NCBI GenBank assembly: GCA_013151775.1
Contig: JAADHO010000367.1
Span: 1 to 45,671 of the forward strand
From: Deltaproteobacteria bacterium
Lineage (GTDB): Bacteria; Myxococcota_A; Polyangia; Polyangiales; Houyiibacteriaceae
Direction: 5' to 3'
Length of the DNA: 45,671 bases
The position numbers and the translations under genes are program-made. The notes beneath the pieces are model-generated. The model had not been told where the DNA came from and searched no databases. It saw only the letters and a list, made by a program, of their open reading frames with translations. This document shows positions 1-45,671 of the stretch, piece after piece (position 1 is the stretch's first letter; every line of letters starts with the position of its first letter).

Positions 1-1
1 C

Positions 2-337
2 ACGCACAAGGCGGTCCTGGGACATCCCGGGGCCGCCCATTCCCTTGCTGAGCCCGGTCAAATTTCGACAGTTCTAGGTGGCCGCCAACAGACTCGGAAG
101 CGCGCTGAGAAGACGAATCGCGGATCTGGTGGCGCAGAGGGCGAGCGCAGCTCGGGCTCGCTCTGGACGACGCCACCTGGATCCTGGAAATCGCCTGTGG
201 CCTCCGTAAGTCGCGTGGCAGACTTGGCAGCCAAGGTGTCGCAGTTGAATATCATGCCGGCCGAGGACGACGAGCAGACTCGGGCGTTCAAGACACCTGT
301 CACGGCCGAGGTCCTCAGCCAGCCGGCCGAGAGCTGA
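2..337 (+). CDS. 3' end of an unknown gene cut by the window edge
   Basis: An open frame runs from the first bases of the window to a TGA at 335-337 without an internal stop, so this is read as the C-terminal ~111 codons of a gene starting outside the window. The first visible residues (THKAVLGHPG...HSLAEPGQ) look like a folded domain edge. The rest is polar and low-complexity (many R, S, G, T, P) and resembles a disordered tail. I do not recognise the family. The stop lies 13 bases before the start of the peptidase-like gene, whose ribosome site begins just after it, so the two are probably co-transcribed. The frame could be open by chance in G+C-rich DNA, but the tight spacing to the next gene argues for a real gene. 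Confidence 0.5.
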   Translation, partial: THKAVLGHPGAAHSLAEPGQISTVLGGRQQTRKRAEKTNRGSGGAEGERSSGSLWTTPPGSWKSPVASVSRVADLAAKVSQLNIMPAEDDEQTRAFKTPVTAEVLSQPAES

Positions 338-350
338 CGGGAGCCTTTCC

Positions 351-1892
351 TTGGCACGCCTGAAGCTCCACCGCTTCAACAGCGGTTCTGACCCCCTTGT
401 CGGGCTCGGTGCGAGCAACCAGGTCGTGTACCTTCGCCACTACCTCGCGGACCTCGGGGCCGTGACGATCTTGGAGGAGCCCAACTATTTCGATCGTGAC
501 TACCTCTCGGAGTTTGCCGCGTTCTACGCGGCAAGTTCTCGTGGATACCCGAACAGGTGCCGGCGGTGCCACTTCTTCTCCGCCGAGATCAAGCGGTCGC
601 ACCTGCGAGCAGCAGCCGGGGGAAGCGCCCGCGCCGTCGAGCGCCTGCAAGAACACTATCTCGGCTTCGTGATCGTCCGCCCTATTCCATCCCCGCTCGG
701 TCGAACCGTCTTGCGGTGGTATCCTGAGCACGCTCCGGCGACGCCGCGCGTGACCAACCCATCAAGGGACTACGAGTGCCATGTCGCCGGCATCACGCTT
801 CGGGTCCGCGGGCTCGCTTGGCAACAACAGGACGCCGGAGTCGGAGCATGCGCAACGATCGCGCTCTGGTCGATGCTCCACTCGTCGGCATTCGACGACC
901 ATCACGCCATTCCGACGACTGCCGACATCACTCGGTTCGCCCATCGAAGGGCGTCTTTGGGTGCTCGCGTCTTTCCTTCCGCGGGCCTGACGATCTTCCA
1001 GCTCTGCGAGGCGATCAAGGAGGCTGGGCTTGCGCCGGTCGTCCTCCAGGGTGATACGATGGCGAACGGGCGTGCTGCATTCACGCGCGACCGGTTTGCC
1101 AGCGCGTGCGCGACGTTGATCCGTTCCGGTTATCCAGCTCTCGTCGTCGGTGAGCTTGAGGATGTTGGTGCGCACGCGGTGTGCGTTGTGGGGTTCCGCG
1201 AGTGTGCACCGCCCGTTCCCGACCCAGGAACGATTCAGCTTCAAGATACTGGCGTGTATCACCTCTATGTCCATGACGACAACCTTGGGCCGAACGTCCG
1301 TTTCCTGATCTGGCCCGACGAAAACGAAGCATACGTCCGGCTTCAGGCCTCGGCCCCCACACCGCAGCACAACCTCAAGCTACCAGCTGGCCCATCCACC
1401 ATGTACCCAGATTTCGTGCCATCGCAGGTGATTACCGCTGTTCACGAGGATCTCAGGGCGTCGCCCGACCGGCTATCCCGCCGAGCGATCCTGTCGGCCA
1501 AGACCTTGGTGAACTGCCACAACGAGCTTGTCGATGGAGGGCACATGCCGGGGCAGCCCCTCGGCCTCACTATCGGCACGCGCTTCATGAAGCTCCACGA
1601 GTACCTCGGCGGCGAGTTAGACCGCGTATTGGCGAACAAGAGGTCTGCACTCGCGCGGGTCCGCCTCCTCTTGAGTGAGAAGGTTCCACCGATGAGCTTG
1701 CATCTCGGAGTGGTACGCGTCGGTTGGAGGGCCGTACCGCTGCTTGACGTTCTTTTCGACACGACAGACGCGGACTCGAACCTGATCGCTTTCTGCAACG
1801 TTCAGTACGACGAGGAGATGGGGCAGCTTGCCAAGGTCCTCACCCACCTTGGAATGCTGGATCTCGGCCACGCGGTGAACGCTTACTCGTAG
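351..1892 (+). CDS. Predicted papain-fold (C39-like) cysteine peptidase
   Basis: A 513-residue protein with a likely TTG start, chosen because GGGAG lies 7 bases upstream (339-343) and the preceding gene stops at 337. Residues ~158-175 read QQQDAGVGACATIALWSM: a Gln run followed by a candidate nucleophile Cys167 at the start of a helix. Further on come AHAVCVVGF (candidate His275) and YVHDDN (candidate Asp309/310). The Q...C...H...D order is that of papain-fold peptidases such as the C39-like group. The N-terminal ~150 residues are unassigned and contain a CRRC pair near residue 70 that might bind metal. The C-terminal third is also unassigned. No signal peptide is visible, so it is probably cytoplasmic. 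By inference, a peptidase beside defence genes may act as an effector or processing enzyme. An inactive transglutaminase-like fold is the main alternative. Confidence 0.7.
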   Translation: MARLKLHRFNSGSDPLVGLGASNQVVYLRHYLADLGAVTILEEPNYFDRDYLSEFAAFYAASSRGYPNRCRRCHFFSAEIKRSHLRAAAGGSARAVERLQEHYLGFVIVRPIPSPLGRTVLRWYPEHAPATPRVTNPSRDYECHVAGITLRVRGLAWQQQDAGVGACATIALWSMLHSSAFDDHHAIPTTADITRFAHRRASLGARVFPSAGLTIFQLCEAIKEAGLAPVVLQGDTMANGRAAFTRDRFASACATLIRSGYPALVVGELEDVGAHAVCVVGFRECAPPVPDPGTIQLQDTGVYHLYVHDDNLGPNVRFLIWPDENEAYVRLQASAPTPQHNLKLPAGPSTMYPDFVPSQVITAVHEDLRASPDRLSRRAILSAKTLVNCHNELVDGGHMPGQPLGLTIGTRFMKLHEYLGGELDRVLANKRSALARVRLLLSEKVPPMSLHLGVVRVGWRAVPLLDVLFDTTDADSNLIAFCNVQYDEEMGQLAKVLTHLGMLDLGHAVNAYS

Positions 1893-2077
1893 TTCTGCGA
1901 CTGGGGAAGTTCGCGCCTCTGATGAGCGACGACAACGTGTCGATGCGCGGGATTCCCAGGGCCCGCTATGCGCATGCGTCACGTCGGAAAGTCGGTCGCC
2001 CCTCAACTGGATCCATCCTAGGGTGCCGTTAAAGGGCGCAACGAGCGTGGGAGACGTAGGTCCCGTTGAACTCTCTT

Positions 2078-2278
2078 TCATGGATCAATAATGACAACTA
2101 CCGTCTTCTCGCTCGCTTCCACTACGCGAGCACGCTTTCCCTCGACGATGACAGTGTCGCCCACGCAAGCGTTGTCCGGCACATCGTAGTGGGGAGCGAT
2201 ATAGCGGAGCGTCGGCGGGGAGCCCTTGGCTTGGAGAGCAGTCGTGGTCGGTGCTTCAACGTGTACGGTTCTCGCCAT
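2078..2278 (-). CDS. Small hypothetical protein, 66 residues
   Basis: A 66-residue frame with balanced composition: an N-terminal charged/Thr-rich part, then alternating hydrophobic residues (GDTVIVEGKRARVVE, TVVVIIDP) suggesting a small beta-barrel. It lies 74 bases downstream of the 224-residue gene on the same strand and could be the last gene of the STAND/HEPN operon. Ribosome-site evidence is weak (only GGA just before ATG). The opposite strand also has an open frame here, but its predicted product is Arg/Ser-rich and looks like a shadow. Function is unknown. Confidence 0.42.
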   Translation of the reverse strand: MARTVHVEAPTTTALQAKGSPPTLRYIAPHYDVPDNACVGDTVIVEGKRARVVEASEKTVVVIIDP

Positions 2279-2352
2279 CGTCCGACTCTACACCCGATAT
2301 GATCTGGCCGGAAGGCGGGCTGGAACGACTGCAGAATGTTAAATGTTGGATG

Positions 2353-3027
2353 CTAGGAGGGAGGCGCAGATGCGCGGAGAAAGGGATCTGAGACAAGGAG
2401 AACCCACTGACCCAGCGTCGTCAGGTCTGCCACCTCGGTCGAGTCCCAGATCGGCGGCCGGTACACTCGAACGCATCCGCCAACTCGAAGGACCTCACCG
2501 CTTGGTGGCACCGCCATCAGAATACGATACCGCTTCTCACCGGCGGCGAGGGAGTTCAGGCGATGTCGCTCCTTCGCAGCGTCGTCGGCGCCCGTGTCGA
2601 GGGGCTCCAGACGAATCTCGGCGATCCGGGCGAGCGTGCTGACGTCCGCTGGATCCAGCTCCCGCAAGGTGCGTTCCACGCGCGCAATCTGCGCGATTGT
2701 GAGGTGTTCCGCGCTCAACGCCGTCCCGATCGCCGCGTAGGCAAGCATACGACGGCGCTCGTCGATTGCCTCACGTGCTGCCTCGAACGTCAGGTTTCGC
2801 CAGATGCGCTGCATCTCTCGGTCTTCCAGCGCGTCGAGCACGCGCTGATCGAGCTGCCCGAGTCGTTCCTCCGCCTGGCCAGCTGCCAGCGCTACTTCGG
2901 CGAGCCAGAAGCGAAACTCCTCGTCGCGATCTCGCTCGTGATCGCGAGTGTTCGCCCCCTCCACATGCTCGACGAGACGGCGCAACAGGCGGAGACCGGA
3001 CACCAGGCTCGAGACTTCGATGCTCAT
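2353..3027 (-). CDS. Unknown helical protein in the STAND/HEPN operon
   Basis: A 224-residue protein that I do not recognise. Residues 1-~130 are almost entirely predicted helix, rich in E, R, L and A with heptad-like spacing (RLLRRLVEHVEG, LGQLDQRVLDALEDREMQRI, FEAAREAIDERRRM), so a helical bundle or coiled coil is likely. The C-terminal ~70 residues alternate hydrophobic and polar residues (KRYRILMAVPP, GQWVLLVSDPF), suggesting a small beta domain. No catalytic motif is evident. It starts 49 bases after the HEPN-like gene ends, same strand, so it is probably the third gene of that operon. By inference it could be a regulator, adaptor or immunity partner of the STAND/HEPN pair. It might instead be an unrelated passenger. 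Confidence 0.72.
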   Translation of the reverse strand: MSIEVSSLVSGLRLLRRLVEHVEGANTRDHERDRDEEFRFWLAEVALAAGQAEERLGQLDQRVLDALEDREMQRIWRNLTFEAAREAIDERRRMLAYAAIGTALSAEHLTIAQIARVERTLRELDPADVSTLARIAEIRLEPLDTGADDAAKERHRLNSLAAGEKRYRILMAVPPSGEVLRVGGCVRVYRPPIWDSTEVADLTTLGQWVLLVSDPFLRASAPPS

Positions 3028-3076
3028 GGACCCATCATACCGACTTCAGGTTCCGGAGCCGCCGCTGGCCTTGATC

Positions 3077-4528
3077 TCAACGTGCGTCGGCTTTCAGGCT
3101 CGCGAGCGTGGCGACATCCGCAACGCACCGAATGAGCGACGGCGGCGGAGCGACGCCGGGCTTCCATGGCCACCAGTCCGGCGACGAGTTCATGTCGCGC
3201 CCATTGGCGATCGGGCCGTGGTAGCCGATGAAGAGGGCCAACGCAGCGACGATCAGTGCCTGTGAGATCCCGATTCGCGCGAGCTCTCGCTCGGAGTTCC
3301 GCGACCGAGGACCGAGGGTGTACTGATGCACAATCCTGTCTCTGCCCCTAATCGCAGCCGTTGCCTCCGCTGGCAACGCGATGCCGTGCAGCTCGAAGAA
3401 CCTCTCGACTCTCCTGGAACTCGAGGCGTGGTAGGCACCCTTCACGACACTGAGCAGCGTCTTTGCATCTTCCTCAGTTCGGGCGAGTTCTCGGATCCTG
3501 TCAGCGTGCTCCTCCACCCATCCCTTCCACGCTTTGGGGTCTGCACGGTTCTCCAGTGACGGGAGGCCTGCCTTCCCGCTTCGGAAGCAGAACGCCTCCA
3601 GCGCAACTTGAAGCTTGAGGTAGGCACCTTCGATGTGCTCGTCGGCCGCGTCGTGGTACGCCGATGTCACGACGTGAGTGATGTCGGCGCTGCGCTCATC
3701 GTCCTCGGAAATCCAGTCGGCGAGCAGCCGGAAGAACTCCGCGTGCCACCGCTGGTCGCGCTGCACTGCAAACGGCAGCGGCGAATCTGTCCCTCCAGTG
3801 GGCGACTCCGGCTGGACCGCCACCGCTGCAACCGGCACGAGTGTCTGATCAACGCCCACCATGTAGTCGAGCGCCAACCGCCGACCCAGCACGAACGACA
3901 CAGCAGGGAGCGCGTGGCGAAGCCGGTCGGCCGTGACCTCTCCCTCCAGAGGTTCGACGATTGCGTCGTAGAGTCCTCGCGCGCCAGCATCGGCTCGCGC
4001 TTTCGGAACGATGAGCCACCGCAAGCCTCCACCCTCGAAGCACTCCGCGCCGCCCCGGTTCATCTCCTCACCATCGATCGTGGTGCTCAGGCTCGCGTTG
4101 CCGCGCCACACCGAGGCGCCGCGAAGATGGCCGATCCAGGCCGCTGCGCGAGCGCCCGTCTGCCACTCCCAGCGATCGAGGATGAACGTGACATCATGAC
4201 GCTTGGCATACACCGAGCGCTCTGCGCGAGACCAGCGGCTGTGGAGAGAACCGGTTTCGAGAGTCAGCGATGCCTCGGTCTGATTCGGGTGAGGGCGCTT
4301 CTCCTGGCTCGAATCCAGGCCCTCAGCCTCCAGTACGATGGCGCCGTGGTCTCCGACGGTGGTGGACGTGCGGGACGCGCTCGAGAGATCGTAGCCCAGC
4401 ACACGTCCCTCGAGCACCTTGCCTAGCGGCGGGAGGACCGGAGCCAAACCAAGAACGCTGCTGGCGACGCCAAGCCGCGCCCCCACTCCGTCGAGCGTCT
4501 GAATGCGGGGTGTCTCCTCAGCGCTCAT
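3077..4528 (-). CDS. HEPN-like protein (ApeA-like architecture) paired with the STAND NTPase
   Basis: A 483-residue protein. Residues ~290-425 resemble a HEPN helical domain: a helix pair with LQVALEAFCFRSG, then RGRDRIVHQYTLG near residues 394-406. R396-x4-H401 (or R394-x6-H401) fits the R-x4-6-H ribonuclease signature of HEPN toxins. The N-terminal ~250 residues are a beta-rich region of unknown function (LTLETG..., VTFILDRW, LSTTIDG), an arrangement reminiscent of ApeA-type proteins, in which an N-terminal domain precedes a HEPN nuclease. The start codon overlaps the stop of the upstream STAND gene as ATGA, so the two are translationally coupled. By inference it is an RNase effector or accessory activated with the STAND protein. 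Alternatively it is an independent abortive-infection gene captured in the operon. Confidence 0.72.
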   Translation of the reverse strand: MSAEETPRIQTLDGVGARLGVASSVLGLAPVLPPLGKVLEGRVLGYDLSSASRTSTTVGDHGAIVLEAEGLDSSQEKRPHPNQTEASLTLETGSLHSRWSRAERSVYAKRHDVTFILDRWEWQTGARAAAWIGHLRGASVWRGNASLSTTIDGEEMNRGGAECFEGGGLRWLIVPKARADAGARGLYDAIVEPLEGEVTADRLRHALPAVSFVLGRRLALDYMVGVDQTLVPVAAVAVQPESPTGGTDSPLPFAVQRDQRWHAEFFRLLADWISEDDERSADITHVVTSAYHDAADEHIEGAYLKLQVALEAFCFRSGKAGLPSLENRADPKAWKGWVEEHADRIRELARTEEDAKTLLSVVKGAYHASSSRRVERFFELHGIALPAEATAAIRGRDRIVHQYTLGPRSRNSERELARIGISQALIVAALALFIGYHGPIANGRDMNSSPDWWPWKPGVAPPPSLIRCVADVATLASLKADAR

Positions 4529-7500
4529 CGCCAGATGTTCGCGAGCTCGATTGTCAGGGCGTTCGCCTGCGGCCAGCCCACGCTCACGAACGCACCGAGC
4601 ACGTCCAGGATTGCGGTCTGGAGCATTCGATCTTGTTGCACGAGCGCACGGTGCTCAGACAGCATCTGCGCCGTGATGGCAACGATGCGGTCGGCTGCCA
4701 GCCCTTCGTTCTGATACCCGTGCTTCGCACCGGCGGACACGGCATCGGCGATCATCGGATAGACTCGCACCGGATCGGCCGGCAGCAGGAATTGGAGCGC
4801 CTCGATGATGTGGTGCACCACCGAAGGAACGCCGCTCGACGCGATGTCGCGAACCAGGGTCTCGGTGAGGTCCAAGAACGCGCGGCGTTCGTCGTCGCTC
4901 CGTGGTGGGCCATTGGCTCCCGGACGAGGGACCGCCGCGAACTGCAACTCCCGCGCACACAGGTCGAGCCGAGCAACAGCTCGGCGAATCTCGTCTCCAT
5001 TCGGCGTATCCGTTGGTCTGAGTAGAGGCAGAGCGACCGCGACCGCAGCAGACATCATCTCGACGGACCGCCTTCGCGCCGCGGCATCCGACGTCCACGG
5101 AAGATCGAGGAATGGCCGTGCGGCTAGCAGCGTCTCATCTCGCGCTTCATCCATGTCCTCGAATGCGGCGCCAACAACGGCCGCGCCGTACGTGGCGTCG
5201 CCAGCCGCTATAAAGCGCTCCGCCATCAGCCGATAGATCCAACCTCTGGCCTCTAGCCTCTCGCAATCGACATCTCCGGTGAGGCGCGACAGCAGCTTCT
5301 CGGCGCACACTAGCGCGCGAACCGGATCGACGTTGATAGCGGCACTCACAATTGTCACCGTCAACACACCCTGCGTGACCGGGTCATCCTCGGCTTCGAT
5401 CCGCTCCTCTAGGATCTGCCAGAACACTTCACCCGCGACGCCAGCAACATCGGCGACGGCATGCAGAGTCGCCCATCGAACCTCTGGCAGTTCGTGGTCG
5501 ACGAGCCGCTGATACGCGTCCAGAATGTTGTCCCGCGCTTTCTCAATATGCCAAAGGGAGGACAGCGCTTCGACCGCGCCACGTTGAATATGCGTAGCTG
5601 GAGCGCCTAGGGCGCTCGTTGCGAGGCTCAGCAGTTCAGACGCGTCGGTGTGGCTTGGCGCAGTTCCAGACGCCCGCGTAATCCCCTCAAGAATGGCCTG
5701 CCAGACGGTATTCTGAATGATGGGGTCGACCCCCCCGCCAGCCGCAAGCAAGTCCGCCCGCAGCTTGAGAGCCGCGGCGACAGGCTTCTCGGCGTCCGCT
5801 GCGGCGCTCGCGGAAGCAAGCAGGCTCTTGTTCGGTTCCGCGTCAGGGTCGATCCCCATTTCGCGCAAATAGTCATTCGCGTGTCTCTTCATGACACCCC
5901 CACGTCTCACACTGACGGGTGGTCGATTCGGCGGCAGCGGCCCGTCCGCCCGCATCTCAGCCACGAGTTCTAGCGCCTCGCGCGTTACCAAATGGTCGGC
6001 GATTGCTCCAAATGTCCGGGCTATGCTCAGCCCTCCATCGCCATCAGCCTCGTTGGCCTTGAGAAGTGCGCGCTCGACTCTGGAGCGGCGACCCTCCTCC
6101 CAGGTCGGGAAGACGACTCGCAGCCACTCGGTCGCAGCGTAGCGAAGGCCCAGCAGCCGATAGACATCGGGCGACTCCAGCACGCAGGTCATGGCATCCA
6201 TGCCATTGGCAGCCCGTACACCGAGTTCACAGAGAGTTCGCACCACAATCGTGCCTGTCCAAGATCCAGCGGCGAGGCGCTTGAGCAGCGCGTCCGCCAC
6301 GCCTGTCTCACCGACAGCGACGGTGGCGTGTGCGAGCCAAGTGTCCTTCATCCTGGCCATGTTGGAGTCCGGTCGAGGGTGCATGTACTGGAAATCTTCG
6401 ATCACCCGCGCAGGTCCATGACGAGTCTCGATCGTCCCCTCGGGCCTCGGGTATTCGCCGCCGAACTGTCCCGCTGCCTCTGCGTCCATCATCTCGAAGA
6501 GTGCTTCGGTTGCCTCATCAAATGCGTTCTTCACGAACTCCGAATACGCTTCGCATAAACTATACAGGGCTGTGTCGTACGAGTTGCGGCGCGACTGGCT
6601 GAGCCCCAGGATCCGGCTGTGTCCAAGGCGAAACTGTTTGTCGGACTGAGCCGGTGCCGAGAAGGCGGCGACATACACATCGTGCACGAGCGGCGGGTCG
6701 ACAAGGAGTGAAGGGATCTGGTTCGCGACGAGAAACAGCGTCCGATATCCTTCGTCCGCGAGCGACGCCGGGGCTATCAGTGTCCGTATACGAGAAGCTG
6801 TCTCTGGGACGTTTGTAGAGGCCGTCATGCAGACGTGCCGAATGACCTCGGGCCAGAAAATGGCGTATTGTTCATCGCTTCTCGCTACGTCGAAGAGGAT
6901 GCGTGCCGCCTCGCCGAGCGCAGTGCTCGACCCGTTGCGCGCTAGGAGCGTCGACATCATCAACCGGCCGACATCGCGCGGCCAAAGGCGCTCGAGCGAA
7001 ATTGCCTCCAGGGCGAGGTCGTCCCAAGCTCCCTTCGCAGGTTGGGTGTGCTCGGAGCCCCGCAGCGCCAGATTGACGTAGCTGAGCGCGCGATCTGCGC
7101 CAGGCCTAGCATCGTGCAGTGCCTGCACGAGCGGATCGAGGTCCTGCGTCGAGGGCCCTCGTTGCACACACACACCCGGACCGACGATGCGCGCGACCTC
7201 GGGCACGGCTTCGGCCGCGCAGAGCGTAAGGGTGACGCGCCAGAAGCGCTCCCGATTCTCTTGGCCAAACCAGAGCCGCTCGAAGTACAGGTCGAGGCTC
7301 GGTCGCGCGAACAACACGAGTTCGGGACGCTCAGCGAGGAGCGTCGCGAGTTCGTCTCCGTCTGCAGGCAGCCAGACGCGTGCTAGCGCGTACTCGAACA
7401 ACGCTTGGTGGGAGAACTCGATCCGCGTCGTGTCGGCAGTGCCTTCGCCAAAACTCGGCTCGACGAATACCCCGGCGGACAGAAGCTCGGAGAGCTGCCT

Positions 7501-9330
7501 GGACTCGGGAAGCGGCGGGCGACGTGACGCAACGAGCGCATGTTTCGTCACCATCCGTTCGCAAACTCCGTAGATCAATGCGTCTCGGGCGGTACCCGAC
7601 AGGCGATCGTCGACCCGATGCTGCCAGTACTCGTCGAGCAGCTGGCTTCGGGTCGATACGGCCGTCAGATCGTGCCCGTGAACACCAGTGTCGATGAGTC
7701 GACACGCTAGCTGTAAGTGAAAGGGCACGTGCAGAAGTGCCTCCAGGTCTGGCGGCGCGGACGCAATGAAGGCTCCCAGCTCAGGAAGGTCCACCGCTAG
7801 TTTCGCCAGGTCCTCGGACTCGAGTGGCGCAATCTCGACGCAGGCAATGCCGAGGTGTCGCGCGCTCGTGGGGCTGCCCGACTTGGCGGGGAAAGCGCTG
7901 CGCACCCTTTCATCGTGATCCAGGTCGAAGTCGCGAATACTGGCCACGATGTGCCAGCGACCTGACATCTTGGCGAGAGTCACCAACAAGTCTGCGAGTT
8001 CACCGGCAAGCGTGCCCTCACGGACCGCGTCAACTCCGTCGACCAAGAGAACGGCGGGAGCCTCTCCGATCCAACCCTCAATGGCGTCACGGATGCGCCG
8101 CCTCTGTCCGACGAGGTCGCGGCCGTGTACCAGGAGGGTGTCGACACCGCCCTTCGTCAGTCTCTGGTGCACATCGTACAGCACGCCGGACTTGCCGATG
8201 CCCGGCGGGCCTACGACCAGGAGCGAGTTCTTGCGAACCGCATCGGTGATGCGCTCGACGACTGCGCGCTCGATGTGGACCACTTCCTCGCCAAGACGGA
8301 GCCGAGACCTCTGCTTCAGGTCGTTCCGGGCGCGCTCGGATATGCGGCACACGACCGCTCGCGGCGCCTCTTCTGCAACCATGGCTTGAACCTGCCCGAC
8401 CTGCTCTTCTACTGCGTCGAGTCGCGAGGCCCAGGCCGCTAGCCGTTCGACGTGGTGCGCGTCGGCCCAACGTCGCAACTCGTCGTTCGATTCGGCGGCC
8501 AGCTTCTCCAGAGTCTCAAGAGTCAGTGCGCGGTCGTCTATTTCTCGTTGAGTGCTCGCGCGAAGCACATCGATGACGAGTCTCGCCGCGAACTGGTTTG
8601 CAGGCAGGTGCTTCGTCCGGGGATCTTCCGAGAGGCGTCGTTCGAGCGCCTCGAGCCCTTCAACGAGCGCAGGCTCGTCGAACTTCCAGGTGACGGACGA
8701 GAGAAACGTATGCCAACGCGTGGCGTTGGCGTCCACGAACTCCAGGGCCTTCTGAAGGTCACCGCGGGTACGACTCGCACTTCCGCGGTCCAGATTCGAG
8801 AGCCGTACGGCTTCGGCCTCCAGCAGTTTGTGCACGTTTCGCTGCAGGTTGGCGAGAGCTGCCGCTCGTTCCGCCTCGGCGACGGCCGACAGCCCCTGCC
8901 ATGCCTCCAGAACGTCGATGTCGAAGTTCGGCTCAGAGCTCTCTCCGAGCCGCTGCGTCGCCCTGCCCGCTGTGGTTGCGAACACGAATCGCGGCGTTCG
9001 TCCGGCATCCTCATGGTGTGCGAACTCGATCAGGAAGTTCGCGATTACCTCCGCCACCGACCGGTCCCGCGCGCTGACATTACCCTTGAGGGCCTTGATC
9101 TGAGTCAGTTCGACACTGGTGATGCAGCCTTCCTCGTCGAAGAGATGTCGGTCGCAGTCCTCATCGCCCTCGCACACCAGGACTTCCCGCTCGCCAAGGT
9201 CGAGCCAGAGCATCGCGGTTGCAATAGCTTGGTGGACGTAGCCGCGGATGGCGTCGCTGGCGACCCGTTCCGGTCGCAACGGAGCTGGCAGTTCTCCCTT
9301 CAGTGAAGGACCGACGTCGTCCTCTTGCAT
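4525..9330 (-). CDS. Avs-like STAND NTPase with N-terminal Cap4-like nuclease domain
   Basis: A 1601-residue protein. Residues ~25-130 match the DUF4297/Cap4 nuclease pattern: GYVHQ near 30-34, acidic E54 and D58 in CEGDEDCD, then QIK (Q77, K79). This is the PD-(D/E)xK core of CBASS and Avs effectors. A P-loop NTPase follows, with Walker A GPPGIGKS at 374-381 and Walker B VLLVDGVDAV around D431. The C-terminal ~900 residues are helical repeats (HEAT/TPR-like), the usual sensor region of STAND proteins. Known Avs proteins sense conserved phage proteins and then oligomerise and degrade DNA. A similar role here is inferred from architecture only. It leads a - strand operon with the overlapping HEPN-like gene. 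The divergent + strand gene starts 69 bases away, so the shared gap must hold both promoters. It could belong to another NACHT/STAND class rather than a named Avs type. Confidence 0.85.
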   Translation of the reverse strand: MQEDDVGPSLKGELPAPLRPERVASDAIRGYVHQAIATAMLWLDLGEREVLVCEGDEDCDRHLFDEEGCITSVELTQIKALKGNVSARDRSVAEVIANFLIEFAHHEDAGRTPRFVFATTAGRATQRLGESSEPNFDIDVLEAWQGLSAVAEAERAAALANLQRNVHKLLEAEAVRLSNLDRGSASRTRGDLQKALEFVDANATRWHTFLSSVTWKFDEPALVEGLEALERRLSEDPRTKHLPANQFAARLVIDVLRASTQREIDDRALTLETLEKLAAESNDELRRWADAHHVERLAAWASRLDAVEEQVGQVQAMVAEEAPRAVVCRISERARNDLKQRSRLRLGEEVVHIERAVVERITDAVRKNSLLVVGPPGIGKSGVLYDVHQRLTKGGVDTLLVHGRDLVGQRRRIRDAIEGWIGEAPAVLLVDGVDAVREGTLAGELADLLVTLAKMSGRWHIVASIRDFDLDHDERVRSAFPAKSGSPTSARHLGIACVEIAPLESEDLAKLAVDLPELGAFIASAPPDLEALLHVPFHLQLACRLIDTGVHGHDLTAVSTRSQLLDEYWQHRVDDRLSGTARDALIYGVCERMVTKHALVASRRPPLPESRQLSELLSAGVFVEPSFGEGTADTTRIEFSHQALFEYALARVWLPADGDELATLLAERPELVLFARPSLDLYFERLWFGQENRERFWRVTLTLCAAEAVPEVARIVGPGVCVQRGPSTQDLDPLVQALHDARPGADRALSYVNLALRGSEHTQPAKGAWDDLALEAISLERLWPRDVGRLMMSTLLARNGSSTALGEAARILFDVARSDEQYAIFWPEVIRHVCMTASTNVPETASRIRTLIAPASLADEGYRTLFLVANQIPSLLVDPPLVHDVYVAAFSAPAQSDKQFRLGHSRILGLSQSRRNSYDTALYSLCEAYSEFVKNAFDEATEALFEMMDAEAAGQFGGEYPRPEGTIETRHGPARVIEDFQYMHPRPDSNMARMKDTWLAHATVAVGETGVADALLKRLAAGSWTGTIVVRTLCELGVRAANGMDAMTCVLESPDVYRLLGLRYAATEWLRVVFPTWEEGRRSRVERALLKANEADGDGGLSIARTFGAIADHLVTREALELVAEMRADGPLPPNRPPVSVRRGGVMKRHANDYLREMGIDPDAEPNKSLLASASAAADAEKPVAAALKLRADLLAAGGGVDPIIQNTVWQAILEGITRASGTAPSHTDASELLSLATSALGAPATHIQRGAVEALSSLWHIEKARDNILDAYQRLVDHELPEVRWATLHAVADVAGVAGEVFWQILEERIEAEDDPVTQGVLTVTIVSAAINVDPVRALVCAEKLLSRLTGDVDCERLEARGWIYRLMAERFIAAGDATYGAAVVGAAFEDMDEARDETLLAARPFLDLPWTSDAAARRRSVEMMSAAVAVALPLLRPTDTPNGDEIRRAVARLDLCARELQFAAVPRPGANGPPRSDDERRAFLDLTETLVRDIASSGVPSVVHHIIEALQFLLPADPVRVYPMIADAVSAGAKHGYQNEGLAADRIVAITAQMLSEHRALVQQDRMLQTAILDVLGAFVSVGWPQANALTIELANIWR

Positions 9331-9399
9331 GATGCACGAAGTCTACCTCAATTCGGCAAGCTCAAGTGCGCGGCGCAGACGCTGAGGTATCCTCCGAGC

Positions 9400-10152
9400 A
9401 TGGTCCGAAAGAGCGAGCCCCCGTCACGCCTCGAACGTGCAGCTGAGTTTCTGCCTGCTGTTGCCGGAGTCGTCGGCGGTCCCGTCAGCTCCGCCTTGGC
9501 CACACTTGGCAAGGGATTCATCCGCGACCGAGCCACTCGTCATGCCACTGAGAATGGGGAGCGCTTGGAGGCTGAGGTGGAGCGGTACCTTGCCGAGAAT
9601 CCGGAGATGGTTGCCCTGGTGATCGGCGATGACCCCGCGATGAGCGAGACGCTGCTCCGGCTGTACCGTAGCGCAGTGGATAGCATCGACCCTGCCGCCA
9701 TCCCCTTGCTGGTCCATCTGATGGGCTCCTATTCCGGACGCCGACCGGACCCAACATTCCGAGCCGTTGCGCGGGTCATCCAAGATGCGGGGCAGGACGA
9801 ATTGGACCATTTGGCGCGATGTGTCCTGGAGGTGGCCAAGGAGTGCTACGTGATCGACGGAACCCACGTTCTGGTTTCCTGGAACCACGATGGTGATGGC
9901 GAATTCCGAGCTCGAATCCTTGGAAATCATTTGTTCCCAGAGTGGTCGCCACTCGCAGCGTGGATGCGCTCGGCTCTCGGCACCGCTGGCCTTGGTGTTC
10001 TTCTTGAGGGTTCCGACGGAGAGCCCCAACTTCGCCTGGAACTGCCAGCGCTACAGGTGCTCGTGGACGTCCTGCAGCACCACCGGATCAAGGTGCCGGA
10101 CAAGTCGGCAGTGTCGGACGAAGAGCGCGGCACGCAGGACATCGAAACCTAG
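9400..10152 (+). CDS. Unknown protein divergent from the STAND operon
   Basis: A 250-residue protein. I prefer the ATG at 9400 over an upstream in-frame ATG at 9325, because the earlier start would overlap the divergent STAND gene and add a non-conserved-looking leader. Near the N-terminus is a small-residue hydrophobic run (LPAVAGVVGGPVSSALATLG), possibly a membrane-active or packing helix. The middle is helical with acidic and Leu residues, and the C-terminal part is mixed alpha/beta. No enzymatic motif or named domain is recognised. It is convergent with the helicase gene ending at 10184. Its head-to-head position with the STAND operon makes a shared regulatory region possible, but nothing in the protein says it is a regulator. 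Confidence 0.72.
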   Translation: MVRKSEPPSRLERAAEFLPAVAGVVGGPVSSALATLGKGFIRDRATRHATENGERLEAEVERYLAENPEMVALVIGDDPAMSETLLRLYRSAVDSIDPAAIPLLVHLMGSYSGRRPDPTFRAVARVIQDAGQDELDHLARCVLEVAKECYVIDGTHVLVSWNHDGDGEFRARILGNHLFPEWSPLAAWMRSALGTAGLGVLLEGSDGEPQLRLELPALQVLVDVLQHHRIKVPDKSAVSDEERGTQDIET

Positions 10153-10161
10153 TCTGTCCCA

Positions 10162-10180
10162 CCGCGGTTCGCCGCCGCGG
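10162..10180. terminator. Candidate bidirectional hairpin between convergent genes
   Basis: The 31-base gap between two convergent genes contains CCGCGG...CCGCGG (10162-10167 and 10175-10180). A nested alternative is a GCGG stem closed by a TTCG tetraloop and CCGC. There is no T-tract on either strand, so it is at best a weak intrinsic terminator or a simple hairpin transcript end. Confidence 0.27.
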
Positions 10181-10183
10181 CAC

Positions 10184-12313
10184 CTACGCTCCCGCCAACC
10201 CAATCCACGCGCTCGGCTTGCCGTGACTCGTGATCAGCACTTCGCGCCGGGCTCTCGTGGCCGCTACGTAGAATAGCGCTCGCTCTCGCATCTCGGCCTC
10301 TTCGCGCACGGCGCGGTCGTCGGAGCGGAGGTCGCCGATGTTGAGGGGTACGACGCCATCATTGACGCCTGCGATGATGATGCGGTCGAACTCGAGGCCT
10401 TTGACGCGGTGCATGGTGGCGAGGCGAAGGCCGGGCAGGTCTTGGTCGTCGGCTTCGGTGCGGCTCAGGCGTCGGGTCTCGACTCCGAGCTCGACGAGGG
10501 CGGTTTCGTACTGCTCGAGGAGCTTGTTGGTGCGCGTGACGAGGCAGGTGCGGGATGCGTCGGCTGCCGCAACGAAGTCGCGGATGGCGTCCACTTCGTC
10601 GCGGAAGGTCTCGCAGGGCGTGACCGTGGGAGGCTGTCCGTGGAACAGGGATTTGTAGCGGGAGTTGCTGTCTCGGCCGCCGTCGAGGTCGTCGACGTCG
10701 ACGTTCTGAAGTAGGGCGACCGCGAACTTTCGGATCTCGTCGGTGGTTCGGTAGTTGATGTAGAGCTTGCGACTTCGGCCGACGATGTGGACGCCCGCCC
10801 GCTTCAGCACGACTTTTCTGCGGTAGATGCGCTGGTGTCCATCACCCACGATGAAGAGGTCGTTGGGCTGCTCGATGGGGATGATGGATCGCAGGAGCTG
10901 GAAGGCGACGGTGCTCATGTCCTGCGCCTCGTCGACGATGATGGCTCGGTAGGAGGGCTTGTTGTGGCCGGAGACGAGCAAGTTCGCGGCGTCGCGCATG
11001 GCGTCGACGCTCTCGCGCAGGTTCTTGGCCTCGAGCAGGTTCCGGTACTCCTCGAACACGGGCCAGATGCTCTTACGCTGCGCGCGACTCAGGCGGACGC
11101 CGCGCCCGGCCCGACTCGCCTGACGGTAGTCCTCGTAGCTGGCGCAGCCGTCGGGCTGAACGACGTAGTCCCACTCCTCTCGGAAGAACTGTGCGCTGAA
11201 CTCGGGCGGTCGCAGCGCCACGGCCTTTTCCCACAGGGACTTCAGAGGCTCGGTGGGCCAGTACTGGATGCGGTACTCGTAGCCCTGTCCACGCAGATAG
11301 TCGGCGACCCATTTGTCGAGGTGGATCACCTCGATGCGCCGCAGGGTGGCGGGCGAGCAGAGCTTGGCGAGGCTCGCTTGGATGTCCCGCGCCAGGTTGT
11401 TCGTGAAGGTGGTGAAGAGCAGGCGATCCGCGTCCTGCTTGAACACCTCGGTGACGAGATAGCGCGCGCGATGCATGGCCACGACGGTCTTGCCTGTGCC
11501 TGCACCGCCGAGGGCACGCGCGGGTCCGTTGAAGTGCGCTCTGACGAGCTTCTGCTGGCTGGGATGGAGGAAGGTTCGCCACTTCTCCAAGGGTGCGTCG
11601 AGGATGGCCTCGAGCTCTTGATCATCGGCGACCAGCACGAAGCGGCGCTGCGTCGCGGGCTTCTCGAGCGCGGCGATGAAGTCCTGCGGGTCGACGACCG
11701 TGGGTGCATCGATCGCCATGGATTGGCGCACGGCTTCGAGTGACTCGCCCGAAGCGAGGAAGAAGAGGGCCTCGTAGGCATCGGTCGGAAAGACGTCGGC
11801 GATCACGTCGAGCTGCTCCGGCGCGTAGAGCTCACGGACGGTTCCAAGCTGCTCAGCGGGTACGCCCAGCGAGGTCAGCTCGTCGTCGCTCCACTGCCCG
11901 AAGATCGGGTGCTGCTCCTTGGGCGGCGGGCGCGTGGACTCGAGCTTCTTGGCGCTCTCCTCGGGGGTGGCGCTGAGCACCTGCAGCGAGCCGGTGTCCG
12001 GGTGAATCACGAAGCGTTTGCGCGCGGCCCACGCCATGGCCTCGTCGTGATGGTCGACCCACAGCAGGACGAAGAGGTTCCCGCGCTCGGGCTTGAGAAC
12101 GATGGCGCGATAGGCTTGGTCGATGCGCACCGTTCTGAGGTGTGGGTCGGCGAAGGTGCTGATGCGCTCGTAGTTGATGCTGGCGTTCGTCGGGTCCGAA
12201 CGGAACTTGCGAACGAAGCGGTTCACCTTCTTCTGCTGCGCCCTTGGCAGCTTCGCGAAGCTGTCGAGGAACTCGTCGAAGAGCGCCACGCGGAACTTGT
12301 CGTTGAGCATCAT
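10184..12313 (-). CDS. UvrD/Rep-type helicase with N-terminal RelE-like domain
   Basis: A 709-residue protein. Residues ~1-100 (FLDSFAKLPRAQQKKVNRFV, LRTVRIDQAYRAIVL, FVLLWVDHHDEA) have the order of a RelE/ParE toxin fold. Superfamily-1 helicase motifs follow: GGAGTGKT at 269-276, VDEAQD at 460-465, NYRTT near 520, TMHRVKGLEFD near 633-643 and FYVAATRARREV near 681. All are intact, so ATP-driven translocation on DNA or RNA is likely. It is the last gene of the DISARM-related operon: its first ATG overlaps the stop of the DUF1998 helicase as ATGA. A second ATG immediately follows. Helicases with RelE-like N-termini are known as a domain combination. Whether this one cleaves RNA, binds a ribosome or merely uses the fold for regulation cannot be told from sequence. 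UvrD helicases are not part of the classical DISARM core. Confidence 0.88.
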   Translation of the reverse strand: MMLNDKFRVALFDEFLDSFAKLPRAQQKKVNRFVRKFRSDPTNASINYERISTFADPHLRTVRIDQAYRAIVLKPERGNLFVLLWVDHHDEAMAWAARKRFVIHPDTGSLQVLSATPEESAKKLESTRPPPKEQHPIFGQWSDDELTSLGVPAEQLGTVRELYAPEQLDVIADVFPTDAYEALFFLASGESLEAVRQSMAIDAPTVVDPQDFIAALEKPATQRRFVLVADDQELEAILDAPLEKWRTFLHPSQQKLVRAHFNGPARALGGAGTGKTVVAMHRARYLVTEVFKQDADRLLFTTFTNNLARDIQASLAKLCSPATLRRIEVIHLDKWVADYLRGQGYEYRIQYWPTEPLKSLWEKAVALRPPEFSAQFFREEWDYVVQPDGCASYEDYRQASRAGRGVRLSRAQRKSIWPVFEEYRNLLEAKNLRESVDAMRDAANLLVSGHNKPSYRAIIVDEAQDMSTVAFQLLRSIIPIEQPNDLFIVGDGHQRIYRRKVVLKRAGVHIVGRSRKLYINYRTTDEIRKFAVALLQNVDVDDLDGGRDSNSRYKSLFHGQPPTVTPCETFRDEVDAIRDFVAAADASRTCLVTRTNKLLEQYETALVELGVETRRLSRTEADDQDLPGLRLATMHRVKGLEFDRIIIAGVNDGVVPLNIGDLRSDDRAVREEAEMRERALFYVAATRARREVLITSHGKPSAWIGLAGA

Positions 12314-15300
12314 CTCTCGTCTCCTGCGGCCGAGGCGTCGTGCTCGGCCTCCTCAGTTCGTCGCGTGATGGCTGCGACGACATCGCCGACGTCGTCCAAC
12401 ACTTCTTCTCGCTCGAAGACGAGCCAGTCGTCCGCGACCGGACTCGCTCCCTCCTTGTCGCGGCTCTCCACGATGGCCACGCGAGCGTCCATCCACACCA
12501 GCTCACCCTCGATGCCACACGAGAAGTCGTGCTCGTCAGGCAGGTCGATCCCGGCCTCCGGCAGCGGCAACTCCTCCGCGGCGAGCGCTTCCGCGACGGG
12601 CACGAAGGAGCTGCTGACGTCCAGCCCGAGCCACGCCTCGTCTCCTGCGTCGCTGGGACCGGAGCGGAGCCGCAGCAGAGGCTCGAAGCTGAGTTGGTCG
12701 TTGCCTCGGCGCGTGACGAACCAAATATGCGGGAGCACTCCCAGGAACTGGAATACCCGCAGGAAACCTCGCCACGTCTTCCGGAACTCCGCGGTCTCCA
12801 CGCGCTCGTCGCTGTCGTCGAGCCAGATGAGCACGCGATAGTCGTCGATCAGGGAGGGATCCCGCACAGCGCTCGGAGGTGCGGCTGCCCACACGCCGAT
12901 GGATTCAGCGTCCTCCGCTGGCCGCCTCACGAGCAGCCAGTCGTCTTCCACGGCTTCGAAGACGGGGTGCGCGGCGATGGGAGAGTGCGCGCGTACCTCG
13001 TCGCGCCATTCGGAGCGATCCACTTCGTCCGGACGAGACATCTGCGCGATGATGGAAGCGGTCGCCAGCTTGCTCCACGGCACCGAGTCCGCGGGGTCGC
13101 GTCCGAGGCTCTCGACGAAGAGCTGGAAGAAGGGCTCATCGAAGAGTGCAGCCCAGCGGCCCAAGCCCAGGCGATTCAGCCATCCCGTCAGTTCGGGCCG
13201 CTTGGGGTGCAGCAGGAAGGGCGCGTCCTCCACGTCGCCATGGAATGCGGCGTCGACGTCCCACCAGGAGAAGCTCCACACGTCGTAGCTGCCCGTGCTG
13301 AGCAGGGCCATGCGCTGGAGCATGTCCTTGCCCACGCGGTCGCAGTGGAACTGAAAGCCGTCGAGGAAGATCGCGATGGGTTCGCGCTTGGAGTCGCTGC
13401 CCGAGTGGAATACGAAGTCGATCGAGACCGGCGGCGAGAAGCCATCGCCGTGCCCCAGTTCGAGCTGCTGCTCCACGTTCCATACATGTTCGCCGACGGA
13501 GATCCGGAAGCCGGGTTTGTTTCGGACCATGCGCTTCTCGACGGTCACGGGGCGACCGGGCTTGTCCATGCGCCGGAACGCCTCGATGAAGCGCGCTTCC
13601 AGGATGCTGTCCATCATGCCGCTGACGCTGACGTCGGAGAGTGACTCGATGGGCTTCAGCTTGTCACGGTGGGCCAGGATGCCCCCGAAGAGTTCGACCG
13701 CCTCTCGGGCCGACGTCTCCGCCATGTCGCGGCTGTTTCGATAGGCGAAGAGGCAGCGATAGCAACCGTCACGCTCTGGATCTGTGGAACAGGTGCACTC
13801 GCGGATGCGGTCGAGGCCACGTTGCAGAATGTCGAAGAGCGGGTGCTCTTGGCCGTCCTCCGTGCGCGCGAGCGTGAAGTCCTTCAGGTAGCCGGTGCCG
13901 CCGGGCACCGTGTCGTAGAGTACGAGGTACTGTCGGCGCAGATGCGAGTTCGGCTCGGGCTCGCTGTAGACGAGCGTGCGCAGATGGTCGACGCGTCCGC
14001 CGTATTTGTCGCGCAGGCCGAGCTGAAAGGCCGCGACGAAGGAGTGGAGCTGACGCTCCGTGCTCACCTCGGAGAGCGGCAGCAACATGCGCAGCGCCTC
14101 GGAGGCGAACTCTCGGTAGAGATACACCGCCGCCTGAAAGTCTTGGTCCGCCGCAGCCTTCTTGCGCGCCGGGCACCAGAGCGTGTGCTCGGGCCCGGGC
14201 GCATCCTTGCCGCGCTGGCGTCCCGGCCGTTCCCTCGGCTGCACCTTGCCGCAGTGCTTGCAGATCACGAAGCCCTTCCGCACCTCGTCGCGCCCCGCGA
14301 TGCTGAACTTGCTGCCCTGATCCGTGAACTCGCCGAAGTTGAACTCGCGGAAGCTGGCCCGACTCAAGTACTCGAAGGCGAAGGGCATGGAGGCTTCGTC
14401 AACCCGCCACGCACCCTCTCGATCCTGGTCCTGGAAGGTCAGGAGCATGTTGCGGTTGTAGTGACGCGGCTGTCGCTCCTCTTGGTCGTCTCGTATGCGG
14501 CTGGCCCGGTCACTCGTGTTCGCGAAGACCTGACTCAGGCGCAGGAGCTGCCTCTTCTGGCTCTCCTCGCCCCACGCGGCGCTCCCGCAGGAGGGGCAGT
14601 CCTTGTTCGGGTCTTCGAGGTCGACGCTGACGCAGTGACTGCATTGGTCGCAGAATCTCCACGTCTCGAGGCTCGACGTCGCCACGTCCACCTGATCGAT
14701 GGTCACATGGCGTCCGCCCGCGAAGAAGCGATTCTCGGGAGCCAGCTCTCCGAGCGCCGCCATGGCAGGCCGAGCGTATTCGTAGGTGCGCGTCTCGTAG
14801 GCGCTCCTGTCCTTCTCGCTTCGGTGCTGCTTCTTCTTCCAGACGACGGAACGAAGTCGCACGGGCGATTCGGGGAAGGCGTAGTTCGGGAGCAGGCCCT
14901 CATTCGTCAGGAATTCGATCGTCTGCTTGTTCTCGATGCTCTTCACGAGGTTCAAGAGCGCGTCCTTCTCACGCCTTCGGGCGTCGAGCAGCTCCTCGTG
15001 ATCTTGGTCCTTCGCCTCCGCGCTCTTCATCTCCGTGATCAGCTTCTGCAGCCGGCGCGCGTTCGAGCGCAGCGACTCGCACTGCTTGCGCTCGGACCGC
15101 AGTCCGTCGAGCACCTTCCAGCCGAGGCTGCCTTCGTTCTTCTTGTCGCCGACCAGGAAGCTCCGCAGGTGCTCCCTCGAGGTGTCGCTGAGCCGCTCTC
15201 CGAAGAGGCCGAAGAAGCTGGTCAAGAGAGCCTCTTCGCGCCCACGCACGAAGGAGAGCCAGTTCTGTGGAAAGTGATCCGTCTTCTCGTCGTCGAGGTG

Positions 15301-18300
15301 ACTGAAGACCTCGCGAAGCCTCCGCGCGATGGCGTCCTTGGCCGCGCCCGCCAAGTTCCATTGGTCCAGGGTGAAGGCAGCGAGCTGACGCTCCAACACC
15401 GCGGAGGCGTTCAGGAACACACCCGGCGGCCGCACCTGACCTGCGATCATCTCCTCGGGTTCGGCGTAGAAGTAGAGGTCGTGGGGTTTGGCTTGCGCGA
15501 AGGTGAGCAGCAACGAGTTGCCGTCGCGGCGTCCCGCGCGTCCGACGCGTTGCAGATAGTTCGCTTGCGCAGGTGGCACCGAGCACAGGATCGCCGTGGA
15601 CAGGGCGCCGATGTCGATGCCCATCTCCAATGTCGGCGTGCAGGAGAGCAGGTTCGGATACCAGGGCTTACGCTCCGCGCCCTCGGCCTTGAACTCGTGC
15701 TCCACGTGTTCGCGCACCGCTCGTGTGAGCAGGCCGGTGTGCTCGGAGGTGAACACCCGCTCGACCTCGCCGTTGGCGTAGAGGCGGCCGAAGTAGTCGG
15801 CCCGCTCCGCCTGTGCAGCGTCCCGCGCCTCGTCTGCGTAGGAGCCCGGGCAGCGCGCCGTGAGGCACGTCATCGTCGTCCAAGCGTCTCGCTCGGCGGC
15901 CGCGACCGTCATCCAATGATGGCACGTGCCGCAGCGAATCCGCGCGGTCCCGGTCGTCAGCCGAAGCGCCTCGGGTCGCAGGCCCCAGACCTGCCCGCGC
16001 TTGCCGTCCGTCTGCTTCAGCAATCCCGATTTCACCAGACCCGCGAGCACCAGAATCCAGATGTCCGCGGGCGCGCCGATCAGCGTGGAGGTGTCGGCGA
16101 AGCAGCGCTCAGCCCAGCGTTCGTACCAACTGCCGCCTGAGCTGCTGCCGCGAAGCAGGAGCCTCTCGAAGCGCGACGTTCGCGTGTCGGTGGTGAGCAG
16201 CGCCGGCAGTCGGCTGCCGCGTCCGAAGCGCGGAAGGTGCTGATAGCCCGGCCGGTTGAAGGCGTACCAGTCTTCGCCCGCGGTCTCGACGAAGGAGGCC
16301 GGCAGCTCCGAGTGGTGGATGCCGCCTCGCTCGCGCAAGTGATGCAGCGCGCCGAGCAGGAAGCTGCGCAGCGTGCTCCGCGTCAGATTCGTGAGACCGC
16401 CGATCTCGTTTTGCAGGGGCTCGAGCAGCGCATCCGTGGCGCCGTCCAGCAGCTCGGGATCGATGGCGACCGTCGAAGAGCCCGTGCGCGCGAGGGAACG
16501 CCCGATACGCGCTTGGTGCCCGTACTCGGTGAAGATCTCGAAGGCGATTCGCCGCTCGACCGACTTGGCCAGGCCGCTGCCCGACGGAAGCTCGCCGGTG
16601 TCGAGCAAGCTCTCGTAGTCGTGCAGCCACTCCATATTGGGTGGCAGGAAGGTCGTGACGAACTGAACGTCGCGCTCCTTGCTCTTGGGCTCGCCCCGCC
16701 AATGCGACGCGAAGGCTTTGGGCAATTCGGCCAGGGAGATGCCGTCGTGATCTCGCACGACTTGCTGCAGCGCGACGCGCAGGTTGAAGCGCCAGGTGCG
16801 AGCGCCGAAGAAGCCCGCTCGGTGCGAGGCGTCCTGCACCGAGTCCGAGAAGGTGAGCAGCTTCTTGTCGTCGTTGAAGGACGAAGCGAAGAGTTGATCG
16901 ATGTAGACTGCGGTGAGCGTGGTCGCCCGGAAGCCGAGCAAGGTGAGGCTGCCCCGGGCGTCGCAGAATGGGCAGTCGCGGTGGAGGCGCTGCTTGCCGC
17001 CGACGGTCTCCAGATTGTCCGAGACGACGAGCTCGAACTTGTCCTCGGGTGCGACCTCCGTCTCGTCTTCCTCGCGGATGCGGGTGAGCGATCGACGATC
17101 CAACGGGAAGCGCTCGACCGCTTGCCACACGTCTCGGTCGGAGTGGTCCGGCCACAGGAAGCGGACCTGAGGGTCGTTGCCAAAGAAACCGCGATAGAAG
17201 CGCTCGAGCCCGGTGCGATACTCGTCCGGACGGTCCCGCGTCACGAGCGTGCCCCAGCCCATCGCGCCGCAGTCGCGGCAGTGGACCAGCGGCAGATGCT
17301 GCTTGCGTTGCTCCTCCGTGAGGTCGTCGGAGAAGCGCAGCTTCGGCTCGCTCCCGAGGTCGGCGACCATGCGGCGAAGCTCGCGCTGCCAGAGCTGCAG
17401 TCGCACCTCGAGTAGCGGCCGCGTGCGACGGCTGCCTCCCTCGGCTTCTCGCTGCTCGCGGGCTTGCGCTCGCTCCGGCAACCATGAGCGCGCCTCCGAC
17501 ACCAGCGAGAGGAACGACACGAGCACGGCGTGGGCGAGCTCCGGATCACGCCCGAGCCGCCGCGACGTGCGCGACAGCCCCTTGGCGAGGTCGTCGAGGG
17601 AGAGGGGTTTGTCGCCGAGCAGCGTGAGCAGGTTGCGCAGCATGCCGGAGGCCAAGAGCTGTGTGCCGAGCGCCACGTTCCAGGCGTCGGTCCCCGGTTC
17701 GTGGTCGATCTCCTCGTCGAACCACAGCGCCTGCTGCGCGGCGATGTACTCGGCGGGCGTGGCGTATCTCGAGGGGTCCAGCTCGGCGCGGTGCTTGGCC
17801 GACGGCGTGCCCGCGAAGTCGATCAGAGCGTCCCCAAAGAACTCCGCGGGGAGCTGCCGGGTCTCGGTGATGACGGAGTCCGTGTCGAAGTCCTCGCCGA
17901 AGATGTCGTGCGCATAGGCGCGCAGGCCCTCGGTGGCTTCCTCTGCGGCGTCACCGCTGCCGCCGAGCGTCGCGGACGTGCCGACGCAGCAGAGCTCGCC
18001 GGGCTTCACCCCGAGGCTCTGCTTCAGCCGCCGAAGCAAGCAGGCGAGGTCTGTTCCCTGCGCGCCATCGAAGCTGTGCAGCTCGTCCACGACCAGGTAG
18101 CGCAAGGCGTCGCTGCCGCGGTTCTCCGCCCACAGCTCCTGATCCGTGGGGCGGGCCAAGAGGTAGTCGAGCATCTTGTAGTTGGTCAGCAAGATGTCCG
18201 GCGGGTCGAGCCGCATGCTGTCGCGATCCGAGATCACGTGGGCAGCGCCCATGGACCGCTGGGCGTGGCGCTTCTCCCCGGGGGACTCGCCGATGTAGAG

Positions 18301-18771
18301 GCCGGCCCGAACGGCGCCGCGCAGCTTGGAATTTCCGTGAATCGCCCGCGCGATGCGCAGGGCCTGATCCGTGGCCAGGGAGTTCATGGGGTAGATCAGG
18401 ATGGCCTTGATGCCCGGCGTGCCGATCTGCTGTCGGCAGTGCTCGAGGATGGGCCAGAGGAAGCACTCCGTCTTGCCCGAGCCCGTGCCCGTCGCGACCA
18501 GCGTGCTGCGGCGCGCGGCCAAGCGCGTGAAGGCGCGCTCCTGATGCAGATGCGCTGGGAACCCGAGCGGCAGCTCCGGGAAGAACTCGCGATCGTCGCC
18601 TCTGCGGAAGGGCAGGCTGACCGAGACGTAGGGCCCCTTGAAGACCGCCCCCTCGGTGTCGACGAAGCGGTCGATGACCGTCTCCATGCCCGGCGTGGAG
18701 GACCAGAAGCTCATGCGCAAGAAGTCGCTGAGCCCAAGCTGAAGTTGGCCACTGAGGGCTGCGGGGATCAT
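12310..18771 (-). CDS. Giant DEAD/DEAH helicase with DUF1998 (DrmA/DruE-like)
   Basis: A 2153-residue protein from the ATG at 18771, which has GGAG 7 bases upstream. An in-frame ATG at 19071 would add 100 residues of pure repeat translation, has no good ribosome site and overlaps the preceding gene. Walker A ATGTGSGKT is at 93-101 and the DELH box at 229-232. The C-terminal helicase lobe carries EMGIDIG and QRVGRAGR. Several CxxC zinc pairs follow (CRDCG, CPFCD, CGTC, CDQC, CPSCG, CKHC), then the DUF1998 region (VPGGTGYLKDF, DGCYRCL). Residues ~1717-1845 look like a Vsr/DUF559-type nuclease fold (SIDFVF, IFLDGFQFH, then VWSFSW). DUF1998 helicases define DISARM (DrmA/DrmB) and Druantia (DruE). 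This one combines helicase and DUF1998 in a single chain. It is co-transcribed with the adjacent ATPase and helicase and coupled by ATGA to the UvrD gene. A system name cannot be fixed by eye. Confidence 0.9.
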   Translation of the reverse strand: MIPAALSGQLQLGLSDFLRMSFWSSTPGMETVIDRFVDTEGAVFKGPYVSVSLPFRRGDDREFFPELPLGFPAHLHQERAFTRLAARRSTLVATGTGSGKTECFLWPILEHCRQQIGTPGIKAILIYPMNSLATDQALRIARAIHGNSKLRGAVRAGLYIGESPGEKRHAQRSMGAAHVISDRDSMRLDPPDILLTNYKMLDYLLARPTDQELWAENRGSDALRYLVVDELHSFDGAQGTDLACLLRRLKQSLGVKPGELCCVGTSATLGGSGDAAEEATEGLRAYAHDIFGEDFDTDSVITETRQLPAEFFGDALIDFAGTPSAKHRAELDPSRYATPAEYIAAQQALWFDEEIDHEPGTDAWNVALGTQLLASGMLRNLLTLLGDKPLSLDDLAKGLSRTSRRLGRDPELAHAVLVSFLSLVSEARSWLPERAQAREQREAEGGSRRTRPLLEVRLQLWQRELRRMVADLGSEPKLRFSDDLTEEQRKQHLPLVHCRDCGAMGWGTLVTRDRPDEYRTGLERFYRGFFGNDPQVRFLWPDHSDRDVWQAVERFPLDRRSLTRIREEDETEVAPEDKFELVVSDNLETVGGKQRLHRDCPFCDARGSLTLLGFRATTLTAVYIDQLFASSFNDDKKLLTFSDSVQDASHRAGFFGARTWRFNLRVALQQVVRDHDGISLAELPKAFASHWRGEPKSKERDVQFVTTFLPPNMEWLHDYESLLDTGELPSGSGLAKSVERRIAFEIFTEYGHQARIGRSLARTGSSTVAIDPELLDGATDALLEPLQNEIGGLTNLTRSTLRSFLLGALHHLRERGGIHHSELPASFVETAGEDWYAFNRPGYQHLPRFGRGSRLPALLTTDTRTSRFERLLLRGSSSGGSWYERWAERCFADTSTLIGAPADIWILVLAGLVKSGLLKQTDGKRGQVWGLRPEALRLTTGTARIRCGTCHHWMTVAAAERDAWTTMTCLTARCPGSYADEARDAAQAERADYFGRLYANGEVERVFTSEHTGLLTRAVREHVEHEFKAEGAERKPWYPNLLSCTPTLEMGIDIGALSTAILCSVPPAQANYLQRVGRAGRRDGNSLLLTFAQAKPHDLYFYAEPEEMIAGQVRPPGVFLNASAVLERQLAAFTLDQWNLAGAAKDAIARRLREVFSHLDDEKTDHFPQNWLSFVRGREEALLTSFFGLFGERLSDTSREHLRSFLVGDKKNEGSLGWKVLDGLRSERKQCESLRSNARRLQKLITEMKSAEAKDQDHEELLDARRREKDALLNLVKSIENKQTIEFLTNEGLLPNYAFPESPVRLRSVVWKKKQHRSEKDRSAYETRTYEYARPAMAALGELAPENRFFAGGRHVTIDQVDVATSSLETWRFCDQCSHCVSVDLEDPNKDCPSCGSAAWGEESQKRQLLRLSQVFANTSDRASRIRDDQEERQPRHYNRNMLLTFQDQDREGAWRVDEASMPFAFEYLSRASFREFNFGEFTDQGSKFSIAGRDEVRKGFVICKHCGKVQPRERPGRQRGKDAPGPEHTLWCPARKKAAADQDFQAAVYLYREFASEALRMLLPLSEVSTERQLHSFVAAFQLGLRDKYGGRVDHLRTLVYSEPEPNSHLRRQYLVLYDTVPGGTGYLKDFTLARTEDGQEHPLFDILQRGLDRIRECTCSTDPERDGCYRCLFAYRNSRDMAETSAREAVELFGGILAHRDKLKPIESLSDVSVSGMMDSILEARFIEAFRRMDKPGRPVTVEKRMVRNKPGFRISVGEHVWNVEQQLELGHGDGFSPPVSIDFVFHSGSDSKREPIAIFLDGFQFHCDRVGKDMLQRMALLSTGSYDVWSFSWWDVDAAFHGDVEDAPFLLHPKRPELTGWLNRLGLGRWAALFDEPFFQLFVESLGRDPADSVPWSKLATASIIAQMSRPDEVDRSEWRDEVRAHSPIAAHPVFEAVEDDWLLVRRPAEDAESIGVWAAAPPSAVRDPSLIDDYRVLIWLDDSDERVETAEFRKTWRGFLRVFQFLGVLPHIWFVTRRGNDQLSFEPLLRLRSGPSDAGDEAWLGLDVSSSFVPVAEALAAEELPLPEAGIDLPDEHDFSCGIEGELVWMDARVAIVESRDKEGASPVADDWLVFEREEVLDDVGDVVAAITRRTEEAEHDASAAGDER

Positions 18772-18778
18772 GAGTCGG

Positions 18779-18782
18779 CTCC
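18779..18782 (-). promoter_or_regulatory. Ribosome binding site fixing the DUF1998 helicase start
   Basis: On the - strand GGAG stands 7 bases before the ATG at 18771, a standard Shine-Dalgarno spacing. The rival in-frame ATG at 19071 is preceded by a C-rich stretch without a purine motif. This places the repeat arrays in the untranslated gap rather than in the protein. Confidence 0.6.
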
Positions 18783-18796
18783 GGAGGGTCGCTCTT

Positions 18797-18901
18797 TGTG
18801 TGTGGAGTCCGCGCCCTTGTGTGTGGAGTCTGGCTCCTTGTGTGTGGAGTCTGGCTCCTTGTGTGTGGAGTCCGCGCCCTTGTGTGTGGAGTCGGCTTCG
18901 C
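18797..18901. repeat. Tandem array, 5 x 21 bp
   Basis: The 13-mer TGTGTGTGGAGTC occurs five times at exactly 21-bp spacing (starts 18797, 18818, 18839, 18860, 18881). Each is followed by an 8-base variable tail in the order A-B-B-A-C, where A is CGCGCCCT, B is TGGCTCCT and C is GGCTTCGC. The core is perfectly conserved while the tails vary, as in protein-binding iterons, and 21 bp places each copy on the same face of the helix. The array lies in the gap before the DUF1998 helicase. In the - strand frame of that gene it would encode a seven-residue repeat (LHTQG+2), but the start choice makes it untranslated. Confidence 0.9.
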
Positions 18902-18973
18902 TTTGGGTAGTGGTTTGGGTAGTGGTTTGGGTAGTGGTTTGGCGGGTGGTTTGGGTAGTGGTTTGCCGGGTGG
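18902..18973. repeat. Tandem array, 6 x 12 bp, abutting the 21-bp array
   Basis: Six 12-bp units directly follow the 21-bp array with no spacer. Units 1, 2, 3 and 5 are TTTGGGTAGTGG, unit 4 is TTTGGCGGGTGG and unit 6 is TTTGCCGGGTGG. A seventh degenerate start (TTTGCG) follows. Read on the coding (-) strand the unit is CCACTACCCAAA, purine-poor and unlikely to fold, so in RNA it would be an unstructured leader. Both array periods are multiples of three, so copy-number change would not shift any frame through the region. Confidence 0.88.
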
Positions 18974-19024
18974 TTTGCGCAGACCTCACCACCGTGTACG
19001 AGGTGCCTCGGCGCTGTAGCCCGC

Positions 19025-20467
19025 TCACTCCCCCGCTCCGAAGAGGTCGAGCTGCTCTGCGACCGAGGCATAGGTCGTGGGGGTCTGCGCCGCGTCCGCG
19101 TCGGGCACGAGCGTACCGAGGTACTGGATGACTTCGCCCTTGGCGATGGGCACGACGTCGCCGACCTTCATTCGCCACGTGCCTGCGCACGGTCGCGCAA
19201 TCAGCGCCCGGTACTGTCCTGGTTTGGCTCCCGGAGCATCCCGATGATCGACGAAGACGAGGTCGTTGGGGTCGCTATGCGCCACCACCACGGGCGAGTG
19301 CGTGCTGACGATGACCTGACGCAGCGGGTTGGCCTCGTCGACGGCCTCGCTCGTGTCCGTCGCCATGTCGGCGAGGAGCTTCATCATCGCGCTCATCCGC
19401 TCTGGATGAATGCCGTTCTCTGGCTCCTCCAAGCAGACGAGACCGGTGGCCGCGTGGTCGGCCTCGATGACGCTGAGCGCCACAAAGCGCAGGGTGCCGT
19501 CCGAGAGCGAGGCCGCGACGAACTCCCGGCCCGAAGCGTCCGTCAGCACGAGCTGAAGCAGCCGCCTCGCGTCGTCTCGTCGCACCTCGATCTCGCGAAC
19601 GTCGTCGACCAGGCCGGCTAGACGGTTCGAGACCTCGGCGAGCACTCGCGAACCATCAGGCCCCGACGCCAGGCGATACAGGGTCGCCGGGAGGTGTCGT
19701 CCCCCGACGGTGAGAGAGGACGGCGCGTCCAGCTCATCAGGAACACGAAGGGATGACGGCTCGAGCTGCAAGATCCGCCAAGACCGCATCTCCGCTCGAG
19801 CGAGCACGGCGGTGCGCGCCTCGTCGGCGTTCTGCGCGGCCGAGAGCACCGTGCGTGGCAGCGTGGACGCGAGAAAATCGCTGGGCTTGCCGCCGCCGCG
19901 CTTGGTCTTGGAGCCACCACGCATCTTGTCCGTGCTGAGCCGGATGCGGGTCTGGCCGCCCTCCTCAATCGTCTCGATGTACTTGGCGCGGCGGTGCGAC
20001 TTCTTGATCACCGAGTCGCGCCACTCGCGCTCGCTCTTGAAGCCCAGTCGGGTCTTCGCCTCGTGCTGGGTTACGTAGCGCAAAGACTCTTGCCGCAGCT
20101 CGATGCGCTCGAAGCCCTGGTCGTCCCGCACGAGCGCGATCTCCAGCAGGTAGGTCAAGAAGCTGTGGCTCGCCTCGGCGACCTGATGGAAATCGTCTTT
20201 GCCCTTCAGCGGCGTGATCAGATCGCACTCGAAGCGCATTACGCCATCGCCGCCCGCGGTGAAGAGGCTGGACACATCGGGCCCCCCGCGAGACAGCTTG
20301 GCGGCCTCGAGGAAGCTGTGGTCGGCGAGCAGGCTGATGAAGCGGATCGCGTCGAAGATGTTGGACTTGCCGACGCCGTTGTAGCCCGCGATGCAGGTGA
20401 AGGGGCCGAACCTGATCTCGGTGTCGACCAGGTTCTTGAAGCCAGTGACCTCGAGTCGTGTCAGCAT
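19025..20467 (-). CDS. RecF/OLD-like AAA ATPase of the DISARM-related operon
   Basis: A 480-residue protein. It begins MLTRLEVTGFKNLVD, the classic start of RecF/SMC-type AAA_15/AAA_21 ATPases. Walker A GYNGVGKS is at 28-35. Near the C-terminus are the Walker B/signature region LEEPENGIHP and STHSPVVV, matching the H-loop of this family. No TOPRIM domain is evident after the ATPase, which ends with ~70 residues including EVIQYLGTLVPDAD, so it is not a full OLD nuclease. It starts 40 bases after the methyltransferase gene and is followed by the repeat arrays and then the DUF1998 helicase. Such ATPases often act as DNA-end sensors or as motors for partner nucleases. A role coordinating the helicases here is inference. 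The classical DISARM core has no such ATPase, which makes this an added component. Confidence 0.87.
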   Translation of the reverse strand: MLTRLEVTGFKNLVDTEIRFGPFTCIAGYNGVGKSNIFDAIRFISLLADHSFLEAAKLSRGGPDVSSLFTAGGDGVMRFECDLITPLKGKDDFHQVAEASHSFLTYLLEIALVRDDQGFERIELRQESLRYVTQHEAKTRLGFKSEREWRDSVIKKSHRRAKYIETIEEGGQTRIRLSTDKMRGGSKTKRGGGKPSDFLASTLPRTVLSAAQNADEARTAVLARAEMRSWRILQLEPSSLRVPDELDAPSSLTVGGRHLPATLYRLASGPDGSRVLAEVSNRLAGLVDDVREIEVRRDDARRLLQLVLTDASGREFVAASLSDGTLRFVALSVIEADHAATGLVCLEEPENGIHPERMSAMMKLLADMATDTSEAVDEANPLRQVIVSTHSPVVVAHSDPNDLVFVDHRDAPGAKPGQYRALIARPCAGTWRMKVGDVVPIAKGEVIQYLGTLVPDADAAQTPTTYASVAEQLDLFGAGE

Positions 20468-20507
20468 GTTGACTCTTTACCGCGTTCTCGCGCGCGTGGG
20501 TAAATGG

Positions 20508-23500
20508 TCATGGGCGGCCCGTCGCGAAGCGCTGCTCGAAGTGGGCCCAGGCGGTTTCGTAGTCTTGTTCGCGGTCGCAGCGGTCGAAGGGGGCTTGGTA
20601 GGTGATGGTGCGCTCGCGGGGGCCGCCGGGGAGGGTGTCGTCGAGGAGCGTGCGCTCGACGCTGCCGGACTGCATGTGTTGGACGTCTTCCCAGCCGGGG
20701 GTGGGGTCGCCCTTCTTGGCTTTGCGGGGCAGGCCGACGCCGACGAGGCCTTTGGAGTTGGTGAAGACGATGCGACCCTTTCGGTCGTACCAGGTGTCGG
20801 CTTCGTAGCCGCGCATGACGTAGAACTGCGCGCGGTAGAGGGTCTGTAGCTGCTCGAGGCTGAGGCCGAGGGCCATGGAGACGAGCACGTCGATCTCGAC
20901 CAGCGCCTGACGCCGGGCGTAGTCCGTGCGCAGGGGAGTCTCCCATGTCCATTGTGGCGTGAGCGCCTCGAAGTGGGCGTCGTCGAGGCGAGCATCGGCC
21001 TTGGCCCATCCATCGGCGCGGAAGGCGGAATCATAGACCTCGACCCAGAGATCGGCGTAGTGCGTGGTGAGGCAGTTGAGCAGCAGCGTGCGAGCGAAGA
21101 GCTCGGGGAGGTGTTGGTTGGGAACGGGAAGCTGGCGCGCAAGACTGGGTTGCAAGTGACCAGCCCCAGTTGATTTGACGAAGAAGTCGACCGGCGTGGA
21201 CGACCACGAAGCCGTGCTCGCGAGTAGCTCGGCGACACGGCCAAATGCGTAGGAGTTCACGGTATGGATGTGAGCCGCACCGCGTGATGTCAGGGCAGGC
21301 TGGTGCGTGCGTTCGCCGGGCGGGCTAATCATGTTTGGCACGACGATCCGATAGAACGCCGTCACCGGCGGCTTGTCGCCCCACGGCACCTTCGGCGTGC
21401 GCTTGGCGTAGTCCGCGGGCGAGCAAGCGGGCAGGTAGTTGGTGCGAGGCAGGTAGTCCACCGGCAGCGTCGTCAGGTCGAGGATGTCGTAGTGGCTATT
21501 GTTCGTGCAGACGCCGCGCGGCGTCTTGTAGTGCGGGTTGCCGACGAAGAAATGTGGGCCCGAGAGGATGAGTTCATTGGAAGTCTTGGCGAAGCGCGTT
21601 TCTCGCCGAATGCTGCCGTCCTTCTGCGCATACACCTCGTTGAAGTGGAACGTAGCGAACCAGTCGTCCACGTCTGCGAGCCGGCGCGGAGCCTCGCGGA
21701 ACTGCTGCAGCACACCGACGAGCTGCCTCGAATACACAGCGGGAAGGCGCGCGCGCAGCGCGGATGTGCCGGGAGGATCGTAGAGCGCCGCGAAGAGCTC
21801 GAGCTGTTCACTGCCCACGTTTACAATACGGTCCCGATGGCCTTGCACAGCCCAGACGCCATGCTCCTTGATGCCGGGCACGGGTCCGCCTCCGAGGTGC
21901 GCGTGACACGCCTCGATCGTGCTCGGCGTGAAGAGGTTGGCGAGATGGACGAAGCTCGGCTGTGGGCGGGCAGGGCCGTAGATGTTGATGCTGAATCGAA
22001 CTTGGTCGTGGACTTCGTGAAACAGAAACAGTGCATTTGCGAACTGATAGTGGCGGCGCAGGCGCGGATAGAGCGCCTGCCGCAGCCCGCCGCCTTTGGG
22101 GTCGTCGTACACGCCCTCCGGGTGCAGCAGCCCGCTCGTGCCCTCTTCGTTCGTCCAAGACCACGCTACGGGCAGGAAGCATTTGTAGAGGTTGGGTTTG
22201 ATGCCTTCGAGCTCCGCGTAGTTCTGCGTGCCGGACAGGAAGCCCTGCGTGCCGGCGGCAGCCTCATGCGCTTCCAAGTACGAGCTGCGATTTCCGAAGC
22301 GGGCGAAGGTATCTTCGCGAAGGGCGGTCGCTTCCATGGCCGAGAGCTTCTTCAGCACGAAGGAAGGATCGACGTCTGCGAGTGCGTCCTTCTCCGACCA
22401 CTGCACGCGAATCCACGGCGGATTTCCCAGCATCAGGTCGAAGCCGCCGCGATCTTTGAAGAGGTCGGCGAATTCCAGCTCCCAATGGAGGAAGCGGTAG
22501 CGGGTCGAGAGCTGCTCTACGAGCTGCAGGCGCTCGCTGCGGGCGACCACCTTGTCCACGTCTACGACGCCTAGCTCCTTGGCCAAGGCGCGCGCCTCGT
22601 CCGCGGGCATGGTCGCGCCGAAGAGCGACTGCTGCGCCTCGCCTTGGAGCGTGTCGAGCACGTCCGTGTCGAGCAGCAGGGCGAGATCCGAGAGGTACTC
22701 GTCGCGGTCGGGCAGCAGCTCCGCCTGCTCGATGGGCCAGAACCAGAGGGCGCACCAATAGTCCATGGCCAGCTTCAGCCGGCGGTAGGGGCTCGCCGCG
22801 CGCACCTCCTTGGACTCCATCTCGCCGCGCCAGATGGCGTCCTTCTCGGCCGTGGTCGTCGGCTTGCGGGCGTCCTTGGGCAGCGGCTTGCCGTAGACCT
22901 CGAGCGGGTCGGTCGTGCGCGCGCGGATCCTTCGCAGCAGGCCGACATGCTTGTCCCAGAGCCTGTCGACGGCGTCCGAGAGCTGCACCAAGGCCTCGTG
23001 GTCGGCGCCCTCCACAGGCGCGCAGAAGTCCCCGCGCCAGTCTTCGATATGCTTCAGGGCGTCGGCCGCCATCTCGCGGATGGGCTTGCCCTCGTTGCCT
23101 TGGCCGTAGACGGACATGCCGCGGTCGCCAAGCAGGAAGTGGTAGACGGCGCCCTTCGGTCGCGTGGTGCCGAGGGGCACGCGCTCCGGTACGGCGTCGA
23201 GGTAGTCCGCGCGCTTGCCGTCACGCCCCGAGGCGACTGCACTCTTCTTGAACACCTGTCGGCGCGCGCCCACCAGCGAGTTGCCGCACACGGTCTGGCC
23301 GCCGAACCAAGGCACGAAGCCGCCCTCGTGGATGGTGTTCAGCCACAGGGACACCTCCGCGAGCTCCACCGCGATGGGGTTCAGGTCGACGCCGAAGACG
23401 TTGTTGTCGGCGAGGTACATCTTCACGCGCTGCTTCTCGAAGGCGTAGCGGTCGTGGGCGATGCGCTGCCCGAGCTCGCGCTGCTTCGCGCTGAGGTACG

Positions 23501-25388
23501 CCTCGGCGAGCTGATCCACCGCTTCGTTGAGGAAGGCGGCGCTGCCCATCGCCGGCTCGCAGACCGTCAGCTCGAGCATCTCGTCCGCGCTCAGCTTCGG
23601 TTGGCCGTCTTCGTCCGTGAGCCGCTCCCGCAGGGCGTACTTCACGACGGCGCGCGTGAGCGACTCGGGCGTGTAGTAGGAGGCCGAGGTCTGACGGTCG
23701 CGTCCGGCGAGCCGGTAGATGAACGTGCCCTTGGGGTAGCGCTTCAGCTTGCCGGCGGCGTCGTAGACGCGTTCCGTCTTCTCGTCGTACTTCGATAGCT
23801 CCGACTCCGGCACGAAGTAGGCCGTCTTCAGGACGTCGTGCTCTTTCTCCTTGGCGGGCTTCACCTCGAAGAGATCCGTCTCCGCGAAGAAGCCACGATA
23901 CGAGAGCAGCGCCTCGTAGACGGCGCCGAGTTGGTTGATGCCGAGGGTCGCGTACGAGATGCGGCCGCGGCGCTTCACCTTCTTGCCGCCCCGCTTGGAG
24001 CCCGGTCGAGTCAGCGACATGTGCTCGATCACGTCGCGCAGAACGACGTTGTCGAACTTCACCGTGTTCAGGAAGGGCGTGCGCGCCGGGTCGAAGAGGT
24101 GCGTGCGCAGCGGCTTCAGCTCGAAGGTGCCGTGGCGCGAGAGGCTGAGCTCGCCGTCTTGATCGGGCGACATCACCGACTGCTCAGCGGGCGTCGCGCC
24201 GTCGTGGATCATGCGGAAGAGAAGCTGGATGCTCTGGTGGATGTAGGTGCCGGCGCGATCTTCGGGATCTGTGAGGTCGAGCTGCTCCAGGTCGCGCAGG
24301 CGCTCCAGGCTGTATCCAAGGCGGTAGGCGTCGGAGCCGAGGGGCGCGTAGCCAAGCTCGGGCCTCGCCTCGATGTAGAAGAGGAAGAGCAGCCGATACA
24401 TGTAGCGGAGGCACTCGCGGCTGAGCTGCTCGGGGTCGATCTCTTCGCCGAAGACCTTCTTCTTCTGCGACTTCCGGTACTCGATGGCCGCGTTGCCTAG
24501 GCTCTCGATGCACGCCTGCAGCGCGTACTTCAAGTCTTCGGAGACCGAGAAGGCGTGCTTGTGAGAGCTGTCATCGAGCGAGTCGATCAGCGGCGTGCCG
24601 TCCTCGGGGGCGAGGCTCGAGCGGTGAAGCAGCGCCGCCACCACCTCGAGGGTGTCGCTCTCACGCCGTGCGAGGATCTCCTCGAGATCGAAGCGCATGA
24701 GGCGCTGCTCGGCCCACTTCGTGCGTTCGAGCAAGACGATGTCGGAGTGACCGAGGATGAGCACGAAGCGTGGCGGCTCCTCGAGCCCGAAGGCCTCCGT
24801 GGCCAGGTCTTCGACCGCGACGCCTTGCGGGAAGCGAAGCTCGCTCCGGTCCCCGTCTCGGGCGGCCTCGTCGAGCTGCTCGGGCATCAGCTGGCATGCG
24901 AGCGTGGCCTCGTCGGTCGCCGCGCCCGCGCTTGGGTCGGTGGCGTCGTCGCCTCCATTGCGCACGAAGGGCCGCGTGGCCGGGATGCACCAGACCAGCG
25001 GCGTGCCGTCCGCGCGCTCGACCTGGGCCAGCAGCGGAATGTGCCCCGAGGGCAGCTCCACGACCGCGCGCCGCGCTACGTAGCCCAGCGTGGACAGCAC
25101 GGGAGCGAAGGCGTCGCGATGGGCCTCGACGCGCGCGGCCGCCGAACGCAGCCGCTCCATCTGATCGAGGTAGCGGAAGAAGCCGCGGTGCTGCGCCGAG
25201 AGCGCCTGGGGCGGGGTCTGACTCGACGCGCCGCGCTTCGCCTTGCCGGAGCTGACTTGCTTCTGGCGTGCGGCCTGCTCGCGCCAGGCGTCCAGGACGG
25301 GCTTCAGGTCACCCTTCAGGATCGCGGCCAGGTAGTGCTGCGTGAAGAACTCGTTCTGGTCTTCGATGCCAATGAACGCGTGGCTCAT
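20508..25388 (-). CDS. Large N6-adenine DNA methyltransferase (DrmMI/PglX-like)
   Basis: A 1626-residue protein. Class I methyltransferase motifs are visible: SYYTPESL near 570, motif I EPAMGSAAFL at 611-620 (SAM binding), NVFGVDLNP near 663 (motif II) and catalytic NPPW at 989-992, the gamma-type N6-adenine signature. The ~550-residue N-terminal and ~600-residue C-terminal regions match the size of Eco57I/PglX/DrmMI enzymes, where they serve for target recognition and regulation. No N-terminal PD-(D/E)xK nuclease is apparent, so this is a modification enzyme without its own cutting domain. Its ATG overlaps the stop of the SNF2-type helicase as ATGA, the pairing seen for drmD-drmMI in class 1 DISARM. 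By inference it marks host DNA so that the helicase complex ignores it. Confidence 0.9.
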   Translation of the reverse strand: MSHAFIGIEDQNEFFTQHYLAAILKGDLKPVLDAWREQAARQKQVSSGKAKRGASSQTPPQALSAQHRGFFRYLDQMERLRSAAARVEAHRDAFAPVLSTLGYVARRAVVELPSGHIPLLAQVERADGTPLVWCIPATRPFVRNGGDDATDPSAGAATDEATLACQLMPEQLDEAARDGDRSELRFPQGVAVEDLATEAFGLEEPPRFVLILGHSDIVLLERTKWAEQRLMRFDLEEILARRESDTLEVVAALLHRSSLAPEDGTPLIDSLDDSSHKHAFSVSEDLKYALQACIESLGNAAIEYRKSQKKKVFGEEIDPEQLSRECLRYMYRLLFLFYIEARPELGYAPLGSDAYRLGYSLERLRDLEQLDLTDPEDRAGTYIHQSIQLLFRMIHDGATPAEQSVMSPDQDGELSLSRHGTFELKPLRTHLFDPARTPFLNTVKFDNVVLRDVIEHMSLTRPGSKRGGKKVKRRGRISYATLGINQLGAVYEALLSYRGFFAETDLFEVKPAKEKEHDVLKTAYFVPESELSKYDEKTERVYDAAGKLKRYPKGTFIYRLAGRDRQTSASYYTPESLTRAVVKYALRERLTDEDGQPKLSADEMLELTVCEPAMGSAAFLNEAVDQLAEAYLSAKQRELGQRIAHDRYAFEKQRVKMYLADNNVFGVDLNPIAVELAEVSLWLNTIHEGGFVPWFGGQTVCGNSLVGARRQVFKKSAVASGRDGKRADYLDAVPERVPLGTTRPKGAVYHFLLGDRGMSVYGQGNEGKPIREMAADALKHIEDWRGDFCAPVEGADHEALVQLSDAVDRLWDKHVGLLRRIRARTTDPLEVYGKPLPKDARKPTTTAEKDAIWRGEMESKEVRAASPYRRLKLAMDYWCALWFWPIEQAELLPDRDEYLSDLALLLDTDVLDTLQGEAQQSLFGATMPADEARALAKELGVVDVDKVVARSERLQLVEQLSTRYRFLHWELEFADLFKDRGGFDLMLGNPPWIRVQWSEKDALADVDPSFVLKKLSAMEATALREDTFARFGNRSSYLEAHEAAAGTQGFLSGTQNYAELEGIKPNLYKCFLPVAWSWTNEEGTSGLLHPEGVYDDPKGGGLRQALYPRLRRHYQFANALFLFHEVHDQVRFSINIYGPARPQPSFVHLANLFTPSTIEACHAHLGGGPVPGIKEHGVWAVQGHRDRIVNVGSEQLELFAALYDPPGTSALRARLPAVYSRQLVGVLQQFREAPRRLADVDDWFATFHFNEVYAQKDGSIRRETRFAKTSNELILSGPHFFVGNPHYKTPRGVCTNNSHYDILDLTTLPVDYLPRTNYLPACSPADYAKRTPKVPWGDKPPVTAFYRIVVPNMISPPGERTHQPALTSRGAAHIHTVNSYAFGRVAELLASTASWSSTPVDFFVKSTGAGHLQPSLARQLPVPNQHLPELFARTLLLNCLTTHYADLWVEVYDSAFRADGWAKADARLDDAHFEALTPQWTWETPLRTDYARRQALVEIDVLVSMALGLSLEQLQTLYRAQFYVMRGYEADTWYDRKGRIVFTNSKGLVGVGLPRKAKKGDPTPGWEDVQHMQSGSVERTLLDDTLPGGPRERTITYQAPFDRCDREQDYETAWAHFEQRFATGRP

Positions 25389-28306
25389 GTGGCCTCGCCT
25401 TCGCCGAAGCCGCCCTCGGGTCGCAGCACCGCCAGCACCTGCAGGAAGGGCACGGGCTCCGAGGTCATGGCCGCCTCGACCCAGGTCAGGTAGCTGTCGA
25501 AGATGCGGTGGATGCGCCGCTCTTCGCGTTCGCGCGTGGCACGCTTCGCCGGGTTCGCGGCGGTCGTCGCCTCGAGGTGAGCGAGCTGACGGGCGCGCAG
25601 CTCTTCGAGACGGTCCAGCTCCTGCTGAAGCTTCACGTTGATGTCCCGCTCGAAGACCTTGCGGCGCTCCAACATGGCGGCGCGCGTGGCGTCGATGGCA
25701 GGCGCGATCAGGGCCCGCAGCGCGTCGAGGTCAGCGGGCGCTCCGCGGTTCGGCAGAGGCTTCTGACCGAGCTTCAGCTCGCGGGAGAAGTCCCCGAAGT
25801 CATCCAGGGAGGCGAGCACGCCGTCGCGGAATCGGGCCGCGAACCAGCGATGCACCAGCGCTTGGCTCTGACGATTCGGCAGCAGCCCGGAGACCACGAC
25901 CACCGCCTCGTCCGCTTCGAGGCCGTGCAGCAGCGTGAGCACGGGAGCCGTGTGGCGGCCGAAGAGGGCGCGCGCCTTGTCACGGCACCACTCGACCACC
26001 GGGCTGAGTGGCCAGAGGAAATGCAGGCGAGGCCAGGCGGATTCCTCCCGGCGCGCGGCGACGATCTCCTGCTGCATGCGAGCCCGATCCGCGGTCAGGA
26101 CGATCACGCCGTCGTCGGGCACGACCTCGGCGGGCAGCTTGCGGAAGCGACGACGCAGGTCGAGCGCAGGGAGCTGAGCGCGGCGTGACTCCTGCGTATC
26201 AGGCGGGATCTTCAGCTCGATGATGCCGTCCTCGGCGCGCACCTCGCGCTGAACGCCCTCGGACTCCGCCAGCCAATCGAGGGCGGCCGCCACGAAATCG
26301 AAGTCGGTCTTGAAGAGGGAGAGCGGATCCTTCGGCGCGGCGCTCGCCACCGGTCCACCTGGACCTTCTCCCAGCAACAACTCCAAGGGATCGATGGCCA
26401 CGCCTTCGCCGAGCTGGGCATCGAAGGTCTCGACATCGAGGCCGTCTTCCATCGCCTTCGCGGTGATGCTGGTCTCGTCGTCGATGTTGTAGACGCCCAT
26501 CAAGGCAGAGGGGTCACCGATGTTCTTGGTGGCTTGGTCGTCGCGGTCGGCGAGCAGCTCGAGGATGCGCGCGTCGCCGTGGATCTGCTCCGTCTCCGAG
26601 TCCGTGAGCATGTAAACGATCTGAGGCGCCTGCTCCTGCCCATAGCGGTCGATGCGACCGTTGCGCTGGGCGAAGACCATCAACGACCAGGGGACGTCGA
26701 AGTGAATCAGGCGGTGGCAGAGGTAGTGGAGGTTCAGGCCTTCCGACGCGACGTCGGACGCGAGCAGCAGGCGCACCTTCGACTCCAGCTTGCCGAACTC
26801 CTCGACGATGTGTTGTTGGTCGAGATCCGAGCCGCCGTGGAGCAGGGCGACCTGATTGTCCTTCAGCTTCAGATCCTGCTTCAGGTGCTGCTCGAGGAAG
26901 CGGAGCGTCTCGATGCGCTCCGAGAAGATCACGAGGCGGTCGTCCTTCTTGGACGCCTTCCAGCCGAAGCCCTTCTTCTTGTCTTTGATGACCTGGAGCA
27001 GCTTCTGATACTTGCTGAATTCCTGAACACCGATCGCGGCGACCGACTCATCGAGAGCCCGCAGAGCCTCCACGTCTGCCTCGAACGCGCCCGCGTGCTG
27101 GGGCTTGCTGAGCGTCGCGATGCGCTTGCCCAGGGTCTGACGACAAGCCGCGGGGCTGCTGAACAGCGCCTTCACCAGCGTCGTCTTGAAGAGCATGCCG
27201 CCGTGCGCCCGCTTGTCCGTGCTGGAGAACTCGAGGTCGACCAGACGCTGATAGGCAGACTCTTCGGCCTCGGAAGCCTTCGCGTGGGCCTTGGCGATCG
27301 TCCGCTCCGGGAACGCCTTTCGGACCTGATCCTGCACATCCCTCTTGAAGCGACGCAGGAAGAGCCCATCGATCTCGTCGCGCGTGTACTCGTCCGGGTT
27401 CGCGATGGCCGTCGGGTCCAGCATGTTCATCAGGCTGGCGAAGCTGCGCGCCTTGCCGTCGTGGGGCGTGGCGGAGAGCAAGATCAGGTGGTCCGAGCGC
27501 TCCGAGAGCAGCTGCGCGATGCGGGCTCGCAGTGAACGGGAGCCGCCCCGGATGGCCACATTGTGCGCCTCGTCGATCACGATGGCGTCCCAGCGCGCGT
27601 TCTCCACATGAGCGCGGATGGCCTTGTTCTGCGCCAGCGTGTCGATGGAGATGATCGACTTGTCGTAGAAGTAGAAGGGATTGTGGTTGGTCGGGATATG
27701 CGCCCGGATGCGCTGCAGCCCGATGGAGTCGAGCCGGAAGAGTGGGATGGCGAAGCGCGCCCACATCTCCTTCTGGAACTGCGTGAGCATCGCCTTCGTG
27801 ACCGCCACCAAGATGCGCTTGCCGCGACCCCGGCGGATCAGCTCCGACAGCAGAATGCCGCACTCGAGCGTCTTGCCGAGTCCGACCGCGTCCGCGATCA
27901 GAATGCGCGAGCGCGTCTGGGCCAGAGCCATGCGAGCCGGGTCCATCTGAAAGTCGAGCACATCCATCGCCGCGCGGTGCCCGATGTGCAGCTCCGGCCC
28001 CGTCGGAGGCACATCGCGGAGCATGCTCTCCAGATAGAGCAGCGACGAGCGGTGCCCAGACGACGTGTCGACCTCCAGCTTCGTCTCCGCCGGATCGAGC
28101 ACCTCCACCCCGTTGCCGAGCGTCGTCTCGTACTCCTCCAGGAAGATCGCGTCCTGATCGCGCACGATCTCCGAGATGCCCACAACGCGCCAAGCCGCCT
28201 TGCCCGTGCTCGTCTGATCCACCTGCACCACGCGCCAGATCGCGTCGCGGACCACAATATGCGCGCCCGGCGCGATGGGACTCTGCGCCGCTGACCTCAC
28301 CGCCAT
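25385..28306 (-). CDS. SNF2-type DEAH helicase (DrmD-like), first gene of the operon
   Basis: A 973-residue protein from ATG 28306, preferred over an ATG 16 codons upstream because GGAGG sits 9 bases before it. Walker A DAVGLGKT is at 139-146, DEAH at 245-248, then LLSATPHDG. The C-terminal lobe has GLNLHYLCHRLIHFD and QRNGRIDRYGQ, typical of SNF2/RapA-type translocases. N-terminal residues ~1-90 form a small beta-rich domain (HIVVRDAIWRVVQVD). The C-terminal ~300 residues include long charged helices (LQQELDRLEELRARQL). Length and order fit DrmD, the SNF2 helicase of class 1 DISARM, which is encoded directly before drmMI. It is followed by the methyltransferase with an ATGA overlap. It probably moves on double-stranded DNA. 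RapA-like transcription factors are the nearest alternative but lack this context. Confidence 0.9.
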   Translation of the reverse strand: MAVRSAAQSPIAPGAHIVVRDAIWRVVQVDQTSTGKAAWRVVGISEIVRDQDAIFLEEYETTLGNGVEVLDPAETKLEVDTSSGHRSSLLYLESMLRDVPPTGPELHIGHRAAMDVLDFQMDPARMALAQTRSRILIADAVGLGKTLECGILLSELIRRGRGKRILVAVTKAMLTQFQKEMWARFAIPLFRLDSIGLQRIRAHIPTNHNPFYFYDKSIISIDTLAQNKAIRAHVENARWDAIVIDEAHNVAIRGGSRSLRARIAQLLSERSDHLILLSATPHDGKARSFASLMNMLDPTAIANPDEYTRDEIDGLFLRRFKRDVQDQVRKAFPERTIAKAHAKASEAEESAYQRLVDLEFSSTDKRAHGGMLFKTTLVKALFSSPAACRQTLGKRIATLSKPQHAGAFEADVEALRALDESVAAIGVQEFSKYQKLLQVIKDKKKGFGWKASKKDDRLVIFSERIETLRFLEQHLKQDLKLKDNQVALLHGGSDLDQQHIVEEFGKLESKVRLLLASDVASEGLNLHYLCHRLIHFDVPWSLMVFAQRNGRIDRYGQEQAPQIVYMLTDSETEQIHGDARILELLADRDDQATKNIGDPSALMGVYNIDDETSITAKAMEDGLDVETFDAQLGEGVAIDPLELLLGEGPGGPVASAAPKDPLSLFKTDFDFVAAALDWLAESEGVQREVRAEDGIIELKIPPDTQESRRAQLPALDLRRRFRKLPAEVVPDDGVIVLTADRARMQQEIVAARREESAWPRLHFLWPLSPVVEWCRDKARALFGRHTAPVLTLLHGLEADEAVVVVSGLLPNRQSQALVHRWFAARFRDGVLASLDDFGDFSRELKLGQKPLPNRGAPADLDALRALIAPAIDATRAAMLERRKVFERDINVKLQQELDRLEELRARQLAHLEATTAANPAKRATREREERRIHRIFDSYLTWVEAAMTSEPVPFLQVLAVLRPEGGFGEGEAT

Positions 28307-28315
28307 GGATGTCGT

Positions 28316-28320
28316 CCTCC
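28316..28320 (-). promoter_or_regulatory. Ribosome binding site of the operon's first gene
   Basis: GGAGG 9 bases before ATG 28306 on the - strand supports the shorter start of the SNF2-type helicase. The 182-base gap to the next upstream gene is where the operon promoter should lie. I could not pick out convincing -35/-10 boxes there. Confidence 0.5.
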
Positions 28321-28488
28321 GCCTCGCCGCATGGAACTCACGAATCTCGCGCAATCATGGACTCTCGACCGGCACCCGAGCGCCGCGAACGGAGAGCTGG
28401 CGTGCATCGTATCCGACTGCACGATGTTGCAGAACCGGATTCGGGCGGCGGGCGGCGAGGAGGGGCGCGAGGGGATGGGCGCGAGGGG

Positions 28489-28911
28489 CTAGGCAGTGAA
28501 TAGCTGGCGAGTTCGCGACTCGTGCGTATCCGCGCCCCCGCGACCCTCTGTTAGCGCGCACGCCAGCTGATGCGCGTGGGGGCGCAGATGAGACAGTGTG
28601 TTGAAGGCACTAACGTGTCTTGAGTCGACGTTGCCGAGCTTGCCCCACTTCTTGATGCGCGAGTGAAGGGGCTTGTGCGAGCGGCCGTTCAGCAGCGTCT
28701 TGTCCGGGAGCATGAGCAACTCGGCCTTTACGCCCAGCTCGGCGGCCACGAACAGATTGTAGGCGAAGGCGCTCCAGAGTTCTTGGTCCATGCCGTGATC
28801 GGCTGCGGCGAGGAACTGCCTCGCTCGCTTGAGGAGAACCCTCGACCGGCCCCGGTTGTAGCGAAAGTCGAAGACCACGATCCAGTGGTCGCAGAGGGGC
28901 CTGGACCTCAA
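28489..28911 (-). CDS. Small helical protein, possibly HEPN-like
   Basis: A 140-residue frame with a TTG at the 5' limit; GTG or downstream starts are possible, so the N-terminus is uncertain. The middle, FAYNLFVAAELGVKAELLMLP, has the look of the first helix pair of small HEPN proteins (a helix with N-L-x-x-A-E-L then K-A). Later come RSHKPLHSR and LRPHAHQL, either of which could supply an R-x3-6-H pair, but neither is a clean HEPN signature. It lies upstream of the DISARM-related operon on the same strand, 182 bases from that operon's first ATG. A separate transcript is likely. It may be a degraded or standalone toxin-like gene; this is a tentative call. Confidence 0.5.
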   Translation of the reverse strand: MRSRPLCDHWIVVFDFRYNRGRSRVLLKRARQFLAAADHGMDQELWSAFAYNLFVAAELGVKAELLMLPDKTLLNGRSHKPLHSRIKKWGKLGNVDSRHVSAFNTLSHLRPHAHQLACALTEGRGGADTHESRTRQLFTA

Positions 28912-29201
28912 GGCACGTTGGCTTCGGCGAACTGCCGACGCAACCGATGCCTAAGATCCTGCGCACCTAGCCCTTGGGTGCGTGGTGACTGTACAGCGCG
29001 ACCTTCGACCTTCAGTTCCGCGTGGCGATCAAGGTCGCGAGGCCACAGAGAACGCAGGCAGTCCTTCGCAAGAAGCGCCGCAGACACGACCGTCAGACCG
29101 ACGCGTCCAGACGCCACATTCGCAGCTTCACCTGTCAGCCGGTGTCGACGCCTTGCTGCCCAGCGCTTGCGCCCCGGCCAGACTCGATTGTGCACCGCGA
29201 T

Positions 29202-29564
29202 TCAGCCTCCCGAGCGGCACCAGCCCTTGGAACGCGCCGGAGCGAGTCCATATCCACCACGGAGTGTCATCCAACTGGTATTCGTTGAAGCATTGCATGT
29301 GGCACAGAGCGGGAGGATGTGCGGCCCGTCGCCCTCCGCTAGCCATGGACTGATGGCTGAAAATTTGCTCTCCGCCTCAACATGTCCGCCGTGCACAGCC
29401 TCATTCGTGCACGAGGCATTGGCGCACTTGAGCTTGCCTTCGTACCAAAGTTCTCGGCCGAGTATGCCGTCGGGCGAACGTTTCCAGTGTTCTATCCACC
29501 CACCTGTGCATCCGCACTCTTCATCGCCTGTATTCGTCAGATTCTTGAATTTCATGACCGTCAC
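29202..29564 (-). CDS. Small HNH-type zinc protein
   Basis: A 120-residue protein with a GTG start at 29564 backed by GGAG 7 bases upstream. An ATG three codons later is an alternative. The core shows CANASCTNEAVHGGHV followed ~25 residues later by HILPLCATCN: two Cys pairs and a GGH element in the arrangement of HNH/zinc-finger nuclease-like folds. The second His/Asn positions (CNASTN) are consistent with an HNH module, but the family is often small and of untested activity. The last ~20 residues (Gly/Arg-rich) may be a frayed end. It is 239 bases downstream of the TIGR02391-type gene, same strand. Base composition around it is visibly less G+C-rich than in the flanking operons, hinting at separate acquisition. 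Confidence 0.65.
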   Translation of the reverse strand: MTVMKFKNLTNTGDEECGCTGGWIEHWKRSPDGILGRELWYEGKLKCANASCTNEAVHGGHVEAESKFSAISPWLAEGDGPHILPLCATCNASTNTSWMTLRGGYGLAPARSKGWCRSGG

Positions 29565-29803
29565 AGATCAACTCCACATCGCGAAGTGCTGTATGCGCTG
29601 CTTCACTACTTTGCACCAGTACGGTTCATTTCCGTAGCGCATTATCATTCTTGGCAAGATCATCATGACATGTGTTCGGGGACGTGGCGAGCCGCTTGCT
29701 ATCCGCCAGATGTCGGCTGCTCGAATAGAAGTCGCTCACTCTCGACCCGCATCCAGTTCGGGGAACACCTGCGCCATGATCCTTTCCGGATTCGCCCGAT
29801 TCG

Positions 29804-30679
29804 TCACTTCTCCCGTTCAGTCTGGACGTTGGCGTCAACGCTGCTGGCCTCCAGGACGAATAGCTCATTCGCGGCAAGAAATTCCCTGAACAACTCGCGT
29901 TCTGACTCGCCGAACTCCGGCTCCTTGTGCGCCCTCGGGTTCCGGTAGGCCATGAAGGCGGACACGAATCGTTGCGCACGACCCTGAACCTCTGCTGTGG
30001 CCATGCCGTTCCATGTCAGCGGAGGCGACTTGCCGAGAAACGCCGCGGACATCAGCTTGCTTCCAAACTCCTCCAGACCAGTGCGTGAACGAACAATGTC
30101 TTCAATCCGCCGATAGGCACTTACGAGGCTCCTGTCGGGGTCAGTGCGAAACGACTTCGCCAGGTCGAAGAGTCGCGGGTCGATCAATCCAAAAGGCATG
30201 GGAATGGAGGCCTCGCGCCAGATTAGTGCACTGGCTTCACCTCGTTCCCTGTGGTGTTCCATGATGTAGTCATAGGGATAGCCATTCCGGATTCGTCGCC
30301 CATCGATGAGCACGTCGAGGTCCTCTGCCGTGAGCAGCCCGCGCCGGAATCGCCCGAAGAACTGGCCATCGACCTGTAGTTCGCCAAGCTCGACATCGTG
30401 GGCGCGAAGCCCTGCGAGCGTTAATGACAGCCCAGTTGGGCCCTCGCCCCCGTATCCAGATGAGAATCCCGGCATCACCACAACGTAGCCTTCGGGAGTC
30501 GTCCACAGGAAGAAACCATGTGAACGATTTCCGTCGCTGTCTGCCGGGGACGTGACGAGCAGCGCACGTTCGATCTCCGACGCTTGGAGAAGGCTCGCGA
30601 TTGCACGGATGCTATCTGAGGTGCCGCGATCCGCCCCGTGGTATGGAAGCGACACTTGCCTATCCATGATCTCACTCAT
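29804..30679 (-). CDS. TIGR02391/Ymh-type HEPN-like protein
   Basis: A 291-residue protein from ATG 30679, chosen because AGGA lies 10 bases upstream. The open frame continues further 5' but is Arg-rich and shadow-like. Residues ~190-275 match the TIGR02391 (Ymh) family: RIEDIVRSRTGLEEFGSKLM, SAAFLG, and FMAYRNPRAHKE, ending LFVLEAS. The R246-x4-H251 in RNPRAH is a HEPN-type signature. Residues 1-~180 form an unassigned alpha/beta region (ALLVTSPADSDGN, GFFLWTTPEGYVVVMPG). Ymh-type proteins are found beside restriction and defence genes and are suspected RNases or abortive-infection factors. Here the gene stands alone, with a 344-base gap upstream. Function in this host is inference. Confidence 0.75.
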   Translation of the reverse strand: MSEIMDRQVSLPYHGADRGTSDSIRAIASLLQASEIERALLVTSPADSDGNRSHGFFLWTTPEGYVVVMPGFSSGYGGEGPTGLSLTLAGLRAHDVELGELQVDGQFFGRFRRGLLTAEDLDVLIDGRRIRNGYPYDYIMEHHRERGEASALIWREASIPMPFGLIDPRLFDLAKSFRTDPDRSLVSAYRRIEDIVRSRTGLEEFGSKLMSAAFLGKSPPLTWNGMATAEVQGRAQRFVSAFMAYRNPRAHKEPEFGESERELFREFLAANELFVLEASSVDANVQTEREK

Positions 30680-31023
30680 GTTGCTGTTGTCCTGATGCTG
30701 CCGGCAATCGAATCGAGCGGTCGAGCGCTTCGTCTGCCTACCGGGAAGTTCTGCTCGCCCGCAGCGATAGATAGCTGCCAGCGCAGAAGCAAGGTGCTCG
30801 CCGCGGCGCTCCCTGTCTAGGGCTGAGTGGACTCGAGGCTGGATGCTGACGCAGAAGCCGCTCGCTCGCGGCGCCGAGGCCATGCGCAAGCGCTCCACAG
30901 TGAGCAGTACGATGGCCCCTCGTCCCGCTGCTTCAGAGCCACGCGTACAGCGGCTCGCCGACACCACGTGCCCGTTGCCCGTTGCCTCGCGAGGACTGCC
31001 GTTGATTCCGGTGGCCCACGCCA
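30680..31023. other. Gap without a recognised gene
   Basis: Between the TIGR02391-type gene and the next gene upstream I see no convincing coding frame. Open frames on both strands are Arg/Ser-rich shadows. It presumably carries the promoter of the TIGR02391-type gene near 30700, but no clear boxes were identified. Confidence 0.4.
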
Positions 31024-31752
31024 TCACAGTACCTTCGCCCTCTGCATGGCCTCGCGTCGTCGCCGAGCGCGGCCCTTCACGCGATCCTTGCCGAGAGTTC
31101 CGCTTCGTCCTCCGTCTTCGACGCAATCCGCAATCTGCTTGTAGCTCCACCCTCCGGCATGGAGATGAGCCTCGAGTAGATGCAGCATGGGTCGGCGAAG
31201 GCGGAGCGTACCTCGAGGATTGGACAACGCCTGGTCGTCCAGTTCGCTACTTGCGGTATCCAACATCGAGCGAATAGCTGATAGCCCTTGCTCAATGTCG
31301 TCCGACAGAGATGGGAGCATGCTATGCCGAAAGATGCCTGGATATGCCTCGTGTGTCGAGCGTACCTCCGAGCACACTTGGTGAACAGGGGTCAGAACGC
31401 GGGCTACGCGGGCCAAGGCGCTCTGCGCCTCCCGTATCGCCTCGAGTGCCTGCCCACGTGGCGAGTCGCGGTCCGCGAACCGGCTCCAGAGTTCGAGCAA
31501 GCCCATCGCCACTGCGCAGACCTGCGTGTCCCCGGGCGGGTAGTCGCTTGGCACCGGCCAATTCCGTGGCGGAGCCGCGAGTGGTATCGCCTGATTGCAG
31601 ATGTGACTGGCGAGGTGGCCGACTGCGGCCTGAAACACCGACCAGTCCCCGGCCAGTTCCTCATGACCTTCGAACCAGCTCAGGAGGTCATCGAGGTCCA
31701 CTTTTTCGGTCGAGCGTAAGGCCGCGGCCAGTCGTGATTTGGTGATCGTCAT
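31024..31752 (-). CDS. Unknown protein with a C-terminal helix-turn-helix-like tail
   Basis: A 242-residue protein. ATG 31752 is preferred over a TTG 16 codons upstream; neither has a strong ribosome site. The sequence is mainly helical (STEKVDLDDLLSWFEGHEEL, LARVARVLTPVHQV). The C-terminal ~60 residues, LLEAHLHAGGWSYKQIADCV followed by a basic stretch (KGRARRRREAMQR), resemble a DNA-binding helix-turn-helix with a basic tail. No enzyme motif is visible. It lies 286 bases downstream of the NACHT NTPase gene on the same strand, and could be a regulator of neighbouring defence genes. That role is inferred only from the tail. Confidence 0.6.
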   Translation of the reverse strand: MTITKSRLAAALRSTEKVDLDDLLSWFEGHEELAGDWSVFQAAVGHLASHICNQAIPLAAPPRNWPVPSDYPPGDTQVCAVAMGLLELWSRFADRDSPRGQALEAIREAQSALARVARVLTPVHQVCSEVRSTHEAYPGIFRHSMLPSLSDDIEQGLSAIRSMLDTASSELDDQALSNPRGTLRLRRPMLHLLEAHLHAGGWSYKQIADCVEDGGRSGTLGKDRVKGRARRRREAMQRAKVL

Positions 31753-32038
31753 GGGAGCAGCATGTGCTCCGCAATCAGATTCCGCAGTGGCAGGGCTCAA
31801 TTTGGTCCAGCGCCACCCCCCAACTGGGGAGGCATGGGGTGCAGCGGATCAGGCTCAGAAATGCGCGCTCGGGACTCGAGCCAATGGCGCCAATGGCCTC
31901 ACGAGTCACTCCACGCCAACACGTCGACCATGGTCGCGATCAGATCAGCCCACGAGGGGCGGTCTGGCGATTGGACGCCGTCTACGCGTACTCGGTCGTG
32001 CAGGCAGCGCTCCGAACGCCCTAAGAAAACGTTCGCGT

Positions 32039-35000
32039 TCAGCTCGGCGTACCGGGTTTGGTGAAGTCTATGCCTACGACATCCAGCCGCTGCACTGCTG
32101 GATTCGTCCTCACGATTTCATCGGCCTGAGCAGATAACTCCTTGAGCAAAGTCATGAAGTCGACACTCCGGTCTGGTGGTTCCCAGTTCATCTTGGATCC
32201 CACCCAGAAGAGCACGTAGACGCCGTGTCTCGAGCTGTCATCCGCGAGGTACTGACCAACGAGCTGGCGTTCGAGCCCATCGCAAAGCTCGGTGTAGGAC
32301 CACTTGTCCGCGATCTTGAGTTCGATGTTGCAGAGGCTGCCGAGGCGAGGGATGCGGAGTCGTAGGTCGGGGCGCTTCCTGTCGCCCACTTCTTCCTCGC
32401 GAGTGACGTCGTACTGCTGGCGCGCGTGCTCCAGCAACTGCGTCGCGAGCCACAGCTGAGCGATCGATTCATCCACGGCCTTCTTGGTCTGCGTGAACAG
32501 TTCCCTATAGCTCTTTTCTCCCTGCTCGATGAACAGCTTGATGTCGTCGAGTCGTTGTAACGCCACGTCGTGAAGCTCATCTGCGGACGTCGGGGTCCGG
32601 GTGAAGGATTCGCTCCATGCCTTGGCCTCCTCAGCCGATATTGGTCCACAGGCCGGATTCCGCGAGGCAGCGGCCTCCGCCAGCATGAGGAGCCAGTCTC
32701 GACGGTCTGCCATGACCGCCATCTCTGCCAGCTCGCGGTAGGCGCCCTCCACATCCGAGCCGGTAGCGTCGCCGAGCGCTTGCGCAAGTCGATCTCGGAA
32801 ATCTGCTGCATCGTCTCGTGAATTTGGCGTGTATGTGCCCTCATGCACGGCGTCAGCCCAGGCCGGCACCTGCTCAAACATCGACGCGATCAGGTCTCTC
32901 AGCGTGGCGACGTTGGCAGTGAACGACAGCCCCTGTCGGCGCGCGCGAATTGCCGCCCGCTGTTCGCTGGCCGCCCAGGCGACGACACAGCGCTGACGCG
33001 CATCGTTCTCCAGCGGTGCAAGGCCATGCCGGAGGAAGGCGGTTGCAGCAGCGGAGTCGGTGAGCATCCAGATCGACATCCACACTGCGAATCGCTCGGG
33101 GTCGCCTGTGAATCTCGCCGTGCGCTCAGGAACGGTCGCTGCCAAACGGTCCGGCTCCTCTTGAGCGACGATCGCCACGGCGGTGGATAGGGCGTCAACT
33201 GTTGGAGGCTCGTTGCAAGTCAACCACTCGGCAATCCAGGGGGCCACGAGACATGCGACGGAACCACCAGCGAGGCGCACCTTCTCTGCGACTCTCGGGT
33301 GATCTGAGCCCTCACGTTCGAGCTCGTATTGCAGGCTGGGCAGCACGGCGCTCTTGACTGCGGAAGGCCAGGACTTCGCGAGCTTCTCGACCCACTTGGG
33401 AAACGAGTTCATCTCCGAGAGTGCGAAGGTCGCTGCCTTGAGAGCAGTCTGAGCGTCGATGTCATCGAGCTCGCCGGCTTCTGCGGAGAGTTCGAGGCCA
33501 GCCAGCGCGAGCTTCGTCTGCCACGATGTGGTGCCCGCTGGGTCACTACGTTCGGGCCGTGTTGGCTCGACCGTCTTCCAGAATGCGCGAAGCCCTTGCT
33601 CGGCCGCTTCAGCCACCGCAATCGAATTGCGTTCTTCGATCTTTTTGAGCGAAATGGCGCCGTAGCGAGATCCGCCGATATCGCCATCATCGTACAGGGT
33701 GGTCAGGGCTTGGGAGTGCTCACCTGCCGCGATTTGTGGCAGCACCGCATGTAGTGCGTCTCGCTTCGCCTTGTCCTGGCGGGCAATCCGGCGCTCACGG
33801 GCCTCATTCAGCCGCTGGTAGAGTCGCATCGATCCGCCGTCTACGAATGGCGGGTTCCTCCTGCGCTCGGCTCGCAGTCGGAATTCGTCGCGGGCCGAGG
33901 CCAGCCTCTCCAAGCTCTCTTGACGAATGTGCTCGTCCTCGGGTGCCAGGGAGATGCACGCGATCGCGTCATAGGCCAGGACGCGCTCGCGTACGTCGGA
34001 GCGAGCGTTGCCATCGTTCTCCAACCACGAAATGTCCTCGGCTCCGAGTTCGTAGAGCTGATGCGACGCATGGACCTCCCAATACCGACGAGGCATGCGT
34101 CCACATGCTTTCGCTTGGGCTACGTCGCGCCAGAATAGGGTCCTACGAGCTCCCGGCCTGTCGGCAAGCGAGGTCCGCACCGGGTCAAGTTCATGGAACA
34201 TGGGGTTTCTCAGGGTCGAAGGGCGCCGGAAATATTCCACTGCTCGGACAACCGGAACCGATGCTTCGTCGCGAGATTCGTCGACGTCGCGCGCAACCAC
34301 GGCAGCGAGGAACGGGATGAGCCAGGACAACTGGTCCCCATCGTCAGCCTCCAGTTGCGTGAGAAGCGCATCGATCACGCGCCGGCGTGTCGTGCCTTCC
34401 AGCACATCAGGTAGTTCGTAGAGAAGGATGGCATCGACTTCCGTCACGGGATGCGGTTGTGAACGCGAGTGATCCACAAGACGATTGACGAACTCGGACA
34501 CGCCGAGCAGTCCGGGAAACACGAGGCGCAGATACTTGCCGAACACATAGTCATCCGCCAGCCATGCCGGTGGAATCGTCAGGATCGCGGCCTGGTCCTC
34601 ACTGGTGCACAGCGTCGCGACTGCCCCGAGCGCGGCCGCACGTAGTTCCGGGGAGCTTTCCTTCGCCATCGCCAACGCCAGAGCGTCCGGGCCGAGATCG
34701 ATCAGTCCTCCCTCGCGGGCGATCACCATCAGCGTCGCTCTGAGTTCGTCTGGGCTGTCGACGAGCAGCTCTCGGATGGTCGGCACCAAGCTCGCCTCTG
34801 CCAACCGACCCAGGCTGACACGGTCGAAGTGGCGATACAGGTGCGCGCGTCCGTCATATTGCGACGCGTAGCGACGCAGAAGCGCTCGCCGGTCTTCAGG
34901 CGTCAGGGCATTCGGGTCTCCGTGTTGGATCAGGACCTCTGGCGCCAATGCGACCACCCTGTCACGCAGCGCCTGATCCTTGAGACTCAGCCAGGCGACG

Positions 35001-36193
35001 ACAGGCGCGAGGTGTGGTCGGACGATGCGTCGAGAACCGTGCACGCAGAAGAGCAAGTCGTCGAGGGAGCGCCGAGTGAGTCCTTCGTCGAGAAGGCCGC
35101 GGAGCCACTCCGCAGCCAAGTACTCCTGGACACTGCGGTGGTGCAGTCTAACTCGACCGTAGGTCGCCTCGTCGAACAGGCCCAGCCTGAGCAGCGCACC
35201 CAGGTCTTCATCGGACCAGGTCGACATCAGGCCGTGAGCGTCGATACCGTGCGAGTATGCATCCGCCGGTGCTGCAACTATCCTGACCCAGGGGGCCTTG
35301 GGAATGCGAACTAGGCGCGTGGCTGCCAGAGATGCCAAGCCCGCAAGATACCGGGCGCCTTCGCCCGCCCGCTCTGGTGTCAGTCTGGTTGTGCGTCCAG
35401 GTTCGTGTGCGTCGCGCAGGCGAACCTGAATGCTGTGCTCGACGAGTTCGGTCAACCCACCTAGCCGCCCGCTGTCGCGCCAGAACCGAGCCAACCATTC
35501 GACGTCGAGAGGTCGAGTGGCAAACGAAAGCGCACTCGCAGTGGCAATCGCCGCCATGAAATTGTCGATGTCAGTGATGCCTTCGCGCTGAGCTAGCAGG
35601 CGCACCTGCTTGTCGCTCAGTGGTGCCAACTGGAAGAGTTCGGGCTTCAGCGGCTCGATAGCATCGGCGCAGTCCACGGCCAGCAGCCCAAATGCGTCCG
35701 TGTCCGAACTCGGCGCCCAGTCGCTTGGGCGACAAGAGACGATGACGTGAGCACGAGCCAAAGCGGGGCCCAGTCGAATGCTGAGCCTCTTGAGCGCCTG
35801 GCCCAGGGTGCGCCTTGCGAGCTTGGCTTCGTCCAACGAGTCGAGGAAGAAATAGCCGAGACCGTTCTCGCGGAGCCACACATCGAGGAGAGTCGTGTCT
35901 GCGTATCCGAGTGCGACGTCGACACTATCGGCCGCCAGCTCGTTGAGCGGTAGGAAGAAGGCCGCCGCGGTCTCCTCCCTGAGGCTTCGGACCTGTAGTC
36001 GGAACTCTACGCTCTTGCCGCTTCCCATCTCGCCCAGGACAACCGCGCAGGGACAAGCGAGCACGTCTGTCCACGCCTTGGTCTGCCCGAGCGCGCGGGC
36101 CAGTGAGACCGCCGCCGCGGGGTCAAAGGTTTTCCCATCCTGAGCGACATGGAAGAAGTCGCGTCCTAGATGAAGTAGGTCCGGTTCGGTCAC
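32039..36193 (-). CDS. NACHT/STAND NTPase with C-terminal PD-(D/E)xK nuclease
   Basis: A 1384-residue protein with a GTG start. Walker A GEMGSGKS is at 54-61 and Walker B YFFLDSLDEA around D118/D121, close to the N-terminus, so no effector domain precedes the NTPase. A long helical-repeat region follows (~350-1240). The last ~120 residues form a PD-(D/E)xK nuclease-like core: D1276 in RPDLRL, then E1291-L-K1293 in CNIELKIADKW, followed by helix LERQLVGQYLAD and strand GVYVLFWVG, the order seen in restriction-endonuclease folds. The architecture is the mirror of the Cap4-STAND protein at the left of the window, with the nuclease at the opposite end. By inference it is a single-gene defence NTPase in which ligand binding triggers DNA cutting. 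The sensor target is unknown. Confidence 0.85.
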   Translation of the reverse strand: MTEPDLLHLGRDFFHVAQDGKTFDPAAAVSLARALGQTKAWTDVLACPCAVVLGEMGSGKSVEFRLQVRSLREETAAAFFLPLNELAADSVDVALGYADTTLLDVWLRENGLGYFFLDSLDEAKLARRTLGQALKRLSIRLGPALARAHVIVSCRPSDWAPSSDTDAFGLLAVDCADAIEPLKPELFQLAPLSDKQVRLLAQREGITDIDNFMAAIATASALSFATRPLDVEWLARFWRDSGRLGGLTELVEHSIQVRLRDAHEPGRTTRLTPERAGEGARYLAGLASLAATRLVRIPKAPWVRIVAAPADAYSHGIDAHGLMSTWSDEDLGALLRLGLFDEATYGRVRLHHRSVQEYLAAEWLRGLLDEGLTRRSLDDLLFCVHGSRRIVRPHLAPVVAWLSLKDQALRDRVVALAPEVLIQHGDPNALTPEDRRALLRRYASQYDGRAHLYRHFDRVSLGRLAEASLVPTIRELLVDSPDELRATLMVIAREGGLIDLGPDALALAMAKESSPELRAAALGAVATLCTSEDQAAILTIPPAWLADDYVFGKYLRLVFPGLLGVSEFVNRLVDHSRSQPHPVTEVDAILLYELPDVLEGTTRRRVIDALLTQLEADDGDQLSWLIPFLAAVVARDVDESRDEASVPVVRAVEYFRRPSTLRNPMFHELDPVRTSLADRPGARRTLFWRDVAQAKACGRMPRRYWEVHASHQLYELGAEDISWLENDGNARSDVRERVLAYDAIACISLAPEDEHIRQESLERLASARDEFRLRAERRRNPPFVDGGSMRLYQRLNEARERRIARQDKAKRDALHAVLPQIAAGEHSQALTTLYDDGDIGGSRYGAISLKKIEERNSIAVAEAAEQGLRAFWKTVEPTRPERSDPAGTTSWQTKLALAGLELSAEAGELDDIDAQTALKAATFALSEMNSFPKWVEKLAKSWPSAVKSAVLPSLQYELEREGSDHPRVAEKVRLAGGSVACLVAPWIAEWLTCNEPPTVDALSTAVAIVAQEEPDRLAATVPERTARFTGDPERFAVWMSIWMLTDSAAATAFLRHGLAPLENDARQRCVVAWAASEQRAAIRARRQGLSFTANVATLRDLIASMFEQVPAWADAVHEGTYTPNSRDDAADFRDRLAQALGDATGSDVEGAYRELAEMAVMADRRDWLLMLAEAAASRNPACGPISAEEAKAWSESFTRTPTSADELHDVALQRLDDIKLFIEQGEKSYRELFTQTKKAVDESIAQLWLATQLLEHARQQYDVTREEEVGDRKRPDLRLRIPRLGSLCNIELKIADKWSYTELCDGLERQLVGQYLADDSSRHGVYVLFWVGSKMNWEPPDRSVDFMTLLKELSAQADEIVRTNPAVQRLDVVGIDFTKPGTPS

Positions 36194-36223
36194 ATCTCGC
36201 TTCGATCACCGTGGCTCTTGCGT

Positions 36224-36240
36224 GACGATACTTGATCGTC
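36224..36240. promoter_or_regulatory. Inverted repeat upstream of the NACHT gene
   Basis: GACGAT (36224-36229) and its complement ATCGTC (36235-36240) are separated by 5 bases, about 30 bases upstream of the NACHT GTG start. The position and symmetry fit an operator for a dimeric repressor overlapping the promoter. Six-base arms can arise by chance. Confidence 0.3.
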
Positions 36241-36390
36241 GTGAGCATCACACGCCATCGGGTGCTCATGGCGGTTCTGGCACAAGTGGGAAGCGGCCGC
36301 ACCGCCCTCCGACGGCTCAAGCCCCAGGGGGAGGGCCGTCCTGCGGTGCGCAAGCAGCTCTGCTTCCTTCGAATGCGCATATCGTCGAAA

Positions 36391-36452
36391 GTGAACGCCT
36401 GAATCGCATCAACGTGAACGCCTGAATCGCATCAACGTGAACGCCTGGATCG
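36391..36452. repeat. 23-bp direct repeat, 2.7 copies
   Basis: A 23-bp unit beginning GTGAACGCCTGAATCGC occurs twice with perfect identity (36391-36413, 36414-36436). A third partial copy (36437-36452) matches 15 of its first 16 bases. It lies between two divergently transcribed defence modules, about 200 bases from one start and 455 from the other. It could be a regulator-binding iteron or a replication-slippage product. Confidence 0.85.
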
Positions 36453-36907
36453 GGAGGAACACGAAGAGGCCGTCGGCCCGAGCATCATCCAGCGTGAGTC
36501 TTGTTCGTTCGCTTCGGACATTGGACTCGGCGGCACCTCCGCGACGTCGTAGGGGCACGTACCGAGCGCGACACCGCGCGGATGCCGAGCGCGCCACATA
36601 GTCGAACGCTGTTCCCGCGTGGTCCGTATCGCAGCGGGTCCATGACGGGCCAGGCCAACGGAGGCGGTGGGGTGCCGGGCAGATGGGAACTCACGCCCGA
36701 AGTTCCGCTCGGCAGCCTCGAAATCGAATCGCGCGCCGCCCCGCACGTCTGAGCATAGATGGCTCGAATGCTCCGGATGCTTCGCACGACGGCTCGGTCG
36801 CGTCATTTGAACCGGTACGCACGAAAACTGCACGAAAGCGTCCGAGCCAGGAGGCCCGCGGCGACCGACTCTCTGGTTGGGGGAGCCACACGCCAGACGA
36901 GGTCAGC

Positions 36908-38377
36908 ATGACAACCGAAAGCACACGAGACGAGCAACAGCCGGGGGACCCGGCGAAGATGGAAGAGACTCCCCGGCGGCCTGGGTCCGCACTGTACCTG
37001 ATCGCGGCCCTGAGTCGACTCCTCCCAGCGGGGATGAAGGGGGAGAGCCACAGCGCCGTCCTGCGGCGAGCGCGCGCCAGCGACTCCACATCCCCCGAGA
37101 AGCTCGAGAGCGCGGTTGCCGAGCTGCTGATGGCGCTGCCCGTGCCAGCCCAACTGCCGCCCCAGCTTCATGCGCACCGTGACGCCGCGTCCTCGTTCCT
37201 CCGAGCGAAGGACTACGGCAAGGGAGACTACGTCCGCCTCGTCGTGCAGGAGCTCACGCGCTGGGACCGAGAATGCGCCGACTTTCCGGGCCGAGCGATT
37301 CCCGCTCCGGAGTCCTGGTGGTCGTACGCCTACATCGCGGCGCTCGACCTCGGCGTCCGCTGGGCTGCGCTCGATGTTCTCCTTCAGCGCGAGCGCGAGC
37401 AAGCGGCGCTGACCTTCGTGCCTTTCGCGACCTTCGGCGATGTGCTCCGAACCCAGCTCGCTCGCATCGGTCGGACGGAGGAGGGACTTTTGGGATTTCT
37501 CGAGGTCGGGAACGTCGGCGAACCAGACGCCTACCCAGACCTCATCGATGAGTCGACCTTGCGGAAGTGGGTCACAGGCCGTGGCAGACCTGACGCGCAG
37601 TCGCTCGTGCAGTTGGGCCGTGCATTTACCAAAATGGCTCCGCTGGGTCGGAAGGACGCTCTCACCGGTGGAGACTCGGTGCACTTGGCCCTCTTCGTGG
37701 CCTGCTTGACGGACGCGGCCCGACTGCGTGCGCCCCAGCGCGTCGCGGAGTTGGAGCGGCGATTCCATGTCGCGCGAGAAGCCGCGAGGGGAGTGATCCC
37801 TGGGATCTTGAACGCCCCGAGTCGAGCCTATCTCGGCGACGAGGGTCGGGATCGCATCCTGGTGGAGATGGTGCTGGAGGGGACGGCGAACCTGTTGGGC
37901 ACGCTTTGCCTCCAGGCCCTGAGTCAGGATGGCAACCTCGGTCCACTCGCGGGTGAGTTCGGATGCATGATGGGCTACTGGCAGCCGGCCATCCTCGCGG
38001 TCGCACGCACCGAATTTGGGATTGAGGCGCGGCCAGGCGAAGCACCTGAGCACGAAGAGGCCGAGGACCTCATGTCGAGAGCGATGAAGCGCGCCGCGTC
38101 CGCGAAGCTGGGCAATCACGATCCGGAAGTGAAGGCCTTGCGCAGGGATGCGCTGGGGATCATCGAGAGCTTGATCGAAACCAGCGAAGCGCCCCCATGG
38201 ATCCACTACCTGGAGGCGTACTTCTTGCGGAAGGCGCTCGGGCAGCCCGGTGCACGCTACGCAAAGATCGTCCGCAAGCTCCGTGGAATCGACGTCGCGG
38301 ACAGGGACGCATGCGGCGGCTACACGTGGGCCCAACTCGCCTTCATCGACTTCCGCCTGGATGGGCAGGCTTCCTGA
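36908..38377 (+). CDS. Unknown protein with an internal HTH-like segment, partner of the helicase
   Basis: A 489-residue protein from ATG 36908, supported by GAGGT 4 bases upstream. The upstream extension of the frame is basic and shadow-like. Residues ~211-235 (LIDESTLRKWVTGRGRPDAQ, then SLVQLGRAF) read like an XRE-type helix-turn-helix in the middle of the chain. Elsewhere it is helical with no visible enzymatic motif. The stop and the next gene's start share bases (TGATG), so translation of the helicase is coupled to this protein and the two are almost certainly functional partners. I do not recognise the family. By inference it could be the recognition or control subunit of a two-gene helicase system. 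Confidence 0.8.
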   Translation: MTTESTRDEQQPGDPAKMEETPRRPGSALYLIAALSRLLPAGMKGESHSAVLRRARASDSTSPEKLESAVAELLMALPVPAQLPPQLHAHRDAASSFLRAKDYGKGDYVRLVVQELTRWDRECADFPGRAIPAPESWWSYAYIAALDLGVRWAALDVLLQREREQAALTFVPFATFGDVLRTQLARIGRTEEGLLGFLEVGNVGEPDAYPDLIDESTLRKWVTGRGRPDAQSLVQLGRAFTKMAPLGRKDALTGGDSVHLALFVACLTDAARLRAPQRVAELERRFHVAREAARGVIPGILNAPSRAYLGDEGRDRILVEMVLEGTANLLGTLCLQALSQDGNLGPLAGEFGCMMGYWQPAILAVARTEFGIEARPGEAPEHEEAEDLMSRAMKRAASAKLGNHDPEVKALRRDALGIIESLIETSEAPPWIHYLEAYFLRKALGQPGARYAKIVRKLRGIDVADRDACGGYTWAQLAFIDFRLDGQAS

Positions 38378-41300
38378 TGGGCATCACCACCGAAGAGATA
38401 GCCGATGAATGCGGCGTCCGGCTCACCATCGTGAAGAACTTTCTGCGCGACCACGGTTTCAGCAGCGACTCCCGGCACTTCAGAGGTTCGGGCACATCGC
38501 TTCGACGCAAAGAGATTCGAGCCATCCGCAAAGCCCATGAGAGTGGGGAGTTGAGGGATAGTCCAGTCGAGCAGCACGAGCGCACGGCCACTGTCGCAGA
38601 GGACCTGCAGGTCGACAGTCTGGACCTCCGGGATCTGCCGGGAGTCACGCCGGCCGACGGCCGCCTGGCACCTAGAGGCGCCACTGAGTTTCCGGTCTAC
38701 GTTCACACCGAGCTGTGGGATGAGCTCACCGACACCACGACGCCCAAGCCGATACGAAAGGCGTTCACGCGGCGCGCGCAGGAGGTGATGGCCTACGGAA
38801 AGGCCACGCGAACCAAGGGCGTGTGCGGGCGCAACGCAGGCTTCACTCGCGTTCCCTTGGGCGGCAACTCCGGAGCTCACTACTATCTGTGGCAGCTCGA
38901 GGCAGGCGGGCGTGCCGGCGGCGCCAAGGTTGATGACATACTCGGCGGGTTTCCGCCGCGCGCTCGCTTCCTCCGGATCATTCGCCATCACGACGGTCAC
39001 CGCGTGCTTCCGCCGGGGAACCCAAGCGACTACACCAAGCTGCTCCCGGAACAGACTCACATCGCCGACGAGCAGGCCGGACTGATCGAACCGCTGGTGG
39101 CGGACCAGGCGCAGATCGCCGGCGACTCATCGAGAATCCGACTCATCAAGGGCCAACCGGGCTCCGGAAAGACGACGAGTCTGCTCGCCTCCACCATGAC
39201 CCTGCGTGGCAAGGCCCTGTATCTCACGTGGAGCGATCACTTGGCGGAGCAGGCGCGTCGCTGGTTCGCTGTCTTTGCGCCCGCCGACCTCGACATCACA
39301 GTGTGGACGTTCTCGCAGTTCGTAGCGGCCGTGGATGCGAGCGGCCGGTTCTCCGTCAGCCCAAGCTCGGCGGTCGCCACGGACCTCCTTCGCCGGCGCC
39401 TGGATCCCCTGGGCAAGAAGCTGGGGCCATGGCGTCGTGGCGGCCGGCTGATGGTCGAGGAGTTGAAGGCTGAGCTGCGGGCCCACTACGTCGGAAACGC
39501 CCTGCCAGTGGCGTTCCGAGGTCGCCGGGCGAGCTGTACGCCCCACATGCACGAAGAAGACTATCTCTCCTCTCGCGAGGCGTTGGGCGCCGCTGCCAAG
39601 AGTGCGCATCTGGCGGCTCGAGCACTGAGCGACGACGACCTCTTCGCCCTATTCCCCGAGCCCGTCGCCGCGTTCGAGCGCGCCTTGGCGCTGACGACGG
39701 GTGCACTCCAGCTGGATGCGGACACGTTCGACTTCGAGTGGTTCATGGTCGACGAGGTGCAAGACCTCACGCTGGCCGAACAGTGGTTGCTGGTCGATGT
39801 CGCCGCGCGATGCGGGATACAAGCTGGGGTGCGCCCGGGCGTGATCGTCGCAGGCGACGAAGCGCAAACGGTCCGCCCGACGGCGTTTCAGTGGGGTGAG
39901 CTGAAGGACCTGCTCTACCGTCGGTTGGATGCGAGGCCGGGGGAAGGACACGAGCACGAGCTGCTCGCGAACCTGCGGTCTCCTGGTGAGATCGCCTCGG
40001 TTGTCCACCGAGCCAGGCGCTCGCTCTACGGACTGCTCGACAAGAGCCAGCGGCCACGCGGACGCGTGGAAGAGTCCCCAGCCGATGCCACCGTGGGCCG
40101 AGTTCTGCAGGTCGCGACTGCGGGCAAGGATTGCCTGCGGCAGCTCCTGATGATGTTTGCGGACCTGGCGGGCGAAACGGCGTTGGTCTACCCGGGCACG
40201 ACTGTGCCCGAGTGGGTCGCGGCGTCGGCGGAGGAGGTCGGGGCCGTGGTGTGGACTGCCGACATGGCCAAGGGTCTCGAGTTCCGGGCAGTCGCAGTGC
40301 TCGGAGTCGATGAGACACTGGCAGACATCCGCAGCCTCGCATCGGATGCGGAGGCGAGCGCGCTCTCCGGCGAGCTCGCGCGTTCTGCGATCGATAGGCT
40401 TCTCGTCGCGCTGAGCCGCTCGACGGAGACGCTCGTCCTGCTGGCGGACGACTGGCAGGAGGCGGAACTCGCTCTCGTGGGACCCCTGCTCGACGACGAA
40501 GGACCGGGACGCCACGACGACGAGCGGGCAGATCCCGCCGAGGACGAGAGTCGTCTTGGCGTCGTGGCAATCGACGAGCTGCGCGAGCTGCTCGAGGCAG
40601 ATGCGGCCGACATACGCGAGCGCATCGAGTCGTTGGTGGAACAAGCCGAACAGCTCTTCGCGCGCGCCAGCTACGACGAGGCCGTCCGCCTCGCAGAGAA
40701 GGCAACTCGGCTGCTGGGCAGGCCAGGTCGACCTGGCAGCGCGCGGCAGGAGCTGCGAGAAGCAGCGCGGCGCACATTCGGGCGCTGCCTGGCAGCGCGA
40801 GGCATCGAGGCAGCGGTCCGGGACGACCTGCGCAACGCCTCTCGTTGTTTTCGACTGGCGGGCATGGACGTCGCCCATCGCGCATTGCGCGAAGCGAACG
40901 CAGCGCTCTTCGACGCAGAAGGCAGCCTGGAATCCAGCCGGGCGCTCGGCAAGCTCGCTGCCGAACTCTCGGACCTGAACTTGCATGAACCGACCCTCCT
41001 CGCGCTGCTGCTGCCAGCGCTGGTGCGCAAGGCGGAGGCTCTCGCCAGCGCCAGCTTCGTTCCGAAGACTCGCAAGCAACAGAAGGCCCTGCTCGGCGCG
41101 ATGGACGCGCTGGCTTCGCAAGCCCCATCGAACACCGAAGCGCTGAGGAGTGCTCACGACGACGTGCTTCAGAACATCATCCACAGCCTGGCTTTCAACC
41201 AGGCACGAGAGCAGGAGTACGCCGAACTGCGCGGCCCCCTCGGTGACCGCAAGGAGCTACTCAGGCTCGACGCCCGCCGGGCCGAGAGCTTCGACCGTCC

Positions 41301-41550
41301 AGAAGAGGCGGCTCAGCTGTGGGTGAAGCTTGGCGACATGGACGCGGCGCTCCGCTGTTACCGAAAGAGCGGCGACCTCGAAGCATCGGCGGCGTTTGCC
41401 AAGCACACAGGCGCAGTGGACGCGAAGGTGCTCCGCTGGGGCGCCGACCTGGCGAGACTGATCGAGGCGCGCCCGAGCGGATCGCTGGAGCCCGAGGAGC
41501 AGGAGGCTTTGCGCACGCTGCTCGATGGGACGCTCGGTGTGGAGACGTGA
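38377..41550 (+). CDS. UvrD-like helicase with N-terminal HTH and RelE-like region
   Basis: A 1057-residue protein starting at the ATG within TGATG; longer in-frame starts lie inside the upstream gene. Residues 1-~55 (ITTEEIADECGVRLTIVKNF) look like a helix-turn-helix. Residues ~105-212 (VYVHTELWDELTD, KAFTRRAQEVMAYG, RARFLRIIRHHDGHRVL) have the strand-helix order of a RelE/ParE-like fold. Helicase motifs follow: GQPGSGKT at 259-266, VDEVQDLT near 455, ANLRSPGE (motif IV), DMAKGLEFRAV (motif V) and LLVALSRSTETLVL (motif VI). The C-terminal ~300 residues are helical repeats rich in A, L, E and R (YDEAVRLAEKATRLLG), TPR-like. It is likely an ATP-driven nucleic-acid motor. The added N- and C-terminal domains and the coupled partner suggest a dedicated defence or regulatory role rather than housekeeping repair. 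Confidence 0.87.
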   Translation: MGITTEEIADECGVRLTIVKNFLRDHGFSSDSRHFRGSGTSLRRKEIRAIRKAHESGELRDSPVEQHERTATVAEDLQVDSLDLRDLPGVTPADGRLAPRGATEFPVYVHTELWDELTDTTTPKPIRKAFTRRAQEVMAYGKATRTKGVCGRNAGFTRVPLGGNSGAHYYLWQLEAGGRAGGAKVDDILGGFPPRARFLRIIRHHDGHRVLPPGNPSDYTKLLPEQTHIADEQAGLIEPLVADQAQIAGDSSRIRLIKGQPGSGKTTSLLASTMTLRGKALYLTWSDHLAEQARRWFAVFAPADLDITVWTFSQFVAAVDASGRFSVSPSSAVATDLLRRRLDPLGKKLGPWRRGGRLMVEELKAELRAHYVGNALPVAFRGRRASCTPHMHEEDYLSSREALGAAAKSAHLAARALSDDDLFALFPEPVAAFERALALTTGALQLDADTFDFEWFMVDEVQDLTLAEQWLLVDVAARCGIQAGVRPGVIVAGDEAQTVRPTAFQWGELKDLLYRRLDARPGEGHEHELLANLRSPGEIASVVHRARRSLYGLLDKSQRPRGRVEESPADATVGRVLQVATAGKDCLRQLLMMFADLAGETALVYPGTTVPEWVAASAEEVGAVVWTADMAKGLEFRAVAVLGVDETLADIRSLASDAEASALSGELARSAIDRLLVALSRSTETLVLLADDWQEAELALVGPLLDDEGPGRHDDERADPAEDESRLGVVAIDELRELLEADAADIRERIESLVEQAEQLFARASYDEAVRLAEKATRLLGRPGRPGSARQELREAARRTFGRCLAARGIEAAVRDDLRNASRCFRLAGMDVAHRALREANAALFDAEGSLESSRALGKLAAELSDLNLHEPTLLALLLPALVRKAEALASASFVPKTRKQQKALLGAMDALASQAPSNTEALRSAHDDVLQNIIHSLAFNQAREQEYAELRGPLGDRKELLRLDARRAESFDRPEEAAQLWVKLGDMDAALRCYRKSGDLEASAAFAKHTGAVDAKVLRWGADLARLIEARPSGSLEPEEQEALRTLLDGTLGVET

Positions 41551-41774
41551 CGGCTGGCGGGGTGAGCGCGGGATGCCCGGATGCGCGGTTACATGCGAAG
41601 GCATCGCGCGCGATGCGCGCTTGGAGCGTGGACGGCGATGACTGACGAGGTGGACCACAACACAGGCGCTGGTGCCTAGGATGAGCGTGCAAGCGCCGCC
41701 GACCGCTGCTGATCTGCCCGCTCAAGTGCGGAGACGGTACCCGCTGAAGGCCGCCCATAGGCGCGTGGGCACCC

Positions 41775-42126
41775 TCACGCGTCGCCGTTCGCCCCAGACG
41801 CCCCCCCGGCGCGCGCCCGGCGGACCACGGCAAGGCGCAGCTGGGTGTAGTCCAGTTCCGCAGGAGCGCCGTCGGCCAGGTACACCATCAGGGGCTTGAG
41901 TCTCCCTTCGAGTTCGCCGACCCAGCACTCTGCGATGGCCGCGTCAATGTGTGAGGCGATCCACTCCTGCACGCTTGGATTCTCGAAGACGTTGGGGTTG
42001 TAGGGGATAGAGGGATGCTCTCCGAGCAGGGTCGCGAACGTCCATCCCTCGGGTAGCACAGCCGGATTCCACAAGGTCAGACGATCGCGACAGACGCAGA
42101 TCTGGATTCTCTGCGGAGGGGTAGTG
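41775..42126 (-). pseudogene. Fragment resembling HATPase_c_4 of AlbA_2/RecG-like regulators
   Basis: Immediately after the DUF1016 stop the - strand frame reads RIQICVCRDRLTLWNPAVLP and, shortly after, GEHPSIPYNPNV. This follows the HATPase_c_4 pattern found C-terminal in AlbA_2-type ATP-binding regulators (a D/E-rich strand, NPG-LP, then H-S-x-x-RNP). The usual upstream AlbA_2 and downstream winged-helix parts are missing, and the remaining ~60 residues are unrelated, so I read this as a gene remnant joined to the end of the nuclease gene. An intact small gene is less likely because a start would have to lie within the nuclease coding region. Confidence 0.45.
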
Positions 42127-43308
42127 TCATCGCTTGGTCCCCTCGTTGGGACCAAGTTCGAGCCGCCTCCGCTCGCGCGCGAGCTCACGCTGCAGCTCCT
42201 CCTCGCTGGGGAGGTGGGTCAGGTACTTGGCGGCGAAGAGCTGCTCGTGCCCATGCAGAATCGAGTACCGGGCCACGGCCTCGTTCTTCTCGGCGCAGAG
42301 GATGAGGCCAATGGTCGGGTTGTCATCGTGTCGTCGATGCTGGTCATCGAAGAGTCGGACGTAGCTGTCCATTTGGCCGACATCCTGGTGGGCAAGCTTG
42401 CCGAGCTTGAGGTCGACGAGCAGGTGACACTTGAGGATGACGTTGTAGAACACGAGGTCGACATAGAAGCACTCGTCGTCGAAGCTCAACCTCTGCTGCC
42501 GAGCGATGAACGCAAAGCCCTTACCGAGCTCCAGCAGGAAATGCTGCAGCTTATCGAGGATGGCAGTCTCGAGGTCGCGCTCGCGAAGTTGGTGCGCCTC
42601 AGGCAGGTCGAGGAAATCCAGGACATAGGGCTGCTTGATGGCGTCGATGGGGCGTTCCAGCACCTGCCCACGGGCGGCGAGTTCCATGGTGCCCGCCTTG
42701 TCACGGCTCTTGAGCAGCCGCGCAAAGAGCTGGGTGTGAATCTGCCGTTCGAGGTGCTTCACCGACCATCCCTCGCGCTCCGCCTCGATCTCATAGAAGC
42801 GCCGCGCCGCCTCGTGCTCGACGTTCATCAACGCGCGGTAGTGGGCCCAGCCGAGCGCTGGCGAGAAGCCCGCTAGGGCGTCGGGCGAGGTCGCGCGCTC
42901 GAGGTCCTCCAAGATGCCACCTTGGATGTGGCGAATCTCGGATCCGCGATTCGGGTACGCGAGGTAGAACGTCCGGAAGTAGCGCAGGTTCGTTGTGGAG
43001 AAGCCCCGGCCGAGGCGCTCGCCGAGACGCTCCGAAAGCTCCTCGATGAGCTTCTTCCCATAGCTCGCGCGCGCATCGCCACCCTGCTGGTGCTCAACAA
43101 TCGCGCGACCGATGTGCCAGTAGGCGAGCACCAGCTCGCTGTTGACGGCCCGGACGGCGCGTGCCCGCGCCTGTTCCAGAAGCTCGACGATCCGGTCGAG
43201 CAACACGGTCACGGAGTCACCGTCGCCGGCTCGTCGCACCGCGGAAGCGTCCTTCTCTTTCGGTGCCTGGGCTCGGCCCCGGCGCGAGGAGGTCTTCCTC
43301 TTCGTCAC
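42127..43308 (-). CDS. YhcG/DUF1016-family PD-(D/E)xK nuclease (intact copy)
   Basis: A 393-residue protein, GTG start at 43308 with GGAGGT 4 bases upstream. The N-terminal DUF1016_N part shows VNSELVLAYWHIGRAIVEHQ and YGKKLIEELSERL; LRYFRTFYLAYP follows. The C-terminal half has the nuclease core: DECFYVDLVFYNVILKCHLL, LKLGKLAHQDVGQMDSYV, then IGLILCAEK. D-x(n)-D-L-K is consistent with the family's PD-(D/E)xK fold. YhcG-type proteins are common beside restriction-modification and mobile elements and are thought to bind or cut DNA or branched intermediates. The exact role is unsettled. A second, broken copy on the same strand lies ~1 kb upstream, on the other side of the tRNA-Gly scar and recombinase remnant. 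Confidence 0.9.
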   Translation of the reverse strand: MTKRKTSSRRGRAQAPKEKDASAVRRAGDGDSVTVLLDRIVELLEQARARAVRAVNSELVLAYWHIGRAIVEHQQGGDARASYGKKLIEELSERLGERLGRGFSTTNLRYFRTFYLAYPNRGSEIRHIQGGILEDLERATSPDALAGFSPALGWAHYRALMNVEHEAARRFYEIEAEREGWSVKHLERQIHTQLFARLLKSRDKAGTMELAARGQVLERPIDAIKQPYVLDFLDLPEAHQLRERDLETAILDKLQHFLLELGKGFAFIARQQRLSFDDECFYVDLVFYNVILKCHLLVDLKLGKLAHQDVGQMDSYVRLFDDQHRRHDDNPTIGLILCAEKNEAVARYSILHGHEQLFAAKYLTHLPSEEELQRELARERRRLELGPNEGTKR

Positions 43309-43837
43309 TTTGACCTCCAGGGTGACTCGAGCGGTGAGGCGGTGGACGTCGTGGGCGGACGCTGCCGTGGCGCGGACACCCGCTTCAGGCGAGTGCTCTC
43401 TGGATCTGCGGCGGTGTGGTACGGCTCGCCTGTGTCAATTCCCCACAGGTCGCGACCCAAGCTTTCCAGCCCGCATACTCGCGTGTAACCCCCGCGGGTT
43501 TCCGGCTCCCCGCTCATGCTCTGGCATCCGCGAAGCGGCGCAAAGGCGCAACGAGCTTGGCAAGGGGCGTTGCCTGGACTTCATGTGTGTCGAGTTCCCT
43601 CAATCTCATCTCCAGTCCTATCGTGCCCGGTGGCGGAGTTCTTCGGCCTTCACTTCGCAAGGTCCCGATTCACGCGACCTTACTCCGCGTGCCAATCGAG
43701 GTGAAGGCCTTGGACGCACCGTCATCTCCGCGCGTCCACCTTGGCCGGCCCCGTGAGTACCCGTACGTGCTCGTGGGTACCTGTACTCGCATTGTGTATT
43801 GTGAATGATTCCAACACATTAACGAGTATTCACGGAA
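43309..43837. other. Non-coding stretch before the tRNA scar
   Basis: A 529-base stretch between the intact DUF1016 gene and the tRNA-Gly fragment. Open frames on both strands are short and Arg/Ser/Pro-rich, and none has a convincing start. I see no known gene remnant in it. It would be the terminal segment of the integrated element if the tRNA scar is its right attachment site. Confidence 0.45.
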
Positions 43838-43883
<46 letters not shown>

Positions 43884-43890
43884 AGAGACC

Positions 43891-44244
43891 CTAGTGATTA
43901 CGGCTGGTTACGAGGATGCCCTCGCCGGCTGTTTTCGCGTCTTGGGCGCAACCTTCCACCAAACCTTCCACTTTTTCCTCGCCAGCCTTCTCGATGGCGG
44001 CGATCACGCTCTCGACCGCCGCCTTCTTCTCCGACGCCTCGACGTGCGAGTAGTGCTCCGTCATGGCCTCCGTGACGTGCCCCGTCATGGCGCGCACGAC
44101 TTCACCCGTCGTGACCTGCCGAGCCAGGTTGTTGAAGGTGCGGCGAAAGCCATGCGTGGTGTGCCGGCGCTCGATGCCGACCGCCTCGAGGAGCTTGGTG
44201 AGGTCAGGCTCTGCGGTCCGGAAGGTGCTTCGTGAAGTGCTCAT
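43891..44244 (-). pseudogene. Tyrosine recombinase (phage-type integrase), C-terminal remnant
   Basis: A 117-residue frame holding only the C-terminal catalytic box. TTHGFRRTFNNLAR gives H31-x-x-R34, TGHVTEAM gives H56, and EHYSHVEASEKK gives the nucleophile Tyr65. The box I arginine, the core-binding domain and the N-terminal arm domain are missing. A full enzyme would be ~350-400 residues, so this is a truncated gene. It ends 8 bases from the tRNA-Gly fragment, the normal place for the integrase of a tRNA-targeting element. The first ~9 residues do not look like integrase, marking the break point near 44215. It cannot be an active recombinase alone. Confidence 0.8.
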
Positions 44245-45106
44245 CTCATCTGTCTCCTGGCGGCGTCGTTCTGGTGCTCACCCTCCATCCTCGTCAGCCG
44301 TCTCTCCGCGGGTGATGGTGTCATGTCTCTCCCCCTGGCCCAGGACCGAGTTCGAGTCGCCTGCGCTCCCGCGCGAGCTCGCGCTGGAGCTCCTCCTCGC
44401 TGGGGAGGTGGGTCAGGTACTTGGCCGCGAAGAGCTGCTCGTGCCCTCGCAGGATCGAGTAGCGCGCGATGGCGTCTTTTTTTTCGGCGCAGAGGATGAG
44501 GCCGATGGTCGGGTTGTCGTCCGCGCCGCGGCGCTGATCGTCAAAGAGCCGGACGTAGCTGTCCATCTGGCCCACGTCCTGGTGGGCGGGCTTGCCGAGC
44601 TTGAGGTCGACGAGCAGGTAGCACTTGAGGATCACGTTGTAGAACACGAGGTCGACGTAGAAGTGCTCGTCGTCGAAGCTCAGCCGCTTCTGCCGGGCGA
44701 TGAACGCGAAGCCCTTGCCGAGCTCCAGCAGGAAGTGCTGCAGCTTGTCGAGGATGGCGGTCTCGAGATCGCGCTCGCGGAGCTGGTGCGCCTCGGGCAG
44801 GTCGAGGAAGTCCAGCACATAGGGCTGCTTCATGGCGTCGATGGGGCGCTCCAGCACCTGCCCGCGGGCAGCGAGCTCCATGACCCCCGCCTTGTCTCGG
44901 CTCTTGAGCAGCCGGGCGAAGAGCTGGGTGTGGATCTGGCGTTCGAGGACGGGGACGCTCCAGCCCTCGCGCTCCGCTTCGATCTCGTAGAAGGCGCGCT
45001 CTGCCGAGCGTTTGACCTTGGTCAACGTCCGATAGTGTGTCCAGCTCAGGCGACTCGAGAAGCCATCGAGGCAGGCGTCCGGGCTTGCAGCGAGCGACAG
45101 CGCCTC

Positions 45107-45135
45107 GGAAACGTCACGGCCCTCGTGACGTTTCC
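45107..45135. repeat. Perfect 12-bp inverted repeat (hairpin 1) in the broken DUF1016 gene
   Basis: GGAAACGTCACG (45107-45118) and its exact complement CGTGACGTTTCC (45124-45135) flank a 5-base loop. It lies exactly where the DUF1016 coding sequence diverges from the intact copy and is absent from that copy. It shares the CGTCAC/GTGACG core with hairpin 2. Confidence 0.85.
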
Positions 45136-45150
45136 CTCCCGTCTCCGGCA

Positions 45151-45175
45151 ATTCGTCACGAGCCTCGTGACGAAT
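45151..45175. repeat. Perfect 12-bp inverted repeat (hairpin 2)
   Basis: ATTCGTCACGAG (45151-45162) and CTCGTGACGAAT (45164-45175) are exact complements separated by a single base. It starts 15 bases after hairpin 1, with which it shares the inner CGTCAC/GTGACG arms. Two related palindromes in tandem resemble a REP/BIME-type element inserted in or replacing coding sequence. Confidence 0.85.
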
Positions 45176-45479
45176 CGTCGCCGCGCGGTCCGAGCTGATC
45201 CCCATACGCCGCCCGGCGCGCCCCGCCCTGCTGGTGCTCGACGATCTCCCGGCCGATGTGCCAGTAGGCCAGCACGATCTGGCTGTTGACGGCCCGGACG
45301 GCGTGCGACCGAGCCTCCTCGAGGATGCCGGCGATCCGATCGAGCAGCGCGGACACCAACTCGCCCTCGCCGGCCGTCGCGTCTCGCACAGCGGGCGAGA
45401 CCTTCTCCTTCGACGCCTTCGCCCGGCCGGAGCGCTTGGAGGTCTTCTTCGTCACTTCGGCCTCCCGGTTGGTTCGAGG

Positions 45480-45629
45480 GCCGTTCTCCGCCAGGTCGAG
45501 CTGCCGGCCGATCTCGCCCCACTGGGCGTCGATGCCCACGGCGAAGGCCTCGATGCCACGCTCGGGGACGAGGCCCTTGCGAAGCTGCTCGAAGATGTGC
45601 GCGATATCGCGTGGCGTGGGCGTGCTCAT
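45480..45629 (-). pseudogene. N-terminal fragment of a DUF2791-type (BREX-associated) ATPase
   Basis: From an ATG at 45629 about 50 residues read RDIAHIFEQLRKGLVPERGI then EAFAVGIDAQWGEI, the characteristic opening of DUF2791 ATP-binding proteins (LR-x-G-x-VP-x-x-G-x-x-x-x-AVG), a family that includes BREX-linked ATPases such as BrxD. Where the P-loop should follow (after LDLAENG) the frame instead runs into the ribosome site and start of the DUF1016 gene. Only the first exon-sized piece of the ATPase survives, apparently cut by arrival of the nuclease gene. The rest is not in the window. Confidence 0.55.
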
Positions 45630-45671
45630 CGTCCCGATCCTTCTCTCGCATACGTCTTCACGCCCGCCACG

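Follow-up and report, generated by a model that had tools for sequence, protein, structure and literature searches.

A likely ARMADA Type II operon of the Polyangiales that carries an accessory HEC-01A-type ATPase in its armB/armC cargo slot

ARMADA Type II consists of a BrxHII-like helicase, a PglX-like methyltransferase, a YprA-like helicase and a RelE-fused GajB-like helicase, which are encoded in strict order (Bell et al. 2025, PMC12458937). In E. coli all four ARMADA genes are needed, and the defense is direct and non-abortive (PMC12458937). Second defenses inside defense operons have been described for other hosts. In a Type I restriction system DarTG2 is located between hsdS and hsdR, likewise at a boundary between modification and restriction (PMC12255303), and BREX loci carry auxiliary effectors, OLD-ABC among them (PMC12839542). 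The PADLOC family name HEC stands for 'Hma-embedded candidate', and judging by this name the family first came to attention as a passenger within a different operon. While the core ARMADA system and the embedding of one defense within another are known, the cargo slot described here, which lies between the A-B and C-D gene pairs of ARMADA, is new; in the literature that we searched, including Bell et al. (PMC12458937), we found no accessory slot described for ARMADA. Here the second defense is hosted by ARMADA II, with a strong preference for one junction.

The window, by which we mean the whole 45,671-nucleotide stretch analyzed (contig JAADHO010000367.1, from a member of the Polyangiales), very probably holds a complete ARMADA Type II operon with an accessory HEC-01A-type ABC ATPase embedded in the armB/armC cargo slot. 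The five minus-strand genes that the original prediction had placed in one unit are all real by an ORF check of the sequence. They encode a BrxHII/DrmD-like SNF2 helicase (armA, 25385..28306; 313 bits to the DrmD profile and 203 bits to BrxH), a PglX/DrmMI-like N6-adenine methyltransferase (armB, 20508..25388; recognized by profiles), the ABC ATPase, which lacks its HEC-01B partner (19025..20467), a YprA/DruE-like helicase with an MZB (DUF1998) domain and a predicted C-terminal nuclease (armC, 12310..18771), and a RelE-UvrD (GajB-like) helicase (armD, 10184..12313). The armA start is most likely the ATG at 28306, and upstream of it the open frame extends to a TTG at 28354. Both ATGA overlaps reported earlier were found, at the A/B (25385-25388) and C/D (12310-12313) junctions, and the ATPase gene occupies the sole core junction without such an overlap, that of armB and armC, the latter encoding the giant helicase.

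Judged by sequence, four of the five genes make up a full ARMADA Type II system, with ArmA, ArmB, ArmC and ArmD. The window is colinear with the annotated ARMADA II locus of E. coli ATCC 8739 (49, 49, 38 and 46% identity for ArmA, ArmB, ArmC and ArmD, respectively), and it shares with the Type II systems of E. coli NCTC 12900 and ATCC 8739 (PMC12458937) the four core genes, their order and their domains, of which the ArmC nuclease is a probable one. All eight residues that were mutated in the E. coli system (Bell et al., PMC12458937) are conserved, and in the numbering of the window these are K161 and D261 of ArmA, G615 and N989 (NPPW) of ArmB, K100 and D229 of ArmC, and K275 and D461 of ArmD. 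The core genes lie on one strand in the order A-B-C-D. Unlike in E. coli, the second and the third are separated in the window by one extra gene, that of the ATPase, and by a repeat spacer. The colinearity and the eight conserved residues together indicate that the locus is a DISARM-related array that already has a name. The original prediction had allowed for this outcome; its other suggestion, a distinct DISARM-related class, did not hold.

The giant helicase scores 334 bits against DruE versus 46 bits against DrmA and has a fused MZB (DUF1998) domain, as is characteristic of the YprA-like, DruE-nearest helicase of ARMADA II. Within their limits the domain labels first given to the five proteins were correct, but the profiles place this helicase nearest DruE and not DrmA. 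The earlier view that DrmA and DrmB functions are merged in one 2153-residue chain was sustained, since the DrmA-like and DrmB-like parts belong to a single chain. No other Druantia gene (e.g., DruH) occurs among the five, and profile searches of the same five genes agreed with the prediction that a separate DrmB or PLD protein is missing. ArmC is 2153 amino acids long from the ATG at 18771, which agrees with the starts of its homologues. A longer, mechanically called ORF of 2253 amino acids, which begins at 19071 and runs back through the repeat spacer, was rejected because the homologues begin at the equivalent of 18771.

In ARMADA II a Vsr-type PD-(D/E)xK nuclease is fused to the ArmC C-terminus. 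Here the C-terminus contains seven invariant columns, mostly acidic residues, among 62 sequences. This region (13225..13701, minus strand) was modeled as a PD-(D/E)xK-like (Vsr-like) nuclease fold with moderate matches only (Z 6.1-6.8) to TnsA, BsoBI, 3hrl and 3r3p, and a search of its sequence profile against the PDB found nothing useful. ArmD matches the profile of GajB-like UvrD helicases, and its N-terminal domain (11975..12313, minus strand) adopts a RelE fold in a model with a pLDDT of 91, for which the best PDB matches are RelE, YoeB and YafQ. An N-terminal fusion of a RelE-like domain to a UvrD helicase is the arrangement of ARMADA II, and the RelE-UvrD gene is the core gene armD. Of the two motors that had been regarded as extra, only the AAA ATPase is so, and it has recognizable relatives in the slot of only two other loci of our set (L114 and L086).

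To place the ATPase gene in context, we gathered ArmC relatives from the taxonomic class of the window together with 80 loci across GTDB species, and mapped ArmA through ArmD on them by profiles. Junction counts were limited to loci readable on both sides, and a junction was called filled when the gap exceeded 300 bp. The armB-armC gap was filled in 33 of 59 loci, and all 33 gaps were longer than 600 bp, up to 9.2 kb; this fraction is indicative only, because similarity to ArmC guided the choice of loci and many of them come from draft or metagenome contigs. The same threshold was exceeded at 1 of 40 A/B junctions and 2 of 77 C/D junctions (Fisher p about 5e-9 and 3e-13, respectively, for the comparison with B/C, with the relatedness of the loci ignored). 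Among the 35 loci in which all three junctions could be read, B/C was filled in 18, A/B in 1 and C/D in 1. In empty loci armB and armC mostly overlap or almost abut. The two loci with C/D cargo are L071 and L112 (2.1 and 3.6 kb).

In the window the slot spans 18772..20507. At least 17 changes between filled and empty were counted on the ArmC tree, and the three closest relatives of the window on that tree (L043, L042 and L040) hold other cargo. One pair of loci provides a clean comparison, with a gap of 2 bp in L108 and 985 bp with one 315-amino-acid gene in L115, and their flanking DNA is 82-84% identical. Two genomes have two ARMADA II loci each, with differing cargo (L098 and L116; L105 and L112). 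The slot is not used everywhere, as E. coli genomes without cargo show. A junction query matched over most of its length in 500 of 5426 E. coli genomes, and among the 40 matches listed nearly all were contiguous at the junction, one having an IS3 element inside the stretch.

Several other arrangements were seen in the set. In two genomes (G314, with L184 and L185, and G313, with L048 and L049) armA-armB is on one contig and armC-armD on another, and the operon may be split at B/C; a gene for a WYL-domain regulator lies downstream of armB in L184. In genome G115 similar lipoprotein-like ORFs form a tandem family, which comes after the armB end on one contig (L189) and before armC on another (L045) and may fill the slot. 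A Micromonospora locus (L134) has armC-armD and 10 kb of upstream DNA without armB by profile, which makes it a possible C-D pair without A-B. In L042 (5405-14340, reverse strand) the end of armB is present in two copies with a RecQ-type-looking helicase ORF and another gene between them, and after the second copy PDC-M55A/B and GmrSD precede armC. From its sequence this arrangement seems to reflect several insertions in which the armB end was duplicated.

Cargo varies by locus and consists mostly of recognizable defense genes by PADLOC, Pfam and profile matches, including Gabija, Mokosh, Eleos-type, GmrSD, AbiE, a CBASS-like pair, SIR2, Schlafen, ZorAB and HEC-01. In the slot of L107 an OLD-TOPRIM (GajA-like) ATPase gene comes first, then a UvrD-like gene and a Schlafen-like one. 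Other slots hold MkoA of Mokosh (L084), LeoA and a dynamin (L113), ZorA2 and ZorB2 with a dynamin (L094), SMODS with a patatin (L112) or SIR2 (L096), while GmrSD recurs in L116 and L123 as well as in L042, AbiEii in L098 and L129, and Schlafen AlbA_2 in L043 and L064. PDC-M07A and PDC-M68B were found in L086 and L119, respectively, and HEC-01A, HEC-01B and PDC-S02 in L114. Likeness between slots is low: besides the close pairs L123/L130 and L116/L118, clear resemblance is seen only in L098/L129 and L097/L128, and weak ATPase signals link the window to L114 and L086. Several slots hold genes without a family match (e.g., L040, L093, L097 and L115), and L053, L056, L120 and a few others, with ORFs of no family, were counted as filled by length alone. 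Nearly all selected cargo genes are on the operon strand, which the selection itself favored.

What, then, is the ATPase of the window? It resembles HEC-01A along most of its sequence (315 bits), and although it belongs to the same broad ABC group as the PARIS ATPase, its score against AriA is far lower (91 bits) and no AriB-like gene is present. Relatives at E <= 1e-25 occur in 19 of 379 genomes of the phylum, its own included, and a plasmid search returned three distant records. No ARMADA genes were found beside these relatives in 17 genome neighborhoods and that of a Kovacikia plasmid (18 in total). In at least 12 of the 18 the ATPase gene is followed by one of about 215 codons, which PADLOC assigns to HEC-01B and Pfam weakly to DUF4276. 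The closest relative (71%) has this partner, and ARMADA genes were not found in its genome. Whether the ATPase and UvrD genes are conserved neighbors had been put forward as a check on the original prediction; the UvrD gene is one and the ATPase gene is not. By homology the protein corresponds to HEC-01A, the ATPase component of a candidate system of two genes, and is not part of the ARMADA core. It differs from HEC-01 as defined in PADLOC in that HEC-01B, for which no match was found anywhere in the window, is absent, and in that its setting is ARMADA rather than Hma.

A tandem-repeat array made of 21-bp and 12-bp units (18791..18978) separates the ATPase gene from armC. Both periods are multiples of three and the armC frame stays open back to 19071, and a 15-base piece of the 21-bp unit has no other occurrence in the genome. 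The array sits exactly where HEC-01B would be expected. One possibility, to which we give a somewhat less than even chance, is that the ATPase is a dying, functionless remnant of a HEC-01 pair whose effector was lost, with the repeats as the scar of the deletion. The missing partner and a genome-unique array in its place favor this explanation, which is compatible with an ARMADA II operon that has a cargo slot, but the frame of 480 codons and all ATPase motifs are intact. The dN/dS of about 0.22 relative to the 71% homologue suggests that the ATPase has been under selection, which need not have acted since its arrival in the ARMADA locus since the value does not date selection. The ATPase is either a decaying remnant or partnered with another effector.

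In the reading that we prefer, that of a complete ARMADA II operon with the ATPase as slot cargo, ArmB and the ArmA helicase would mark self DNA, ArmC with its helicase and predicted PD-(D/E)xK nuclease domains and ArmD would attack phage DNA, and the cell would survive. The slot lies where the A-B pair ends and the C-D pair begins. The genes of each pair are tightly spaced or overlapping, and cargo in the slot leaves both coupled pairs intact because it falls between them. Such cargo is probably co-transcribed with the operon and may act as a second layer of defense, and the ATPase of the window would be the sensor half of a HEC-01 module without its partner. Coordinated backup and a merely tolerated passenger would both be compatible with the sequence. 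A bolder and rather doubtful extension would make ARMADA II a platform whose second defense, at the fixed boundary of A-B and C-D, can be exchanged, with the cargo wired to the operon as a backup for when a phage blocks ARMADA. The boundary rule may then extend to other operons, e.g., hsdS/hsdR, and the effector-less ATPase of the window would be wired to ARMADA itself.

An alternative is that the locus is a five-gene variant in which the ATPase is a dedicated fifth subunit, with the ArmC nuclease domain or ArmD having replaced the HEC-01B effector. The absence of the partner gene would fit such a role, as would the intact frame and motifs, the low dN/dS and a codon composition that matches the rest of the operon. 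We nevertheless consider it unlikely, since the three nearest ARMADA II relatives hold unrelated cargo, the ATPase is absent from almost all other ARMADA II loci, the 71% relative keeps its partner in a genome where ARMADA genes were not found, and the dN/dS, as noted, carries no date. A variant of DISARM Class 1, with which the locus has DrmD and DrmMI homologues (ArmA and ArmB) in common, is highly improbable and was rejected on the profile scores of the giant helicase, the lack of DrmB and DrmC genes, the presence of the RelE-UvrD gene and the colinear ARMADA II match.

The operon has further defense genes around it. Directly downstream of armD (2353-9330, minus strand) are a gene whose 1601-amino-acid product matches PDC-M54A (492 bits), an overlapping gene of 483 amino acids and a 224-amino-acid ORF, a group that by its sequence is a candidate for another defense system. 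A YhcG-type PD-(D/E)xK nuclease (DUF1016_N, PDC-S02) is encoded at 42127-43308 (minus strand), and the contig is thus a wider defense island.

An 'extra' gene in an ARMADA operon should not be taken for a subunit before the slot has been considered. In many phyla ARMADA II operons have other defense systems at this one internal position, which makes it testable whether embedded systems back up the operon that hosts them. Reading the slot across genomes would be a direct route to new defense genes, since the genes in several slots belong to no known family.
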